From the IMG/VR virus record IMGVR_UViG_3300025174_000013, positions 1 through 64,000 of that record: 64,000 nt of DNA. The stretch is one strand, 5' to 3'. Under the pieces are notes generated by a model. It was not told the origin of the DNA, made no database searches, and was given only the letters and a program-made list of their open reading frames with translations. Both the position numbers and the translations under genes were made by a program. Below, one piece after another: positions 1-64,000 of this stretch (its first letter is position 1; the number at the start of each line of letters is the position of its first letter). The DNA comes from a virus.

Positions 1-79
1 AGTTTTTAGATTTTATGCTTATATAGGAAGTCTACCTACTCATTAGTATGGCAATACAATGCTTTAAAGGTGCAATACA

Positions 80-232
80 ATGCAAATCCCATATCAGAAA
101 GAAATTTTAGATCATAAGGAGAAAACGGGACATACAGGTTTCTTGATATATGGTAAAGAAGATTCTCTAGAAGGACTTTATTGTAAAAAATGCGAGCACT
201 TTATTACTAAAATTAAGGTGATAAATAAATGA
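80..232 (+). CDS. Small CxxC protein (50 aa), hypothetical
   Basis: A 50-codon reading frame with one CKKC pair near its C-terminus (about residues 36-39), suggesting half of a zinc site. The start is supported by an AAAGGTG Shine-Dalgarno-like stretch about 9 nt upstream, and its stop overlaps the next ATG (ATGA), as is common in this genome. A TATA-like CTTATATAGG lies at about 18-27; the usual 30-nt spacing would place a leaderless start at the ATG at 48, which opens only a 20-codon frame. A 12-bp direct repeat, GCAATACAATGC, occurs at 51-62 and 72-83 and spans the start. I do not recognise a family. Confidence 0.5.
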   Translation: MQIPYQKEILDHKEKTGHTGFLIYGKEDSLEGLYCKKCEHFITKIKVINK

Positions 233-561
233 CTCTTTTAGATAGAATATCAAGAAGTCAATCGTTACCAGCTAGTGAAAGAGTAACAGGACATAGAATG
301 GAAAATGCATTCAAATTATACTGTCACGGTATTGTTACAAGAACACAGATAATTAACTTCTTCTCTATATCAGCTAGTATGGAAACAGATTTTGACAAGT
401 TTAAAACAAAATATGACAGTTTTCCAGCTACAACTGCAGGAAATCTAAATAGGGAAAAATGGTTGATGGATCTAGAAGCTTGCATAATAGCAATACAACT
501 CGGAGACATTACAAAGGCTACCTTTAACACATTTCTTGGATTGACCTTAGATGAGGGTTAG
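229..561 (+). CDS. Hypothetical protein (110 aa)
   Basis: A soluble protein of about 110 residues, probably mostly helical, with no motif I recognise. It starts inside the ATGA overlap with the preceding small gene and ends two bases before the giant fibre gene, so the three are probably one transcript. Its position directly before two giant fibre genes resembles that of fibre assembly or attachment proteins, but this is inference from location only. Confidence 0.6.
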   Translation: MTLLDRISRSQSLPASERVTGHRMENAFKLYCHGIVTRTQIINFFSISASMETDFDKFKTKYDSFPATTAGNLNREKWLMDLEACIIAIQLGDITKATFNTFLGLTLDEG

Positions 562-563
562 TC

Positions 564-3500
564 ATGGTTTTAAGTGTCGAAGTAGGACAATTTACTAAGG
601 ATGCTACTAATGTAGATAATGCTACACAGAACGTATCAACTGGATTTGATCCAAAGGCAGTTATAGTTTGGGGAACTTTACTTCAAACTTCCAACGGATT
701 AGGAGATGGCGATGTATCTTATAGCCATGGATTTAGTGATGGTACAAACAATGTATGTAATGCAGGAGATGGAGACGATGGTGTCGGAACTGAGGCTTCT
801 CAATCAACTTTAAGAAGTGATAGTTGTATTTTCTTTGGTACAGTGGCAGGAGGTACAACTGAATCAATGGCAACAATATCATTTGGAACTAATCAATTTA
901 CTGTAACTTGGGTAGTTAATGATTCTGTAGCAACAGTAATAAATTACATGGTTTTAGGAGGATCTAATATAACTGGTGTACAGGCGGGAACTGTTCTCAA
1001 ATCAACTGCGGGAGCACCCGTAACTCAAAACATTACAATAGATTCCGATGTACAAGATATAAGTGCAAATAGAGGAATAGTTTTCTTTTTGTGTACAGAT
1101 CATACCAGCGTAAATACTATGACGGGAGATTATGATCAAGGAATTGGTGTTGCCGTACCATCTTCAAATGAAGGATTTTATCACTTTTCAAATGATAATG
1201 GTGTTGGAATAAGTGAAACATTTCAAACATATTCAGAATCAAAGTGTATGGTAATTACAGACTCTGATAGTGGAACTTTACAAGCAGAAGCTGATTTTGT
1301 CAGTGTTACTACAACATTAAACGTTACATGGACAACAAATGATGCTCAAGCATCTCCTATTGGTTTCTTAATAATCAAAGGTGGTAAATGGGAAACTGGT
1401 AATGAAACTGCATTAACGGCGGGAACTACAAAAGACACTACAACTTCATTCACACCAACAGGATTGATTACTATAGCAGGAAGAAGAACAACAACAGGTA
1501 CGTCATCTGCAACAGGTTCTTTAGTAATAGGTGCAAGAGATGGTTCAAATGAGATAGCAGGAGGATTTTCAGAATTAGATGCCAATGAAACAATGTTTTA
1601 TGGTAGAACCTTATCTAATACTAAAGCAATCCAGATATTAGATCAGGGTGCAGGAGCCCCAACAGTAGACGGTGAAGCCGATGCATCTTTTGGAACTAAT
1701 AAATTTACCATGGATTGGACTAATTTAGCCTCAAGTGCATGGAAGTTCTTATGGGTTGTTATGGCAACTTCATCAACCGATAAAACATTCACTTGTGACG
1801 CAATAGTAGTAAATAGGTTTGATGAAACATTCACCTGTGATGCTATATTAGTAAATAGATTTGACGAGACATTTACTGTAGACGCATTTTTAAGGGCAAC
1901 ACAAACATTCAATTTCTTAGTAGATGCACTTCTTGAACTAGAAACAAACAAATCATTTTTAGTAGATGGATTATTAGAAATGACATTTGATGAAACCTTT
2001 ACTATTGATGCTAGATTAGCACAAAGAGAAGAATTTACAATAGATGCTAGACTATCAGCATTAGAGGAATTTACAATAGATGCGAGATTATCGGCACTAG
2101 AAGAATTTACTGTAGATGCCAGATTAATACAAAGAAAAGAATTTACCTGTGATTCTATATTAATACAAACACAAACTGAGACATTTACTTGCGATGCTTT
2201 ACTAAGGACTACACAAATATTTAACTTCTTAATAGATTCATTACTTAAACAAGAAGGTACTGAATCATTTTTAATAGATTCATTATTAGAATTAAGGCAA
2301 GATGAAACATTTACCGTTGATGCAAGATTAAGAAAAGTTCAAAGCAATACTTTCACCTGTGATGTAAGGTTAAAGATAGTTCAAACAAGTGAATTTGATA
2401 TAGATGCAAGATTAGCACAGATAAAGACTTTCAAGATAGACGGAATAGTAATAAAAGCAATTCAATTTGCGGTAGATACATTTACACAAGCAACATTTGA
2501 TAATAACTTTACTGTAGATTCTATCATAATAGTATTTCCATCTAAAGTATTTACATGTGATTCTATCTTAGTAGCAAGATTTGATGAAACATTTACTGTA
2601 GATTCTATATTAAGAGCAACACAAAATGAAATTTTCTTAGTTGATTCATTATTAAAGAAAACACAGGATAAAACATTTTTAGTAGACGCAGAATTAGAAA
2701 CAACTAACACAGAAACATTTACATTAGATGCGAGATTAAGGGCAGTTTTTACTGAAACGTTTACAGTAGACGCCTTATTAAGAAAAACACAAGATGAGAC
2801 ATTTAATGTAGATGGATTGTTAGAGAATACTTTTGATAATACATTTACAATAGATGGATTACTTGAAGAGACTTTTGACGAAACATTAGATATAGACGCA
2901 GTATTAGTAAGTAGGTTTGATGTTAATTTCACTATAGATGCAATTTTAAGAGCAACACAAAACTTTAACTTTACTATAGACGGAATACCATTTGTAGTTC
3001 CATCTGCTTTATTTTTAATAGATGCTTCAATAATTATAAGTGGGATAGAATCATTTACTATAGATGCTAGAGTAAAATTAACATCATCATTAGTATCAAC
3101 AGTGGATGCCATATTAAAAGCAACTTTCGCGGAAACATTATCGATAGACGCTGTGCTATATCTGCCGATTTATAATACATTTAGTATAGATGCTTTATTA
3201 GAAAAAGAGAAGGTAAAAACATTCACAGTAGATGCAGTATTAGAACAAGCAAAAACTAAGATATTTACATTAGATTCAATATTAACACCAGCCGGAGCAA
3301 CAGTGGCGGTGTTTTTAGTAGATGCAAGATTAAGATTAACACAAACAGAAACATTTACGGTTCAAGCCAGACTAAGATATGTGCAAACTAAAACATATAC
3401 TATAGACGCAGTATTAAAAATGACTGGAGATACCTTATGTAGTGTTTTAACTCCAATATTTTCAGATAACTTTGATTCATCAACAGGATGGACAACATTT

Positions 3501-6500
3501 GGACTGATTACAGTAGATTCAATAGCAAACCCCAATGTGTTAAGATATAACTGTGTTAATTCACCTAATCCGGGTTCTCAAGCTATAAAAACACTACCAA
3601 TTCCAACAGGCGAAGAATTTAGAATAGAGTTTACACATAATAACGTTGGAGGATGTACAGGATTTGAATCATATGCTGTATTTGGACTTACTGATACGAC
3701 AACAAGAATAGGTCATCAATTTGCAATAGTACCGAAAATAGAATATAGAATTAATGCAGGAGATGGACCTGATGGTGAAGGAATAAGAATACTTTATAGA
3801 TCAACAATATCAGATCCAGTACTTTCTACTGCAACTGCAATTCCAATGAATAATAACACAACATATTATGTAAGGATAGATAAGAATCTAGCAAGTATAA
3901 TAACATTAAGTATGTTTTCAGATTCAGCAAGAACCATCCATGTAACAGGAAGTCCAGTTCAATTAGATGTATCATCACAGATTAAAGTTCCATTTTTATA
4001 TGTGCAAGCTTCAAACGTAGGTCCTGCAGGTCCGGGTAGTGCAAGAAAATATACTGGAGAAATAGAGGATTTAGTAATATATGCAGATAGATGTCCAAAT
4101 TTCCTTATTGACTCTTATTTACAGGATACATTTGATGAAAACTTTACAGTTGATGCAAAATTAGTATATAGAACTAGACCTACTATAGATGCATTATTAA
4201 GCAAAAGAAAAACAAAAACTTTCACAATAGATACTTTTACAGATATTGCAATTCAGGGCAACTTTACAATAGACGCATATCTTGTAAGATTACATATATT
4301 TAGTTTAGATGCTCTTATCAAGGCATTAGGAGATAACAGATGTCCATTTGAGAATATATTTGAAGAACACTTTACAACTACATCTAATTGGAGTATTGAA
4401 GTTAATAATACTGTAGTAGATGGTTGGGGAACACAAAAAATATTCATAGATGGAGAATCACTACTTTCACAAGAACCGTTAAATGGAATTGCATATATCC
4501 AGATGCCACCGGGCGGATACACTGGAGCAATGCAACCAATTCTAAAGTCAAAATATAGAAGAAAGAAACTGGATTCATATGGAGGAATAGGAAAAGTAAG
4601 AGGAAACAATATTAGAGTAGACTTTGAACTTACATACCTATCTGGAACAAAAGGAAGATTTATAGTGCTTAATAAATCAAGCTTACATCCAGATAATGAT
4701 CCTAATACATCATCTTTACATATTAATTCGGCTGGATTAGGAATAATATCTGCTACATTGGATGATGGGTTCGTTAATGTAAATACACCAACATTAAACG
4801 TGGGAACAGGAACAAAAAGATACATTGTAATGGAATCATTAGGAAACACATTAACATTAAATGCATATACAGATATAACACATACAACCCATATAGCAGG
4901 ATCTCCAGTTAATGTGGATACTTCTTCAGTAAATAAGGAACAGTTAGACCTTAGTTGGTTAATAATTGGCGCAAACGACAAAAGTGCTCCTACAGCAGAA
5001 CCAGATACTATAGGGAAAGTTGATAATATTAAGATATTTTCATCTCCATGTCCAGTAGCTTATGTAGATGCTCATCTTTCTGGATTCAGTGGAGAAACAT
5101 TTTCTATAAGTGCTAGATTAGTAAGAGAATCTAAATTTAGTATAGATGCTAGATTACGAGGAATAAAACTATTTAATATAGACGCATATATAGTTAGAAA
5201 CGTATATTCTAATGTAGATGCTGTTTTATTAGCTAGTCCATTAAAGACATTTACAGTAGATCCACTGTTAAAAGGAGCAGTAAACAAGATATTTACAATA
5301 GATGGTATTCCATTTGTTCCACCAGCAGAATTAATAACAATAGATGCAATAGTTAATTTACAAAACGTAGATAAAACATTTAGTATTGACGCTGTTTTAA
5401 TAGAGGGAGTTTTCTTTACATTTACAATAGATGCATTTTTAATACAATTTACTATAAATAAACAATTTACTGTAGATTCGAGAATAAGAGAAACTAATAT
5501 ACAGACATTTTATATAGATGCATTAATAAAGATGTTAGGAGTCAACGGAATATGTAATTTCTATCCTAATACAAACTTTGCAATAGATACGGGATTAGAA
5601 CAATTTATGGGACCAATTACTCCAGATCATGAAGAAAGTGTTGATATGTTAATAGGACAAGAGGTGGTTCTTAATAACCAACAGGTAAGACGTGTTACAT
5701 TTTTGTTAAGAGCAAGTGGTTTTCCTAATGAAATAACTGACACATCATTAATTACAGGAAAAATATGGAGTAATGTAGTTGTAGGAAACCTTGCTGGCGA
5801 AATTGTTGAGGCAACATCAGAAAACACTATAAATGCACAAAATATATCTGGAGATTTACCATCTGGAGTATGGAAAGAAATTATATTTACTTATGATAAT
5901 CTGACAACACCATTCTTAACTGGTAATTATGTAATAGGATTACAGCATTTTGTAGGTGTAAATACAAATGCTCCGAAGGGAGTAGGTATAGCAATTCCAG
6001 TTATATCAGATAGTAACGTAATTTCTGGAAGTGCGGTAATGAGAAGAGAATCAAATTCTATAATTGATCCATTAACATGGATGTACTTGACAACAATATC
6101 TAAAGACATAGTAATTAGAGTAGAAGTAATAAATGGCGATGATATCATAGAAGGAATAGGAAACCACTGTCCAAAATGCGATGCTGTATTACAATCTGCA
6201 TTTACAGAAGTATTATCAACAGATGCTGTATTATATCTGCCAATTTACGAAACATTTGAAATTGATGCGGAATTAGTGAATATAAAAATCAAGAACTTCT
6301 TAATAGATGCTATAGTAATAGGGGGAATAAAAAGATTTGAAGTCGATGCTATATTAATACCTTCACTAGTAATATTTAGTATAGATGGTTTATTATTGGT
6401 TGAACCCGGAAAATTATTTAGTGTTGATTCTATATTAAAGGGTACAATTAATGAAACATTTTTCATAGACGCGGATCTAAAGACAGAGGACATAAACAAA

Positions 6501-7484
6501 ATATTTAACTGTAATGCATTGATAGCAGAAATAAAAACAAAGATATTTACTATAGACGGAACAACAAAATACTTTAATAAAGTTGCTCCATTCATAGTAG
6601 ATGCATTTATAATTAATGAACCAAGTAAATTCTTCTTTGTAGATGCAATAGTAAAGAAATTTGGAGCAGAAAATACGATAAATATTAATGCATATTTAAA
6701 AATAATTGTTCCATTTATATTTACAGTTGATGTATTGTTAAAGAAAGAGAATGAAGTTAATGGATTTTTGACTGATACTATATTAATAGTAAAAGACAAA
6801 GAAATAACATTTGATATAACAGCTTCATTGGCAGTAACACAGCCTCCAGTATTATTTATTGTAGATGCAATTACATACTTTAGAAATGTTAGATGGCGTA
6901 TCGATGGATTACTGAGATTGAGAAAAGTGAAAACATTTACTTGTGATGCTTTATTGGCTGATAGAATAGAACTAACTAGTATAGTTGACGCATTGGTTAA
7001 GAAGTTAGGTGTATTACAAACTGTAATAGTAGACGCTTTAGTAAAAAAGATAGGAACATCTACATTTATAATTGATACGTTTGCAGAACAACCAAATACA
7101 AAGGTATTTACGATAGATGCCAAATTGGTTTTCCCATTCAAGATGACAACTATTGATTCAAAGATAGTGAATAGATATGATGAAATATTCATAATTGATA
7201 GTTTCATAGATCCACCACATACAGTAAAACCATTGGTAGATGCATTAATAAAATGTCTAGCTTGTAGTGGAAATCTATTCTGCACTAATACATTTACTAT
7301 AGATGCATTGGTTGGAGTTGGACAAGCTAAAGTAACAGTTGACGCAAAGCTAAATAAGACTAACGCCTTTACTATAAGTGCATTCATAGGAGAGTTGATA
7401 GACGTGGGAATTGAAGCAGAATCAGTAATTAATGATGGAAGTATGATTGGTATTGAATCTACATTCGGGATAGGTGGTACTTAA
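564..7484 (+). CDS. Giant beta-repeat fibre/adhesin (2306 aa)
   Basis: Probable virion fibre or adhesin. Residues 1 to about 400 form one or two beta-rich domains. From about residue 406 to the end, the chain is built of roughly 80-90 copies of a short repeat, x-F-T-[IVC]-D-[AS]-x-L, with a period of 12 or 14 residues. Alternating hydrophobic and polar positions suggest a beta-solenoid or beta-spiral shaft. Three globular domains interrupt the shaft (nt about 3430-4095, 4320-5055 and 5540-6178); the first two look like jelly-roll/concanavalin-type folds and share a HxxGSPV motif. Each inserted domain is preceded by a Cys and closed by a Cys-Pro or Cys. There is no signal peptide or membrane segment. 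The stop overlaps the next gene's start. The repeat's share of the length is unusual; the family is unknown to me. Confidence 0.8.
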   Translation: MVLSVEVGQFTKDATNVDNATQNVSTGFDPKAVIVWGTLLQTSNGLGDGDVSYSHGFSDGTNNVCNAGDGDDGVGTEASQSTLRSDSCIFFGTVAGGTTESMATISFGTNQFTVTWVVNDSVATVINYMVLGGSNITGVQAGTVLKSTAGAPVTQNITIDSDVQDISANRGIVFFLCTDHTSVNTMTGDYDQGIGVAVPSSNEGFYHFSNDNGVGISETFQTYSESKCMVITDSDSGTLQAEADFVSVTTTLNVTWTTNDAQASPIGFLIIKGGKWETGNETALTAGTTKDTTTSFTPTGLITIAGRRTTTGTSSATGSLVIGARDGSNEIAGGFSELDANETMFYGRTLSNTKAIQILDQGAGAPTVDGEADASFGTNKFTMDWTNLASSAWKFLWVVMATSSTDKTFTCDAIVVNRFDETFTCDAILVNRFDETFTVDAFLRATQTFNFLVDALLELETNKSFLVDGLLEMTFDETFTIDARLAQREEFTIDARLSALEEFTIDARLSALEEFTVDARLIQRKEFTCDSILIQTQTETFTCDALLRTTQIFNFLIDSLLKQEGTESFLIDSLLELRQDETFTVDARLRKVQSNTFTCDVRLKIVQTSEFDIDARLAQIKTFKIDGIVIKAIQFAVDTFTQATFDNNFTVDSIIIVFPSKVFTCDSILVARFDETFTVDSILRATQNEIFLVDSLLKKTQDKTFLVDAELETTNTETFTLDARLRAVFTETFTVDALLRKTQDETFNVDGLLENTFDNTFTIDGLLEETFDETLDIDAVLVSRFDVNFTIDAILRATQNFNFTIDGIPFVVPSALFLIDASIIISGIESFTIDARVKLTSSLVSTVDAILKATFAETLSIDAVLYLPIYNTFSIDALLEKEKVKTFTVDAVLEQAKTKIFTLDSILTPAGATVAVFLVDARLRLTQTETFTVQARLRYVQTKTYTIDAVLKMTGDTLCSVLTPIFSDNFDSSTGWTTFGLITVDSIANPNVLRYNCVNSPNPGSQAIKTLPIPTGEEFRIEFTHNNVGGCTGFESYAVFGLTDTTTRIGHQFAIVPKIEYRINAGDGPDGEGIRILYRSTISDPVLSTATAIPMNNNTTYYVRIDKNLASIITLSMFSDSARTIHVTGSPVQLDVSSQIKVPFLYVQASNVGPAGPGSARKYTGEIEDLVIYADRCPNFLIDSYLQDTFDENFTVDAKLVYRTRPTIDALLSKRKTKTFTIDTFTDIAIQGNFTIDAYLVRLHIFSLDALIKALGDNRCPFENIFEEHFTTTSNWSIEVNNTVVDGWGTQKIFIDGESLLSQEPLNGIAYIQMPPGGYTGAMQPILKSKYRRKKLDSYGGIGKVRGNNIRVDFELTYLSGTKGRFIVLNKSSLHPDNDPNTSSLHINSAGLGIISATLDDGFVNVNTPTLNVGTGTKRYIVMESLGNTLTLNAYTDITHTTHIAGSPVNVDTSSVNKEQLDLSWLIIGANDKSAPTAEPDTIGKVDNIKIFSSPCPVAYVDAHLSGFSGETFSISARLVRESKFSIDARLRGIKLFNIDAYIVRNVYSNVDAVLLASPLKTFTVDPLLKGAVNKIFTIDGIPFVPPAELITIDAIVNLQNVDKTFSIDAVLIEGVFFTFTIDAFLIQFTINKQFTVDSRIRETNIQTFYIDALIKMLGVNGICNFYPNTNFAIDTGLEQFMGPITPDHEESVDMLIGQEVVLNNQQVRRVTFLLRASGFPNEITDTSLITGKIWSNVVVGNLAGEIVEATSENTINAQNISGDLPSGVWKEIIFTYDNLTTPFLTGNYVIGLQHFVGVNTNAPKGVGIAIPVISDSNVISGSAVMRRESNSIIDPLTWMYLTTISKDIVIRVEVINGDDIIEGIGNHCPKCDAVLQSAFTEVLSTDAVLYLPIYETFEIDAELVNIKIKNFLIDAIVIGGIKRFEVDAILIPSLVIFSIDGLLLVEPGKLFSVDSILKGTINETFFIDADLKTEDINKIFNCNALIAEIKTKIFTIDGTTKYFNKVAPFIVDAFIINEPSKFFFVDAIVKKFGAENTININAYLKIIVPFIFTVDVLLKKENEVNGFLTDTILIVKDKEITFDITASLAVTQPPVLFIVDAITYFRNVRWRIDGLLRLRKVKTFTCDALLADRIELTSIVDALVKKLGVLQTVIVDALVKKIGTSTFIIDTFAEQPNTKVFTIDAKLVFPFKMTTIDSKIVNRYDEIFIIDSFIDPPHTVKPLVDALIKCLACSGNLFCTNTFTIDALVGVGQAKVTVDAKLNKTNAFTISAFIGELIDVGIEAESVINDGSMIGIESTFGIGGT
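1781..7395 (+). repeat. Degenerate tandem coding repeats (36 or 42 nt) in fibre gene
   Basis: Repeats at DNA level mirror the protein repeat, typically GAAACATTTACTGTAGATGC followed by a variable 16-22 nt. Units of 42 nt (14 residues) predominate. A block of near-identical 36-nt units lies at about 1994-2140, where two copies of EEFTIDARLSAL are adjacent, suggesting recent duplication by slippage. Three non-repeat domain insertions interrupt the array. Confidence 0.85.
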
Positions 7485-10400
7485 TGACAGCGTGGGATAT
7501 TTCTACATCGGTATTTTTAAACTCAAAATCGGTAGTAACTGCTTCAACCCATGCTACAACTGGATTATATATTAGAAGCGATGGATTGAAAATGTATGTT
7601 GTAAATAATTCAAGAATCAATGGTAGTGGTATAGGTAGTGAATCAAATGAAATTTATGAATTCAATCTTTCTATTGCGTGGGATATAACAACTGCCTCAT
7701 TTGTTCAACTTTTTGATGTAGATGCAAACACATCTTCACCAGTTGGGGTATTTTTTAGACCTGATGGAACTAGAATGTTTATAGTAAAAGGCGATGTTGG
7801 TAGTACAAGAATACATCAATATAATTTATCAACACCATGGAATATATCAACCGCATCATTTGATATAACTACTATTGATTTAAGTTCAATATTATCAACT
7901 CCTACAGATTTATTCTTTAGATCTGATGGATTGAAAGCGTATATATCTGATGCGGGTAATGATAGTATACATGAATTTAATTTATCATCTGCATGGAATA
8001 TAACAAATCCTTCACTTTCATTTGTTCAAAGCAAAAATATAAATGCTCAAGATACATTTTCAACTGGAGTATTTTTTAAACCTGATGGATTAAAAATGTT
8101 TGTAACAGGAGCAACAAATGATCGTGTATATGAATATAATCTTTCTACAGCATGGAATGTATCAACAGCAGTATTTTTTCAAAGTATTTTAGTGAGTGCT
8201 CAAGATACGGCTCCATCAAGTGTATTTTTTAAGCCAGATGGATTAAAATTATTTATTACTGGACAAACAAACGGTCGTGTTTATTCATATGATTTAATAG
8301 CACCACCTTCACCACCAACAGATGCATGGAATTTTAGAGAACATAAAACATCTACTGGCGTATTTAATCCAGTTTATACTTTTCAACGGGAGAGTACAGC
8401 ACCTAATAGATTTCAAATGATTAGTGGGAGTGTTAATAATTCTTTAGGACATGGGTATTTATTCAAAACATTTCCAATAGAAAGTATAATAGGAAGTGAC
8501 ATAGAATTGATTTGGTCAGAGATATCTGGATATGTATCAAGCATTGGACTTGCAGTATATGATGGTATCTATGATCCAGCTTCACAAGTTGATTTTCCTG
8601 ATGCTATTGCAGTATCGGCAAATATAATACCAAAAGGAGGAGGATTATTAGGATCTACAAGTGCAAGTGTAAGTTTCGGACCTCATTTTGGACAGAGTTT
8701 AATTTTACCAGCTTCAAGTATTAATTATGCTAATTCTGTAACAGGTTTTGTCACTGTATTTTTCATTAATGCTGATTCACAACAACTTCCTTACAACAAT
8801 ATACTTTTTGATAGTATAGATATATCAACAGTAGCAGAATATAATTTCAGTAATTCACAAGTAACAAATGTTTTAACAGGTACAATAAGAGATTGGGGTT
8901 TTGTTAATGGTGGTTCTATAATATTACACGCAGTAACTATTTGTGATGATATTTCAACGAGCATCGGATGGGTAAAAGTAGGAGTCAATGTTAATACTAG
9001 AATATTTATTGATGATCCATTATATCCAGATTTGATAAAATTAAACCTAGATGGTGGAGGAGGAAGTTTTCCTAGATATGCATATAAAGATATAGGTAGT
9101 GTTATTTCGGGTGATGTTAGACTTGATTTTAAACTTGATTATGATGCTATGGGGCAAATTGGCTTTCCAGCCGTAATTTCAATAGGGCTTTGTGCGACAA
9201 CATCTCATCCACAACAACAAGGTACAAATGGCACTATTAGAGTTGATCTTATTAATGTAATTGGTGATTCAATAGCAATGAATGGCATAGTAAACGATGC
9301 AACAACAACTAAAACCACATCTTCTGGAGCAAAAAACCAACATTCTTTATGGATATATCCAAATAGTAATCTTCCAGCTTCAGATGCTTCATTAAAAGGA
9401 CCTTATTACGTAAGAGTTGAATTAAAAAATAATAAATTAAGATTGAGTACATATAAAGATTCTGCTAGAACTCAACATATAAGAGGAAGTCCTATCACTG
9501 TTGATGCTATTGGAGTAAATCCAACAAATCTTAGATATATAATGGTTGGAAATAATGTTGCAAGTGGAGGTGGAAGAATATTTCAAGGATCTATAGATGA
9601 TATTTGTGTATCTCAATATGTAGGTAATTTACCAACAATTCCACAGAAATTTGTTCCAGCTACGGGTTCGTTTATAGAAACATGGGATGGTTATGCAACT
9701 GGAGACCAAAATCCAATTCCATGGATAAGTCAAAATGAAGTAACTGGTGGAACTTTTACACCATTAATTGATATACATGAGGTTTCGCCAGAGTCTCCTG
9801 TAGAAGGAACAAAAGCATTCAAAATAGATCAATTATATACAAGAACTGGATCTGGAAGTAGAACTGGAAGAGTTTCTGTTTCAAGATTCTTGCCAGCAAT
9901 AATTAGAACAGATGGATCAGGCTTGGATATTCCATTATCACTAAATGCAAAAATGAGAGCAGATATTTTAAGTTTACAATCAAATCCAGTTGGAGTAATG
10001 GTAGGATATGAATTAATATTAGGAACACCAAATATACCAACATCAACAAGAGGAATATTGTTTAAATTATATGGAACTTCTGGAAGTCAAGCTTACATAT
10101 GGAATGGAACAGAATGGATAATCAACAATTCATCAGATGTACCTATTTCGTTATCAAATCCCACTGGTTCAGTAGCTGAAATAGAAGGTGTTAACTTAAA
10201 AGATGCATTTGATAGTAGTGCTATATTAAGTGAAACAAATGCATGGGATTTCGAATCACATGTAACAGGAATGTGGATAGGCTATGTTGGATTAAACAAT
10301 ACATCTTCAAGTACGCCAACAGAGGTATTAATTCATGGAGACACCATATCTATGCTTAATGCAGGGATAGAAATAGAAACATTTTCTGTTGGTGTGATAA

Positions 10401-10801
10401 CTAAAGGTAAAAAAGAGATAGAGTTTAAAATGAATGCAATATTAATAGGAAGGAAAGAATTTACTATAAATGCACATCTTTCACCACTTCCAGCACAGGT
10501 AAGTGTAAATGCTAGAATAGTAAGAAGAACAGCAGTAAACAACGTTACTCCAAGTGTTATATTGGTTCTCGCATCGGCAGTTACCACGGATGAACCATTC
10601 TTTATTAATGCTCATATTTTCCAACCTTCTTATAAACCATTTACAATAAATGCAAAAATAATAAAAAGAAACCAATCAACATATTTAATAAATGCAAAAT
10701 TGGCAAAAATTAGATCATTTAGAATAGATGCATTTGTTGGGGTAGTAGGCGAGCCACAATCAATTTTGGATGTAGAATCGGTGATAGGTCATGAAGTTTA
10801 A
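7484..10801 (+). CDS. Propeller-containing fibre/receptor-binding candidate (1105 aa)
   Basis: Residues about 20-270 hold five similar blades, each with a phrase like GVFFKPDGLKMF followed by YEYNLSTAWN, typical of beta-propeller (YVTN/SMP-30-like) repeats. About residues 280-480 and 490-710 are beta-sandwich domains; the second shares the motif SARTQHIRGSP with the inserted domains of the preceding giant fibre. Another beta domain follows. The C-terminal ~130 residues return to the x-F-T-I-N-A-x-L repeat seen in the upstream protein, so the two proteins are related and may share a docking shaft. The start overlaps the preceding stop (TAATGA). Receptor binding is an inference from architecture. 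Confidence 0.75.
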   Translation: MTAWDISTSVFLNSKSVVTASTHATTGLYIRSDGLKMYVVNNSRINGSGIGSESNEIYEFNLSIAWDITTASFVQLFDVDANTSSPVGVFFRPDGTRMFIVKGDVGSTRIHQYNLSTPWNISTASFDITTIDLSSILSTPTDLFFRSDGLKAYISDAGNDSIHEFNLSSAWNITNPSLSFVQSKNINAQDTFSTGVFFKPDGLKMFVTGATNDRVYEYNLSTAWNVSTAVFFQSILVSAQDTAPSSVFFKPDGLKLFITGQTNGRVYSYDLIAPPSPPTDAWNFREHKTSTGVFNPVYTFQRESTAPNRFQMISGSVNNSLGHGYLFKTFPIESIIGSDIELIWSEISGYVSSIGLAVYDGIYDPASQVDFPDAIAVSANIIPKGGGLLGSTSASVSFGPHFGQSLILPASSINYANSVTGFVTVFFINADSQQLPYNNILFDSIDISTVAEYNFSNSQVTNVLTGTIRDWGFVNGGSIILHAVTICDDISTSIGWVKVGVNVNTRIFIDDPLYPDLIKLNLDGGGGSFPRYAYKDIGSVISGDVRLDFKLDYDAMGQIGFPAVISIGLCATTSHPQQQGTNGTIRVDLINVIGDSIAMNGIVNDATTTKTTSSGAKNQHSLWIYPNSNLPASDASLKGPYYVRVELKNNKLRLSTYKDSARTQHIRGSPITVDAIGVNPTNLRYIMVGNNVASGGGRIFQGSIDDICVSQYVGNLPTIPQKFVPATGSFIETWDGYATGDQNPIPWISQNEVTGGTFTPLIDIHEVSPESPVEGTKAFKIDQLYTRTGSGSRTGRVSVSRFLPAIIRTDGSGLDIPLSLNAKMRADILSLQSNPVGVMVGYELILGTPNIPTSTRGILFKLYGTSGSQAYIWNGTEWIINNSSDVPISLSNPTGSVAEIEGVNLKDAFDSSAILSETNAWDFESHVTGMWIGYVGLNNTSSSTPTEVLIHGDTISMLNAGIEIETFSVGVITKGKKEIEFKMNAILIGRKEFTINAHLSPLPAQVSVNARIVRRTAVNNVTPSVILVLASAVTTDEPFFINAHIFQPSYKPFTINAKIIKRNQSTYLINAKLAKIRSFRIDAFVGVVGEPQSILDVESVIGHEV

Positions 10802-10818
10802 AGGCATATTAGGCTATC

Positions 10819-10858
10819 AATTTATAAACAAGTTAGCAATAAGTATATATAGGGTGGG
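10819..10858 (+). promoter_or_regulatory. TATA box and ribosome binding site before 10862
   Basis: ATTTATAAAC at 10819-10828 lies in the only gap between the fibre genes and the head module. AGGGTGGGT just before the ATG at 10862 looks like a Shine-Dalgarno sequence. A second TATA-like stretch at 10842-10851 is too close to the start codon to drive a transcript containing it. Confidence 0.45.
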
Positions 10859-10861
10859 TCA

Positions 10862-11218
10862 ATGGTAAACATAATTCCAGATATTAAGGTAGGTAACATA
10901 GGCACGCGATTACGTGTACGGATAACAAAAGTAAAAGATACTATTGCACCGGAAGACGTTAAAGGTTTAGAATCAGAAAGGGAACCAGTGAATCTAACAA
11001 CTGCTCAAACCGTATGGATAGAATTAGAGATTCCAAAAGGAAAAAGAAAGCCTTTGTTAGTAGCAACTATTATAGATGCTCAAAATGGTTTGATAGAAAA
11101 AATAGATTCAGCAGGGATTTTTGATGTTGACGGAAGATGGAAAATTAGAGGATTAGTTCAGTTTAATTCAGGTAATTTATTTAAAGGAACTTGGACTGGC
11201 TTCATGGTGGGTGATTAA
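10862..11218 (+). CDS. Hypothetical beta-rich protein (118 aa), possible baseplate/fibre anchor
   Basis: A small, beta-strand-rich protein with no cysteines. The arrangement (a charged N-terminus, an ExP-K-G-K-R-K turn, an acidic middle and an aromatic C-terminal strand) is reminiscent of the immunoglobulin-like N-terminal domain of siphophage upper baseplate proteins (BppU type), but similarity is weak. It lies between the fibre genes and the portal and is separated from the portal start by two bases, so it is probably cotranscribed with it. Confidence 0.55.
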   Translation: MVNIIPDIKVGNIGTRLRVRITKVKDTIAPEDVKGLESEREPVNLTTAQTVWIELEIPKGKRKPLLVATIIDAQNGLIEKIDSAGIFDVDGRWKIRGLVQFNSGNLFKGTWTGFMVGD

Positions 11219-11220
11219 AC

Positions 11221-14200
11221 ATGGCTTTTGGATTTAGACGAAAAGCGAGTGAAGCAGTACCAAAAGTATTTCAAACATTTAACTCACTTTTAGGTTCTAT
11301 TGTAAGAAAAAAGAATGCAACAGTGGTAGGTCCTTCTAAACAATTAGTTGGAGAATTTCCTCCAGTAACATTTGAACGATTATTTGAATTTTATCATCAT
11401 TGGGATCAAATTAAAAGATCCATGGATACTTCTCATCAAAAACTAATTGGTGCAGGAATAGAAATAAAATCTAACAATGAATATTTTAATGTTTTTATAG
11501 AAAAATGGTGGAAAACAACAAACGCAGGAAAAAAATTTAGTGAGTATTTCTTATCTGGATTAATTACAGGAAACGCAATAATGGAGATTCAATATACACC
11601 TGATGGAAGAATAGGAAACGTAGAACATATTCCTATGCAGACTATATTCAGGGTTTTCAGGGATCAGTTTGCTAATGAACTTAAACTAGTACAAGTTGTT
11701 GACGGTGTTTTCAAAGAACTCGATCCAGAATACTTTATGCATTGGATGATTAATAACCCTGATAGACAAGCATTTGGAAAATCTGAATTCTTTTCTGTTG
11801 CATCACCAAGACCCGTAACTACAAAAGTTGATAAATTCACAGGTCAGCCTATAAACCCCGATAGAAACTTACGTCCATTATTAGATGCTCAAGCAATTCT
11901 ACAAAATGCTGAAGTAGAAATTAAAGAGAAAATGGGTAAACCAAGACTCATTGTATCTGCTCCGGGAATGCCACAAGATCAAATGAAGCAAGTACAGTTA
12001 GAAATGGCAGATCCAAACAGTGATCAATACATATGGATTTTTGATAAACCGGTTGATTCAAAAGAACTACAAATACAGGCACAAACACGTTTTGATGATT
12101 ATGGAGATAACGTAGATTCACACATTGATATAGCTACGGGCTTTGCTTCAAAAGTTATATCCCATCCCGGCGGATTTAGTTATTCAAGTGCTCAAAGTCC
12201 ATTAGACGTTTTAGATCAAAGAATGGTGGACATGCAAAACGATGTTGCCGAACTCATTATTGACAAGCTATTAAAACCATTAGCAGAATCATGGGGATTT
12301 AAAGAATTTGAAGAAATGGAAGTGGAAGTATCATTTACTCCTAACGTTAAACGACTTACAATGGATGATATTAAACTACTCGATCCAGAATCAGTAGCAC
12401 CTAAAGAAAAGAGAGAAATGTATAAAAAATTAAACATTCCATTAGATGACCAACTTTATGATGAATTTCAAAACGAACTTAAACAAGACAAACAAGACCA
12501 AAAAGATACTGCTATGGTTCAGGCTCAAAACAATGGATTTGGAGGAGGAGAACCAACACCAATAGGAGATAAAGGAAAACCACCGTTTGGAGGAGATGAT
12601 AAAGGTGATACAAAACCAGCTCCAACGACACCTCCAAGACCTGATATTGAAAAAGATAGACCATCACCTACAAGAACAGACAAACAGGAACCATCTATAT
12701 TTAGAAAGAAAAAGGGAGAATCATTGACAGAAGACGATGTGGAAAAAATAGTTTTAAAGGCAGTAGAAGCAACTCTAAAAGCACAGGAAAGAATATCTTT
12801 ACCACCAAAGGCAGGAGCATTAAGCAATAGTTCATCTGATTTGTATGTTTCACAAGGATTAGATACGCCGGGTCGCCCAGATGTTACAGATCCAGAATTA
12901 AGAAAAGTGTATGGATTGGATAAAGATGAGTTTGAAGGTGAACTACCACCAAACGCACCACAAAGAAGAGCAGATTCTATGAATCCACCAATATTAGATC
13001 CACAAGAAGAAGCAAGAAGAAATATGTTGAATGCAAAAAGAGGAGATAGTCAAGGAATAGACTTTACAAATGCTGGAGGACAAGGAATTCCACAAGTAGA
13101 TGCTTCTGGAAATGTGGTTAATCAACCACCTCAGGTTAAATTAAGCGATTATGTTAATGAATTAGAAGGTAAGGTAAAGGGAGATCATACTAAAGGCGGA
13201 ACTGGAGACCAAAGAATAAACCAAGATTCTACTGGTGATATAAAAGATCCACATGATTTGGCAGATATACAAAATGAACCAGCAGAACCAGAAGAAGGAC
13301 AACCACAAACTACAAATATCGGACCTCGTGAGAGAGATAATTTAAGTAGAGGTTTAACAGGTGGATATGAACCTGAAAATCCAGATTTGAAGCAATTAGG
13401 TTCACTGAAAGGAGATGAACCACCATATGAAAAAGCGGAAGGATTTGGCAAAGATGAAGAAGATAAAAAGAGTGGAAAATTAAAGAAACTTGAGAATAGT
13501 CAGCAATTAAATGAAGCGGAAAAAATAAATAAAAAACCTGATCCACTTGAAGAACCACATAAAGACGCAAAGAAGCCAGAAGACTCAGATCCAAGTTTAC
13601 CTTTTGAAGATCCAAATCCACATCTAAATGAACCACAAAAAGGTCAAGCACAATTAGATGATACTCCATTACAAGAAACACCAGTAAACAACATATCTGG
13701 AATAAATCCAAGTAGACCACCAAAAGAAGGACAATCTACAAATCAAGCAACTAATTTAGATGATATTAAGAATGATATAAGTGAAGATGGAAATGCTGTT
13801 GAACCAGCAATAGGACAATCTGATCAATATAGATTAAAACAAGCTGAATTAACAGGAAATGATGATTATTCTACATTACCAACGCCGGGCGATCCACCAA
13901 TAGATCAAAGTGGATTAAATGTAAGACCTGATGAAACTAATAGCTTACAAAATCCAACTAGAGAAGATCCAATAGGAACTGTTCCTCATGATGATGGAAT
14001 GATCGTAAAGCCAGAAGACGTACAGCAAGTTCAACCAACACAGAAAGATATACCAGTGCCAAATGCAGACCCATCACAAGGACAAAATATTGATCAAGGA
14101 GTAGATCCAAATGAGATAGATCCAGACCAATTACATGTAGATCCAGAAACAGGAGTAAATTATACAGACTTAACTGATGAACAAGGTAATGAAGTTCCAG

Positions 14201-15408
14201 ATTTAAGATTTGATCAAACTCCAGATTCAGATGAAACTCAACCAAACGTTGAATTGGAAAATGAGATTGTAACTAAGGAGGAATATGAGGCAGAATTGGA
14301 AGGACAGCGACATCAAAATGAGCCTATAAATCAACCACCAATGGTATCAGAAGATCAATTTAATGCTGAATTAGACAAACAAAATCAAGATAATACCAAT
14401 GTTTTCGACAATACTACACCTGATGAACCACAAGGAAGGGTAGAAAAACTGTTTAATCCAGAAGAACCAAAAGAAGAAGGTTGGGAACCAGTATTAGGGG
14501 AAGACGAAGATAAAAAAGTATCTGAGGCTTTGACTTCTGATGGAATGAGGGTTCAGTCCGAACAAGTATTTGTAAATCCAGCAAAAAAAGTAATAGGAGC
14601 ACCAAGATTCAAAGATATGAGAAAAAAAAAAGATCAGTCGAAGGAAACAGGAACGCCAGAAGGAGCGAAGAAAGGATGGGATACAAGGGGAAGAGGAAGG
14701 AAGCCAGAAGAAAAAAAGGGAAAACCAACAAAGGTGAAGATAGATGATTCAAGACAAATTGAAAGAACAGATGCAATTAGGGATATTACGAACACATTTC
14801 CAGATAAATTTGATCATGAAACAGCAACCAAACAAGCGATCAAATCAGAAAAACTACAAGATAAACATCAAAAAAGAGTCAAAGAGGTTATTGACAGTTT
14901 GAAACAAGAATTTCCTAATGCAGATGTAACAGGAAGAGTGAAAACAACTTACAGTATGATAGAAAAATTAGCAAGAAGACCTAATTTGTATAAAGATGTA
15001 TCTGATTTAAATGATATATCAGCAGTTAGACTAGTATTAGAAAATCTAAATGATGTAAATAAAACAGTCAATCATATGAAAGAAAATTATAATATTGTAA
15101 ATGAAGAAAAATATTTAGAAAACTCAAAAGGAGGATATAGAAGCGTTCACTTATCAATTATTGATAAACAAGGATTAGTTTCTGAAGTTCAGGTAAGAAC
15201 GCCAAATCAGCAAAAATGGGCAGATTGGGCTCATGAATTTTATAAACCATTTGATAATGAAATGAAGGAATATTTAAAAGAAAATATGAACATTATAACA
15301 GATTATTCTTATAAGATGTCGGATTATTTCTATGATTTGGATAGTGGTAAAAAAGCAAATCCGCCAGAATGTCCACCAGAATTGGTTATAATAGGGTGCT
15401 TACAATGA
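11221..15408 (+). CDS. Portal protein with C-terminal RelA/SpoT synthetase domain (1395 aa)
   Basis: Residues 1 to about 425 look like a phage portal protein (dodecameric DNA entry ring of the head): an N-terminal FRRK stretch, a conserved core, a stem with LDVLDQRMVDMQ and a clip/wing region. Residues about 430-1190 are an acidic, Pro/Gln/Asp-rich, probably disordered linker. Residues about 1195-1365 match the RelA/SpoT nucleotide pyrophosphokinase domain: GRVKTTYSMIEK (R1239, K1241, S1245, K1249), D1265 in NDISAVR, GGYRSVH (Y1306, H1310), and EVQVRT (E1322, Q1324, R1326). These are the positions that bind GDP/ATP and Mg2+ in (p)ppGpp synthetases. No HD hydrolase, TGS or ACT domain is present. 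The open frame is continuous. Portal plus effector fusions recall MuF-type phage polymorphic toxins. Confidence 0.85.
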   Translation: MAFGFRRKASEAVPKVFQTFNSLLGSIVRKKNATVVGPSKQLVGEFPPVTFERLFEFYHHWDQIKRSMDTSHQKLIGAGIEIKSNNEYFNVFIEKWWKTTNAGKKFSEYFLSGLITGNAIMEIQYTPDGRIGNVEHIPMQTIFRVFRDQFANELKLVQVVDGVFKELDPEYFMHWMINNPDRQAFGKSEFFSVASPRPVTTKVDKFTGQPINPDRNLRPLLDAQAILQNAEVEIKEKMGKPRLIVSAPGMPQDQMKQVQLEMADPNSDQYIWIFDKPVDSKELQIQAQTRFDDYGDNVDSHIDIATGFASKVISHPGGFSYSSAQSPLDVLDQRMVDMQNDVAELIIDKLLKPLAESWGFKEFEEMEVEVSFTPNVKRLTMDDIKLLDPESVAPKEKREMYKKLNIPLDDQLYDEFQNELKQDKQDQKDTAMVQAQNNGFGGGEPTPIGDKGKPPFGGDDKGDTKPAPTTPPRPDIEKDRPSPTRTDKQEPSIFRKKKGESLTEDDVEKIVLKAVEATLKAQERISLPPKAGALSNSSSDLYVSQGLDTPGRPDVTDPELRKVYGLDKDEFEGELPPNAPQRRADSMNPPILDPQEEARRNMLNAKRGDSQGIDFTNAGGQGIPQVDASGNVVNQPPQVKLSDYVNELEGKVKGDHTKGGTGDQRINQDSTGDIKDPHDLADIQNEPAEPEEGQPQTTNIGPRERDNLSRGLTGGYEPENPDLKQLGSLKGDEPPYEKAEGFGKDEEDKKSGKLKKLENSQQLNEAEKINKKPDPLEEPHKDAKKPEDSDPSLPFEDPNPHLNEPQKGQAQLDDTPLQETPVNNISGINPSRPPKEGQSTNQATNLDDIKNDISEDGNAVEPAIGQSDQYRLKQAELTGNDDYSTLPTPGDPPIDQSGLNVRPDETNSLQNPTREDPIGTVPHDDGMIVKPEDVQQVQPTQKDIPVPNADPSQGQNIDQGVDPNEIDPDQLHVDPETGVNYTDLTDEQGNEVPDLRFDQTPDSDETQPNVELENEIVTKEEYEAELEGQRHQNEPINQPPMVSEDQFNAELDKQNQDNTNVFDNTTPDEPQGRVEKLFNPEEPKEEGWEPVLGEDEDKKVSEALTSDGMRVQSEQVFVNPAKKVIGAPRFKDMRKKKDQSKETGTPEGAKKGWDTRGRGRKPEEKKGKPTKVKIDDSRQIERTDAIRDITNTFPDKFDHETATKQAIKSEKLQDKHQKRVKEVIDSLKQEFPNADVTGRVKTTYSMIEKLARRPNLYKDVSDLNDISAVRLVLENLNDVNKTVNHMKENYNIVNEEKYLENSKGGYRSVHLSIIDKQGLVSEVQVRTPNQQKWADWAHEFYKPFDNEMKEYLKENMNIITDYSYKMSDYFYDLDSGKKANPPECPPELVIIGCLQ

Positions 15409-15617
15409 CAGATGAAAGTTACATAGAATTAGTTATCAAGGAACAATTAAGAACAACACCAAAGAAAGGATTCAATGTTTGTACATATGATGAATATTCA
15501 GATATAGGAAATAGACTAACCGTTGTAAAACACACTAATACTGCGGAAGAAGCTAGAGAATTTGCAAAGAGTTTGAAAGGCGAAAAAGTGTATATTTATG
15601 GTGCTCAAAATGGTTAA
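15405..15617 (+). CDS. Small protein (70 aa) overlapping the portal-RelA/SpoT stop
   Basis: A compact alpha/beta protein without cysteine motifs. The start chosen is the ATG at 15405, which overlaps the portal stop (ATGA); an in-frame upstream start at 15369 would lie inside the RelA/SpoT domain. The C-terminal half (TAEEAREFAKSLKGEKVYIY) reads as a helix-strand unit. Because it directly follows a possible toxin domain it is a candidate immunity or regulatory partner, but nothing in its sequence proves this. Confidence 0.6.
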   Translation: MTDESYIELVIKEQLRTTPKKGFNVCTYDEYSDIGNRLTVVKHTNTAEEAREFAKSLKGEKVYIYGAQNG

Positions 15618-15852
15618 AAAGGTAAAAGAGACAGAAAAATGGTGGAAAAGACCGCCTCGCTCATCTCGAACATGTTTTAGATGTAAACACAAGTATTCTA
15701 GCCACATAGACGTAAGATGCCTTAAAATAGTCAAAAGAAAGCCCGATAGAATAGAGTGTAATTGTAAGGGATTTGTATCAAATGAGGCTGAAATGGATAT
15801 GATTGAAGAAAGGAAAAAAAGAAAGCTTTTAAATGACGAAGAGGTAATTTAG
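15598..15852 (+). CDS. Basic zinc-binding protein (84 aa)
   Basis: A lysine/arginine-rich small protein with cysteines and histidines arranged CFRCKH...H...C...CNC (about residues 24-57), consistent with one zinc site. It overlaps the preceding gene by 20 nt and is 2 nt from the prohead protease gene. The ATG at 15607 is an alternative start three codons in. Function unknown; a nucleic-acid or head-assembly role would be guesswork. Confidence 0.6.
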   Translation: MVLKMVKKVKETEKWWKRPPRSSRTCFRCKHKYSSHIDVRCLKIVKRKPDRIECNCKGFVSNEAEMDMIEERKKRKLLNDEEVI

Positions 15853-15854
15853 AT

Positions 15855-17972
15855 ATGCCTATCAAGATGGGGGATCAAACTTATGATAAATTTGAGGACG
15901 CCTCAAAATCAGTTCAACAAAGTAAGGGATTGCCAAAAGAAAGGGCAGACGCTTATGTAGCAACTATTGATAGAAAACAAAATGAGGCAGAAGTTCCAGA
16001 ACAAACTCAATCTTTAACTTCACCAAATGCCGATGATGTAAAAACAGAAGATCCACAAGATTTAACATCTCCACAAGGTTCTTCAAGAGAAGCAGAAAAT
16101 CCATTTGCTTCTGGACAAGGTGAATTATCGCCAGCAAATCCAGCACAGGATAAGGCAGAACCATCAGCAAATCCACAAGATCAAGCAGAACCAGCAAATG
16201 TAGGACATCAAGGAAGTTCAGAAGTTAGTCAAGATTCAGATATTAAGAAAACCAATGCATATGGAAAACTAAATGGTTCAAAACATATAGAAAATGAAGA
16301 TGAAAATAAAGACAAAAGGAGAGAAGATCATCAAAGTCTTGAATATAATGGTGAATCATATAATAAAGTAGAATCAATAGAATATGATGGAAAAATTTAC
16401 ATTCCAAGGGCTGGAGAAGCAGAAGACAATGATTTGGAGTATGATAACAAATTTTGGAAAGAAGCAGACGAAGATGTATTAGAATTAGATGATGATTATT
16501 ATGTTAAAGATGCTGAGGAACAAGGTGATATAGTTCCAAACCCACAATCATCAATGCCACAACCAACAACTGCAACAAGTACACCTCAATTAAATCCAAC
16601 TAGTGAAAGTATTATAATAAAAGAATCAAATGGTAAATATAAAAAGTATAACATTTTTGAAGTACACGAAGAAGAACTGCCAGTTCAAAAACCAGCAGAA
16701 ACAACAGAAATTCCAACTATTAATACTCCACAAGGAAATATAACTCAAAACGTAGACAAACCAAAAGAGGAACCAATAGAACAAAAGGAACCAGTTGAAG
16801 AAGTTATTGCTGTTGAAAAAATAATTATGAAAGAGAAAGGAATATTAAAATTTAAAACTGTTTATACTGAAGTTAAAAAAAAAGCTTCAGAAAATGATAT
16901 AGGTAATTGTGATTTTTGTAAAGGTACTGGTAAAGTAACCGTTGAACATTTAGGTTTAAAAGATTGTCCACGTTGTGGAGGAGACGGCAATGTAGATGGT
17001 GTGCAACCAAATGAATCTGGATTACAACAAACACCAACCCAAATGCCAAATCAACCACCAAATCAAACACAGCAACCGCAGGGTTCAAGTCCACCATTAA
17101 ATCAACAACCACAACAATCAACTCAGCCTCAAGAACCAAAGAAAGAGAACCCATTTGAGAAAAAGGCAGATAATCCATTCGAAAAGAAAAAGGATTCCGA
17201 AAACCCATTTGAAAAAAAAAGCTTAGAGTGCCTAGTATGTCCTAAATCAGTGAAACAGTTTGAAGGTTGGGTTCAAAGAAAAATAAATATATTAAAATTA
17301 AAGAGACCTGCACATGAAGGAGTTGGTCTTTTATTTGGAATACCAACTATTGAACAAAAAGGAAAGAAAATAAAAGGTGTATTAGCATATGCTGGAGTTT
17401 CTTTAAATAATCGTATTTATCTCCCTGAAGAATTAGCAAAAGGTGACGGTAAAACATTGCCACTTTTATTAAATCATAGCAATGTAGCGGGAGCAGAAGA
17501 AGAATTAGATAGATTAGACGAAAAAATGAGAGGTTCTCTTGAAAAAAATGAAGATTACCAAATAGGATGGGTTAAACTAAAATGGGTAGCCGAAGAATTA
17601 ACACTTTATTATGAAGGAGTAATTATAGACAAATTCTTCCAAAGGGAAGTAGATGATGCACAAATGGCGGTATCATTAGGAATTTGGTATGATTCTGATT
17701 CTCCACAAGTTTGTGATCAAGAATGTTATACACTTATTAGAGGAGCAGAATTTAGAGAAGTTTCATTAGTATATCACCCCGGTTTTCCAATAGCAACTAT
17801 TGAAGCAGTAGAAGCAAACTTAAAGAAAAGGGCGAAACAAACAATAATAGCAGAATCATTAGCTATACCATATTTAACTTCATCGGAAACAGGCAATATT
17901 ACATTTACTACAACCGATGTAATGGCAACTACAACTTCAACACCATTTAATTATAATTCAACAACTGCATAA
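15855..17972 (+). CDS. Prohead protease with long N-terminal extension (705 aa)
   Basis: Residues about 465-665 resemble the HK97-type prohead protease (peptidase U35): PLLLNHSN gives the catalytic His541, MAVSLGIW the nucleophile Ser607, and EFREVSLVYHPGFPIATI the usual downstream strand. It would cleave scaffold and capsid precursors inside the prohead. The ~460-residue N-terminal extension is unusual: a short conserved-looking head (GDQTYDKFEDA), Gln/Pro/Glu-rich linkers, three or four E-Y-x-G-x-x-Y-like repeats (about 172-220), a DnaJ-type zinc module with CxxCxGxG pairs (about 350-380), and three NPFEKK repeats just before the protease. The extension may be a fused scaffold removed at maturation. 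It sits between portal and capsid, the standard position. Confidence 0.8.
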   Translation: MPIKMGDQTYDKFEDASKSVQQSKGLPKERADAYVATIDRKQNEAEVPEQTQSLTSPNADDVKTEDPQDLTSPQGSSREAENPFASGQGELSPANPAQDKAEPSANPQDQAEPANVGHQGSSEVSQDSDIKKTNAYGKLNGSKHIENEDENKDKRREDHQSLEYNGESYNKVESIEYDGKIYIPRAGEAEDNDLEYDNKFWKEADEDVLELDDDYYVKDAEEQGDIVPNPQSSMPQPTTATSTPQLNPTSESIIIKESNGKYKKYNIFEVHEEELPVQKPAETTEIPTINTPQGNITQNVDKPKEEPIEQKEPVEEVIAVEKIIMKEKGILKFKTVYTEVKKKASENDIGNCDFCKGTGKVTVEHLGLKDCPRCGGDGNVDGVQPNESGLQQTPTQMPNQPPNQTQQPQGSSPPLNQQPQQSTQPQEPKKENPFEKKADNPFEKKKDSENPFEKKSLECLVCPKSVKQFEGWVQRKINILKLKRPAHEGVGLLFGIPTIEQKGKKIKGVLAYAGVSLNNRIYLPEELAKGDGKTLPLLLNHSNVAGAEEELDRLDEKMRGSLEKNEDYQIGWVKLKWVAEELTLYYEGVIIDKFFQREVDDAQMAVSLGIWYDSDSPQVCDQECYTLIRGAEFREVSLVYHPGFPIATIEAVEANLKKRAKQTIIAESLAIPYLTSSETGNITFTTTDVMATTTSTPFNYNSTTA

Positions 17973-18007
17973 AAATAGGCACGAAAAATTACACTAAAAA
18001 CACCCCT

Positions 18008-18035
18008 AATATATACTTATTAAATGCTTATAAAG
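18008..18035 (+). promoter_or_regulatory. Capsid gene promoter (two TATA boxes)
   Basis: TAATATATAC at about 18008-18017 and CTTATAAAG at 18027-18035. The second lies about 30 nt before the ATG at 18060, the spacing seen at many leaderless starts in this genome, and so supports that start over the ATG at 18024. Confidence 0.6.
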
Positions 18036-18059
18036 GAATTATGCTTAAATTTAATTAGT

Positions 18060-19829
18060 ATGCCTACAAAGGTTAGAAAAGCAACAGAGGATGTTAGCGA
18101 TCAAATAGAGCCAACAGGAAAACTTCCAGCAAGCGGAGTACCAGATAATGGTGCAGACGGAACTGCTGGTGGTGCAAATTGTCCGGATGGTCAAATTTGG
18201 AACGCACATACTCGAAAATGTGAAAAATCTGACTTAGGTGACGCAAGTAAGCGTTCAATACCTGAACCAGTAGCAAAAGCTTCATCTGCAACTGGAGAGG
18301 CTGAAACAGTAGACGGGATCGATGTTGATCTTGTTGAAGGATCAGAACTTCCAGATGACAATGAGAAAGGTGTAATAACCGATTTGATTACAGGACAAGA
18401 CGGTAGCGAACCAGCAGTAGATCCAACTAAATTAACTGGATCAAATGCTGACAAAACTAGCGAGGCTCGAAGAAACGGAACTTATGCATATAAAATTGCA
18501 AAAGCCGAAGCTTTGAGAAAACTAGAACAAGCCGAAATGCGAGTACGTGCTAAAGAATTACTAGCTAAAGAAGCTGATTTGGATGCACGAATTAGACAAG
18601 CAAAAGAGTCTTCAAAACCAAGAGCATTAGTAAACACTCCACAAGGAGTCTATGCAAATGGTTCTAAGACCAGTGCTGTCGAGGCAGAAATATCAAAACC
18701 CTCTGCATGGTTCAGAGCGGTTCAAAGAGAAGAGAATGTAAGTCCAGCATTTATCTGGCACATTAACAAGGAGAAAATCTATGAGAATTACGGTAAGCAA
18801 TTCTACAAGAAATTTGATGCCAACGGCAATGAGTTAAAATTCCCAGTTCCAAAAACAGAAGTGGGTAAGACTTATGGCGGAGAAGCAGTAACAATTTCAG
18901 TAGCAGGACCAGCTGACGGAGACTTTATGAGAATCATGTCAGAACAAGTTCTAGTATTACCTAGTGGAAAAGTAGTAACTCCAATTCGTCAATTCACAGA
19001 GACAAAAGTTTTGCCTCCGGGAACACGAGAAGCATTCTTCTACGACTTTGGACCAGTAACTTTCAGCGATATCGTTGAAGGAGACACTGATCCGGCTGTA
19101 GCAGTTCCATTATCTTCACCAATCATAAGAAGTGCTGGAACAGAGACAGATCCAAGAGGTACAAGGATAGATATCGGTTATCAACAAACTGAGGAAAGTC
19201 CGATTGATATTATTGCTTCAGCAAACCGTTCATTTGCACTTGAGAGCATAAATGATGAATCAGTAGAAGTTTTGACTCGAGCTTACAACCTCGATGCAGG
19301 TTCTTCAGGTTCAGCAACTGTTCGAAAGGCAAAAGGTGGTGGTACAAAAGCTGGTAGATGGGTCGATGGTAATACAGGAACTCAAATAGTAGCTGATGCC
19401 GGTGGTTTAGGAGTTTTAACCTACAGAGGATTACTTTCTGCAAAGGGAGTAATTCAAGATGAAGGTTTAGACGATTCAAACTTAATCACATACACTAGCG
19501 GTAAAGGAATTCGTGACTTAACATTAGATCCAGATCTGGATTCATACATTGGATTCTCTAGACCTGCAATAATTACAGAAGCAACTGTAGAAAGAATCGC
19601 TGGAACAAATCTAGTGAGATCATCTGCAATAGCTCCAACAACTTTCGTTGGTGGAAAAAGATCTGTAATGTTTATTCCAAATGTAGCATTTGGTTTAGTT
19701 TCAGGAAGAGACTTAACAATGGAAGCTCAGCGAAGGAACGAGAGACAGTTGATTCATTTGACTGGAACTCAGAAAATCTCTGCAGTAGTTAAGAACGTAG
19801 AAGCAACAGTAAGATTGTCACACCTATAA
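18060..19829 (+). CDS. Major capsid protein, HK97-like (589 aa)
   Basis: Probable HK97-fold major capsid protein. Residues 1 to about 200 are charged, rich in Lys/Glu/Ala helices and probably act as a fused scaffold (delta-like) domain cleaved by the neighbouring protease. Residues about 205-589 form the shell domain, with phrases typical of phage capsid proteins (SAWFRAVQREE, TSGKGIRDLTLDPDL, GGKRSVMFIPNVAFG, NVEATVRLSHL at the end). Codon use is visibly different from its neighbours (more CGA, CGT, GTC, CTA), consistent with high expression. It has its own promoter and a T-rich terminator. The start at 18060 is chosen from TATA spacing; 18024 is an in-frame alternative adding 12 residues. 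Confidence 0.75.
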   Translation: MPTKVRKATEDVSDQIEPTGKLPASGVPDNGADGTAGGANCPDGQIWNAHTRKCEKSDLGDASKRSIPEPVAKASSATGEAETVDGIDVDLVEGSELPDDNEKGVITDLITGQDGSEPAVDPTKLTGSNADKTSEARRNGTYAYKIAKAEALRKLEQAEMRVRAKELLAKEADLDARIRQAKESSKPRALVNTPQGVYANGSKTSAVEAEISKPSAWFRAVQREENVSPAFIWHINKEKIYENYGKQFYKKFDANGNELKFPVPKTEVGKTYGGEAVTISVAGPADGDFMRIMSEQVLVLPSGKVVTPIRQFTETKVLPPGTREAFFYDFGPVTFSDIVEGDTDPAVAVPLSSPIIRSAGTETDPRGTRIDIGYQQTEESPIDIIASANRSFALESINDESVEVLTRAYNLDAGSSGSATVRKAKGGGTKAGRWVDGNTGTQIVADAGGLGVLTYRGLLSAKGVIQDEGLDDSNLITYTSGKGIRDLTLDPDLDSYIGFSRPAIITEATVERIAGTNLVRSSAIAPTTFVGGKRSVMFIPNVAFGLVSGRDLTMEAQRRNERQLIHLTGTQKISAVVKNVEATVRLSHL

Positions 19830-19866
19830 GAATCACACTTATTTTTCTTTTTTTTTTATTTTAAAA
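19830..19866 (+). terminator. T-rich terminator after capsid gene
   Basis: CTTATTTTTC followed by nine Ts and ATTTTAAAA directly follows the capsid stop, typical of archaeal poly-T termination. It separates the capsid gene from the convergent - strand gene. Confidence 0.65.
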
Positions 19867-19875
19867 CAAAGGGGA

Positions 19876-19900
19876 TTCTATAGATTATCGCTCTATAGAA
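19876..19900. terminator. Perfect inverted repeat between convergent genes
   Basis: TTCTATAG at 19876-19883 and CTATAGAA at 19893-19900 form an 8-bp perfect stem with a 9-nt loop. It overlaps the stop of the - strand gene and lies at the convergent junction with the capsid gene, so it could help termination in either direction. Confidence 0.45.
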
Positions 19901-20271
19901 CTATTCATGGATCTTAAGAATGTTTTTAATTGGCTTGTAGGAAGCTTGACTATCTTATCAAGTGATTTTTCTTCCATTACTCTAATTGCATCACCATCTA
20001 ATGTTTCACAAGCTCCAGTAAAGTCTCCATATAATTCAGAGATTGCTTTGTGGTTATCTAAACATTCTTGGCAAGATCCCCTATAATAACCCTCATGCCA
20101 TACATGTTCGACTATAATGTTTGTAACTTTACCACAATCATTACATTCGGACTTTATAATGGTTCCTTCTTTAACATAGGATCTATCACAATTTACACAT
20201 TTGTTATCCTTGATAACACATTTGTAAAAATGCCTGTTATTACAGGTTTCTTCACTAAGTATTTGTTTCAT
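19885..20271 (-). CDS. Zinc-binding protein (128 aa), only - strand gene
   Basis: The only convincing - strand gene in the window. It has several cysteine pairs: C..H..C near residues 10-18, CVNC (about 25-28), CNDC (about 38-41) and CQEC (about 65-68), arranged as two treble-clef or ribbon zinc sites, then a helical C-terminus. A TATA box on the - strand (CTTATATACT, complement of 20291-20300) lies about 25-30 nt before its ATG, giving a leaderless start. It is divergent from the DUF932-like gene. A regulatory role is suggested by its orientation and zinc fingers, but no DNA-binding motif is clear. Confidence 0.7.
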   Translation of the reverse strand: MKQILSEETCNNRHFYKCVIKDNKCVNCDRSYVKEGTIIKSECNDCGKVTNIIVEHVWHEGYYRGSCQECLDNHKAISELYGDFTGACETLDGDAIRVMEEKSLDKIVKLPTSQLKTFLRSMNSSIER

Positions 20272-20290
20272 ACTATACCTTATCCCATAT

Positions 20291-20300
20291 AGTATATAAG
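20291..20300 (-). promoter_or_regulatory. TATA box of the - strand gene
   Basis: Reading the - strand, CTTATATACT ends about 20 nt before the ATG at 20271, the standard archaeal spacing for a leaderless transcript. Confidence 0.55.
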
Positions 20301-20330
20301 TGCTTGTGTCGCAGGGATTAAAAACAAACC

Positions 20331-20352
20331 TTTATATACCGTCTAGTATATA
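20331..20352 (+). promoter_or_regulatory. TATA box within inverted repeat TATATAC-N6-GTATATA (site 1)
   Basis: TATATAC at 20333-20339 and GTATATA at 20346-20352 are separated by 6 nt. The left half is the TATA box (TTTATATACC) about 30 nt before the ATG at 20361. The same arrangement recurs before genes at 35630, 57504 and 60426. The downstream half lies between TATA and start, where a bound repressor would block initiation. Confidence 0.7.
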
Positions 20353-20360
20353 GATATAGC

Positions 20361-21422
20361 ATGAACGTAGAAGCAATACAAGACGAAAAAAATTCAGTTG
20401 TTGACGTAATCAGAAAGAAAGATTACATGCCTTCTTTAGAGATGGTAAAAGTCAATCACTACGGAAAAATTATTGATGTACCGCAAATAGTTCTAAGTCC
20501 AAAAAACTCTGGAACAAAATACGTACTTCAAGGAAGACCATTCAGTAAATTCTTAACCTTCATTAAAGTTCGTAAATCCAAATTAGTACCACAAATTAGG
20601 GCTACTTTGAGAAAAGGTGAAGGAATAGAAACACATAACAAATACATCCAAAACAAATATCCAAAGTCACCAACAAAGAAATTCCAAATACTGCATAAAG
20701 GCGGAATAGTAACTAGATTTACTTCCAACAAATATATGTCAGTAGATCAAGAATTCATTCAAAAAACAATCGAAGATAGATTAACTGCTGAAGGAATCAG
20801 ATTTGAGAAAACTGTCAAATTTGAAGGCGTTAATGGCATCTATAAATTGTTAAATGCAGTGACTAAAGGTTCAGAAATAGCAAAAACTGTAAGCTACATC
20901 AATAAGAATAATGGTGATAAATCACTAAGATTCTATGGTGGAGCAGTAGTTATAATATGTGGTAATGGAATGATTTCTAACAATTCAACGTCAGAAATCA
21001 AACTAAGACATATGAAAACAAACACAGAAATTGCAAGAGAAATCAACAAACACATTGGAGCAATCCTAGAAAGCCTAGATGTTCTACCTGAGAAAGTCTT
21101 TAAACTCCGTGAAATCGAAGTAACTAAGAAACAAGCAAAAAAGAGAATCAACGCCTTGCCTATCCCACAATACATGCAAAAAGCAATCTGGAAACGATTG
21201 TTTACCAAGTCAGACAAAACTCTTAATGGTAAAATGGATTGGGATGGAACCCTTTATGGCATCTATATGGCATCCACTTACGTAGGAAGCAATATGGAAA
21301 CCATCAAAAAGAGCAAAAACAGAAAGGAAGAGATTAATGAATCACATGCAGAAATACTACAAAACTTCGAATTAATAACAACTGATTATACAGGTAAAGT
21401 ACCTATTCCAGTGGCTATTTAG
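20361..21422 (+). CDS. DUF932-like protein (353 aa)
   Basis: A basic, soluble protein. The stretch FYGGAVVIICGNGMIS followed by KLRHMKTNTE (about residues 193-222) resembles the core of phage/plasmid DUF932 proteins, whose function is unknown. Length (about 350 aa) fits that group. It is monocistronic, with an operator-like repeat over its TATA box and a strong hairpin terminator. Codon choice (CGT, ATC, CTA) resembles that of the capsid gene and suggests high expression. I see no catalytic motif. The family assignment is moderate and based on one motif region. Confidence 0.6.
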   Translation: MNVEAIQDEKNSVVDVIRKKDYMPSLEMVKVNHYGKIIDVPQIVLSPKNSGTKYVLQGRPFSKFLTFIKVRKSKLVPQIRATLRKGEGIETHNKYIQNKYPKSPTKKFQILHKGGIVTRFTSNKYMSVDQEFIQKTIEDRLTAEGIRFEKTVKFEGVNGIYKLLNAVTKGSEIAKTVSYINKNNGDKSLRFYGGAVVIICGNGMISNNSTSEIKLRHMKTNTEIAREINKHIGAILESLDVLPEKVFKLREIEVTKKQAKKRINALPIPQYMQKAIWKRLFTKSDKTLNGKMDWDGTLYGIYMASTYVGSNMETIKKSKNRKEEINESHAEILQNFELITTDYTGKVPIPVAI

Positions 21423-21439
21423 CCACTTTCTTTTTATTT
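21410..21439 (+). terminator. Hairpin terminator after the DUF932-like gene
   Basis: AGTGGCT (21410-21416), a 4-nt loop and AGCCACT (21421-21427) make a perfect 7-bp stem overlapping the stop codon, followed by TTCTTTTTATTT. This is a textbook intrinsic-terminator shape. Confidence 0.75.
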
Positions 21440-21471
21440 ATAATTAAATACTAGTAAGATGTATCTATAAT

Positions 21472-22095
21472 GTGGCACGTTTAATAGAGTGGGAAAGTGT
21501 AAAGGAAAAATTAAGATTAAATGATGATACTTTAAAAGACGAAATGTATCTCTATATACAGGAAGTAGACGATCTTGTAAATAATAGGATTAGGAATAAA
21601 TTAGGAACTACTGATTTCAACGGTAATGATATCATACTTCCTTTAACTGTTGACGGGGAACCATCAATAGATGAAGAACTTAAAGCAATAGCAACAGATT
21701 TGGTTATAGGTAAATTTAGATTACAAACTTCGGAAAAACCACTGGTTTGGGATACGGCAATAAAAAACTTAGATAATTATCTTGATAGACGATTTGGATA
21801 TACAAGAAATGTGCCATTTAGACAAATACCATTAATTGTATTAGATCCAGCTCTTGGTCCTCCAAGTCAGGTTGTAACAATAGAAGGAAGCAGATGGCTA
21901 CCCAATGCTTTGTTAAGAATTACTGTTGACGGGATACAAGTAACAACTATTCCAGCACAAGCATTAACAGATGAGAATGGAGCATTTTCAGGTATAACAT
22001 TTACAATACCAGCTTCATCAATAGTTAATGAACCGGCTATTATAATTATAACAGATAGAAAAAATTTCAAAGAGATTAACTTTACGGTGATTTAA
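21472..22095 (+). CDS. Head-tail connector candidate with C-terminal beta domain (207 aa)
   Basis: The N-terminal ~100 residues are helical, with phrases (EVDDLVNNRIRNKLG, ELKAIATDLVIGKF) like gp6/gp15-type head-tail adaptor proteins. The C-terminal ~85 residues look like an immunoglobulin-like (IPT-type) beta domain. The start is a GTG at 21472, about 30-35 nt after ATTTATAATT; no in-frame ATG is nearby. It is the first gene of the connector-tail operon, followed after 2 nt by the next gene. The function is inferred from position and general form. Confidence 0.6.
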   Translation: MARLIEWESVKEKLRLNDDTLKDEMYLYIQEVDDLVNNRIRNKLGTTDFNGNDIILPLTVDGEPSIDEELKAIATDLVIGKFRLQTSEKPLVWDTAIKNLDNYLDRRFGYTRNVPFRQIPLIVLDPALGPPSQVVTIEGSRWLPNALLRITVDGIQVTTIPAQALTDENGAFSGITFTIPASSIVNEPAIIIITDRKNFKEINFTVI

Positions 22096-22097
22096 AC

Positions 22098-22919
22098 ATG
22101 AGTGCTTCAGGCAATTTTCAGGCGGATACACTTACTCAAGATCAGGTAGTAACTATATTAAAAACTGGAACATATCCATACAAGCTATTAAGGTTCTTCA
22201 CTCAAGAACAAAAGTTTCCAGATTATCCAAGCGTGGAAGTAAGAAGGGTTGGTTCGCCATCAACTACGTCAGATGTTCAAAAAACTACGGTAGATACAAC
22301 ATTTGAAATAAAACTGTTACTAAAGTATACAAGAGAAGAAGAATTTGAAGAAGCCGATAGATTAGTAACGGAAGATGAAATTTTAACGTTATTGGAAAAT
22401 GCTGATATACCACCACCGGGAAAAATATTTTTTGAACAAAAGAGTTGGAATACCTCAACTACTGATAGTGCAATTTATGGTAGTACAAGCACATTACGAT
22501 TTACTTTTAGACAGATTTTATCCACTACAGGGGATGGAATTGTTGGTGCATATAATTCATTTGAATTGGATAGTGATGGATCTGGTTCTCCACTTTCAGG
22601 ACCTCTTTCAATTCAACCTCTTTCAATAAGTGATGTATCAGGTGTAACTGTTGATCAACATAGTATAGATACAGGGCAAGTTCAATATGATCCAAGGGAA
22701 CTAAGGGAAGGAGATTTGAATATAACCTATGAATCTACTCCAGATATAGATGTTCTTGTAGATCAACTACATACAGCAAGGGAAGAATTTAAGGGAAAAC
22801 TAGTAAGAAACGGAGTGCCAAAAAATGTGCTATTTTTAGTAGGAACAAGCACAAGAACTAGTAGTTATGGTGAAGTTGAGAAGGTTACAACACAGTTTTT
22901 CGTGGTGGGAACATGGTAA
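22098..22919 (+). CDS. Tail terminator/completion-like protein (273 aa)
   Basis: A mixed alpha/beta protein. Residues about 1-140 resemble tail-terminator proteins (a helix, then PDYPSVEVRR, a strand and a beta hairpin); residues about 150-273 add a second beta-rich domain ending in TTQFFVVGTW. It lies between the connector and the tail tube candidate, where siphophages encode head completion and tail terminator proteins. No catalytic motifs are seen. The assignment is from gene order. Confidence 0.5.
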   Translation: MSASGNFQADTLTQDQVVTILKTGTYPYKLLRFFTQEQKFPDYPSVEVRRVGSPSTTSDVQKTTVDTTFEIKLLLKYTREEEFEEADRLVTEDEILTLLENADIPPPGKIFFEQKSWNTSTTDSAIYGSTSTLRFTFRQILSTTGDGIVGAYNSFELDSDGSGSPLSGPLSIQPLSISDVSGVTVDQHSIDTGQVQYDPRELREGDLNITYESTPDIDVLVDQLHTAREEFKGKLVRNGVPKNVLFLVGTSTRTSSYGEVEKVTTQFFVVGTW

Positions 22920-22959
22920 AAAAATATATGTTTTTAAACGATAAAGAGGAATGTAGGTT

Positions 22960-23502
22960 ATGGCTATAATTGATTTTAACTTGCAGGGATTAAGAACTCG
23001 TGCATTTAAAGGGTTTATTCAATTTCAAGATCCAAATAATCCAGCTAATTACCTTAGATTAAAAGAAAGACAAACAGCCAGTGTTACATTTAATTGGTTA
23101 AGAGATCCACATTATGATGATGCCGGTATAAAAGTATTAGATCCAGCTGGACATGGTCATACATTTGATATGAATCTAAAACTTACTTCTGATTTAATAG
23201 ATGATGAATATAATAAAGCAAATCCAGACACATCTTCGGATAAAAAGACAGTTTCTTATTGGATGCTTAAAAACGAGTTATATGAGCCAATTCAAATAAT
23301 ATTTGTTACAACACTTGAAGCACAAAGCGGTCCCGCTGGAGATACAACAGAAAAATTCTTACATTTTAAATTTGTTTTAGATCCAAATAAGTTTGGTCCC
23401 GTTACTTTGGGAGCAAGTGGTGGTACTGTAAGTATACCGGTTTCCGGAGAAGTAATAAGTATATCTGAAGTAAGAAGAACAATAAATAGCGATGCACCTT
23501 GA
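22960..23502 (+). CDS. Tail tube protein candidate (180 aa)
   Basis: A beta-rich protein of a size typical for major tail tube proteins. Its position (after the tail terminator-like gene and before the gp10-like and tape-measure genes) supports this role, although in many siphophages the gp10-like gene precedes the tube. The segment ASGGTVSIPVSGEVISISEV near the C-terminus is strand-forming. It has a possible TATA (AAATATATG) and an AGGAATGTAGG ribosome-binding region upstream. Confidence 0.5.
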   Translation: MAIIDFNLQGLRTRAFKGFIQFQDPNNPANYLRLKERQTASVTFNWLRDPHYDDAGIKVLDPAGHGHTFDMNLKLTSDLIDDEYNKANPDTSSDKKTVSYWMLKNELYEPIQIIFVTTLEAQSGPAGDTTEKFLHFKFVLDPNKFGPVTLGASGGTVSIPVSGEVISISEVRRTINSDAP

Positions 23503-23987
23503 TACCATCAGTAGAAGATGCACAAAAGTATAAGAATAAAATATTTCATATAAGAGATAATATTGATTTTGTCTTACTAAGAAGTGCAGAAAGATGGGTT
23601 AATGAATTGATTATAGATGAAATTCAAAACAGAATGAGAAATGCTAACTTCTCTCAAAAGATATGGATGAACACCAAAATTATAACATCTAAAATTGAAA
23701 GAGATAAAGTAATAGTAACTTTACAGAATTATTATTTTTCAGAATCAGGTTTTGATGTGGCAATAGCACGGGAATACGGAACTAAAGATCACTGGATTAG
23801 ACCTAGATTTAAACAACTGTTAAGTTGGATTCAAGATGGAAGAAGATTATTCTCAAAAGGACATATAGTAAGTGGATTAAAATCACTTTACATTATAAAA
23901 AATGTTGTTAATGAAAAGATACCTGAAGTTCAACTGAAACTAAATGAAGACGTAGAAGAGTGGAAAGCCCATGTTTTTGCACAATAA
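23499..23987 (+). CDS. HK97 gp10-like tail component (162 aa)
   Basis: The C-terminal half, REYGTKDHWIRPRFKQ then FSKGHIVSGLKSLYII, matches the pattern of HK97 gp10-like proteins, which join the tail to the head. The start is most likely the TTG at 23499, overlapping the previous stop (TTGA); the first in-frame ATG would remove a third of the protein. About average length for the family. Confidence 0.7.
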   Translation: MIPSVEDAQKYKNKIFHIRDNIDFVLLRSAERWVNELIIDEIQNRMRNANFSQKIWMNTKIITSKIERDKVIVTLQNYYFSESGFDVAIAREYGTKDHWIRPRFKQLLSWIQDGRRLFSKGHIVSGLKSLYIIKNVVNEKIPEVQLKLNEDVEEWKAHVFAQ

Positions 23988-24023
23988 AATATGCTAATAT
24001 AGTCCAGAGCGGTTATATTAGTT

Positions 24024-24311
24024 ATGAAGAGTCTTAATGATGAATATGAAGTAAAGAATGTTATTTATGAAGGACAAAAGAGGTATAGAAAAACATCTGA
24101 AGGGAAAGAAGCTTTAGCAAGGGCAAATAGAAAATACAAGATAAAACAAAGAGTACAGCAACTTTATGATGCAAGTAAAACAAAAGCACCAAGCTGTCAT
24201 GATTGCGGTGAAACATATTTAGGATTTTTAACTGTTGATAATAGTAATGTAATTTGCTATAATTGCAAATTTGGAATAAATGAAGAAGAGATTGAGGAGA
24301 TATGCCAGTAG
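24024..24311 (+). CDS. Zinc-ribbon protein (95 aa)
   Basis: A basic helical N-terminus (about 55 residues) and a C-terminal ribbon with CHDC and CYNC pairs (about residues 58-84). A TATA-like GCTAATATAG begins about 31 nt before the ATG, so it is probably the first, leaderless gene of the tape-measure/hub transcript. It overlaps the next gene by 10 nt. In other tailed phages this position holds tape-measure chaperones, but no similarity is evident. Confidence 0.65.
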   Translation: MKSLNDEYEVKNVIYEGQKRYRKTSEGKEALARANRKYKIKQRVQQLYDASKTKAPSCHDCGETYLGFLTVDNSNVICYNCKFGINEEEIEEICQ

Positions 24312-25228
24312 AAAAGGACATTAATTTAGATAAGCCACTTTCTGAAGCCGATATTAGGCAAATGGAAGAAGATGCTAGTAGATTGGAAGAGTTAGCTAAA
24401 AAGGCAGAAGCCAATTCTGAAAAAGCCTCAAGTTTACAAAGTAAAGAAGATCAATTATTAAATGACGCTGTTAAGAAAGTAGAACAAATAGAAAAAGAAG
24501 CAGAGAAGGCAGAAAAAGCAAGAACGCGAATTAAAAGAACAATCACAGAAGTAAATCAATTAGCAGAACACAGAACTGCATTAGGTAATATAGGCGGTGA
24601 AGAAGACTTTGAAGAATCAGAAGCGGGCGGATTTGAAGGAATGGGTGGAAGAGATCCATTTACTGGTAGATTAAAGACTGGAAGAACTGCATTTGGAACA
24701 GGACAAGAAAAATCTCCAATGGGAACTATTATAAGATTACAGGCACAATTAGAAGAAGCAGTAAAGCTAGCAGAACAACAAAAGAAAGAACAAAAGAAAA
24801 TAGAAAAAGAAATTAGAGATCAATTAGCAGAACAGAAGGCAATGTTAAGTAAAGTACAAAATGATTTTTCACAAGCTTTACAAATTAACGCAGATCCAGT
24901 TGGGTTTGGAATAGGAAAATTAAAAGGACTTATAGGAAAAGGCGGAATATATGGATTAATAGCACTTGCTGTTATTGAAATGGCAGACCAAATTTTTCAA
25001 GAAGTTGTTAAGCTATATGGAGATGGAGGACCTTACGATGTAAGAAAAACTGTAAAAGATCAAGTTAAAGAAATTGCAGAATTAGATCATATGTTAGATA
25101 GAAGAGCAGGAAGAGTGTTCTTTACTTCAGACGTTGAATTACAATCAGGACCCCCTGAAGTATCTAATACTACAAGACAAAGAGATAGAGTTGTTCAATT
25201 CCAGAATTGGAATGTTGGTGGTGCTTAA
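24302..25228 (+). CDS. Coiled-coil protein with hydrophobic segment, candidate tape measure (308 aa)
   Basis: Nearly all helical. Residues about 15-115 and 145-200 are Lys/Glu/Ala coiled coils separated by a Gly-rich linker; residues about 213-230 (IGKGGIYGLIALAVIEM) are hydrophobic and could insert into a membrane, as in many tape measure proteins. It lies between tail tube/gp10-like genes and the tail hub. If it is the tape measure, at about 0.15 nm per residue the tail would be only about 45 nm long. No peptidase or transglycosylase domain. Confidence 0.55.
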   Translation: MPVEKDINLDKPLSEADIRQMEEDASRLEELAKKAEANSEKASSLQSKEDQLLNDAVKKVEQIEKEAEKAEKARTRIKRTITEVNQLAEHRTALGNIGGEEDFEESEAGGFEGMGGRDPFTGRLKTGRTAFGTGQEKSPMGTIIRLQAQLEEAVKLAEQQKKEQKKIEKEIRDQLAEQKAMLSKVQNDFSQALQINADPVGFGIGKLKGLIGKGGIYGLIALAVIEMADQIFQEVVKLYGDGGPYDVRKTVKDQVKEIAELDHMLDRRAGRVFFTSDVELQSGPPEVSNTTRQRDRVVQFQNWNVGGA

Positions 25229-25230
25229 AA

Positions 25231-25755
25231 ATGGCAGATGCATTACTTTTCTTTAGAACAGAGGCAACAAAAAAATGGAACGACATTAATCACACAGTTC
25301 CAAGCACATACTTTGATCCAAATAATCTACCTCCTAATCAAAAATTACAATTTACTTTGCCAGAAGAATTGTTGGAATCTGTTTCACTTGTATATGAAAA
25401 TAACATAAAAGATTCACCAGTGTCAAATCCAGCCGGAAAAAGAGTGGTTAATAAACAGGATAACGGGTTACAAGGTCTTACGCTTGTATTTAGAGGACGT
25501 TTTAGAGATGCCAGTTTTGATATATTAAAAATACAGGGTTTTGCAGAACTATTACAATTAGAAGGACAATATCATCAATATGGTAAATTTGGATTTAAAG
25601 CTTCCAACACTGTTTCAACACCATTTAATTATGATCCTACAGATGGATTTGGACTTACTATAAAAAAATTATCAATTTCAAGAGTAGGAGGTAAACCTAA
25701 AAACTTTGATTTTGAACTGGTTTTAACTTCTGGTGGAACCATAGGAGTGCAATGA
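25231..25755 (+). CDS. Distal-tail-like protein (174 aa)
   Basis: A beta-rich protein after the tape-measure candidate and before the large tail hub, the usual place for distal tail or baseplate proteins. The ATG at 25231, just after the preceding stop, is preferred to the upstream in-frame ATG at 25207, which lies inside that gene. The C-terminus (KNFDFELVLTSGGTIGVQ) is strand-forming. Family not recognised. Confidence 0.55.
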   Translation: MADALLFFRTEATKKWNDINHTVPSTYFDPNNLPPNQKLQFTLPEELLESVSLVYENNIKDSPVSNPAGKRVVNKQDNGLQGLTLVFRGRFRDASFDILKIQGFAELLQLEGQYHQYGKFGFKASNTVSTPFNYDPTDGFGLTIKKLSISRVGGKPKNFDFELVLTSGGTIGVQ

Positions 25756-25766
25756 GGTGATAAAAT

Positions 25767-28700
25767 ATGAGTTTTATAAGTACAAACGCGTTTTATCAAG
25801 AAGAAATAATCTTATTAGATAAAGACTTTGAAGCACCAACTCCAATTACTGAAGGTCAAGTGATTAATGGCAATTTACAACCATTTAGGGCTAGAATAGA
25901 GCTAACTAACACAGGTAATGAGTTACAAAATAGTGGGATTATTACTTTAAGAATTCCACCAGATGGAACATTTGTAAGAAAAGAACCAATATTAATAAAT
26001 GAAGGTGCAAAAGATAATTACATTATACAAGCAAGAATAAAACAAGATAGAGATAAGGATGGCGTATATGAAGAAGAAGGAAGACTGTTTAGATTTTTTA
26101 TAGGACAACCTACACTAATAGATGATGCATTAACGGGAGAAACACTTAAGATAACATTAATTTCTACTGAATATCATACAAGAGAAACTTTGGATTCAGA
26201 AAGAATAACTTTTCCATTTAAAACCCCACAAGAAGCATTTGTAAGAAGAATAACTGCCTATAATACAATAAAAGGTGAAACTAATACTCAATTAATACAT
26301 CCTGTTGGAATAAATGAAACTATAAAGTTACCTGATGCAGAATCATTAAGTCAAGAATGGCGACCATTAGCACCAACCTCAACACATGATTTATTTAGAA
26401 TTATAGCAAAATCACAGTCTTTACCAAGTATTGCAGGCGGTGTTTTTAGAGATTTCTTTTTTGATTATGAACCACTTGTTCTTTCAACAAAAGCAGTAAC
26501 AATAAAAGCAGAAGAAGAAGGAACTGTTGATAGAGGAGTAATAATAGATCCACTTCTTTTTGAATTTGTTTCGGGTACAGAAAAAGATAAAACAATCAAT
26601 GTCGATTTGATTAAGTTTAAAAACCATGTTGTGATGGAAGGTAATCCAGTTGGTGGAACACTACCTATGGAAAATGCAAAATTTTCTTCTTTATGGGAAC
26701 ATGCAAAAATAAGACCTGAATGGGATGCAACCACACAATATTATGATGGAACATTAGGAACAAATCAAAGTGAAGTACGAATTCTTGATCCGTTTTTAGA
26801 TGAAATAAGATTTTTTAAAGCAATACAAACAACAGGAAACATAAATAGAAATCCTACAACTGATCCTCTTAAAGAAGCATATTGGGAAGAAGATTTTGTA
26901 ACAATTCCAGATTATAATAAATATGCAAGTTATAAAAAAGACGATATAATAGTTCAACCAGATTCAGGTCCAAGTCCAGTCGATAGATTTTACAAAGCAA
27001 TTCAAGATGTACCAAATAATCCAACTAATCTATCAATATATAAACCAGCACCTTTTGGAACAAGTTATTGGGCTGACACAGGACAAACATTTTTGAGAGG
27101 ACTTAATCATCCGTTATTTGATTCTAATGCAATAACTATAGGAAGAGGTGGAAGAACACGATTCTTTAGTTATACTCCATGGACTGCTGATTTTGAAGCA
27201 ATGAGAGCAGGAACATTGTTTGGTATTGGTGATAATCAACAAGAAGATAATTTTGAAACAGCAGGATATCAAGGAGTTGTTCCAGATTGGAATTATGTAA
27301 GAGCAAACTTTGACAGAATAGAAGCTGATAATCAATATGAGCAAGTAGTAGGAAAAGACGTAATAAAAACTCTAGATGCACCACCACCAGACAAAGAATG
27401 TTATCTTGGTGCAAGATATTTGGTTTCAGAAAATCCTACAGGAATATTTAGTGGACAAGATAATAAAATAGCAGAATATGTCGGTCCAGATTTTAATCCA
27501 AATGATTCAGTTAGTGATTGGGAATTCAGCAAATCTCCAGAACATGGTGAGGTTATTTGTCATCAAGCAACTGGAGTTATGTTAGTATGGAAAAACGACA
27601 CAAATCAGTGGGAAAAGTTTTGGAATGTTTTGGATATTGCACCCGGCGGTGTAGATAATTCAATATGGCAACAAATAGTAAATGGACTAACAACAGTTGG
27701 GGTTTTTTTTATAGTCACTGCACTTGGACCCATTGTTGGTACAGCAATTTCATTTTTATTTGATATACAAACATTCGGTAGTGCAACAAGGCAATCTCCA
27801 TTACATATTTGTAAAGATATTAAATTAGTAGAAGGAGCATCTGGAATTCCGGGTCAAGCATTTGAGTTAAGATTTGATTGGAACCCATTTGAAAGTAATT
27901 TTCACTTCACCGGTGAAACAGGAGGAGATAAGAAAAATTATACTAGTTTAGGAGCATGGTGGTTTATGCAATTTCCATATATGAAAATACCTACATTTTC
28001 AAGAGATGTTGGTGATGTATATAAAAATCCTGTTATAGATACTAATAATTTAACATTAAACCATAAAGGAGAATATGGATGGAATAGAGGTCTTGATAGT
28101 GAAGACTTGGGTAGAATACAAACAATTCATTTTAAAGCAAGATTATCATTATATGGCTCAATTACTGGAGGTTTGGTTCTTGGTTATGCAGATATGCCTA
28201 TGGTTTGTTGGGCTGTAGATATTTTTGATAGAATTTGGTACACACCAATTAAGATATCAAGAAACGGACAATATGATGTATTTGATTTGTCATTTGGTGA
28301 AAATTCAGCAGGACAATTACATCATGGAAGGTATGACGAATATCTTAAATTATTTGGTATTGTTTTGGAAACAGATTGGTTGTTAAAAGAGAAAGAATGG
28401 TCAGGATTGGAATTTGACTGGAGGTTTGTAAAAGCTATTGGAATATTTTATGAAGCAGGGTACAATAACGAAGGACTATATGTTGCAAGTCAGTTTCCCG
28501 ATTATGTAAAAAGTATATCAGAACAAGTTGCAGGATCAATATTTCCTTTTATTATTTCTCAAGGATTGCCGGGCGAAGAACATCAACCAAATGATTTACT
28601 TATTAATAATGCTAGATTGGCAATAGATGAACTTCATTTTAAAAAACAACTATATACAACTTCAAACAATAAATCACTTCAAACATTAGGTTCTAATTCA

Positions 28701-28985
28701 AGAGCAATATTAGACCACGATGCATCTGAAGTTGATTACTTAAACTTAAAAATAAAATCACAAGCATCAAGGGAAAGAAAGAAATTTGTTGAACAAGTTT
28801 GGTTTATGCAAGGTCACGGAGATGTAAGATTAAGATTTGGTGAAAAGTTTGTTGCAAGTGGAAGTAGAGTTCCCGGCGGTACTCAAGACCTTATATGCAG
28901 TGAAGTAAAACATGTTATAGATAATGATGGATATATGGTACATATTACAGGCAAACGAAAGTTTGTTTTTGAAGAGGAGGTGTAA
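25767..28985 (+). CDS. Tail hub/tip protein with carbohydrate-binding-like modules (1072 aa)
   Basis: Probable central tail tip protein. The first ~300 residues are beta-rich and resemble the ring-forming part of phage tail hub proteins. Residues about 310-375 and 390-440 each follow the pattern Y-x-x-G/D-D-x-V...F/Y-K-A-I...W of small carbohydrate-binding (CBM5/12-like) modules. Residues about 640-672 contain a long hydrophobic stretch (VGVFFIVTALGPIVGTAISF) that could act in membrane insertion. The C-terminal ~350 residues are again beta-rich. A strong GAGGTGATAAAAT ribosome-binding region precedes the ATG. Carbohydrate binding would suit attachment to a glycosylated S-layer; this is inference. 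Confidence 0.65.
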   Translation: MSFISTNAFYQEEIILLDKDFEAPTPITEGQVINGNLQPFRARIELTNTGNELQNSGIITLRIPPDGTFVRKEPILINEGAKDNYIIQARIKQDRDKDGVYEEEGRLFRFFIGQPTLIDDALTGETLKITLISTEYHTRETLDSERITFPFKTPQEAFVRRITAYNTIKGETNTQLIHPVGINETIKLPDAESLSQEWRPLAPTSTHDLFRIIAKSQSLPSIAGGVFRDFFFDYEPLVLSTKAVTIKAEEEGTVDRGVIIDPLLFEFVSGTEKDKTINVDLIKFKNHVVMEGNPVGGTLPMENAKFSSLWEHAKIRPEWDATTQYYDGTLGTNQSEVRILDPFLDEIRFFKAIQTTGNINRNPTTDPLKEAYWEEDFVTIPDYNKYASYKKDDIIVQPDSGPSPVDRFYKAIQDVPNNPTNLSIYKPAPFGTSYWADTGQTFLRGLNHPLFDSNAITIGRGGRTRFFSYTPWTADFEAMRAGTLFGIGDNQQEDNFETAGYQGVVPDWNYVRANFDRIEADNQYEQVVGKDVIKTLDAPPPDKECYLGARYLVSENPTGIFSGQDNKIAEYVGPDFNPNDSVSDWEFSKSPEHGEVICHQATGVMLVWKNDTNQWEKFWNVLDIAPGGVDNSIWQQIVNGLTTVGVFFIVTALGPIVGTAISFLFDIQTFGSATRQSPLHICKDIKLVEGASGIPGQAFELRFDWNPFESNFHFTGETGGDKKNYTSLGAWWFMQFPYMKIPTFSRDVGDVYKNPVIDTNNLTLNHKGEYGWNRGLDSEDLGRIQTIHFKARLSLYGSITGGLVLGYADMPMVCWAVDIFDRIWYTPIKISRNGQYDVFDLSFGENSAGQLHHGRYDEYLKLFGIVLETDWLLKEKEWSGLEFDWRFVKAIGIFYEAGYNNEGLYVASQFPDYVKSISEQVAGSIFPFIISQGLPGEEHQPNDLLINNARLAIDELHFKKQLYTTSNNKSLQTLGSNSRAILDHDASEVDYLNLKIKSQASRERKKFVEQVWFMQGHGDVRLRFGEKFVASGSRVPGGTQDLICSEVKHVIDNDGYMVHITGKRKFVFEEEV

Positions 28986-28988
28986 TAA

Positions 28989-31900
28989 ATGAGCTATGAT
29001 AATGATACAGCAGATCACGCAATAAGAGCGTTAAAGGAAGAAGTAGCAAAAATAAGAGAAGAGCAGTTTGCCAAAGCATTTCCACTAAATTCGGGAGGAA
29101 GAGGAGGTGGAAAATTAAGCTCTAGTATTGGTGGTTCGTTACCAACTACAGGAACTGCTACATTTATTCCTAATGTAATTAGATTAACCAAAGATACTGG
29201 TGTAATAAATAAGTTAAATTATAAAACGCTAGTACCAAACATGGAATTTGCGATAAATGAAACAATTACTGGTGGAACTTCTGGTGCGACAGCAATAATA
29301 GGAGATATAGATATACTTACTTCTACTACAGGTGTTTTAACACTTAAACCAAATTCGATAAGCGGAACATTTACTAATAACGAAAATTTAAACGGTAGCA
29401 TAAATGGAAACGCAAAAGTTGATGGAACGTTATATACACAAACTGGCAGAGGTCATTTAAACGCTGGTTCAGCTTCAATTATTGTAGAAGGTGTAGCAAC
29501 GCCATATGAAATTCATTTTATAGATAATGCAAAAAACAACGGACAAATAGTGTTATTAAGAGCACAGAATGGTCAAACAATAAGGCTTAGAAGAGCAATA
29601 ACAACCGATGCTAATACTGGAAATTTGGATTTAGATTCTTCTTTTAATATAATAGAAAATGCAATAGTAATTCTTCAATATCAAGGAGCAAGCAATGTAA
29701 CTTCTGATGGTGGATGGGTGCCAGTTTTATCAAGTGTTACAAGTGGTGGAGCTGGAAATGTTTTTGATTTTCCTATATTATATCCCAAAGAGGATTTAGG
29801 AGATCAGTCTGGAGCTGTTGGTTTATCATTAAATCAAGCAAACGGTCATTATAAGAGAATAAGAATGATAGGAAATATATCATTAACGTTTAGTAGTCCA
29901 CCACCTTCATCAAATGGATTTAAATTTTATGTGTTACTGGTTCAAGATGGAACAGGAAGTCGTACTTTGACTGCATTACCGGCTTCAGTTAAAAACGGTG
30001 CTTCAATATTAACACAAATAGATTCTGCTGTAAATTCACAAACTTTAATACAATTTGTTACGGCTGATGGAGGAGTAACTTATCATGCACAGATAATAGC
30101 ACCGGCTGGAGCTGGTCAAGATACTCCATGGCAAGTTGATCATGATGCTAATACATATGATCTTTTTAATTTAGATAAATTAAGATTTGCCCCAGCTGGA
30201 GGATTTAGTTTTCCTACTGATGCAACAGTAAAGGGACTTTCAACTTCTGGAACGGGAATAGAAGCAAATGTTCCACCATCACAACAATATAGATGGTATA
30301 TTGGTGGGTTTCCACACATGACATTAGATACTTTTGATTTACTCATGCATGACTTTAATATAAAAGATGTAAGATTTCTTGGGTTTACAGATAGCCCTTC
30401 ATTTACAGCTCACATAACAAGTGAAACATCGAATGCAAGATTATATTATTCTGTAACAGGTGCTGGTTCTCATCATGCATTTTACGTAGATAATGGAGTA
30501 AATGCAAACATGGAAATGAGGTTGAATGTTAATAAATCAAATGTAAATTTGGATATGGTTACAAATGATATTATTAATCTAGATCAAGCTCAATTTGACG
30601 CATTTGGTGGGTTTGTTTCATCTATTGATCATGGACAAAGAAGAATCAGTGGTGGTAATTCTGGAATCAATATTAATGTGCCAAAATTAAAAACTGTTAA
30701 ACTATGGTTTGAAAATACTGGACAAACTAATAGTGATCTAAAATATGAATTTAGACAAGATGGACTTGATATGTATACTAATAATATATTCAATGTTCAA
30801 GGAATATTTTTTCCAAATGCAGGAAGTATAATTGATTTAGCTGGATTTGGATTAGAATTTCTAGCTGGTGTAAATCCTCCTTTTGGAACTGGTAATCCGC
30901 AAACTATGAACTTTAGAGTAAGGGGACCTGCACCTTCATACACTCAATTAGATATGTTTGTATTGGATGGCTTAGGACATAATACAACAAACGGTGGTGG
31001 AATGAAAATGTCTACTGATCTTAATTTACAAACTCAGAATATACATAATGTTGATATGATTAATTTTAGTTCTAATAATGGCATAGTAGGAGGAAATCAA
31101 TTTGCAATAGCTGGCTCTACTGATGCAAATAGATTAGAGTTCAACGTTCCTTTTTTTAAGAGTTTTAGTTTCAGAGAAAACGATACAGAATTCATGAGTT
31201 TAGAAGAAGGATTATTAACAATGAATTTTGTATTCTCTGATCCAAGAATACGAGCAAATCAATTTGAATTACTAACTCATACATTAGGTACTAGTGGAAT
31301 GGTAGATGGAATGATAAGACAAGTAAATAATGGAGGTTCATTAGATATAATGGTAGGAACTGGTGGATTTATTAGAAACTTAACAAATGCATTTGGCACT
31401 TCTTTTATTGGATTTACTGCAGATGCAGATCTTAATATGGGTACATTTAATATCTTTAATTTGGATGTATTACGATATGCTGTAGATAGTGGTGTAATAG
31501 GATTTGGAGAATATGGTTCAGCTGTAAATGCAGGGAACACTAAATTACAATGGAGTGTTCCATTAGGTAAGTTTTATGATTGGCAAGTTAATCTTACTTC
31601 TATAGCAACTTTAAACACTGCATCATTTCATATGAAAACAAATACATTTATAACAAATCCAAGCATTATAGCAGACGGTGCATTTATTTTAGGTGCAAAT
31701 CACGCAAATGGAACAACAGGAATGCTTAATGGCGAAGACAGATTAGTGGGAAATGACGTAATATTTAGATCTGGAAATACAAATGTAAACTTAACAACAT
31801 TAAGTGCCGGTGGAGCAGATAACTTGGGTGATCACACTGCAACACAACCGCTTAATATGGCGTTTAATACAATAACTAATTATTTAGGATGGACTTCTAG

Positions 31901-33125
31901 TGGAGGACATGCATTTTTTGTAAATGCTGGACTACAAAATTTCCAGTTGGGTAGTTCAACCGATGCTTTTAGATGGATTATTAGTGGTAATCCTACTCCT
32001 CTTATGGAATTAGGAATAACTGATTTAAATGTACGTAATAAACAAATAACTAATGTTTCTAATCCTCTCAATAATTTAGATGCGGTAAACCTACAAACAT
32101 TAAATTCAGCAATAGCAGGAATAGACGTATCAACTTGGTCAACATTTCCAGCTACATCTATTGTAAATTTGGCAAGTAACTCATTACAGAATTTTACTTC
32201 ATGGACTAATGCTTTTGGTCAAAGTTGGATTGGAGGTCCTAGTGGTCAAAGTTTCAATATTGGTGCTGGTGATTCTTACGATTATAATGTGAACGCTGTT
32301 CCTAAATTTTCAATAGGAAGTGTAGAGAATGATTCGTTTGTAAATTTAAATATGAATGGATTTAAAGTGATAAACAGTGGAGCAACAGTAGGAGGAGATG
32401 CTTCAACAACTTTAACTACAAAAGGCTATGTTGATTCATTGGTTGGTGGTGGTATTGATACAACAGCTAACTTTACATGGACTGGTTCTCATACATTCAA
32501 CGGTGCATCTGTTAGTTTAATTGCACCAGCGATATTTATTGGAAATTCTATTGCTGATGGTATTTCTGTTGGCGGAAGATTTGTAACTGATCTTATTAGT
32601 TCTAATCTAAGTGATTTGGGAGAATTTGGTAATAGGTGGAATGTAATATATGGTAATAGTTTACAATTACAGTTTGGAGCACAAATAAATAACATTACTA
32701 CTAATTCTTCTACTAATAATAATACATCTGTGATGACATCGCAAGCAGTTCAAACATTAGTGGCAAGTGTAGGAGGAGTATCATTGAGCGGAACAAATAC
32801 ATGGACTGGTATAAACACATTTAATAATGGAGTATTATTCAACAGTGCTGTCGGATTTGTTGCTGGTTCTATACAACCTACAGCTATAACAGGAACAGCA
32901 GTAAACTTAAACAGTACACAAACTATAACTGGAACTAAAACATTTACACAAGCAACATTTAACATAAGTGGAAACTTGAATCAAGATGGTGGACAAATAG
33001 GATTTAGAGGTAGAACACCACAATCAATAACCACAATGCCAAGTGCTCCAGCTACTTTGGCTGGATTACAATCAACATTAAACTTGTTATCTTCTATATT
33101 AAGAGGGATGGGAATAGTAGGCTAA
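28989..33125 (+). CDS. Tail fibre (1378 aa)
   Basis: A long fibre protein. It begins with a short helix (about residues 8-25) and a Gly/Ser linker, then a domain with GGTSGATAIIGDID and TLKPNSISGTF, a motif common in phage fibres. The middle is a series of ~100-residue beta units, each with a phrase like LNMGTFNIFNLDVLRY or MYTNNIFNVQGIFF (distance-spacer units seen in phage fibre shafts). The C-terminus has TWTGINTFNN and GTKTFTQATF repeats, then an amphipathic helix (LAGLQSTLNLLSSILRGMG) that could trimerise or cap. GAGGAGGTG just upstream is a strong ribosome binding site. It ends the tail operon. Confidence 0.75.
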   Translation: MSYDNDTADHAIRALKEEVAKIREEQFAKAFPLNSGGRGGGKLSSSIGGSLPTTGTATFIPNVIRLTKDTGVINKLNYKTLVPNMEFAINETITGGTSGATAIIGDIDILTSTTGVLTLKPNSISGTFTNNENLNGSINGNAKVDGTLYTQTGRGHLNAGSASIIVEGVATPYEIHFIDNAKNNGQIVLLRAQNGQTIRLRRAITTDANTGNLDLDSSFNIIENAIVILQYQGASNVTSDGGWVPVLSSVTSGGAGNVFDFPILYPKEDLGDQSGAVGLSLNQANGHYKRIRMIGNISLTFSSPPPSSNGFKFYVLLVQDGTGSRTLTALPASVKNGASILTQIDSAVNSQTLIQFVTADGGVTYHAQIIAPAGAGQDTPWQVDHDANTYDLFNLDKLRFAPAGGFSFPTDATVKGLSTSGTGIEANVPPSQQYRWYIGGFPHMTLDTFDLLMHDFNIKDVRFLGFTDSPSFTAHITSETSNARLYYSVTGAGSHHAFYVDNGVNANMEMRLNVNKSNVNLDMVTNDIINLDQAQFDAFGGFVSSIDHGQRRISGGNSGININVPKLKTVKLWFENTGQTNSDLKYEFRQDGLDMYTNNIFNVQGIFFPNAGSIIDLAGFGLEFLAGVNPPFGTGNPQTMNFRVRGPAPSYTQLDMFVLDGLGHNTTNGGGMKMSTDLNLQTQNIHNVDMINFSSNNGIVGGNQFAIAGSTDANRLEFNVPFFKSFSFRENDTEFMSLEEGLLTMNFVFSDPRIRANQFELLTHTLGTSGMVDGMIRQVNNGGSLDIMVGTGGFIRNLTNAFGTSFIGFTADADLNMGTFNIFNLDVLRYAVDSGVIGFGEYGSAVNAGNTKLQWSVPLGKFYDWQVNLTSIATLNTASFHMKTNTFITNPSIIADGAFILGANHANGTTGMLNGEDRLVGNDVIFRSGNTNVNLTTLSAGGADNLGDHTATQPLNMAFNTITNYLGWTSSGGHAFFVNAGLQNFQLGSSTDAFRWIISGNPTPLMELGITDLNVRNKQITNVSNPLNNLDAVNLQTLNSAIAGIDVSTWSTFPATSIVNLASNSLQNFTSWTNAFGQSWIGGPSGQSFNIGAGDSYDYNVNAVPKFSIGSVENDSFVNLNMNGFKVINSGATVGGDASTTLTTKGYVDSLVGGGIDTTANFTWTGSHTFNGASVSLIAPAIFIGNSIADGISVGGRFVTDLISSNLSDLGEFGNRWNVIYGNSLQLQFGAQINNITTNSSTNNNTSVMTSQAVQTLVASVGGVSLSGTNTWTGINTFNNGVLFNSAVGFVAGSIQPTAITGTAVNLNSTQTITGTKTFTQATFNISGNLNQDGGQIGFRGRTPQSITTMPSAPATLAGLQSTLNLLSSILRGMGIVG

Positions 33126-33128
33126 TAG

Positions 33129-33137
33129 GTTATATAG
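33129..33137 (+). promoter_or_regulatory. TATA box for gene at 33158
   Basis: GTTATATAG lies about 29 nt before the ATG at 33158 and marks a new transcription unit just after the fibre gene. The spacing favours that ATG over the GTG at 33152. Confidence 0.5.
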
Positions 33138-33157
33138 AAGAATATGGTAATGTGGCT

Positions 33158-33400
33158 ATGGCAATAAGCGATGAAGTTCTTGAACAATTAATTGGTAAAT
33201 TGTATGTAAGTTTAAAGGAAAAAGTAGATGCTGAACAACAAATAAATCAATATATTAATGCTTTAATATCTATCAGAAAGAATGAAGATGGTTCTTTACC
33301 TATAGATATATTTACTGGAATTCCAATAACGGAAGAAAGAAGAAGTGAAATATTAGAAGCGACAATAGGAAACTCAGTTCAATTTGTCGGGGGTGAATAG
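33158..33400 (+). CDS. Small helical protein (80 aa)
   Basis: Starts MAISDEVLEQLIGKLY and is mainly amphipathic helix, then a short loop with Asp/Pro/Ile and a second helix. No cysteines and no recognised family. Start chosen from TATA spacing; the GTG at 33152 would add two residues. It is followed after two bases by another small helical gene, so the pair is probably one operon. Confidence 0.6.
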   Translation: MAISDEVLEQLIGKLYVSLKEKVDAEQQINQYINALISIRKNEDGSLPIDIFTGIPITEERRSEILEATIGNSVQFVGGE

Positions 33401-33402
33401 TA

Positions 33403-33693
33403 ATGAGTAAGAATAAAGGTGCAAAATCGGTATCAATGCCTGAACCTAAAGGAACAGAACCAAAAACTCCACCACAGCCAGAGCAACAAATGACTGAAGA
33501 TCAAGCATTTATGGCATATATAAATAACTTAATGAGCAATGTTATCTTAGAACACGAAAATGCAAAAACAGGTTCTATTGAAGCAATCAAAAACATAGGT
33601 CAAAAGCTAAATCTTTACATGCGAGAGGTAAGTAGATTAACAAAGGAAAACGAAGCACTTAAAAAACAAGTAGATGAACTAAAGAAAAAGTAG
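33403..33693 (+). CDS. Coiled-coil protein (96 aa)
   Basis: An N-terminal low-complexity Lys/Pro/Glu/Gln region (about 35 residues), then a helical region with a C-terminal coiled coil (SRLTKENEALKKQVDELKKK). No family recognised. The C-terminal coiled coil could mediate dimerisation. It lies directly after the preceding gene. Confidence 0.6.
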   Translation: MSKNKGAKSVSMPEPKGTEPKTPPQPEQQMTEDQAFMAYINNLMSNVILEHENAKTGSIEAIKNIGQKLNLYMREVSRLTKENEALKKQVDELKKK

Positions 33694-33696
33694 TTC

Positions 33697-33706
33697 ATTT
33701 ATATTA
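33697..33706 (+). promoter_or_regulatory. TATA box for gene at 33731
   Basis: ATTTATATTA, about 30-33 nt before the ATG at 33731, in the only gap of this region. The spacing favours 33731 over the ATG at 33722. Confidence 0.45.
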
Positions 33707-33730
33707 CCCTTTTTGGTAACTATGTGTAAC

Positions 33731-34144
33731 ATGACTGAGTTATCACAAGAAGAAAAAGATAAACAATGGCTTGACTTAAAGAAACAATGGAAGATAAAGA
33801 AAGGTCAAGAAGCAGGAGATCCAGAAAAGGCGAAGAAACAGATAAATAAGATACAGAAATTACTAGATTTAGACGTGACTGACTTTGATAAAGAAGTGCC
33901 AACTAAAGAAGTGAAAGAATATACTGATGCTGAGGCAGAATCATTATTTACAGAAGAACAAATGGAAAGAATGGAAAAAGGAGTTAAAAGAGCAATAGCA
34001 ATAAAACATTTGTTATCTGGAATGATAGTTAGTCATTTTCCAACATTGAAAGGAAACGCACCGGGAATTGGTCAAGTAGTAAATATAACATACGATTTAA
34101 TAAAAGAAGATTTGAGAAATTTAATAAAAGATGACACAAAATGA
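33731..34144 (+). CDS. Hypothetical charged helical protein (137 aa)
   Basis: Highly charged, Lys/Glu-rich helices with no motif that I recognise. The start at 33731 (MTELSQEEKDKQW) is chosen from the TATA spacing; the in-frame ATG at 33722 adds three residues. Its stop overlaps the ATG of the next gene, which in turn overlaps RadA, so the three are probably translated together; a role in recombination is possible by association only. Confidence 0.55.
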   Translation: MTELSQEEKDKQWLDLKKQWKIKKGQEAGDPEKAKKQINKIQKLLDLDVTDFDKEVPTKEVKEYTDAEAESLFTEEQMERMEKGVKRAIAIKHLLSGMIVSHFPTLKGNAPGIGQVVNITYDLIKEDLRNLIKDDTK

Positions 34145-34401
34145 ATGTAAAAACAACAATAAAACTTGGTGACAAGATTGATACATTTGATGATGCCAAT
34201 TCTTCATTTGGATCAAATGAACGTAATCTAGAACAGTTAGCAAAGTTTAAAGCATACATGAATGTAATGATAATGGCAATAGAGGACAAAGACCCAGAAA
34301 TGAAAAACAAAAGAATAGAAGTGATTATGGAATTTGAAGATGATGGGTTTTATCTTGTATTAGGAAGAAAACCAAGAGAGGTAACTGAATTTGGCACCTA
34401 G
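34141..34401 (+). CDS. Hypothetical protein (86 aa) upstream of RadA
   Basis: A small alpha/beta protein with no cysteines. ATGA overlap with the previous gene and an 11-nt overlap with the RadA frame suggest translational coupling. The family is not recognised. Confidence 0.6.
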   Translation: MNVKTTIKLGDKIDTFDDANSSFGSNERNLEQLAKFKAYMNVMIMAIEDKDPEMKNKRIEVIMEFEDDGFYLVLGRKPREVTEFGT

Positions 34402-35590
34402 AAAAAAAGAAGAAATAGAACAAAGCTTAAAGGAAGTTGATGAAGCACTTAGCTTTAATTTGGCAGATATAGAAGGAATTGGACCTGTTAAATTAAAGAA
34501 ATTACAAGAAGCAGGAATATTAGATGCAACTGATTTAATAATAAGAGGACCCAAAGAATTAGGCGTATTACTTGATATGGATTCTAGTGATACAACAAAA
34601 ATGATAGAAGATGCACGAACATACTTGCGTGATAAAGGAGTTGTAGCAAAAGCAGTATTTACAGGAAGAGAATTTTATAATTATATGACATCAACAAGAT
34701 ATACATTAAGTAGTGGAGTAAATGGATTTGATGAAATGATGAGTGGTGGATTTGAAAGTAGTGCTATAACTGAACTATATGGAGAGTTTGGAGCTGGAAA
34801 AACTCAGTTTTGCTTTATGGCAACCATTATGGCACAACTTCCTTACAAGAGAAAATGTTTTAAATGTCATGAGGTATTTGAGGATCAAAAAATAGAAAGA
34901 TGTCCAACATGTGATGTAAAAACATTAACAGTTGGCGGGTTATCTGAAATAGGAAAGCCTTGTCGTGTTATTTATGTTGATACTGAAGGCACGTTTAGAC
35001 CTGATAGGATAGAACAACTCATATATGAACGCGGTTTGGTTCAAACAAAAGAACAAACTAAAATGGAAGAAAAAAGAAAAGATCCAAAACAACCACTTAA
35101 TGACGAGGAACGCGAAAAAGCTATGAAGTTTTTTGATAATATAATATTGATTAAAGTTGCAAATGCTGGACATCAGCTTTTAGTTGGTCAAGAATTAGGT
35201 TCATATATAAATCAAGAAGGGCAACCTCCAGTAAGACTTTTGATAATAGATTCTATTACAGCAACATTTAGGCTTGATTATTTTGGAAGAGGAGAAATAG
35301 GTGAAAGACAAGAGAAACTAAAGAGACACATAAAGCATATATCACGACTTTGTGAAACATACAATATAGTTGGTATCGTAACAAACCAAGTATTACAATC
35401 ACCTACTGGTTTTGGCGATCCAATAAAGGCATCAGGTGGAACAGTATTATCACACACATCTACGCATAGGATATATCTAAAGAAAAGTGGTAAAAAGGTA
35501 GTAGCTATCATAATAGATTCACCAAATCACGCAAAATCTGAAGCCATATTAGAACTTACTAATAAAGGAGTCGAAGACGCGAGTGCATAA
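34391..35590 (+). CDS. radA: RadA recombinase with zinc-finger insertion (399 aa)
   Basis: Archaeal RadA/Rad51-type strand-exchange ATPase. Residues about 15-75 form the helix-hairpin-helix DNA-binding domain (LADIEGIGPVKLKKLQEAGI); Walker A is GEFGAGKTQ (about 131-139), Walker B LLIIDSIT (about 281-288), and the L2 region contains NQVLQSPTGFGDPIKASGG. Two insertions are unusual: a CFKC...CPTC zinc finger (about 155-175) between Walker A helix and the next strand (RVIYVDTEGTFRP), and an extra charged segment (about 215-245). The start is a TTG at 34391 that overlaps the previous gene; no suitable ATG exists upstream. Role: recombination-dependent replication or repair. Confidence 0.9.
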   Translation: MAPRKKEEIEQSLKEVDEALSFNLADIEGIGPVKLKKLQEAGILDATDLIIRGPKELGVLLDMDSSDTTKMIEDARTYLRDKGVVAKAVFTGREFYNYMTSTRYTLSSGVNGFDEMMSGGFESSAITELYGEFGAGKTQFCFMATIMAQLPYKRKCFKCHEVFEDQKIERCPTCDVKTLTVGGLSEIGKPCRVIYVDTEGTFRPDRIEQLIYERGLVQTKEQTKMEEKRKDPKQPLNDEEREKAMKFFDNIILIKVANAGHQLLVGQELGSYINQEGQPPVRLLIIDSITATFRLDYFGRGEIGERQEKLKRHIKHISRLCETYNIVGIVTNQVLQSPTGFGDPIKASGGTVLSHTSTHRIYLKKSGKKVVAIIIDSPNHAKSEAILELTNKGVEDASA

Positions 35591-35597
35591 ACAAACG

Positions 35598-35619
35598 TTT
35601 ATATACACTAGGGTATATA
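35598..35619 (+). promoter_or_regulatory. TATA box within TATATAC-N6-GTATATA (site 2)
   Basis: TATATAC at 35600-35606 and GTATATA at 35613-35619, spacing 6. The TATA half lies about 30 nt before the ATG at 35630. Second copy of the operator-like motif found at 20333. Confidence 0.65.
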
Positions 35620-35629
35620 GGACTTGTTA

Positions 35630-35782
35630 ATGAAGCGTATAGAATATTATTTAAAAAGTGCGGAAATATACTCTAATCTAGCAATATCAGAACAAAACTT
35701 TGACAGAAAAACAACATATCAAACTAAATCTGAAGCTGATTTAATAACGGCTAAGTATTATTTAGAGGATTTGGAGAAATAA
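35630..35782 (+). CDS. Small helical protein (50 aa)
   Basis: Begins MKRIEYYLKSAEIYSNLA and is predicted to form two helices rich in Tyr and Lys. Leaderless start about 30 nt after the TATA box. Family not recognised. The possible operator over its promoter suggests regulation in common with the genes at 20361, 57504 and 60426. Confidence 0.55.
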   Translation: MKRIEYYLKSAEIYSNLAISEQNFDRKTTYQTKSEADLITAKYYLEDLEK

Positions 35783-35785
35783 ATC

Positions 35786-36220
35786 ATGACTTGTAAAGGC
35801 GTTTGTGTAAGACATAAAGCATCAAAACCAAGAGGCATAGGAAGATATGCTTCTGGACAAAGGCGATGTCAGATTTGTGAACTTTATATGAATTGGGAAG
35901 GATTATGGTGTCCATGTTGCGGATACAGATTAAGATCAAAACCAAGAAATGTTACATATAAGGAAAGACTAAAGGAAACAGTTTTTAAATCTGGGACCCA
36001 TGTAAAAATATTCAAAGATTGGAGAAACTGCAAAGGATTTGAATTCAATGCTATTCTAGTAAAACTAATAGAACCACAATGTGGGGAAGGTGGAGCAGAA
36101 TGGAGTATAAGAAAATTAGATGACTTTACAAAGAACCCCGAATGTCCAACTGAGAATCGAATCATTAATATAGAGAAGAAAGATAAAGATCAAAAGTACG
36201 TGGTATTAGATGAAGTATAG
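35786..36220 (+). CDS. Zinc-ribbon protein (144 aa)
   Basis: The N-terminal half has a CQIC...CPCC ribbon (about residues 31-48) followed by GYRLRSKPRN, a basic stretch. The same RxxRxKP context is seen in small archaeal zinc proteins. The C-terminal half is alpha/beta with no motif. Its stop overlaps the next small gene (ATGAAGTATAG). Possibly nucleic-acid binding. Confidence 0.6.
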   Translation: MTCKGVCVRHKASKPRGIGRYASGQRRCQICELYMNWEGLWCPCCGYRLRSKPRNVTYKERLKETVFKSGTHVKIFKDWRNCKGFEFNAILVKLIEPQCGEGGAEWSIRKLDDFTKNPECPTENRIINIEKKDKDQKYVVLDEV

Positions 36221-36374
36221 TATAGATTTACGACAAAACAAAAATGGGGAATGGAAAGTACGTACTAAGGCAAATGTGCCATACTATGAACAAGTGGCAT
36301 TTGATAGGCGAGTGAAAGAAGCATTAGAAGAAAATGGTTTTACACTATTCAAATTAATAGGTGTTGACGAATGA
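36210..36374 (+). CDS. Small basic protein (54 aa)
   Basis: Starts MKYSIDLRQNKNGEWKVRT; a strand pair and one helix, no cysteines. It overlaps the preceding gene by 11 nt and shares an ATGA overlap with the following one. Not recognised. Confidence 0.5.
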   Translation: MKYSIDLRQNKNGEWKVRTKANVPYYEQVAFDRRVKEALEENGFTLFKLIGVDE

Positions 36375-36628
36375 GTGGAAATCAAACTCAACGTGGAGAA
36401 ATCCATAATTTTTTCAATGAGTATAGGATAAAGGTTGAACATCATCAAAATGCAACCGGAAGATGGCAATTAGGATTCAAATATCAATCTAATGACGAGG
36501 ATCTTGCAATAGAAATGGCAATAAAAAAAACACTACAATATGTCAATGGTATGAAAGAAGCAGGACTTCCGCCAGTTGAATTAAAAAACTTAAATTTCGT
36601 ACAAAAAGAAAAAAAGGAGGAGAAATAA
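36371..36628 (+). CDS. Hypothetical protein (85 aa)
   Basis: A compact alpha/beta protein with a lysine-rich tail. ATGA overlap with the previous gene; the next ATG follows its stop directly. Family not recognised. Confidence 0.6.
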   Translation: MSGNQTQRGEIHNFFNEYRIKVEHHQNATGRWQLGFKYQSNDEDLAIEMAIKKTLQYVNGMKEAGLPPVELKNLNFVQKEKKEEK

Positions 36629-36883
36629 ATGGGAGAAGGAGACGACGAAGTTCATGTTAATATAGAAAAAACCGATGACGAAGAAGAAATAAACGCAAGA
36701 AATGAAGTAAATATTTCTCTTAATGATAGTACAAGTGAATACAACAGAAACGCAAATGTGACAGTCAAAAGCAAGGACAAAGACGTTCCAGATTTGATGA
36801 AAATAGCACTTGAAGCGTTAGAAAAGATTAGAATTAGTAAACAAACTAATAAAAACGATAAAGCGGGTCAACACTTTGGTTAA
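36629..36883 (+). CDS. Acidic small protein (84 aa)
   Basis: A highly charged acidic N-terminal half (many Asp/Glu) and a short helix near the C-terminus (DLMKIALEALEKIRIS). A strong AAGGAGGAGA ribosome binding site precedes the ATG. Its last 8 nt overlap the following gene. Not recognised. Confidence 0.6.
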   Translation: MGEGDDEVHVNIEKTDDEEEINARNEVNISLNDSTSEYNRNANVTVKSKDKDVPDLMKIALEALEKIRISKQTNKNDKAGQHFG

Positions 36884-37130
36884 AATATTCGGCAAAAAGA
36901 AGAAAGAAGTAATAACAAATACTTCTGGTTCTGTTTCAATAGACGCTTCAGTATATTTTGGCGGTTCCAAGATAGGAGATATTATGTATGTAAGGGCAAA
37001 AGAAATTAAAGGACAAGACTACATGGAAATGTTGATAAGATTGGAAGTAGGTTCAGGTATAGAACCACAAATTGTTCAAGTATTAGCTAAACAAGGACTA
37101 CATATAGGAAGACCAGCAAATGACTATTAA
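36876..37130 (+). CDS. Small protein (84 aa) upstream of NAMPT
   Basis: A small beta-rich protein with a basic N-terminus (VKIFGKKKKE). The start is probably a TTG at 36876 overlapping the previous stop. It overlaps the NAMPT start by 11 nt, so the two are probably translationally coupled. Not recognised. Confidence 0.55.
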   Translation: MVKIFGKKKKEVITNTSGSVSIDASVYFGGSKIGDIMYVRAKEIKGQDYMEMLIRLEVGSGIEPQIVQVLAKQGLHIGRPANDY

Positions 37131-38502
37131 TGATATACGTTTTAATCCATTGGTATTAACTGACTGTTATAATCTTAGTCACTGGTATCTCAAAGAAAAT
37201 CAAGATTATGAAATATCACATATTTACAACAGATCAAGACCAATGATACTATATGGATTTAACGAAATTGTTATAAATCTGTTAAATCAAAAGATTCAAG
37301 AGTCGATGGTTATGGAAGCAGACGAATGTGCTAGAAAAATGGGTATGAAGTTCCCTGTTGATATGTGGATGAATGTTATAGATAAACTTCATGGTTGGAT
37401 ACCACTTCAAGTAGAAGCAGTTCCAGATGGTACATGGGTTCCACAAGGAACGCCATTCGCTCAAATAACCAATACAGATGAAGGTTTTGGTGAACTAGTA
37501 ACATGGTGGGAAGGAATATTTTTACATTCATATTTTCCTAGTGCATGTGCAACGAGAGCACTTGAAATGAAGAATTATTTGGTAGAAAATAAATTGCCAT
37601 TACATAGATTTCATAGCTTTGGATTTAGAGGGCATCGTTCATTGGAAGACGCATATTGGGCTACTACAGCATGGAATATGTTCTTAACAGGAACAGATGA
37701 TTTTCATGGTCAATATCATTGTCCTACGGCAAAATTAGGAAGCATTCCAGCAACAGCACATAAAACTATACAACAGTTTGATAGTGAAAAACAAGGATTT
37801 ATTCATGCTATTGATCAAGTAAAAGAAAAAGGTCACAATATAGTGGCACTTGTAATTGATACATATGATCCAAGTCGTTTCATTCATGAAATGATGCGAG
37901 ATGTATTAGAACACGCAGAAAAACAAGGAGTCCATGTTGTATTAAGACCTGATTCAGGTGATGTATTAAGCCAAACTATACAGATTTATGGATTAGTGAA
38001 GTTTTGGGAGTTCAAAAATGTATCAATGATAATAGGAGAAGGAATGTCATTTGAAAAGGTAAAAGAATATGATAAGATATTAAAGGAAAAAGGAATACCA
38101 CTTGAATTTATGAGTTATGGAATAGGAGCTGGTTATTATAATGATTTAGATAGAGATTATCTAGGTCATGCCATGAAAACTGCATATTCAAACGGAAAAG
38201 ACAGAATGAAGCTAACAATATCAAATCCGTTTAAGAGATCAATTCCCGGCTGTGTTAATATTATAAAAGAGAATGGTAATTTAGTTGTAGATTATTCTAG
38301 TAAAGGACTTTATCAAACAGTTTATGAAATGGATGAGCATTCAACGCGTCCTAAATTATTAAGACAAAAATGGAGTGATATTAGAGAATTAGCACTTGAA
38401 CAAAATACATCACAAGAAAAAATAATATTATCAGAACTAGTAAAAGCAAATATAAAGAATTTTGAGGGGAAATATTTACATGAAAAGATGCCCACAGTGT
38501 AA
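37120..38502 (+). CDS. nadV: Nicotinamide phosphoribosyltransferase (460 aa)
   Basis: NAMPT/NadV: joins nicotinamide and PRPP to give nicotinamide mononucleotide in NAD+ salvage. Hallmarks visible: TDCYNLSHWYL (Tyr of the substrate pocket), SFGFRGHRSLEDA (about 166-178), GTDDFHG (the Asp that reads the amide), SIPATAHKTI with the active-site His (about 207-216), LRPDSGD (PRPP-binding Arg and Asp, about 275-281), and GIGAGYYNDLDRD. Length is normal for the family. A Glu just before the catalytic His in human NAMPT is Ala here. I see no clear NMN adenylyltransferase in the window, although a P-loop protein at 42500 has a NadR-like context. Such genes in phages can restore NAD+ destroyed by host defence; that role is inference here. 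Confidence 0.9.
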   Translation: MTINDIRFNPLVLTDCYNLSHWYLKENQDYEISHIYNRSRPMILYGFNEIVINLLNQKIQESMVMEADECARKMGMKFPVDMWMNVIDKLHGWIPLQVEAVPDGTWVPQGTPFAQITNTDEGFGELVTWWEGIFLHSYFPSACATRALEMKNYLVENKLPLHRFHSFGFRGHRSLEDAYWATTAWNMFLTGTDDFHGQYHCPTAKLGSIPATAHKTIQQFDSEKQGFIHAIDQVKEKGHNIVALVIDTYDPSRFIHEMMRDVLEHAEKQGVHVVLRPDSGDVLSQTIQIYGLVKFWEFKNVSMIIGEGMSFEKVKEYDKILKEKGIPLEFMSYGIGAGYYNDLDRDYLGHAMKTAYSNGKDRMKLTISNPFKRSIPGCVNIIKENGNLVVDYSSKGLYQTVYEMDEHSTRPKLLRQKWSDIRELALEQNTSQEKIILSELVKANIKNFEGKYLHEKMPTV

Positions 38503-38575
38503 TACAGAGTGGAAAGACGAAGTGCTTCATTGTTTGAAGTGCTCTGGATATGTGGAAGTACACAAAATTGACTAA
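38480..38575 (+). CDS. Mini zinc ribbon (31 aa)
   Basis: Reads MKRCPQCNTEWKDEVLHCLK then CSGY: a CPxC...CLKC ribbon filling almost the whole protein. It overlaps the NAMPT 3' end and the phosphoesterase 5' end. Very short, but the four-cysteine pattern makes it plausible. Confidence 0.45.
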   Translation: MKRCPQCNTEWKDEVLHCLKCSGYVEVHKID

Positions 38576-39215
38576 GATAGTTTGTTTATCTGATACACAT
38601 GGGTTTCATCATCATGTAAACGTTCCAGATGGTGATATATTATTACATGCGGGGGATTTAACAATGTCGGGAGAAATAGACGTATTAATGGATCTTAATG
38701 ATTGGTTTGGAAAACAACCACATCCATATAAGATAGTAATAGCTGGTAATCATGATATATCATTAGGAAAGGATAAAGCACTTGGATATAAGATATTTAC
38801 TAATGCCTATTATCTGTTAAATAATACTGTAGAAGTAGAAGGAATAAAAATTTGGGGTTCGCCTTATACGCCATGGAATAGTGAAGTTTATAACTATTTT
38901 GCATTTGGTAAGCCTAGATATGACATGAAGGGAGCATGGAAAGGGATGCCAAGAAATGCAGATATATTGTTAACTCATTGTCCACCAAAAGGCATATTGG
39001 ATAAAGTGGCAGAAACAGGATTTAATCCCAACGAACATGTAGGCGATGAGTTATTACTAGTAAAAATTGAAAGAAACAAGCCAAAATATAACATATTTGG
39101 ACACATCCATGAAGGATATGGAATTCTCAAGAAAAAGGATACTACATTTATAAACTGTTCTGTAGTGAATGAAAATTACAATTTGGTTAACGAACCAGTA
39201 GTCATAAAATGCTAA
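38550..39215 (+). CDS. Calcineurin-like metallophosphoesterase (221 aa)
   Basis: All motifs of the family are visible: SDTHG near the N-terminus, HAGDLT, AGNHD, THCPPKG and FGHIHEG, which hold two metal ions. The substrate could be a phosphodiester, a nucleotide or a protein phosphate; it cannot be told from sequence. Resembles the small bacterial/phage group of MPP239-like enzymes. Start: ATG at 38550; a TTG at 38568 (MTKIVCLSDTHG) overlapping the previous stop is a possible alternative. It follows NAMPT in the operon. Confidence 0.85.
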   Translation: MWKYTKLTKIVCLSDTHGFHHHVNVPDGDILLHAGDLTMSGEIDVLMDLNDWFGKQPHPYKIVIAGNHDISLGKDKALGYKIFTNAYYLLNNTVEVEGIKIWGSPYTPWNSEVYNYFAFGKPRYDMKGAWKGMPRNADILLTHCPPKGILDKVAETGFNPNEHVGDELLLVKIERNKPKYNIFGHIHEGYGILKKKDTTFINCSVVNENYNLVNEPVVIKC

Positions 39216-39224
39216 GTGGCTATA

Positions 39225-39234
39225 AGTATATATT
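39225..39234 (+). promoter_or_regulatory. TATA box for gene at 39257
   Basis: AGTATATATT about 31 nt before the ATG at 39257; the same spacing as at 60869/60900. It supports 39257 as the start rather than the ATG at 39209. Confidence 0.45.
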
Positions 39235-39256
39235 CAGTAAAGTATATACAACTTTC

Positions 39257-39460
39257 ATGGGGAGCAAGTTTAATTACCTACAAACGCCAAAACGTTCTTG
39301 CAGAACCTGTAACTATGAGTGGTTTTTAAGAGCGGTTGTAGAGAGAAATAATGTAGGAAAGATTATTGGTGTTGAAACAGTTGAGCCTAAAAATTGCCCT
39401 AACCCAAGGTGTAAATCGCCATATTGGAACAAACCATATGTGTTGGGGGTAAAGGCTTAA
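39257..39460 (+). CDS. Zinc-ribbon protein (67 aa)
   Basis: CRTCNYEW and CPNPRCKSPYW give a four-cysteine ribbon with the CxxCGxxW-like style of archaeal zinc ribbons (for example transcription-factor or transposon ribbons). Start at 39257 chosen by TATA spacing; a 16-residue N-terminal extension from 39209 would be possible and overlaps the phosphoesterase stop. Confidence 0.55.
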   Translation: MGSKFNYLQTPKRSCRTCNYEWFLRAVVERNNVGKIIGVETVEPKNCPNPRCKSPYWNKPYVLGVKA

Positions 39461-39486
39461 ATTTATTTTTTACTTATGGTGATAAA

Positions 39487-39933
39487 ATGGGAAACAGTAA
39501 CTGGATATTAAGAAACATGGGCGAACAGGGAAATACTGAATATCGCCGAGAACAAGTTAGATGTGCTAGGATTTTGAGAGATAGATTGGGAGTGGCTTTA
39601 GTTAAACAAGAATATGTAGTAAAGAATTTAAAGATTGATGGTGCAAGTGCTCCAAATTGTGTTTTGGATATTGCTATTCCATCTGAGAAGATCGCCATTA
39701 GATTAATGGGTGCTATACATCAAGCTTCCAAAAAAAGAGGTATAAAGGATTGGTATCAAAAAGAAGCCCTTGGTCAGGCAAAGTGGGCAGTTTATGATTT
39801 TTATGCAGATAAATTTCCAAATTTGTGGAACCCTAAAAGAAGTCATGAAATAGATATGGCATCAAAGGAGGAAGTACTCAAAGCATTAGGTTTATGGGAT
39901 GATCCAAGTGAAGCGAGAGCCTCCAAAGTGTAG
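39487..39933 (+). CDS. Vsr/PD-(D/E)XK-like protein (148 aa)
   Basis: A helical N-terminus is followed by VLDIAIPSEKIAIRLMGAIHQ and then RGIKDWYQKEALGQ and KWAVYDFYADK, the order seen in very-short-patch repair type and other PD-(D/E)XK endonucleases (strand with Asp, strand, H-Q, helix). The usual catalytic Glu appears to be replaced (AIRLMG), so it may be degenerate or non-catalytic. Start at 39487 is supported by GGTGATAAA just upstream. This identification is moderate to weak. Confidence 0.5.
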   Translation: MGNSNWILRNMGEQGNTEYRREQVRCARILRDRLGVALVKQEYVVKNLKIDGASAPNCVLDIAIPSEKIAIRLMGAIHQASKKRGIKDWYQKEALGQAKWAVYDFYADKFPNLWNPKRSHEIDMASKEEVLKALGLWDDPSEARASKV

Positions 39934-40159
39934 AAATTGTGATAAGACCTTGGCATGGAAGCCATGGACAGGTATACCACAACCACCAATAGATCCAGCA
40001 ACTGGTGAACCATGTAATTGTTGGAGAGACAAAGACAAACAACGATTTTTAGGAAAAGACGCATATGCAAAATGTCTTTATTGTGAAGGTTACTATCAAA
40101 AAGATAAGGGAAATAAAGAACATGAAAGACTTTATCATTCAGAACAAATTGCAAGTTAA
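39899..40159 (+). CDS. Zinc-ribbon protein (86 aa)
   Basis: CRNCDKTLAW with a later CNCW, then CLYCEGYY plus a C-terminal HERLYH: two or more zinc sites. PIDPATGEPCNCW is a loop typical of small viral zinc proteins. It overlaps the preceding gene by 35 nt. Function unknown. Confidence 0.6.
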   Translation: MIQVKREPPKCRNCDKTLAWKPWTGIPQPPIDPATGEPCNCWRDKDKQRFLGKDAYAKCLYCEGYYQKDKGNKEHERLYHSEQIAS

Positions 40160-40197
40160 ATTTTTATTTAACTTTAAATTTACTTAATTCACAAACG

Positions 40198-40207
40198 TTT
40201 ATAATAC
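40198..40207 (+). promoter_or_regulatory. TATA box of MCM gene
   Basis: TTTATAATAC lies about 30 nt before the ATG at 40229, suggesting a leaderless start there. Confidence 0.6.
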
Positions 40208-40228
40208 AGTTAAATACAAGTGACTATA

Positions 40229-42196
40229 ATGACAGTTTTAACGCTAGAAAAAGAATTATCTGAATATTTTCTTTCAACGAGATTAGAAGATATAGAATCG
40301 TTAACTCCTACAACAGTTTTCAAGATATCATTAAAGGACAATGAATTTTTAAATAATGTACTTGGCGAAACAAAAGGTAATTTTAGAAATGTGATTAGAA
40401 AAGCACTGATAAAGGCATATATTAAATGTAATTTTAATGATGAACAATTAAGTGAAATATCAAAAACCGTAAAGGAATATCAACGAATAGATTTATTTAT
40501 AGAAATACCAGTGGATATTACTATCCAAAACATCAGTGCAGAAGAACATGAAAGAAAAATTATTACTTTTGATTGTCAAGTTTCTTCAGTTGGACAAGAA
40601 TATGCTGAAGCAATTCAAGCACTTTTTATATGTAAAGGTTGTAGAGATGGACAAGAATATTCATTTGATATTTATGAAGAAAGACCGGAATGCCCTATAT
40701 GTGAAGAACGTTTAACAAGGATAGGAAATTCAGAATCAGAAACAATAAAAAGCATTTATGTAAAAGATGGAAAAGATATAACACTTGATATAGACGATAG
40801 AACATTTACAGTAAAGCTTCATCGTGAACAAACAAAACAATTTAAAATGAATGAATACATAAGAGTTACAGGAATGTTTAAATCAATACCAATGAAGAAT
40901 ACTGAAGTAAGTAAAATAATAATAGATGCAGTAAGCGTAACAAGCATAGAAAAACCAAAGGATAAATTACCAACACCCGAAAAAATAGAAGAATATAAAA
41001 AATTGGCTAAGGAAGGAAAATTAAGAGATTTACTGGTTAGAAGTTTTGCTTACTACATTACTGGCAATAGTGATCAAAAAATGGCTCTTTTATTGGCATT
41101 AGTTGGTGGAAATAAAACAGAAAATAAGCGTGGAAGAATTCATGTACTTATAGTCGGTCCGCCGGGTTCAGCCAAGTCTTCTACTTCAAAATTCATTAAA
41201 GCTGTATCTCGTAAAGGATGTTTAACAAGTATTCCATCTGCTAGTAAGTTTGGATTATTTTTTGGTGTTGTTGATACGCCAGATGGTAAAAAGGCATTAG
41301 GAGCAGGAGTTTTGGTAAAATATAATGGAGGACACGTATTTCTTGATGAATTTGAAAAAGGAGATAAAGTGATTTATGATATGATATTAACTGCAATGGA
41401 AAACGAAGAATATTCAAGACCGATCACAGGATATGGAAATCCAACCTTTCCATGTAGTACAACCATAATAGCTTGTACCAACCCTGTATTCGCAGAATGG
41501 AACGATAGATTATCTATACTGGAAAATCTAGGATTAACAGATAGGGTTGTTTCAAGATTTGACATAGTAATAAGATTATATGATATACCTGACGCACAAA
41601 AGGATTTTGAACTTGCCAAGTTTATATTAAACGATGCCAATGAAAAAAGACCTGAAAATACATTAAGCGAAGAAGAATTAAACGAGTTTTTAAATTATGC
41701 TCGATTATTAGAACCAACAATGTCAGAAAAAGCTATATATAAATTATCATTAGCATTTTCAGAGAGAGGCAAATATAAGAAAAATTCATTGATAGATAAT
41801 AGACGAATTGTTGTATCAAAAAGAAAGGCTGAGGCGTTTGCAAAACTGGATCTTCAAGAAGAGGTAACGGAAGAATATGCTGATATGGCTGTTGAATTCT
41901 ATAAAAAGGAATTAGCAACTTTTGGTCTTACGCTTGCAGAAGCAGATAAACTTAGTCAAACAGGTTTATTAAAAGATATGGGTAGAACATCAAAAGACGT
42001 AGCATTTAGAGTATTATATCATGAAATGAAGAAAATTGTTGAGGAAGGTTGTGTATTTGTAGATGATATAGTAACACAAATGGTATCTAGTGGCAAATGG
42101 AAATCGGCTGAAGAAGCAAGAATATATATTAGCCAACTAACCAAAAATGGAGTAATATCAGTACAACAACCAAGTAATGAGGTTACATTGGTTTAG
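40229..42196 (+). CDS. mcm: MCM replicative helicase (655 aa)
   Basis: Archaeal-type MCM: the hexameric 3'-5' helicase that unwinds the replication fork. The N-terminal domain has a CKGC...CPIC zinc site (about residues 135-158). The AAA+ domain has Walker A VGPPGSAKSS (about 309-318), Walker B GHVFLDEFEKG (about 369-379), sensor 1 IIACTNPVF and the arginine finger LTDRVVSRFD (about 436-445). A winged-helix domain ends the protein. About the usual length. The GTG at 40220 is an in-frame alternative, but TATA spacing favours the ATG at 40229. Encoding its own MCM implies partly self-directed replication, together with the prim-pol at 58224. Confidence 0.93.
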   Translation: MTVLTLEKELSEYFLSTRLEDIESLTPTTVFKISLKDNEFLNNVLGETKGNFRNVIRKALIKAYIKCNFNDEQLSEISKTVKEYQRIDLFIEIPVDITIQNISAEEHERKIITFDCQVSSVGQEYAEAIQALFICKGCRDGQEYSFDIYEERPECPICEERLTRIGNSESETIKSIYVKDGKDITLDIDDRTFTVKLHREQTKQFKMNEYIRVTGMFKSIPMKNTEVSKIIIDAVSVTSIEKPKDKLPTPEKIEEYKKLAKEGKLRDLLVRSFAYYITGNSDQKMALLLALVGGNKTENKRGRIHVLIVGPPGSAKSSTSKFIKAVSRKGCLTSIPSASKFGLFFGVVDTPDGKKALGAGVLVKYNGGHVFLDEFEKGDKVIYDMILTAMENEEYSRPITGYGNPTFPCSTTIIACTNPVFAEWNDRLSILENLGLTDRVVSRFDIVIRLYDIPDAQKDFELAKFILNDANEKRPENTLSEEELNEFLNYARLLEPTMSEKAIYKLSLAFSERGKYKKNSLIDNRRIVVSKRKAEAFAKLDLQEEVTEEYADMAVEFYKKELATFGLTLAEADKLSQTGLLKDMGRTSKDVAFRVLYHEMKKIVEEGCVFVDDIVTQMVSSGKWKSAEEARIYISQLTKNGVISVQQPSNEVTLV

Positions 42197-42227
42197 TTAA
42201 TATAAGGGATAGGATGTTAGATATACA

Positions 42228-42503
42228 ATGTTTGGAAGATTAAAGTGTTTATTAGACCACGATTGGAGTCCAGAAGATTATAATGAAGAGGTAAAGGAAA
42301 ATGGACATGAAGTGGGAGAAGAGATTTTTATTAGATGTCATAGGTGTAAAAAAGTAATGGCTGGAATTGAAAAATTACACAAAGGTGCAATAAAATGGAC
42401 GGCATATGATAAAGGAGCAATAATGTATGATGTTAACCCTGAATATCTTAAAAAAGAGGGATTAAAACATAAGATTGAAAAATTTAGAGAGGATAACAAA
42501 TGA
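42228..42503 (+). CDS. Zinc protein (91 aa)
   Basis: Begins MFGRLKCLLDHDW and has CHRCKK in the middle; the first Cys and His plus this pair may bind zinc, similar to the small DUF1660-like phage zinc proteins. It overlaps the next gene's start (ATGAG). Function unknown. Confidence 0.6.
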   Translation: MFGRLKCLLDHDWSPEDYNEEVKENGHEVGEEIFIRCHRCKKVMAGIEKLHKGAIKWTAYDKGAIMYDVNPEYLKKEGLKHKIEKFREDNK

Positions 42504-43114
42504 GAAAGAGATTGACCAAGAAAGAAAGAGCAGAATACATTAAAAAAAGATATACGGCTAAAACACCTACAATATGTGTAAATTTGTTTGCAGGAGCAGG
42601 AGCTGGAAAAAGCACATGTGCAACTGGAGTGTTTACTTTATTGAAACACCATAATATTAATGCTGAATATGTATCAGAATATGCAAAGGATTTGGTATGG
42701 GAGGAAAGGCTTCACATTCAAAGAAATGATTTGGATATCTTTACTGAACAGGCAAAAAGACAATTTAGACTTAATGGTAAAGTAGATGTAATGGTTACTG
42801 ATTCTCCAATTTTATTAAGCAGTGTATATCAAGATCCACTTGATGAGTTATATCATGCCATGGTAATGAGGGAGTTCAAAAAATATAATAATTTGAATTT
42901 TTACATAAAGAGGGTAAAACCATATCTGAAAATAGGAAGACAAGAAAGCTTTAATGGAGCAAAACTAATAGATAATAAGGTTAAGGAATTCTTAAAGAGA
43001 GAGCAAGTGCAATATGAAGAAAGACTTGGCAATAATGAAACTGTTAACTATATTACAGGGCTTGTATTGAATCTATTAGGAAAGAAGCAGGAGTACTTCA
43101 TTACGAGGAAATAA
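42500..43114 (+). CDS. P-loop ATPase/kinase, NadR-kinase-like (204 aa)
   Basis: Walker A FAGAGAGKST (about residues 30-39), then VSEYAKDLVWEE and VMVTDSPILLS: the pattern of the AAA_28/NadR-C group of phage P-loop proteins. Some members phosphorylate nicotinamide riboside; others have unknown substrates. With NAMPT in the same genome an NAD-related role is tempting but unproven. ATGA overlap with the previous gene. Confidence 0.7.
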   Translation: MRKRLTKKERAEYIKKRYTAKTPTICVNLFAGAGAGKSTCATGVFTLLKHHNINAEYVSEYAKDLVWEERLHIQRNDLDIFTEQAKRQFRLNGKVDVMVTDSPILLSSVYQDPLDELYHAMVMREFKKYNNLNFYIKRVKPYLKIGRQESFNGAKLIDNKVKEFLKREQVQYEERLGNNETVNYITGLVLNLLGKKQEYFITRK

Positions 43115-43115
43115 T

Positions 43116-43364
43116 ATGGTTTGTGAAGGAGAATTTAATGTTCATGTGTATGACGGTTCAGTTCATTTTGGTCGTAATAGATTAATAGATTTTATTCCAG
43201 AAGTACAAGAAATTTTAAAGAAAGGAGGAACAGTTACTGAAGATACTGGTTTACATATTTGGTGGGATTGTGAAACAGAAATGCCAGAAAGATGGAATAA
43301 AGATCCAGTATCATATAGTTTATTGGATAATAGATATGATAAATATAAATCGGGGTTATGGTAA
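43116..43364 (+). CDS. Hypothetical protein (82 aa)
   Basis: A small acidic alpha/beta protein, one of four short genes in tight succession. It contains two tryptophans in HIWWDCETEMPERW but no motif that I recognise. One base separates it from the previous stop. Confidence 0.55.
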   Translation: MVCEGEFNVHVYDGSVHFGRNRLIDFIPEVQEILKKGGTVTEDTGLHIWWDCETEMPERWNKDPVSYSLLDNRYDKYKSGLW

Positions 43365-43499
43365 ATGACAGTTGAAATATACATAGATGAAGATAAAGAA
43401 GTATTGATTGTAGGTAAACCTAGTTTTGAGTATGAAGTAACGCATACTGAATATAACCAAGAAAGAGACATAAAAAAGATATGGGTGAAAAGAAAATGA
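43365..43499 (+). CDS. Small acidic protein (44 aa)
   Basis: Starts immediately after the previous stop (TAAATGA) and overlaps the next ATG (ATGA). Strand-rich, no cysteines, not recognised. Supported by the continuous coupling of start and stop codons on both sides. Confidence 0.5.
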   Translation: MTVEIYIDEDKEVLIVGKPSFEYEVTHTEYNQERDIKKIWVKRK

Positions 43500-43780
43500 A
43501 AGAAGAACACGCATTTAGTGAATCATGGATTCATATAGATATTGACAAAGATTCAGAAGAATCAAAACATTGGGCTTCACTTTTTCCACAAACAATGTAT
43601 TGGGGCGACATAAAAAAAGGGAAGCGATTTACAATATCTTATTCATATAATACAAATGAAGAATCATTAGATAAAACCACAAAAATGCATTCTGTTATAA
43701 CAAAAACATTTCCAGTTAAAATAATAAAGATTAAGCGAAATAAACCAAGATTGGATGTTTATGTTGAGAGGGTGGAATAA
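43496..43780 (+). CDS. Hypothetical protein (94 aa)
   Basis: A beta-rich basic protein. The ATG at 43496 is chosen because it overlaps the previous stop (ATGA) and has GGTGAAA 8 nt upstream; an in-frame ATG at 43481 is the alternative. Shares one base with the next gene's ATG. Family not recognised. Confidence 0.55.
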   Translation: MKEEHAFSESWIHIDIDKDSEESKHWASLFPQTMYWGDIKKGKRFTISYSYNTNEESLDKTTKMHSVITKTFPVKIIKIKRNKPRLDVYVERVE

Positions 43781-44538
43781 TGGATTCATTAGAAGATAAA
43801 CGACTTGGTGAAGAAGTAATAAGAAGATTTAAAGAAGCACAGAAACAGTTAGTAGTTGGCGGTGAAAAACGTAGCAGAACAGTTCATGCATCACATATTA
43901 CGGGAGCATGTATGAGAAAGAGCTGGTATGAATTTAGGGAAAAGCCAGAGCCACTTAGTGCAGAATCTATTGCCAACTTCTATGTTGGACAGCTTTTACA
44001 TCAATTAACACCATTGGCAAAGAAAAATGAGATTAAATTTAGTGCTAATATAAGAACTATGAAGCCGATAGATGTAAAGGATATTAATGATTATAATCTA
44101 TTTGATTGTGTTACAGGCACATCTGATGATTTAATCGAATGGGAAGGGGATTTGGTAATAGCAGACAAGAAAACATGGTCATCATTGAAGATAAATTACA
44201 AAAATGGAGGTACTTATGAAAAGAAAGAATTGACAGAGCCAGACGAAAGTTATGTTAATCAGCTTAACATCTATAAGTTATTGAATTATATTTGTGATGG
44301 TGTACAGGCAAAGAAAGGCGTTCTTCTTTATTTAGACAAAGCCACTTCATTTAAAGATCCTTTACCTTTTGTGTTTGACTTGAAACCAGTAGATGAAATT
44401 AGATCATGGGTAATAGATAGGTTAGATAAGATAAAACAATTAGTGGAGCCAGATAGGGTTATCACTAAATATTGTAGATATTGTCCATTCAGAACAATCT
44501 GTAACCCTCCAAAGGAGTTGATACCACCATGGTCTTAG
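43780..44538 (+). CDS. Cas4/RecB-like Fe-S nuclease (252 aa)
   Basis: PD-(D/E)XK exonuclease of the Cas4-like type. An N-terminal Cys (GACMRKSW, about residue 44) and three C-terminal cysteines in CRYCPFRTIC (about 232-241) match the 4Fe-4S cluster; GTSDDLIEW with VIADKKTW gives the catalytic Asp and Lys (about 112-132), and QLNIYKLL is the QxxxY motif. Not CRISPR-associated here: no array or Cas1/2 is visible. Likely role in DNA end processing with RadA. Confidence 0.75.
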   Translation: MDSLEDKRLGEEVIRRFKEAQKQLVVGGEKRSRTVHASHITGACMRKSWYEFREKPEPLSAESIANFYVGQLLHQLTPLAKKNEIKFSANIRTMKPIDVKDINDYNLFDCVTGTSDDLIEWEGDLVIADKKTWSSLKINYKNGGTYEKKELTEPDESYVNQLNIYKLLNYICDGVQAKKGVLLYLDKATSFKDPLPFVFDLKPVDEIRSWVIDRLDKIKQLVEPDRVITKYCRYCPFRTICNPPKELIPPWS

Positions 44539-44948
44539 GATTTGGTAAAAAAGATATATTTTATGCTGGAGGCAAATTAAGACCGGGCGAAACTAGGATT
44601 CAAAAGAATTTTAGACTTGGTTGGAAACCAAAAGGATTTCTTATTGATGAAAACACCGCAATGTCTGATGAAGATATTGAATTGTTTCCACAATATAAAA
44701 TAATGAATAGTAAAAAGAAGTTCAAACGTGGAACAGATGATAGGTTGCTTATTCAATGGGTAAAAGAAAGCGGATGGGTTTTAGTTACCAAAGACATTAG
44801 AATGGCTATTAGAGCACTTATGGAAGGTGCTCCAGTATTGATGATTAATGAGGATTATAAGATTATTTCATTAATGGAAACTAAGGTACATCCAATAAAA
44901 GAATACAAGGAGTTGTTTGATTATTTTGTCAATCGATATGAGTTTTAA
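44529..44948 (+). CDS. PIN-like domain protein (139 aa)
   Basis: GTDDRLLIQWVKESGWVLVT followed by KDIRMAIRAL and PVLMI fits the PIN-like Mut7-C/DUF5615 group (Asp...T-x-D-x-D-like acidic site), which are ribonuclease-like folds. An N-terminal basic region precedes it. Overlaps the nuclease gene by 10 nt. Moderate confidence in fold; activity unknown. Confidence 0.55.
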   Translation: MVLGFGKKDIFYAGGKLRPGETRIQKNFRLGWKPKGFLIDENTAMSDEDIELFPQYKIMNSKKKFKRGTDDRLLIQWVKESGWVLVTKDIRMAIRALMEGAPVLMINEDYKIISLMETKVHPIKEYKELFDYFVNRYEF

Positions 44949-45528
44949 AAAGTATAATTTTCAGAACAAGGAGTTCAATATCATAGCCGATATATGGTTA
45001 TGTGGTAGTGCTGAAAAAGATAGTGAAGGAAATAAATTTTCTGGAGCTTACCCTGCAGGATTTTTAAAACGATTAAAATCAGCTTTTCAAGATTTTTATC
45101 CTACTAATCCAGTTGATATTCTTCATGTCTGTAGTGGTAGAATTTCTTGTAAAGAAGGAATGAGATTGGACATTGATCCAAAATACAAGCCAGATTTTCT
45201 TTGTAATGCCGAGAATATGACAGAAATAAAAGATGAAGAATTTTTATGGGTTCAATCTGATACTCCTTATAATAAAGAAGCAAGTTTAAAATATTATGAT
45301 AAGCCAATGGTAAATAGAAGTAAAGTAATTAAAGAAATGACAAGGGTTTGTAAAATAGGAGGATTTATCGCCATGTTAGATCAAATAAGCCCTAATAATG
45401 TACCAAGATGTTTAAAGAGATTCGCACTTATTGGAGTGACATCCATTCCCAACCAAGATATGAGAATATTTTCAGTATTTCAAAAGGTGAAAAAATATGA
45501 GTCAACTGCATCAAAGAAAAAGAAGTAA
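44938..45528 (+). CDS. Methyltransferase-like protein (196 aa)
   Basis: VDILHVCSGRISCKEGMRLD resembles a SAM-binding glycine-rich loop (a G-x-S-x-G variant) followed by DIDPKYKPDFLC and LWVQSDTPYNKEA, where DTPY stands in for the catalytic DPPY of DNA methyltransferases. GGFIAMLDQ is the usual strand after motif IV. Probably acts on DNA or a nucleic-acid substrate; the altered motif IV makes the target uncertain. The ATG at 44938 is chosen; it overlaps the previous gene and the next overlaps its end by 32 nt. Confidence 0.6.
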   Translation: MSFKKYNFQNKEFNIIADIWLCGSAEKDSEGNKFSGAYPAGFLKRLKSAFQDFYPTNPVDILHVCSGRISCKEGMRLDIDPKYKPDFLCNAENMTEIKDEEFLWVQSDTPYNKEASLKYYDKPMVNRSKVIKEMTRVCKIGGFIAMLDQISPNNVPRCLKRFALIGVTSIPNQDMRIFSVFQKVKKYESTASKKKK

Positions 45529-46000
45529 AAAAAGTAAATCAGACGAATGGTGGACTCCAGACTGGTTTATTCCATCAGTAGAAAAAGAATACAGAATGAA
45601 GTTTGAAGTGGATGTGGCATGTACTCATAGAAACTGTAAATGTATGACTGGAATTACAAATGCTTTAAAAGATGATTGGAACATCAAATCTGTACATGGT
45701 AAAAGAAAATGGGGAGATGTTTGGTGTAATCCTCCTAATTCTAAGTTACAACTTTTCCTTCCAAGGGCGTACCAACAATGGACTAAATATGGTATGAGAA
45801 TATTTATGATTGTGCCTGCTAATGTAATGTCTTCTAAAGGATTTTGGAATGGTGTAGAAATTCCACGAAGGAAGGGAGAACGAATAACATATGAACCAGT
45901 GTTTAAAAGAATTGCATTCCTAGATAACGGTAAAAAACCAAAGTTTTCAGCCAGAAATGCTTATATTGTAATAATTTGGGGAAAGAAATCAAGATTTTAG
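45497..46000 (+). CDS. Dam-like DNA N6-adenine methyltransferase (167 aa)
   Basis: DEWWTPDWFIPSVEKEY at the N-terminus and GDVWCNPPNSKLQLFLPRA (motif IV, NPPNS in place of NPPY) match phage Dam (N-6 adenine) methyltransferases. VPANVMSSKGFWNGVE is the next conserved strand. Length fits. Probably protects viral DNA from host restriction. Confidence 0.8.
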   Translation: MSQLHQRKRSKKSKSDEWWTPDWFIPSVEKEYRMKFEVDVACTHRNCKCMTGITNALKDDWNIKSVHGKRKWGDVWCNPPNSKLQLFLPRAYQQWTKYGMRIFMIVPANVMSSKGFWNGVEIPRRKGERITYEPVFKRIAFLDNGKKPKFSARNAYIVIIWGKKSRF

Positions 46001-46014
46001 TATATGCTTATAAA
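45999..46014 (+). promoter_or_regulatory. TATA box for gene at 46036
   Basis: AGTATATGC and CTTATAAAC lie about 28-36 nt before the ATG at 46036 and overlap the end of the Dam-like gene. Supports 46036 as start and a new transcript for the mosaic gene cluster. Confidence 0.5.
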
Positions 46015-46035
46015 CAAGAAAAACTAATTATTTCT

Positions 46036-47658
46036 ATGCCTGACCTTTCATCTAGAGATATCAGCAATGATATGTCCTTAGCGACAGCAAGTGAAAGTGA
46101 AATTTGGAACAGTTTAAGTCCAGAAACAAGAGCTATAATTCTAGGTCGGGATATAGCAAATGAGGCAAACATTTCTAATAACACAAAAAATGTATACCAA
46201 GGAGATTTGAAAAGTAACTCATACGAAACTATGAGTTATTATTCACTTCCTCCCTCAGCACAATTCTATGTTTCTAATAGATTGCATGAAATGGGATACT
46301 TTAGTGATTCTTATGGAGCAAATGTATATGAAGTAGAGGGTGACAGTAGATACAAATGTAAAGATTGTGAAGAAACATTTACTGCAGAAGAAGATTTTAG
46401 AGTTCACAGAAAAGTGAATCATGACAATGAAGAAAGCGAAACAGAAAGTCGAGAGGCTTATTCTCGATCACTTTATATTGATCCAGACTTGACAAAAGAT
46501 AATTTAAAGTGGGCAAGACAAATATTAAGAGGAGAATCTGCAAGACAAACATTTCCACAAAATGATGCACCAACAGTAACAGAACCAAAACTTCCAAAAG
46601 GAAAGAAAGGATATGATGATAATCCAAATCATTACTTTTATGATAATAAATTATTTAAGAGAGGAACAAGAACACCATATGAACAGGAAGGAAGACCAGC
46701 TTCAGAAGCAAGTCTTTTAATTGAGTTAGAATCAGAAATTCTAGACAAATATGGATGGGAATCTACCAAGGATGTAGAAAAAGATCCTGCTAACAGAGAA
46801 ATATATACATCAGAAGTGGCACAAAAAGTTACTGCAAATGAATTACATCCAAGAACATTAAGAATTTTAGATCATGTTAATAAACCACTTTTATTTAAGA
46901 CATTGTTAAGACTTGGTGCAGTAGAAACACAGCCAGAAGAATGGAAAGAACAAGTAATAGATGAAAAACCAATACATCAAGATTATGATCCAGAACATCC
47001 ACATGAACACAATGACTTTGATACATATTTTAGTGACAAAGTAGCAGAAGAAGATATTTCAGAAGAAGAACACACAGGCAAACACACAGAGATGGCAGAT
47101 GCAATACAAAGAGAGAATCCAGATTATTCAAGGGATAGAGCAATGAAAATAGCAAATGCACAAATTAACAAATATGGATTAGAATCACATTCAAACAAGA
47201 AAGTGCCAGATTTACTTAAGGAGGTAGATATAAGTGTAATGGAAGTGGAAGCAGAAGAATATAATGCTGATGAGAAAGAAGATGTAAAAGCAACCGAAGC
47301 AAGAATATTATCATCTTATGTAGGAAGTAAAACTAAAGGCGGGGAATCACTCGCGGATATTATGGAAGGTGCATTAGATGTACCCGTAGAAAAAGAAACT
47401 GTTAATGAAGTAATTTATGACAGAAAACTTGATGGTTATCATGAGGATAAAATAGCAAGAGAACTATTTATTAATCACGGATTAGAATATGAAGACGCTA
47501 TAAGACAAATAAGAAGCGTTGAAGTTTCAGATGACGATAGAGTAGCAAAGACTTTATTTGGAAAAAGGTTATCTGAATGTAATAAAGCCGAGGTTGGTGA
47601 AATGAGACTGTACGCTGGTGAAGCCAAAAAGAATACTACGGGTGTAAGATATGATTGA
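46036..47658 (+). CDS. Modular acidic protein with zinc finger, cluster member A (540 aa)
   Basis: Low-complexity and acidic. Two helical W/Y-x-x-L units at the start (EIWNSLSPETRAIILG; SYYSLPPSAQFYV), then a C2H2-like finger YKCKDCEETFTAEEDFRVHR (about 100-125), then acidic linkers, a helical region with HTEMADAIQRENPDYSRD, and a C-terminal region. The linker phrases ANEAN, EAYSRS, EEYNADE, VKATEAR and GEAKK are variants of the E-[SA]-[YK]-A-x-E phrase that recurs in the next two genes. Overlaps the next gene by 8 nt. Function unknown. Confidence 0.7.
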   Translation: MPDLSSRDISNDMSLATASESEIWNSLSPETRAIILGRDIANEANISNNTKNVYQGDLKSNSYETMSYYSLPPSAQFYVSNRLHEMGYFSDSYGANVYEVEGDSRYKCKDCEETFTAEEDFRVHRKVNHDNEESETESREAYSRSLYIDPDLTKDNLKWARQILRGESARQTFPQNDAPTVTEPKLPKGKKGYDDNPNHYFYDNKLFKRGTRTPYEQEGRPASEASLLIELESEILDKYGWESTKDVEKDPANREIYTSEVAQKVTANELHPRTLRILDHVNKPLLFKTLLRLGAVETQPEEWKEQVIDEKPIHQDYDPEHPHEHNDFDTYFSDKVAEEDISEEEHTGKHTEMADAIQRENPDYSRDRAMKIANAQINKYGLESHSNKKVPDLLKEVDISVMEVEAEEYNADEKEDVKATEARILSSYVGSKTKGGESLADIMEGALDVPVEKETVNEVIYDRKLDGYHEDKIARELFINHGLEYEDAIRQIRSVEVSDDDRVAKTLFGKRLSECNKAEVGEMRLYAGEAKKNTTGVRYD

Positions 47659-50600
47659 TTGTGGAGTTTGTGGAAAAGGGTTTAATACTAACGAAGAATA
47701 TAAAAATCATGTAGAACAGGCTCATGAAGCAATGAATGATACTTATTCAGAAGCATTTTGTAAAGCAAATGAAGAAACCACAGCATGGGATTTACAAGTT
47801 TGTCGTAAATGTGGAAATTCAAGAGTTCTTCAAGAGGATACAGGTTATTGTGCCCAATGTTCAAAGAAATTAGAATCAAGGGAAGTCAACTGGAGAGATA
47901 TAGGAGATAAAAAAGTTATAGATAAGGGATCACATTATGAAACTGAAGATGGTACATTAGTTGATTGGTCATCATATGATGCAACAGACGCACAAAAATA
48001 CTTAAGTAAAAAAGTTAATGAATCAAAAGCAAATGAAGATGATATGGATGATTTGCAATATAAACAACAGTTTGGACATGATTGGCGTGATGATAAAGCA
48101 AAATCAAAGAAAAAAGAAAAAGAAGGCGATGAAGGAGGGGCAAGAGGATTATCAAGTCAAGAACAACCATTAAAAAAAGTAGATTCATTATCAGAATCAT
48201 GGGGAGTATTAGAAAAAGAAAAGAAAGCACAATTATTTGAATCATTAGGAATTAATCAAGGTAGTGCATATACATTAGCAGATTTAGATTGGTTTAACTT
48301 ATCTCCACAACTTAAAGCCGATGCTTCAGAAGCATATGCAAAAGAAGAAGATGAGTTAGTAATAGATAATGATGAAGATTTGTTTGCTTTACATAAAGGA
48401 CTTATGGATAAACCAATAAAAGATGATAAGGAAAAAGAGGTTAATGAAGCCTATGCAGATATTTATAACATAGAGAAAAATCATTTATCGCCTGATTATA
48501 AAAAAAAAGCTATAGAATGTAGTAGATGTAACGAGAAGTTTTATAATAGTAAAGAAAGAGACGTTCATTTTAATGAATTCCATGCAACTGAACAAGAATA
48601 TAATTTACCTGAAGAATGTCCTTTTTGTAAGGAATTAATTAAGGAGCCAGAAACATTGGATTATCACATGCAACAAGAGCACGGAGCCCATGTACCAAGT
48701 CAATATACTCAAACAGGAATTCAAGGAGCAATGGCAGATACAGATTTTGATTCTTTAGGTTCTGATTTTTATTCAGAAGCATTTGATAGTGATTGGGCTT
48801 GTCCTAGATGTGGTAATAAAAAAGTAACTATAAAGAAAGATGAAAATGGAAATCCTATTGGTAGAGCATGTCCTAAATGTGGTTTGGGAAATGAAGTAAA
48901 AGCAACTGAATCAAAGTGGAGAGTTAATACAATTACACATGGTAAGGTTAACGTTAATTTGGGTAAAGATGCAAATGAAGAAGATGCATTAAACGCAGTT
49001 AAAAGAATGTATTTTGATGATGGATATATAGATGATAGTGATATTTTATCTGCAAACAAACTTAGTGATGAAGCAATTAATTTTGGTAAACATCAAACAT
49101 GTTCGATATGTGGACAAGATTTTGAATTGAGTGGTGTAAGTGCTGATAGTGGATGGGGTTCACATGACACAGAAGGAAACAGAATAGTGCGTAATGACAG
49201 ATTAAATCAAATTGCACATTATGACTGCGTAGAAGCAAGTGGTGAAGATATGAGTCCTTTAGGTGAATCTTATGCAAATGAAGAACATACACATAATTGG
49301 GAACAAGTAGGAGATGCTGATGGAGACAGAACATTTGAATGTACTGGATGTCCAGCGAAATTATGGGCTCATCCCGGTCAAAGTAAAGAAGAAGGAGATA
49401 TTTATTATGGATATCTTGGTCAAGAATCAAAAACAAATGAAGCAAATTGGACAGATTTCGGACATGTAAGTGATCCTAATTTTAGAACTAATTGTACTGA
49501 TGGAGAACCACACGTTCCAAAAGAAGACAAACAAAATGATATATGTATTAAATGTGGTAAAAATATACGAGAAACAGGAGAAGGTTCAGGTTATTGGTTT
49601 ACAGATGAAGATAACAGAAATTGGAATAGAACATATAATGAATCAAAAGCAACAGAATGGAGTACTGGAATATCAAGTAAAGATCCAACTGCAATAACAC
49701 AATTAGAAGCAAAATTAGCAAGACTTGAAGAAGAAAAAACAGAGATAAAAGCAAGACCAATAGTACCACGAGATTGGAGTTTTTCGCCAGAAGATAGTAG
49801 GGGATTTGAATTAACAAATATAAATGCAAACATTAGAAGTGTAAAACAAAGAATAGAAGATTTAAAAAACAGAGCAGGAGAAGCAAAAATTCCAAGCGGT
49901 GATCTTTATCAACATGGGCAAAAAGTTGGAACTATTACAGATTATAATCCAAAAAAACATGAAGGGTATGTAACACTTGATGGTATTGGTATAAAAGAAT
50001 TTGGAGCAATGACATCAGATTATGAAGTAAGAGTTAATGGTGAAAGAATTCCTAACAAATGGGATGGTAAACACGATTATAATTTAGATTTGTTTGGAGA
50101 AGCATATAACGATGATATGGTATTACGAGCACTTGATACTCCAGACGCAAATAATGAAGGTTTACCAATACATGCACAAGGAGTATATTGGAGATGTGAT
50201 TTGTGTGATTATAAAACATATTTCATGGGAACTTTTGATAATGCAGATCCAATAAAACCACATTTAAAAGAAGAACATGGTATAGGTGAATCATATGCAA
50301 AAGAAGACGGAGGTTATGCAAATTTTGGTGATAAACCAAAAGAAGAATCATGGTCAGTATTAACAGTAGGATCAGATTTATGGTATTTTAATTCAGAACA
50401 AGAAGCAAGAGATTATGTCAAAAACTTTCCAAAAGGAACATATCAAATTAACCGTCCACGAGAAGGAAGAGAATCATATGCGAAAGAAATAAGCGGACAG
50501 TTTACGAGACAATGCCCTCATTGTGAAAAATTAATTAATGTTGATAAATTAAATGATCATATCAAAAAAGAACATAATGAAATAACTGAGGGTTTAGAAG

Positions 50601-50824
50601 ATCCAGAATATAGAGTAAAATTATTTAAAGATATTGAGAAAAAACAAAAAGAAGATAAAGAAGAATCAAACGAAGACGATGATCATCCAAAAGGATGGGA
50701 TAAAAGAAAGCCTGATATAGGTGGATATGATCCAGAATTAGATGTTGATGATCCTCCAAGAAGACGGGATAAAAGACAACCTGAAATTGGAGGTTATGAT
50801 CCAGAATTAGATTATGATGGTTGA
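47651..50824 (+). CDS. Multi-zinc-finger modular protein, cluster member B (1057 aa)
   Basis: A mosaic of small modules. Zinc sites include CGVCGKGF...H...H at the start, CRKCGN...CAQC (about 52-76), C2H2 fingers near 290-312 and 330-355, CPRCGNK...CPKCGLG (about 383-410), a CSICGQDF site, CTGCPAKLW, CIKCGK, CDLCDYKT...H and CPHCEKL...H near the end. Between them recur linkers such as SEAYAKEE, GESYANEE, NESKANE, RESYAKE, and one W-F-x-L helical unit (LDWFNLSPQLKAD). It ends with two copies of a DIGGYDPELD-type phrase. A DNA- or RNA-binding virion or scaffold role is conceivable; I recognise no known family for the whole. Confidence 0.75.
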   Translation: MIDCGVCGKGFNTNEEYKNHVEQAHEAMNDTYSEAFCKANEETTAWDLQVCRKCGNSRVLQEDTGYCAQCSKKLESREVNWRDIGDKKVIDKGSHYETEDGTLVDWSSYDATDAQKYLSKKVNESKANEDDMDDLQYKQQFGHDWRDDKAKSKKKEKEGDEGGARGLSSQEQPLKKVDSLSESWGVLEKEKKAQLFESLGINQGSAYTLADLDWFNLSPQLKADASEAYAKEEDELVIDNDEDLFALHKGLMDKPIKDDKEKEVNEAYADIYNIEKNHLSPDYKKKAIECSRCNEKFYNSKERDVHFNEFHATEQEYNLPEECPFCKELIKEPETLDYHMQQEHGAHVPSQYTQTGIQGAMADTDFDSLGSDFYSEAFDSDWACPRCGNKKVTIKKDENGNPIGRACPKCGLGNEVKATESKWRVNTITHGKVNVNLGKDANEEDALNAVKRMYFDDGYIDDSDILSANKLSDEAINFGKHQTCSICGQDFELSGVSADSGWGSHDTEGNRIVRNDRLNQIAHYDCVEASGEDMSPLGESYANEEHTHNWEQVGDADGDRTFECTGCPAKLWAHPGQSKEEGDIYYGYLGQESKTNEANWTDFGHVSDPNFRTNCTDGEPHVPKEDKQNDICIKCGKNIRETGEGSGYWFTDEDNRNWNRTYNESKATEWSTGISSKDPTAITQLEAKLARLEEEKTEIKARPIVPRDWSFSPEDSRGFELTNINANIRSVKQRIEDLKNRAGEAKIPSGDLYQHGQKVGTITDYNPKKHEGYVTLDGIGIKEFGAMTSDYEVRVNGERIPNKWDGKHDYNLDLFGEAYNDDMVLRALDTPDANNEGLPIHAQGVYWRCDLCDYKTYFMGTFDNADPIKPHLKEEHGIGESYAKEDGGYANFGDKPKEESWSVLTVGSDLWYFNSEQEARDYVKNFPKGTYQINRPREGRESYAKEISGQFTRQCPHCEKLINVDKLNDHIKKEHNEITEGLEDPEYRVKLFKDIEKKQKEDKEESNEDDDHPKGWDKRKPDIGGYDPELDVDDPPRRRDKRQPEIGGYDPELDYDG

Positions 50825-50827
50825 TTA

Positions 50828-53800
50828 ATGATGAAAGAATATGAATCAGACGAAGGAAGATGGGATTATACGGAAGGCGACAAGCCTGAATCACAAACAA
50901 CTGATTATGATCCAGAAGAATTAGAAAGAGCAAGAATAAGAATGAAAGCAGAAAAGAAAAGAATAGAAGATCCAGAAATAGGTGTATTCGATTGGGAACT
51001 TGAAAAATCTGGAGAACCATTTCAAAAGGGACAAGAAATGGATATAAGCCACAAAAAATGTCCACATTGTAATTTTGAAACTTCATTTAAACCTGATGAC
51101 CTTTGGCAAGAAACAGATGCTGATACTGAATTAGATACACATATTAGAAATAAACATGGAATTAATGAGTCAACATCAACAGAAAGTGTAACAAGTTGGT
51201 GGGGTAGTGCAAGTCCAAAGAACTTAGAGTTCAGAAGCAAGGCATTAGATAAAATTAATGCAAATACAGATTTACAAGATAAAGAGTTTTGGGAATTACC
51301 TGAAGATATACAAGATAATATTTATGAACTTTATACAAGTGGATATAGTAATGAAGCAACTGAGGAACGAATTAATACAGATACATACCACTATGATTAT
51401 AGTGATTATTGGAAAAAAGGAGATTCTTATGTAAGAGCAGGATTAGCAATGGGATCTGGACTTTCAACAGATACAGCTAATAAAGAATGGGATGAACTTA
51501 CGAAAGAAGAACAAATAAAGATTTTAGAATCGGGTTATGTAACGTCTTATGAATCAGTGGCAGAAGAAGATGGACAATGGGTAGACTTTGATGATAATCA
51601 CAGAGTAAGACAACCAACAATTAGTGATATTCCAGATATAGCAAAAAGCATGTTTCAAGGTTATAGTCAAAAATTAAAGAAAAAATTTGGTGATGAAGAT
51701 ATAGACGGTCATACTCCAGAGGAAATGATAAAAAGAGAACATGAATTAATGGGAGAACAACCAAAGGAAGAAGAAAAGAAAATACATCAACAACTTGAGA
51801 AAGAATTTGGTGATGAAGAATCAACTGTAAGTGTATCAGGCCCTCCCGCGGGAACACAACCCCCAGCAAATATATGGGATGATTTAGATAAAGCAGAAGA
51901 AGACTTTGTAGAACAAGAACATCCACGGGAACAAACAGGAAAATTTACAACTAAAGGTGGAGGAAGTTCAAAAGCAGGACAACCAAAAGAAAAAAGCAAG
52001 AAAGAATTTACACTTAAAGATTATGAAAGAAATGAAGGTAGAAATGCTCATACATTAAATGCATTAAACTTGGTAAAAAAATATGGTACGCCAGAAGAAA
52101 TTAAAGAAATGGAAGAAATAAAAGATAGACATGATAAAAGTGAACACGGTATCAATCATGATGATTATAAAAGAAGATATGATATATCACAAAAATATTA
52201 TGATAAATTAGTTGAAGATGAAACAGGGGAAAAACCATTTTGGGCTAAAGATGAACCAAAAACAGAAAAACCAAAAGAAGAAAAGAGGTTTACACTTAAA
52301 CAATATGAAAGAAACGAAGATGTAAATAACCATGGTAAAAATGCACAGTTATTGGTAAAACAATATGGTACTCCAGAAGAACTTGAAGAAATAAATGCTA
52401 TATTAAAAAGAAATCCAAATGGATATAGTGGTGTTGATGGACATGCTGATTATCAAAGAAGACATGAAATATCAAACAAATATTATGATAAGTTAGTGGA
52501 AGATGAAACTAAATCTAATGAATCAAATGCAAATGAATTTGAGCCAGAAAGACAAGGAAGAAAAGTTAAGATTAACAAGGGAACTTATGCGGGACAAACA
52601 GGGAGAGTAGGAGCAATACCATTAATAGATGATAGTTCATTTTTTGTAAGAGTAGATGGAGTTCACAATGAATATGAAGATGGGATACAAGTAAATGTAA
52701 ACGATGTCACATTCTTGGGGGGAGAAGTAAAATATGATTTGTATGAAAAAGTTGAAGAGGTCAAAATACCAAATCAAGATATAGAACTTCATAAATATGT
52801 ATGGGAATCAATGTACGGATATGGTAGTGCAACAGGAAGAATGTCACCAGTTGAAGATTGGAACCAAGGAGGAAGTTTTGAACATCCATACAGTGAAATA
52901 TTTCGTGAATTTAGAGGATTAAAATGGAGTGAATTACCCAAAGATATACAAGATGCATGGAAAGCAGAAAGGGATTATGCACCATATGATAGTGAATCAC
53001 ATGTAAAATCTGATATAAAAGGTTGGTTAGATAAAACTTTTCCTACAGAATATGAAGAACCACAAAAAGGACTTGATTCAGAAACAAAAGCCGATGAAGA
53101 TTGGTATGATACAGATGATTCAAATTACAAGCCAGAAGTATTAAAATATAAAATAGTAACGTCATTAGGAAATGACTGGGGACTTCAAACTAATAGTAAA
53201 GCAGAAGCACAAAGAGCAGTTGATGAATGGAATAATGATTATGAGAAATCAGTTAGTGGATCATTACCATATACATTAAAAATAGTTGATAATGAATCAG
53301 TAGATGATCCAAAAGATATTAAACTTTTAGATAGATTATTGGATAATGAATTAGAAGAGGAAAAAGAAGGTGAAGATGAAGAAGAAGATATTGCAATATT
53401 ACTACAATTATTAGCCCCTGATGAAAAAGCCAATGAAGTAGATCCAAATTGTCCAGAATGTGGAGGAGATGGATATATAGACGTACCAAGTAGATGGTCT
53501 TCTGATGGTTTAAGACAAGAACCATGTCCTAGATGTGGGGGAGAAGATGATTATCATGATACATATGATGAATCATACAAAAAAAAAGCTACTGAATTAG
53601 ATTCTATTTATAAACAATTCACAGGTCAAATAAATGCACCAACAGGTAAAGGTATAATGGATAGTGTGAGGGGATATAGTGAACCTGAAGCAGATGGACA
53701 AGATTTGACTGGTACTACAGCAAATGAGGAAATAATAGAAAAAACTCCACCTAAAATTAATTATCAATATTATAAACAATATCCATTTGGTAGAATACAA

Positions 53801-54595
53801 AAAGGATTTTTTGGGGAAGTAGATAGAAAATGGTGGGAAACTGCATCATATGAAGAGAAAGCAAAAGAATTAAGTGATATAGGATTTGGAATGGGTGCTG
53901 ATATAGGCGAGAAAGGAAATCCATTAGCAAGAAGAAGTTGGGACGACCTACCAAATGAAGCAAGACAACAATGGGGTTATTTTGGTAATGAAGTGGAGCT
54001 GTCAACAATGTACCAAGCAAGAGATTGGTGGGACAAAAAATATCCAGATAGACTATGGAAGGATATGCATATAGACGGAAGACAAAGAGCAATCATGGCA
54101 TTTTTAAGAGATCCAGACACTGAGTTAAAATCAGAGGAAGGAGGTCAAGGTAGTGGAAGAAAACCATATGCAAGTAAAGACCCAGCAAGAAAAGACAGAG
54201 CACATGTAGGTTGGAAGAATCAAGGAATAGATAAATATACAGATTTGGCAATGAAAGATTATTTAACGGGAAAAAAATCAACTCCAGAAGAATATGAATA
54301 TGCTGGATATCATGCCTCAAAAGAAGTAGAGGATCAAAAATGTGAAGGTTGTGGTAGAGAAGAAGATTATTTAAATGATGATAATTTATGCGAAGATTGC
54401 GAAAGAGAAGCAGGGATAGATCGCGAAGAATCAAAACGTGATGCTTATGAAGGTGGAAAAGGAAGTGGTAAAAAAGGACATCAACAATGGATGAGATCAT
54501 TGGAAGAAGATCCATCTTATGGTGAATGTAAAAATTGTAAAGTTATTACCGAAAAAGTTAATAATAAATGCCAAATGTGTGGTAGAAAGTACTAA
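50828..54595 (+). CDS. Modular protein with tandem repeats and zinc ribbons, cluster member C (1255 aa)
   Basis: Continues the style of the previous gene. Four W-x-x-L helical units: FWELPEDIQDNIYELY, EWDELTKEEQIKIL, KWSELPKDIQDAW and SWDDLPNEARQQW. A phage-head-like phrase HPREQTGKFTTKGGG (about 360-375) precedes a tandem ~80-residue repeat starting FTLKDYERNEG and FTLKQYERNED. A KOW/SH3-like domain follows (KVKINKGTYAGQTGRVGAI, about 575-630). Late zinc sites: CPECGGDGY...CPRCGGED (DnaJ-like), CEGCGRE...CEDC, and CKNCK...CQMCGR at the end. Two GGxGSGxK phrases occur near the C-terminus. Function unknown; the phrases suggest a virion-associated protein. Confidence 0.75.
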   Translation: MMKEYESDEGRWDYTEGDKPESQTTDYDPEELERARIRMKAEKKRIEDPEIGVFDWELEKSGEPFQKGQEMDISHKKCPHCNFETSFKPDDLWQETDADTELDTHIRNKHGINESTSTESVTSWWGSASPKNLEFRSKALDKINANTDLQDKEFWELPEDIQDNIYELYTSGYSNEATEERINTDTYHYDYSDYWKKGDSYVRAGLAMGSGLSTDTANKEWDELTKEEQIKILESGYVTSYESVAEEDGQWVDFDDNHRVRQPTISDIPDIAKSMFQGYSQKLKKKFGDEDIDGHTPEEMIKREHELMGEQPKEEEKKIHQQLEKEFGDEESTVSVSGPPAGTQPPANIWDDLDKAEEDFVEQEHPREQTGKFTTKGGGSSKAGQPKEKSKKEFTLKDYERNEGRNAHTLNALNLVKKYGTPEEIKEMEEIKDRHDKSEHGINHDDYKRRYDISQKYYDKLVEDETGEKPFWAKDEPKTEKPKEEKRFTLKQYERNEDVNNHGKNAQLLVKQYGTPEELEEINAILKRNPNGYSGVDGHADYQRRHEISNKYYDKLVEDETKSNESNANEFEPERQGRKVKINKGTYAGQTGRVGAIPLIDDSSFFVRVDGVHNEYEDGIQVNVNDVTFLGGEVKYDLYEKVEEVKIPNQDIELHKYVWESMYGYGSATGRMSPVEDWNQGGSFEHPYSEIFREFRGLKWSELPKDIQDAWKAERDYAPYDSESHVKSDIKGWLDKTFPTEYEEPQKGLDSETKADEDWYDTDDSNYKPEVLKYKIVTSLGNDWGLQTNSKAEAQRAVDEWNNDYEKSVSGSLPYTLKIVDNESVDDPKDIKLLDRLLDNELEEEKEGEDEEEDIAILLQLLAPDEKANEVDPNCPECGGDGYIDVPSRWSSDGLRQEPCPRCGGEDDYHDTYDESYKKKATELDSIYKQFTGQINAPTGKGIMDSVRGYSEPEADGQDLTGTTANEEIIEKTPPKINYQYYKQYPFGRIQKGFFGEVDRKWWETASYEEKAKELSDIGFGMGADIGEKGNPLARRSWDDLPNEARQQWGYFGNEVELSTMYQARDWWDKKYPDRLWKDMHIDGRQRAIMAFLRDPDTELKSEEGGQGSGRKPYASKDPARKDRAHVGWKNQGIDKYTDLAMKDYLTGKKSTPEEYEYAGYHASKEVEDQKCEGCGREEDYLNDDNLCEDCEREAGIDREESKRDAYEGGKGSGKKGHQQWMRSLEEDPSYGECKNCKVITEKVNNKCQMCGRKY
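52003..52515 (+). repeat. Tandem duplicated ~80-residue module in cluster member C
   Basis: First copy about 52003-52230, second about 52285-52515. Both begin FTLK-x-YERNE, contain KYGTPEE or QYGTPEE, and end with YYDKLVEDET. DNA similarity is still visible, indicating a fairly recent internal duplication. Confidence 0.75.
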
Positions 54596-54596
54596 T

Positions 54597-54606
54597 CATT
54601 TAAATT
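54597..54606 (+). promoter_or_regulatory. TATA-like box for the Hjc-like gene
   Basis: CATTTAAATT about 30 nt before the ATG at 54628. Confidence 0.35.
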
Positions 54607-54627
54607 AGACTGTAATGTGAATATAAC

Positions 54628-55062
54628 ATGGGTAAAAATTGGCAATATAAGAAAGGTGCTTCTTTTGAATATGAATGGTTATATTATTGTCTTTACCATC
54701 ATTTTGATAATGTAAGATCATATGCATCTAAAGGAGTTGCTGACGTTAGATCAATTCCTCCACGATGGGCAAATAATTCAATAGCCCTTTATGCCCAATG
54801 TAAAAATACGGCAAAAGAAGATTATGTTCCTCCAGATGAAAGAAACGAATTGGAAGAATGTAGTAAAAAGTTTTTTTGTTTGGTTATAGAACCATTTAAG
54901 AAGGATAGAACATGTTTGGTTAAAATTGAACCATGGAAGTTAAATGGGGAAATAATGACTCCAGAAGCGTTTATGGCTAAGTATTATGGGTTACAGGCAT
55001 CGACATGGGCGGAATGGCGAAAAGACTGGTATACGAACAAAATAAAAAGAAAACCTTTATAA
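54628..55062 (+). CDS. Hjc-like Holliday junction resolvase (144 aa)
   Basis: KKGASFEYEWLYYCLYHHFD (Glu), YASKGVADVRSIPP (Asp) and ALYAQCKNT (Q-x-K) follow the order of archaeal Hjc-type PD-(D/E)XK resolvases, which cut four-way junctions. PPDERNEL is the following helix start. Length fits (about 120-145 aa). Likely resolves replication or recombination intermediates before packaging. Leaderless start from TATA spacing. Confidence 0.7.
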   Translation: MGKNWQYKKGASFEYEWLYYCLYHHFDNVRSYASKGVADVRSIPPRWANNSIALYAQCKNTAKEDYVPPDERNELEECSKKFFCLVIEPFKKDRTCLVKIEPWKLNGEIMTPEAFMAKYYGLQASTWAEWRKDWYTNKIKRKPL

Positions 55063-55063
55063 G
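55056..55063 (+). promoter_or_regulatory. TATA box upstream of small ORF at 55083
   Basis: TTTATAAG inside the 3' end of the resolvase gene, about 26 nt before an ATG at 55083. Confidence 0.4.
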
Positions 55064-55082
55064 TAGTATATATATAGAAATA

Positions 55083-55154
55083 ATGACGGTTGAAAAGCCA
55101 TTCGGACATTCTAGATACGGTCTGATAAAATACCTTTTATCTATTAATATATGA
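55083..55154 (+). CDS. Possible leader peptide (23 aa)
   Basis: A 23-codon frame (MTVEKPFGHSRYGLIKYLLS plus three residues) starting about 27 nt after a TATA box and ending 18 nt before the metalloprotease ATG. Could be a real leaderless micro-protein, a leader, or just the 5' part of an untranslated RNA. Confidence 0.25.
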   Translation: MTVEKPFGHSRYGLIKYLLSINI

Positions 55155-55172
55155 GAAAAGGTTATACAAATT

Positions 55173-56003
55173 ATGCAAAAACTGGCATCACTATTAGCGA
55201 TTTTGTTAATCGTGGGATTATTAGGTACAAATTTCGCATATGGGGATTATACAGAATACATGAAAATAAGAATAGAATCTGATAAACCAAATGTTTGTGT
55301 ATTTGAAGCCGAAAACCCACAAGTAGATTTTGCAAAAAGAGGACTTTATAAAAAAACCGTAAAATGGATAAGTGAATGGTCTAAACAACTGGAAAAAGAA
55401 GCCAATGGAGGTAATTGGGATTTTACATATGAATTCATACATAATTCTACTCACTTTGATAAAAAACCAACAGATTTCCCTCAATGTAATGTATTGATAG
55501 TATTTGATGCCGAGAATTTAAATCCAATAGAAAGTGATTTAGGTATGGCACAAGGATACACATCTTTTGATTATAGAAGTTCAACTCATAAATTTTCATT
55601 TATAGATATTTTCACATTTGCACCAACAAATGAAATAAATTTAGGTCAATTAGATTTTACCAATATGACAAAAAATGCAGATGGCTCATATGAAGTAAAA
55701 TTAGGTAAAGAAATGTTTACATCAGAACCAATTTCTGATGAAGCAATTAGAATAGTTATTCAACATGAATTTGCTCATGCAATGGGATTAGGTCATTGGA
55801 GTGATACAACCAAAAATGATTTTAAATCGATCATGGTTCCACAATTTGATGTACGAGCAAAAGGATTAGAAAATATAAAAATAACACTTGATGATATCAA
55901 GGCATTAATAGAACTTTATGGTGAAGATGGATTTAGTAAATATTATCAAGTTCTAATTCCAGATTTAGCATATGGATGGGAAAAATCAGTAATGAAAAAT
56001 TAG
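55173..56003 (+). CDS. Secreted matrixin-like zinc metalloprotease (276 aa)
   Basis: A clear Sec signal peptide (MQKLASLLAILLIVGLLG..., about 1-24, Ala/Gly-Tyr-Gly end) is followed by an M10/matrixin-like domain: HEFAHAMGLGHW (about 198-209) is the HExxHxxGxxH zinc site, and SIMVPQFD supplies the Met-turn. No propeptide cysteine switch is evident. The protein would be exported and could cut S-layer or surface proteins during exit or entry. Such proteases are found in archaea including Nitrososphaerota; capture from a host is inferred. A TATA-like TAATATATG precedes the ATG by about 25-28 nt. Confidence 0.85.
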   Translation: MQKLASLLAILLIVGLLGTNFAYGDYTEYMKIRIESDKPNVCVFEAENPQVDFAKRGLYKKTVKWISEWSKQLEKEANGGNWDFTYEFIHNSTHFDKKPTDFPQCNVLIVFDAENLNPIESDLGMAQGYTSFDYRSSTHKFSFIDIFTFAPTNEINLGQLDFTNMTKNADGSYEVKLGKEMFTSEPISDEAIRIVIQHEFAHAMGLGHWSDTTKNDFKSIMVPQFDVRAKGLENIKITLDDIKALIELYGEDGFSKYYQVLIPDLAYGWEKSVMKN

Positions 56004-56013
56004 ATTTCTGTAC

Positions 56014-56022
56014 GTTTATATT
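56014..56022 (+). promoter_or_regulatory. TATA box for gene at 56049
   Basis: GTTTATATT about 30-35 nt before the ATG at 56049; a second box (CTTTATATAC, 56034-56043) lies closer. Confidence 0.4.
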
Positions 56023-56048
56023 GGGTGATCTGGCTTTATATACAGGGC

Positions 56049-56234
56049 ATGACGCGTTGTAGACTTTGTGAGAGTGTTCACCGTAAGGGAAGAGGGGAAT
56101 CTTGGGATAATATGATGTGTAAAACATGCTACATACTTTTGGATAATTTTACATGGAGTAATAGATGGGGTATAGTAAAAACATATCTATCAACAAAAGA
56201 TTTCTTAATAGACGCACAACTGATTGAAAAATAA
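56049..56234 (+). CDS. Small zinc protein (61 aa)
   Basis: CRLCESVHR and MCKTCYILL give a four-Cys zinc ribbon, followed by a helix. Start at 56049 is preferred to the in-frame ATG at 56025 by promoter spacing. The stop overlaps the ATG of the methyltransferase gene (TAATGG). Confidence 0.55.
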   Translation: MTRCRLCESVHRKGRGESWDNMMCKTCYILLDNFTWSNRWGIVKTYLSTKDFLIDAQLIEK

Positions 56235-57304
56235 TGGAAATTATATTTAATGAAAAAGAATGGAAGGAAGCTAACGAAAAATACATAGAAGAATCAATAA
56301 AAGATGAAATTTTAAAAAGAATAAGAAAAAGAAAAATGGAGTTACCATATCCTAAAGTAACGTTGGATGAGGCAAAAGAAGATTTTAAAAAATTACAGGG
56401 ATTAAACACTGAAGAATTATGGAAAAATGGTGATTTTTATTTCAAATATGATTACGAATTACCTCATGGAGATACATATATTGAATTATCCACAATAGGA
56501 AATAAGTCGTCAAATTACTTTCATCAAGAAAACAGAATGAAATGTGACTCGTTAAATTCACCTAGTCCTTATAGGGTATGGAATTCTGATAAGTTTATGA
56601 AGACATTATTTGGTTCGTTATGGACAATGAATGTAAAAGAAGTAAACAGTAAGACTTTATGGAGTTCAATAGTTTTAAGAAAATATGTAGCATCACAATT
56701 TAAACCATCAGTGGCAAAAGCAATTTATAATAAATATAATTCTAAAAACGTTCTTGATTTGTCAATGGGATGGGGTGATAGATTAGCTGGTTTTCATGCA
56801 TCTAACGCGGAAAGATATATTGGTATAGACCCCAACGAGAAATTGTTTAGTGGATATGGAGATCAATATCTGACATATAGGACTGGAAAAGAGTCATTAT
56901 TTATAATAAAGCCTGCAGAAGAAGTAGAGTATAAAGGAGAAGAATTTGATACAATATTTACTTCTCCACCATATTTTGATACTGAAAGATATTCCATTGC
57001 AAATACTCAGTCATGGATAAGATATAAAACATTGGATGATTGGCTTACTAAGTTTTTGTTTACTTCAATAGAAAAGGCGTGGGGTGCGTTAAAAAGAGAT
57101 GGAATTCTTTTAATTAATGTTTCTGATGCATATGGTCATCATAAGGTACAAAAAATATGTGACCCCATGAATGAGTTTATAACTACTTTAAAGGGTGCTG
57201 AATATGAGGATGCCATAGGAATGAGAATGGCTAAAAGACCAAATCAGAATACTCATAAAGAAGGAATATTTTGTGAACCAATATGGGTATTTCGTAAAAA
57301 GTAA
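56234..57304 (+). CDS. DNA methyltransferase (356 aa)
   Basis: Residues about 165-190 hold the SAM-binding part (VLDLSMGWGDRLAGF, then YIGIDPN), and TSPPYFDTERYS (about 238-249) is motif IV with SPPY, as in N4-cytosine or some N6-adenine enzymes. GILLINVSD is the following strand. The N-terminal ~150 residues carry no recognised motif and may recognise the target. No restriction partner is visible. It could protect viral DNA. Confidence 0.75.
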   Translation: MEIIFNEKEWKEANEKYIEESIKDEILKRIRKRKMELPYPKVTLDEAKEDFKKLQGLNTEELWKNGDFYFKYDYELPHGDTYIELSTIGNKSSNYFHQENRMKCDSLNSPSPYRVWNSDKFMKTLFGSLWTMNVKEVNSKTLWSSIVLRKYVASQFKPSVAKAIYNKYNSKNVLDLSMGWGDRLAGFHASNAERYIGIDPNEKLFSGYGDQYLTYRTGKESLFIIKPAEEVEYKGEEFDTIFTSPPYFDTERYSIANTQSWIRYKTLDDWLTKFLFTSIEKAWGALKRDGILLINVSDAYGHHKVQKICDPMNEFITTLKGAEYEDAIGMRMAKRPNQNTHKEGIFCEPIWVFRKK

Positions 57305-57503
57305 ATGAGGCTATTTTTTGGTGGCTGAATCCTGCCTCAAGGCTTCAATGCATTTCAGTTTTTTCCTTTTTTTATACTTGTTAGGAGTCTCAATGACTGC
57401 GTGACTTTCAAGCACTTTTAATAAGAACAATAGGAAATATAAACTTTATTTTGTACAACTTTACACACAAGGGTTTATATACCCCTTAGTACATACCCAT
57501 GAT
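57305..57503 (+). other. Intergenic region: terminator-like stem and promoter
   Basis: No gene seen. TGAGGC (57306-57311) can pair with GCCTCA (57334-57339), and CTGAA (57325-57329) with TTCAG (57354-57358) just before a T-rich run (about 57359-57374), which may terminate the methyltransferase transcript. The promoter of the next gene lies at the end of the region. Confidence 0.4.
57474..57495 (+). promoter_or_regulatory. TATA box within TATATAC-N6-GTACATA (site 3)
   Basis: TATATAC at 57476-57482, 6-nt spacer CCCTTA, then GTACATA (one mismatch to GTATATA) at 57489-57495. The TATA half is 30 nt before the ATG at 57504. Confidence 0.6.
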
Positions 57504-58019
57504 ATGAAACAAACATTAACAACAGAAGACGTAGACTCAATTATTGGTGCTATTGAAATTGCTGAAGATGAAAGCGGTGGAGATTATTCCGACTTAAAAA
57601 CAAAACTTTTAACCATTTATCCAGAAACAAAAGACTTGATTGATGAACGTAATAGAAAATGGCAAGAAGAAAGTGATACACAAAGACTTGCAAGAGAGAG
57701 AATAACAAGAATTATATTTCATGCACTTAAAAAAGGTGAACCAATTATATCTCAATTACAGTACATGATTGGTGGTACAAAAACCTATAATATGATTAGA
57801 AAAAACTATAGTGATGAAATATGTTTATCTGCCGATTTATTCAAGTACCACTTAGAAGATTTAATAGAATTGGGATTAATAGCAGAACTTAGAGATTACA
57901 TTAAACAGGAATCTAAAGAAGATGGCAATGAATGGATGAAAGATCATTATAAAGATAAAGCAGATGACCAATTATGGCATGTATTGGTAAAAATCTTAGA
58001 CAGAGTAAAAAGATCCTAA
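57504..58019 (+). CDS. Hypothetical helical protein (171 aa)
   Basis: A charged, mostly helical protein. The middle (RITRIIFHALKKGEPIISQL) followed by ADLFKYHLEDLIELGLIAEL may be a winged-helix-like unit, but I do not recognise a family. Leaderless start 30 nt after an operator-like TATA repeat. Could be a regulator, but this is speculation. Confidence 0.6.
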   Translation: MKQTLTTEDVDSIIGAIEIAEDESGGDYSDLKTKLLTIYPETKDLIDERNRKWQEESDTQRLARERITRIIFHALKKGEPIISQLQYMIGGTKTYNMIRKNYSDEICLSADLFKYHLEDLIELGLIAELRDYIKQESKEDGNEWMKDHYKDKADDQLWHVLVKILDRVKRS

Positions 58020-58052
58020 TCATTTATATTATGTAATTAGTAACTACTTATG

Positions 58053-58185
58053 ATACATATTCCCAAGACAAGCGACCATCATATCGTTTTGTAACTTGGG
58101 GTAATATGTATTTGACCACGGACAACGGTTTAGGGAATTTTTCCGTGATTTCATTGTCAGATAGGTGCCTCTGTCCGTGGAGCCC
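58053..58185 (+). ncRNA. Candidate structured small RNA with two hairpins
   Basis: A TATA box (TTTATATTA at 58023) lies 30 nt before 58053, where a long stem begins: 58053-58067 pairs with 58095-58111 (15 bp with a 2-nt bulge). A second stem pairs CCACGGACA (58116-58124) with TGTCCGTGG (58172-58180). The left arm of the second stem could instead pair with TCCGTG at 58142-58147, giving two mutually exclusive structures. No reading frame fits. Lies just upstream of the prim-pol gene; it may be a stand-alone RNA or a leader that regulates it. Confidence 0.55.
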
Positions 58186-58223
58186 TATCAATTTATATTA
58201 AGGCTTAACATAAATGTGGTAAT

Positions 58224-59207
58224 ATGATTCAAGGATTTGTAAAGCTTTACAGGGAAAAAGGACTAAATGTAATACCACTTAAACCAAAGTCTAAATTTCC
58301 AGATGAAACAAACATGCCAATAAATCCACAAACTGGTAAGCGTGGTTGGAAAATATATCAAACTGAAAAGTGTAATATAGAAATTAAAGAAGGGCAAAAT
58401 GGAGCAGTGCTTTGTGGTGAATCATCGGGTAATTTAGTGGTTATAGACCTTGATGATCGTGAGTTATCAAAAGTTTTTGATGACTGGGAAAAAAGAAAAA
58501 ATGAAACATTAATAGTTGAAACTGGAAAAGGATATCACGTATGTGTTAAACCAAAAGGAAAGTTGCCAGAAAAAAGCTTAAGATTAATAAATGATAAAGG
58601 TCAACGTATAGACATTCAATCACAAGGAACTTACGTATTAATTCCGGGTTCAATTAATCCAGAGACTGGTAAAGAATATAAAATAATTTCAAGTACATTG
58701 GATATACAGGATATAGACTTGGATGGTTTCATTAATAGTTTATCGAATCATGGGTTCAATCCAGAACGTATAAAGAAAGGAGTTGTTGAAATTTTAAAAG
58801 GTGTAAAAGAAGGAGAAAGAGATTATAGTGTATACACGCTTGGGGTAGCGATGAGACATAGTTTTGGTTTAAAAGATGCTGGATTATTATCATATCTAAA
58901 TCATTTTAATCAAACATCGGTATTTCCCCCACTGCCAGATGTAGTGATAAAACAAAAAGTTCAAAGTGTGATGAACGCCGATGTTGAGAAAATTAGATTT
59001 AAAGAATTTTTAGAGAAATTTGATTTAAAAGAAGTAAAATTGAAATATGACGATAATTTTTGGAAAGATGTAGAAGATTTACGTATACACAATAAACTTC
59101 AATCTAAAGATTTAAAACTTGAATGTGTAATTTGTAAAAAATTGGTAGCATATAATCCACAAGATACTACACATAGGGGGCACATCATTACAATTATATA
59201 CAAGTAA
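58224..59207 (+). CDS. Archaeo-eukaryotic primase/prim-pol (327 aa)
   Basis: YREKGLNVIPLKPKSKFP at the N-terminus, NLVVIDLDD (metal-binding acidic motif, about 70-77), TGKGYHVCV (catalytic His, about 101-108) and RIDIQSQGTYVLIPGS match the bifunctional DNA primase/polymerase (PF09250-like) family that makes primers for replication. GERDYSVYTLGVAMRHSFG looks like a primase C-terminal helical domain. A CVICKKL near the C-terminus may be part of a zinc site. Together with MCM it suggests self-primed replication. Confidence 0.8.
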   Translation: MIQGFVKLYREKGLNVIPLKPKSKFPDETNMPINPQTGKRGWKIYQTEKCNIEIKEGQNGAVLCGESSGNLVVIDLDDRELSKVFDDWEKRKNETLIVETGKGYHVCVKPKGKLPEKSLRLINDKGQRIDIQSQGTYVLIPGSINPETGKEYKIISSTLDIQDIDLDGFINSLSNHGFNPERIKKGVVEILKGVKEGERDYSVYTLGVAMRHSFGLKDAGLLSYLNHFNQTSVFPPLPDVVIKQKVQSVMNADVEKIRFKEFLEKFDLKEVKLKYDDNFWKDVEDLRIHNKLQSKDLKLECVICKKLVAYNPQDTTHRGHIITIIYK

Positions 59208-59415
59208 TACATTATACTATGTAGGACTTTCAAGGGGTTTCAATATGAGGGCTAATAACCCAATGACCTGATAAAGCTGAAGTCGTGGTGGCTTTATCAA
59301 ACGTGTAGTGGTGATGAAGGTATTAGATTGTTCGATAAACTGAGCCACTTTAAGAACACGCAATTTAAATAGAACCACTGTATAGTAATTATGTGAAAAG
59401 TATGAGTCATACATA
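59208..59415 (+). other. Intergenic region with several stem-loops
   Basis: No gene seen. GATAAAGC (59270-59277) and GCTTTATC (59291-59298) form a perfect 8-bp hairpin. GGGTT (59235-59239) pairs with AACCC (59257-59261). CGTGTAGTGG (59302-59311) can pair with CCACT (59345-59349) and ACACG (59356-59360) with an internal loop. TATA-like stretches lie upstream (ATTATATAC near 59193; ATTATACTA near 59211). Possibly a second small RNA. Confidence 0.4.
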
Positions 59416-59598
59416 ATGCCTTATACAAGAGTACCATATACCGACACTCGTAAAAAGCGACAAATTTTACGATATCGCCGATATGTGCGAAGAAAAGCAC
59501 GAGGACATAGCCACCAAATATATGAAATAAAGAACACAAAAGGGCTAATCGTGAGCAGATGTAGAATCTGCAAATTTCATTTTTTTAAATTTATATAA
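59416..59598 (+). CDS. Small basic protein (60 aa)
   Basis: Arg/Lys-rich (RKKRQILRYRRYVRRKARGH) with one CRIC pair and several histidines near the C-terminus. Basic character suggests nucleic-acid binding. A TATA-like CTGTATAGTAA lies about 30 nt upstream. Family not recognised. Confidence 0.45.
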   Translation: MPYTRVPYTDTRKKRQILRYRRYVRRKARGHSHQIYEIKNTKGLIVSRCRICKFHFFKFI

Positions 59599-59599
59599 G
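59590..59599 (+). promoter_or_regulatory. TATA box for gene at 59621
   Basis: TTTATATAAG begins 31 nt before the ATG at 59621 and overlaps the previous stop. Confidence 0.55.
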
Positions 59600-59620
59600 G
59601 ATGATATGTTATAGGATAGT

Positions 59621-59869
59621 ATGGCAAATAGAGGAACCAAAAAGAGCAAACTATCTGAAAACCCTGAAAATTGGACTGGTAAGGAATTTAGAAAGTTCTT
59701 AGATAAATCACTTGATAAATTAGATGACGAAGCGTCAGTATCAGTAAATAGAGGAACAGGGCAAATAAAAGTAAAAGACTTGAAAAAGAAAAAAGGCACT
59801 GACAGAAAGAAAGCCTCAAAAGGCAGATATGTTTCTACTGGAAGAGGAACTGGGCGAAGAAAGCTTTAA
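59621..59869 (+). CDS. Small basic protein (82 aa)
   Basis: Lys/Arg/Gly/Ser-rich: a central helix (TGKEFRKFLDKSLDKLDDE) between flexible basic ends (GTGRRKL). It could bind nucleic acid. Leaderless start from TATA spacing; the following gene has its own TATA box. Confidence 0.6.
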   Translation: MANRGTKKSKLSENPENWTGKEFRKFLDKSLDKLDDEASVSVNRGTGQIKVKDLKKKKGTDRKKASKGRYVSTGRGTGRRKL

Positions 59870-59872
59870 AAA

Positions 59873-59881
59873 GTTATATAC
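59873..59881 (+). promoter_or_regulatory. TATA box for gene at 59903
   Basis: GTTATATAC starts 30 nt before the ATG at 59903. Confidence 0.55.
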
Positions 59882-59902
59882 TAATTACATCCATTAATTA
59901 TT

Positions 59903-60157
59903 ATGGCATTTCACTCAGAAAGAGCAAAAGCAGGAACTCGAAAGCAAATAGACTTACAGATTAAGACTATTAAGGCTAATATAGCAAGTTTAGAGAAAGA
60001 ACATGTAAAAACTGAAAAATATTTAGGAAAAGGTCTTAATGATGCATTCATTAACAAAGCATTAAAAAACATTAATGCTACTATTGCACTAAAAGAGAAA
60101 CAACTTGCAGATTACGAAGCAACACGAGCAAAATACGAAAAAGACGGACTAATTTAA
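59903..60157 (+). CDS. Small coiled-coil protein (84 aa)
   Basis: Two helices with heptad-like patterning (KQIDLQIKTIKANIASLEKE and AIKN-like second helix, KEKQLADYEATRAKYE). Leaderless start. The stop is followed by a short stem and T-run. Family not recognised. Confidence 0.6.
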   Translation: MAFHSERAKAGTRKQIDLQIKTIKANIASLEKEHVKTEKYLGKGLNDAFINKALKNINATIALKEKQLADYEATRAKYEKDGLI

Positions 60158-60180
60158 GTCTTCTTTTTATTTTTATTTTT
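60141..60180 (+). terminator. Stem and T-run terminator
   Basis: AAGAC (60141-60145) and GTCTT (60158-60162) can pair across the stop codon, followed by CTTTTTATTTTTATTTTT. Confidence 0.5.
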
Positions 60181-60390
60181 ATAAGCAACCTCATGTAATG
60201 TAAATTGTGAGAGAGTCAGAGAACGACTGCGTGTCAAATGCGGTGTCCTTATCCGAAGAAAATTTATTAGGCTCTGCAACATTATATAATAGATGTGGTA
60301 GTGTGAATTTGCATACTTGGATGACAAATAAAACCTTAACATAGACAAGAGGACTGGAGTAATTACCCAGCCACATCTATCATATCAAAC
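60181..60390 (+). other. Intergenic region with long-range inverted repeat
   Basis: No gene seen. TAGATGTGG (60290-60298) and CCACATCTA (60371-60379) form a perfect 9-bp inverted repeat around a 72-nt loop; CTGG and CCAG just inside the right arm can make a small hairpin. Upstream GACTGCGTGTCAAATGC has no partner that I see. A possible structured RNA, weaker than those at 58053 and 61957. Confidence 0.35.
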
Positions 60391-60395
60391 AAGCA

Positions 60396-60417
60396 TTTAT
60401 ATACCCCATAGTATATA
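60396..60417 (+). promoter_or_regulatory. TATA box within TATATAC-N6-GTATATA (site 4)
   Basis: TATATAC at 60398-60404, CCCATA spacer, GTATATA at 60411-60417. The TATA half is 30 nt before the ATG at 60426. Confidence 0.65.
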
Positions 60418-60425
60418 AGATAATT

Positions 60426-60890
60426 ATGAAAACAAAAAGTAATCGACCTGAAGTTCAAAAAGGTTTACAAATTTGTTTTAAAATCACCAATATGGTAAAA
60501 GAACAATTTCCTAACGAAGTATTTGCAATCAAACAAAATTCTATTGTACCTTTTACTTCCAATAAAAGACTTTGTAATAATACTTCTTTGGGTGGTTCAT
60601 TTGCTCATTTTCACAATACTAAACCTCACAGAGTTTGTTGTAAACAAAACTTTCTTATTAATGGTAGAAATTGGCATAGTGAATACGAATTTGGTAGGCA
60701 AAAAAGAGGAACTGGATATTATGTAAATGGAACACTTGGCTACGTGTTGTTAATAGTTCATGAATTAGCACATCATAGAACAAAGGGACATGGGAAGAAA
60801 TGGGTTATTAAATGTAAGAAATTTCAAAACTTTATGATAAATCAATTAATCAGTGGTGAATATTATAAGTATATATTACCTATTCATTAA
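60426..60890 (+). CDS. SprT/M48-like metallopeptidase (154 aa)
   Basis: VHELAHHRTKGHGKKW (about residues 116-131) gives HExxH and a third His (HGKxW), as in SprT-like and related phage zinc peptidases. Several Cys/His before it (CCKQN) may be structural. No signal peptide, so it probably acts inside the cell, possibly on DNA-protein adducts or virion precursors. Leaderless start with operator-like TATA repeat. Confidence 0.7.
   Translation: MKTKSNRPEVQKGLQICFKITNMVKEQFPNEVFAIKQNSIVPFTSNKRLCNNTSLGGSFAHFHNTKPHRVCCKQNFLINGRNWHSEYEFGRQKRGTGYYVNGTLGYVLLIVHELAHHRTKGHGKKWVIKCKKFQNFMINQLISGEYYKYILPIH
60869..60878 (+). promoter_or_regulatory. TATA box for gene at 60900
   Basis: AGTATATATT starts 31 nt before the ATG at 60900, inside the previous gene's 3' end. 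Confidence 0.5.
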
Positions 60891-60899
60891 CTTATTATA

Positions 60900-61022
60900 A
60901 TGAATGGAAAGCCGAAGGAAGAAAAAATCGACTTAAAGGTTACACTTTTATTGGGTATTATACTAGGAGCGGTAGTATATGGAAGTATCAAAGTCGTCCA
61001 AATGGGAGGTCTTCATCCATGA
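60900..61022 (+). CDS. Small single-pass membrane protein (40 aa)
   Basis: A short basic N-terminus (MNGKPKEEKIDLK), one hydrophobic segment (VTLLLGIILGAVVYG, about 14-28) and a short tail. Its stop overlaps the next ATG (ATGA). A membrane role in exit or entry is possible. Leaderless start. Confidence 0.55.
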   Translation: MNGKPKEEKIDLKVTLLLGIILGAVVYGSIKVVQMGGLHP

Positions 61023-61333
61023 CTGAAACATTATATAAAGGATTGGTTGGAAATGCCAAATCGATAATGGCTCATTTACCAAAAGAGAATTGGTTTCATA
61101 CATATGCATTGTGGTTAGCAAATGAAACTAAACCATTTACAAAAGAAGAATGCAAAAAAGCACAAAAAATAGCAGATGAAATGTCTCATTGGGTTAATTG
61201 TCAACATCATTCAGGTGGTTCTCATATGGTTTTACTTCAATATACTTTGGATTATCTTGGTGCTCGTACTATGTCTGAAGTAGAATTGGCTTATATGAGA
61301 GAAAACAAGGAGTTTGGTAAAAAAGATGATTGA
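61019..61333 (+). CDS. Hypothetical protein (104 aa)
   Basis: A helical protein with His and Cys in SHWVNCQHHSGGSHM (about 56-70), possibly metal-binding. Overlaps both neighbours by a few bases, so it is cotranslated with the small membrane protein and the following gene. Family not recognised. Confidence 0.55.
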   Translation: MTETLYKGLVGNAKSIMAHLPKENWFHTYALWLANETKPFTKEECKKAQKIADEMSHWVNCQHHSGGSHMVLLQYTLDYLGARTMSEVELAYMRENKEFGKKDD

Positions 61334-61640
61334 TTTTAACACAATAATAAGAAACCCAACACCTGACAACGCATTTAGTTTATGGAATTTTATGGTTCCT
61401 AATGAAGTTAAAGGCATTATGCCAGATGTATTAAGTGGAATAAATTCTGGAGAAGATACCACACAGTTAGCAAATCAAACAGTTTTCAAAATAATAGATG
61501 TGGTAGAAGAAAGAGTATTAAAAGAAGGAGTGGATCATGTATTTCAAAACGGAATAGCAGATAGAATAATGGACATGATGACTGGGCAATATATGGTTAG
61601 TATATTCGAAAGAGTCGCAAATATGCTTGTTGGAGCATAA
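61326..61640 (+). CDS. Hypothetical protein (104 aa)
   Basis: A mostly helical, Met/Val-rich soluble protein without cysteines. Start at 61326 (ATGATTG, overlapping the previous stop) is preferred to a TTG at 61314. Family not recognised. Confidence 0.55.
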   Translation: MIDFNTIIRNPTPDNAFSLWNFMVPNEVKGIMPDVLSGINSGEDTTQLANQTVFKIIDVVEERVLKEGVDHVFQNGIADRIMDMMTGQYMVSIFERVANMLVGA

Positions 61641-61697
61641 TCAGGCACGGCTAAGCGTGAGTTTAAGTTTAAATACTACATTCAAGAAGTCAAGTCT

Positions 61698-61877
61698 ATG
61701 GTAAGCAAATCATGGTTAGTCACCGTAACACCATTAGTCATAGCTGTAGTAACATTCCTAAAATCGTTTGTCTATGGTACAGATCTGACTGAATCAGAAC
61801 TTGAATTAATCAAGCTAGCTGTTGGTGCATTTGTAGGTTCAGGTGCAATAGGAGCCTATTTGTCTGCAAGGGCATAA
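61698..61877 (+). CDS. Holin-like two-helix membrane protein (59 aa)
   Basis: Two hydrophobic segments (WLVTVTPLVIAVVTFL, about 6-21, and LAVGAFVGSGAIGAYL, about 40-55) joined by a short loop containing acidic residues: the size and topology of class II phage holins, and also of other small membrane proteins. A TTTAAATAC box lies about 30 nt upstream; a strong hairpin terminator follows, so it is a one-gene unit. Codon use is like that of the capsid gene. The holin role is inference. Confidence 0.6.
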   Translation: MVSKSWLVTVTPLVIAVVTFLKSFVYGTDLTESELELIKLAVGAFVGSGAIGAYLSARA

Positions 61878-61881
61878 GTAA

Positions 61882-61915
61882 AGAGTAGGTAATACTCTAA
61901 TTTTTTCTTTTTTTT
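61882..61915 (+). terminator. Hairpin terminator after holin-like gene
   Basis: AGAGTA (61882-61887), loop GGTAA, TACTCT (61893-61898), then TTTTTTCTTTTTTTT. Confidence 0.75.
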
Positions 61916-61956
61916 ATTATCATTATGTTTATAAAGGAGTAAATATAATTTATTTT

Positions 61957-62022
61957 TGGTGATAAGGTAGGATATTCGCTGATAGGGCGTAAGTACCATC
62001 CGTCTATTCTACTATATCACCA
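61957..62022 (+). ncRNA. Candidate small hairpin RNA (66 nt)
   Basis: TGGTGATA (61957-61964) pairs with TATCACCA (62015-62022); two unpaired bases each side, then GTAGGATA (61967-61974) pairs with TATTCTAC (62005-62012, one G-U). The apical part has a further stem (GATAGG/CCATC, 61981-61986/61996-62000). A TATA box (TTTATAAAG at 61928) lies 29-30 nt before the 5' end of the stem, so transcription is predicted to begin at the base of the hairpin. No ORF. Not a tRNA: there is no T-loop or anticodon stem. Confidence 0.55.
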
Positions 62023-62058
62023 TATAAGTTAATATTATTGATTAGGCTAAACTAAGCA

Positions 62059-62181
62059 TTGGAAGATAGTGGCAAAAGAACAGATTATGATTTACCATGT
62101 AGGCTATGTAGAAAAGAAAAGGCATCAGCTCTTGGAGTAATTTGTGTTGATTGTTTAAAGAGATATGGTTTTATAAAGTGA
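62059..62181 (+). CDS. Small zinc-ribbon protein (40 aa)
   Basis: From a TTG at 62059: CRLCRKEKASALGVICVDC is a clear two-pair zinc ribbon. No in-frame ATG, so the start is uncertain. A TATA-like AGTTAATATT lies about 30 nt upstream. Plausible from the motif. Confidence 0.45.
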   Translation: MEDSGKRTDYDLPCRLCRKEKASALGVICVDCLKRYGFIK

Positions 62182-62188
62182 CAATACG

Positions 62189-62197
62189 GTTATATAG
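62189..62197 (+). promoter_or_regulatory. TATA box for phosphatase gene
   Basis: TTATATAGA begins about 29 nt before the ATG at 62218. Confidence 0.5.
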
Positions 62198-62217
62198 AGA
62201 TTAATGGCAGATAAGGT

Positions 62218-62676
62218 ATGCCAGCTAATCAGATAATTCATGATATATGGATAGGTGATTTAGAGGACGCTCTAGTATGGGATGGTAACTTATTATGTGT
62301 TTTAGAAACTAGACCTGAAAGACTACCAGTAGATGCATTACATATTCCTATTCTGGCATTAAGATTTGAAAAAACATTCATGAAAGATAAAGATGGAAAT
62401 GATACCAATTACCAAATATCTGGATTTGTTGATAGAGCATTACCAGTACAATTAGACGCAGTTGCACATGTTATTCAAAACCATATAGACGCAAAAGAAA
62501 GGCTAATGGTTCATTGTGGGGCTGGGATGGAACGAAGTCCGTTAGCATTAACATGGTACTTACACACTAGAATGGGTCTTACATTAGAAGATGCATTTGC
62601 GTTAGTAAAGACAAAAAGACCACAAGCACAGAACAGATTAGAATGGTTAAATATCAGCAATCCATTAAACAAGTAA
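62218..62676 (+). CDS. Dual-specificity/tyrosine phosphatase (152 aa)
   Basis: MVHCGAGMERSPLALTWYL (about residues 96-114) is the HCx5R active-site loop (Cys nucleophile, Arg phosphate clamp) of cysteine-based phosphatases; the following helix and RPQAQNRLEWL complete the small DSP fold. Substrate may be a phosphoprotein or an RNA 5' end. Length is typical of compact archaeal and viral DSPs. The next gene begins in its stop codon (TAATGG). Confidence 0.75.
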   Translation: MPANQIIHDIWIGDLEDALVWDGNLLCVLETRPERLPVDALHIPILALRFEKTFMKDKDGNDTNYQISGFVDRALPVQLDAVAHVIQNHIDAKERLMVHCGAGMERSPLALTWYLHTRMGLTLEDAFALVKTKRPQAQNRLEWLNISNPLNK

Positions 62677-62951
62677 TGGGTAGTGAAGACTGGCGGGATT
62701 GGGAAATAGATGAATGGAACATTAGACCAAGATTCAAAGGAGAAGATTTAACTAAAAAACGACAACTAAAGAAAGCCGAAGAACTAACAAGGGACGATGT
62801 ATTAGGAGCAAGACATCATATAAAAGAAGTCTATTGTAAAGTTTGTGAAAAAGAATGGAATCGTGGAGCAATAAATGTTTGTAATGAATGTATCGAATAT
62901 TATTGCGATGAACACATAACTAGACATCCAAATTGTACTAATGGTCGATAA
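62676..62951 (+). CDS. Zinc-binding protein (91 aa)
   Basis: CKVCEKEW, CNECIEYYCDEH and a final H..HPNC form two overlapping zinc sites (RING/B-box-like style). The N-terminal half is basic and helical. The ATG at 62676 is used because it overlaps the previous stop; an in-frame ATG at 62643 lies in the phosphatase gene. Confidence 0.55.
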   Translation: MGSEDWRDWEIDEWNIRPRFKGEDLTKKRQLKKAEELTRDDVLGARHHIKEVYCKVCEKEWNRGAINVCNECIEYYCDEHITRHPNCTNGR

Positions 62952-62954
62952 AAA

Positions 62955-63065
62955 TTGAAATGTTGTAATAGATTTTGCAATGAAAAAGCAACCAATAGGG
63001 TTGGTTTAGGTGGTTTGTTTCATTATGTATGTTTTGATCATGCCATGGATTCTACATTTGACTAA
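62955..63065 (+). CDS. Small Cys/His protein (36 aa)
   Basis: From a TTG at 62955: CCNRFCNEKATNRVGLGGLF then HYVCFDHAMD, giving several potential zinc ligands. Only the motif and position support it; the start is uncertain. Confidence 0.35.
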   Translation: MKCCNRFCNEKATNRVGLGGLFHYVCFDHAMDSTFD

Positions 63066-63067
63066 TT

Positions 63068-63077
63068 AGTTAAATAC
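63068..63077 (+). promoter_or_regulatory. TATA-like box for gene at 63098
   Basis: AGTTAAATAC begins 30 nt before the ATG at 63098. Confidence 0.4.
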
Positions 63078-63097
63078 TACTTCATTATAACTACTTT

Positions 63098-63322
63098 ATG
63101 GCAACTGTATTTATAATTGATGGAAAACCACAAATGAAACAGCGATTACCATATATTCCACGAGAAGGTGAAGTAGTAGAAATTGTTTCACCCAATGAAA
63201 TTGGTGTTTATGTGGTTGATTTGATTCAACATAGAATTGATCTGAAAAGTACTATAGGCGTTGTAGATACGATGGTTCACATTACTAAAACTGAAAAAAA
63301 GAAAACAAAAAAGAGTGATTAA
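63098..63322 (+). CDS. Hypothetical small beta-rich protein (74 aa)
   Basis: A strand-rich protein with a lysine-rich end (KTEKKKTKKSD). Leaderless start. The next ATG follows its stop directly. Family not recognised. Confidence 0.55.
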   Translation: MATVFIIDGKPQMKQRLPYIPREGEVVEIVSPNEIGVYVVDLIQHRIDLKSTIGVVDTMVHITKTEKKKTKKSD

Positions 63323-63679
63323 ATGGTTGGTTCCATTATTGGAAACATAAAAAACTCTGTTTGTGGTTGGGATGGCAAAATTTTAGGTAAGGGTTCATCT
63401 AAACAAGGACATTCTCACAAAGAACTTATGAAGTGTTTATACAAAAGTAATATGGAACTAAGTAAATCTATGCAAATATCTAGAAAGTTAGAAGAAGAGG
63501 TAAAAGCACTTCAAGAACAACTTGCCCATTATATTATCAAAGAACAAAAGGAAAAAGAAAATACAGGATTAATGGATGTAAAAGAAGTAATAAATGTAGA
63601 TGATAGTAAAACTGAGGCAAAAGACCTTTTAGAAGCAGAATCAATAATAGATGAATCACTTGGAAACAATACCGCATAA
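63323..63679 (+). CDS. Hypothetical coiled-coil protein (118 aa)
   Basis: A basic N-terminus (KQGHSHKELMKCL) and a coiled coil (SRKLEEEVKALQEQLAHYII) with an acidic tail. Overlaps the next gene by 29 nt. Family not recognised. Confidence 0.55.
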   Translation: MVGSIIGNIKNSVCGWDGKILGKGSSKQGHSHKELMKCLYKSNMELSKSMQISRKLEEEVKALQEQLAHYIIKEQKEKENTGLMDVKEVINVDDSKTEAKDLLEAESIIDESLGNNTA

Positions 63680-63899
63680 GTATTTGATATCGAAAGGAAT
63701 ATCTTTTCCTATTTTAGAGGAAGGAGATCCAGTACCAGTAATACAATTAGAATGTTATGAATACATAATAAAAGAAGGTGAAGATGGATGGTACTCAGCA
63801 GAATGTGAAGAATTACATGCCATAACTCAAGGAAAAACATGGGACGAAATAAAGAATAATATACTAGAAGTTCATTCCTTAATGTTAGAGGCACAATGA
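63651..63899 (+). CDS. HicB-like protein (82 aa)
   Basis: CYEYIIKEGEDGWYSAECEE followed by LHAITQGKTWDEIKNNILEV is the pattern of the HicB partial RNase H-fold antitoxin family. No HicA toxin is visible next to it in the window, and no DNA-binding tail is present. Solo HicB proteins may act as regulators. Start at 63651 from the longest open frame. Confidence 0.65.
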   Translation: MNHLETIPHKYLISKGISFPILEEGDPVPVIQLECYEYIIKEGEDGWYSAECEELHAITQGKTWDEIKNNILEVHSLMLEAQ

Positions 63900-64000
63900 T
63901 ATTAAACCACGAAAAAAATACAGATCCCACTCTTTATGAAGCAAGAGTAGGTTGTATGAATTGTGATGCAGTTAAAGTAATGGGAATAAAAAAAGGTAAG
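63896..64000 (+). CDS. Zinc-binding protein, cut by window end (35+ aa)
   Basis: Begins in the ATGA overlap with the HicB-like gene; EARVGCMNCDAVKVMG contains one CxxC pair. The remainder lies beyond the window. Confidence 0.5.
   Translation, partial: MILNHEKNTDPTLYEARVGCMNCDAVKVMGIKKGK

Follow-up and report, generated by a model that had tools for sequence, protein, structure and literature searches.

Modules exchanged at a recurrent A-x-E linker in a three-gene cluster of a probable archaeal virus, and their possible processing by its prohead protease

Cleavage of a polyprotein into many products is a hallmark of RNA viruses; for tailed DNA viruses, to our knowledge, the established roles of the head protease are limited to removing propeptides and digesting the scaffold. 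The internal proteins of phage T4 are fast-changing small head proteins in which only a short leader is common to the different effectors, and in IPI–III and Alt the capsid targeting sequence is removed by the protease gp21 (PMC12373910, PMC9958956). The ejection and inner-body proteins of the giant phages SPN3US and phiKZ are processed by gp21-related proteases (gp245 and gp175): according to the sections of the accounts cited here, gp245 of SPN3US cleaves after A-X-E (PMC10052503), the phiKZ protease after S/A/G-X-E and that of 201phi2-1 after S/A/G/T-X-E (PMC5694885). In these accounts the SPN3US and phiKZ proteases trim their own C-termini as well (PMC5694885), and some propeptides are cut several times (PMC10052503, PMC5694885). 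The third system, Nvie-Pro1 of Nitrososphaera viennensis, is a 23.7 kb provirus with a protease described as chymotrypsin-like (PMC6563490).

The cluster described here occupies positions 46036-54595 of a stretch of 64,000 nucleotides (the window), which comprises bases 1-64000 of a 75,144-base IMG/VR record. It consists of three adjacent genes, overlapping or abutting in the window's ORF list, and their products carry zinc motifs, a small helical unit with a W-x-x-L motif (W unit) and a recurrent linker with the consensus E-S-[K/Y]-A-x-E. The likeness to the T4 internal proteins is clearest in a sister lineage, where L068, L071, L093 and L095 have a common leader of about 45 residues ending in PI[S/A]RE, followed by unrelated cassettes with ESKANE, ESKASE or ESYATE linkers; the window itself has no evident leader and its candidate sites are internal. 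The T4 proteins lose one short N-terminal peptide, whereas the cluster proteins are 540–1255 aa long and contain many internal candidate cut sites separating many domains. No sequence similarity to the T4 proteins was detected; by analogy the cluster proteins may work like them, injection included, and they are not filed here as members of that group.

With the SPN3US and phiKZ proteins the common features are a protease that is gp21-like in its predicted fold and a motif, here a candidate cleavage site, of the A-X-E or S/A/G-X-E type. In those phages, as far as the cited sections describe them, the cuts remove N-terminal propeptides of single proteins and not strings of exchangeable domains, the hosts are bacteria, and zinc or W modules are not mentioned. 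Nvie-Pro1 has a homologous capsid protein (30% identity), a Rel/Spo-domain gene near the portal and a protease–capsid fusion, but no such gene cluster is annotated in it and its capsid protein reads RARQE, not A-x-E, at the column discussed below. What is new is that long proteins string together many exchangeable domains. A search of the open-licence literature found no account of such a cluster, and the statement of the sequence-only reading that no family of this design is described is fair for the design, although in function the T4 internal proteins and the giant-phage ejection proteins come close.

The window includes genes for a portal, a protease, an HK97-like capsid protein, tail proteins, MCM, RadA and nucleases. 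Of 50,697 phage records, only Nvie-Pro1 contained a relative of the capsid protein. In capsid-protein searches the records G001 and G003 had a capsid protein identical to that of the window, while that of G002 was 93% identical and that of G005, a record circular as judged from its overlapping contig ends, about 54–57% (54% by tblastn); further scans returned only the same five virus records, a Guaymas MAG contig (L116) and the Nitrososphaera provirus. Sister viruses were tied to the window virus via the terminase (53%). As one of them carries an amoC gene beside an equivalent cluster, the host is probably an ammonia-oxidising archaeon, or a related one. In L071 an amoC-like gene (13534-14097; Pfam AmoC, E 6e-14) immediately precedes the cassette gene.

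The window was 99.9% identical to G003 over 2098-43506 and 100% identical to G002 from 44628 to its end. The record switches between two co-occurring strains within 43506-44628, through either natural recombination or chimeric assembly. This switch near 43.5 kb leaves the cluster untouched, as the independent record G002 contains all of it. G001 and G003, otherwise near-identical, differed over 17.8 kb at only 3 sites, which fall inside one 45-base stretch beside a module boundary of protein B (L039, about 4997-5041). Contigs tend to end inside hypervariable loci, and our impression was that several contigs of the sister and G005 lineages stop inside the cluster.

The ORFs lie at 45976/46036-47658, 47651-50824 and 50828-54595, where the sequence-only reading had placed them, and its description of a three-gene mosaic of zinc fingers, W units and linkers was borne out. 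Protein A (46036..47658, + strand), 540 aa from an ATG at 46036 that is backed by G003, is acidic and has one W unit (46087..46311, +), one C2H2 finger and almost no linkers; it was 83.5% identical to its G003 counterpart from end to end, with no shuffling. Protein B (47651..50824, +; 1057 aa) contains at least seven zinc motifs, one W unit and 10 linkers at 10% false discovery rate, and protein C (50828..54595, +; 1255 aa) four zinc motifs, two to four W units and seven linkers, together with a weak KOW-like module and the motifs GGxGSGRK and HPRxxxGxFTxKGG. Both are shuffled relative to their G003 versions. Strong acidity (pI 4.1–4.8) is common to the three proteins, altogether 2852 aa, and to their G005 counterparts. 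Pfam and PHROGs gave no meaningful assignment for the cluster proteins, and the PHROG search no match to known internal head proteins. Protein C found no match by tblastn in the 50,697 phage records, and a G005 cluster protein and two modules found nothing useful there. When the window's cluster proteins were compared by BLAST against themselves, no match appeared at 1e-3, and repeated copying of a single domain was therefore rejected as the full explanation.

The zinc motifs, 12 by pattern in the three proteins, look like C2H2 and zinc-ribbon units. All of them fell under the Pfam cut-offs (best zf-C2H2 score 18.7 bits against the required 25.2), with the metal-ligand patterns present. The W unit was aligned from 18 copies, and an AlphaFold2 model of the 56-residue copy at 48185..48352 (+) consisted of four short helices, the last of which continues into the linker, and had a mean pLDDT of 90. 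The unit had no Pfam match, and Foldseek found no PDB match at E below 4, a negative result that does not establish a new fold. A W-unit HMM trained without window sequences detected copies in the window with E-values of 6e-14, 4e-10, 6e-4 (51182..51367, +, protein C) and 0.012 (51392..51571, +, protein C), and two marginal ones; the two best have close orthologues in the training set. Elsewhere in the virus nothing scored below E 1. The earlier count of about seven W units is thus plausible, but the HMM supports only about four to six.

The linker is strongly enriched in the cluster. Strict copies of E-[S/A]-x-A-x-E numbered eight in the 2852 aa, with 0.26 expected from local shuffles, and a linker profile at 10% false discovery detected 18 copies in the window proteins, 19 in G003 and 17 in G005, as compared with 10 matches in the other 17650 aa of the window's ORFs. 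These shuffles and counts rule out chance or composition as the origin of the linker. The sequence-only reading had named a chance-level frequency, once composition was considered, as the outcome that would speak against it, and the enrichment stood; its count of 25–30 linkers, however, came down to 18 unless very loose variants are included. A motif-blind search over all spaced triplets, run separately in the window, G003 and G005, placed C..CG, ANE, E..A.E, KA.E and ES.A (dots for any residue) near the top in the window and similar patterns in the other two. The consensus is mostly followed by D or E, and only one of 54 linkers overlapped a zinc motif (6.3 expected).

Among the linkers on the + strand, ESKANE (GAATCAAAAGCAAATGAA; 48020..48037) lies at a block boundary with G003, and EAYAKE (48329..48346) within the last helix of a W unit. 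The homology with G003 stops at EVKATE (48893..48910; ATE/S versus AEE/S in G003, the slash marking the break) and at ETKADE (53081..53098; ADE/D versus ANE/E), and starts at an ESYAKE (50471..50488; AKE/I versus ANE/I) and at or just before ESNANE (52520..52537). Further copies are ESYANE (49265..49282), ESKATE (49640..49657), another ESYAKE after a C2H2 finger (50288..50305) and ESVAEE (51551..51568). At the equivalent locus G005 has five consecutive genes whose products combine zinc motifs and W units with linkers of the kind GESLAKED, YESKAIED and FESKARED. This locus has little alignable sequence in common with the window, yet the same motif was recovered from it independently, and the linker is conserved in all three lineages.

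Comparison of the cluster DNA of the window and G003 showed blocks of 75–94% identity with unrelated stretches between them, and the 25 internal boundaries of this alignment were used as a test of the seams. A-x-E was present within six residues of the boundary at 13 of the 25 on the G003 side (background 0.12, p-value 2e-6) and at nine on the window side (background 0.11, p-value 7e-4), with about three expected; the motif was chosen after a test with the strict linker profile, and is also the published motif of a related protease. The strict profile gave a weaker signal, 6 and 7 of the 25 against 1.9 expected (p-values 0.009 and 0.002). At eight boundaries [A/S]-x-E occurred at the same offset in both genomes, mostly with x changed, as compared with 9.4% inside homologous blocks (p-value 0.0015), and about 8 to 10 of the seams had neither A-x-E nor S-x-E nearby.

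Two seams in the sister lineage were exact. Over 6 kb L068 and L093 have 99.4% identity, which breaks off at L068 base 12252, where the E codon of NPISRE ends; for L071 and L109 the split comes at L071 base 14508, again the final base of an E codon, here that of KPISRE (KPIARE in L109). Two such splits would be rare by chance, since [A/S]-x-E ends at only about 2% of residues (60 in the 2852 aa); both may go back to one ancestral seam. Modules have thus been exchanged at the motif, as the sequence-only reading had proposed when it suggested recombination seams and a module-level comparison across related viruses, and the exchange is seen directly in the relatives.

The gene for the prohead protease domain lies at 17265..17858 (+). 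No Pfam family was found for the domain at E 10 in the window or G005, and plain Foldseek gave no significant match for the AlphaFold2 model (pLDDT 64). The best structural match of the model was T4 gp21 (5JBL; Z 11.9, rmsd 2.9, 132 residues), followed by herpesvirus proteases and with 4CX8 (Z 6.4) as the runner-up, so that the model best matches a gp21-like protease of assemblin fold. H71 and S137 (17475-17477, +, and 17673-17675), candidate catalytic residues, are invariant in three divergent homologues, and the C-terminal region carries TIEAVE or TIEANE, with A-V-E at 17805-17813 (+) in the window. G005 has the protease and capsid protein fused in one 916-aa ORF (L043 1554-4304), as in Nvie-Pro1; in the window the two are separate.

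In the capsid protein A-V-E stands before the conserved HK97-like part (18675..18683, +). The same alignment column holds A-x-E in three lineages with x changed each time: SAVE/AEISKPSAW in the window, KADE/KEVTGPARW in G005 and SATE/AEVSKPSAW in L116, the slash standing after the E. The column is a predicted maturation site. The propeptide has also a second conserved site, A[K/R]ES, in the same three. Taken by itself, A-x-E is no more frequent than expected in the portal and capsid proteins. The A/S alternation at the seams of the cluster resembles that in the giant-phage protease motifs.

The three genes probably encode modular internal head proteins, processed by the prohead protease and with its cleavage sites as the points of exchange. 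The precursors would enter the prohead during assembly, and [E-S-K/Y]-A-x-E would be the recognition site of the virus's own gp21-like protease. Cleavage after the E would free zinc-binding units, W units and other small domains, which would stay in the head and probably be delivered to the archaeal host, or partly be disposable core. A module bounded by cut sites could be swapped without breaking its neighbours, and since the modules begin and end there, the cut sites would double as recombination seams and the gene set would vary quickly from strain to strain. We infer the cleavage, the presence of the products in the virion and their injection. The wider reading of a polyprotein, with prohead-protease sites doubling as seams and a combinatorial, fast-evolving cargo packaged in the head for delivery to the host, is tentative, and we would give it a little under an even chance. 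Both protease sites and recombination seams had been offered by the sequence-only reading, and both gained support, apparently at the same places: the seams are seen directly, while the capsid column, the gp21-like fold and the specificity of related proteases converge on the protease sites indirectly. Against this reading stand the position of the cluster, which is not beside the head genes, and protein A, nearly linker-free and unshuffled. The purely structural match of the protease, made with a middling model, the RARQE column of Nvie-Pro1, the missing A-x-E excess in the portal and capsid proteins and the seams that lack A-x-E or S-x-E also count against it.

The linkers could instead be seams at the DNA level only, their short common sequence (GAATCAnnnGCAnnnGAA) giving exchange by microhomology while the proteins stay whole and intracellular. 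The linker codons are indeed uniform, with an identity of 0.85–0.87 against the 0.64–0.69 expected from the same residues elsewhere in the genes of three lineages, and TCA and GCA are over-used; moreover, L056 and the near-identical G005 differ at 9 sites in 16.6 kb, four of which rewrite one linker (ESKASE to ESYSTE). Such uniformity fits homogenisation or exchange via the linker DNA, but since the favoured codons are also the commonest in the genome, it leaves the choice between DNA and protein undecided. Selection on the protein is indicated by what changes between viruses: x and the S/A and K/Y alternatives vary, but A/S and E persist. The recurrence of A-x-E in the capsid protein, which shows no exchange of modules, argues in the same direction. 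A purely DNA-level role is considered unlikely.

Still less probable is a disposable scaffold whose protease-cut pieces leave the head, like T4 gp22, gp67 and gp68, with no role in the host. It would suit the strong acidity of the window and G005 proteins and the many candidate cut sites within each of B and C, and the T4 core proteins are cut to small peptides (PMC9958956), but folded zinc and W domains that strains exchange, against a background of constant capsid proteins, would be superfluous in a scaffold, and the capsid protein already has a long propeptide. Intracellular zinc-finger regulators that arose by duplication, with the linker as a neutral flexible spacer copied along with the modules, are very improbable: a neutral spacer would not keep the same residues in lineages with cluster proteins that are otherwise hardly alignable any more, nor match the predicted maturation column of the capsid protein, even though the zinc motifs resemble C2H2 and zinc-ribbon units and the genes follow those for replication and nucleases, away from the head genes.

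If the linkers are cut as in the preferred reading of head proteins processed by the prohead protease, a few genes would furnish a mixture of small zinc-binding and helical proteins for delivery, and the safe swapping of domains would be explained by the cut site. Unannotated genes of archaeal viruses would then become candidate host-directed proteins with predicted ends, and E-S-K/Y-A-x-E a signature for head cargo in other viruses of ammonia-oxidising archaea. The enzyme could alternatively be a secreted protease of the matrixin type. A matrixin-like metalloprotease (Peptidase_M10) with a signal-like N-terminus is encoded at 55173-56003, directly downstream of the cluster, and is kept in G003.

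Some further genes of the window and its relatives were recorded. The portal protein (11221-15408) carries an extension that is long and acidic and, at its C-terminus, a RelA/SpoT-like domain (Pfam E 1.3e-18), portal and domain being connected through GTPEGAKKGWDTRGR; the domain is possibly a head-delivered enzyme, and in Nvie-Pro1 a separate Rel/Spo gene stands at the matching position. In L116 the ORF ahead of the capsid gene (1-1686) bears IIATED and a NHEPAGTSKGGQFAKK stretch and encodes a nucleotidyltransferase resembling the archaeal CCA-adding enzyme (Pfam E 1e-26), which may be a further head cargo. A 2306-aa protein at 564-7484 contains dozens of F-[TL]-[IV]-D-[AS]-x-L repeats and is probably a tail fibre or adhesin.
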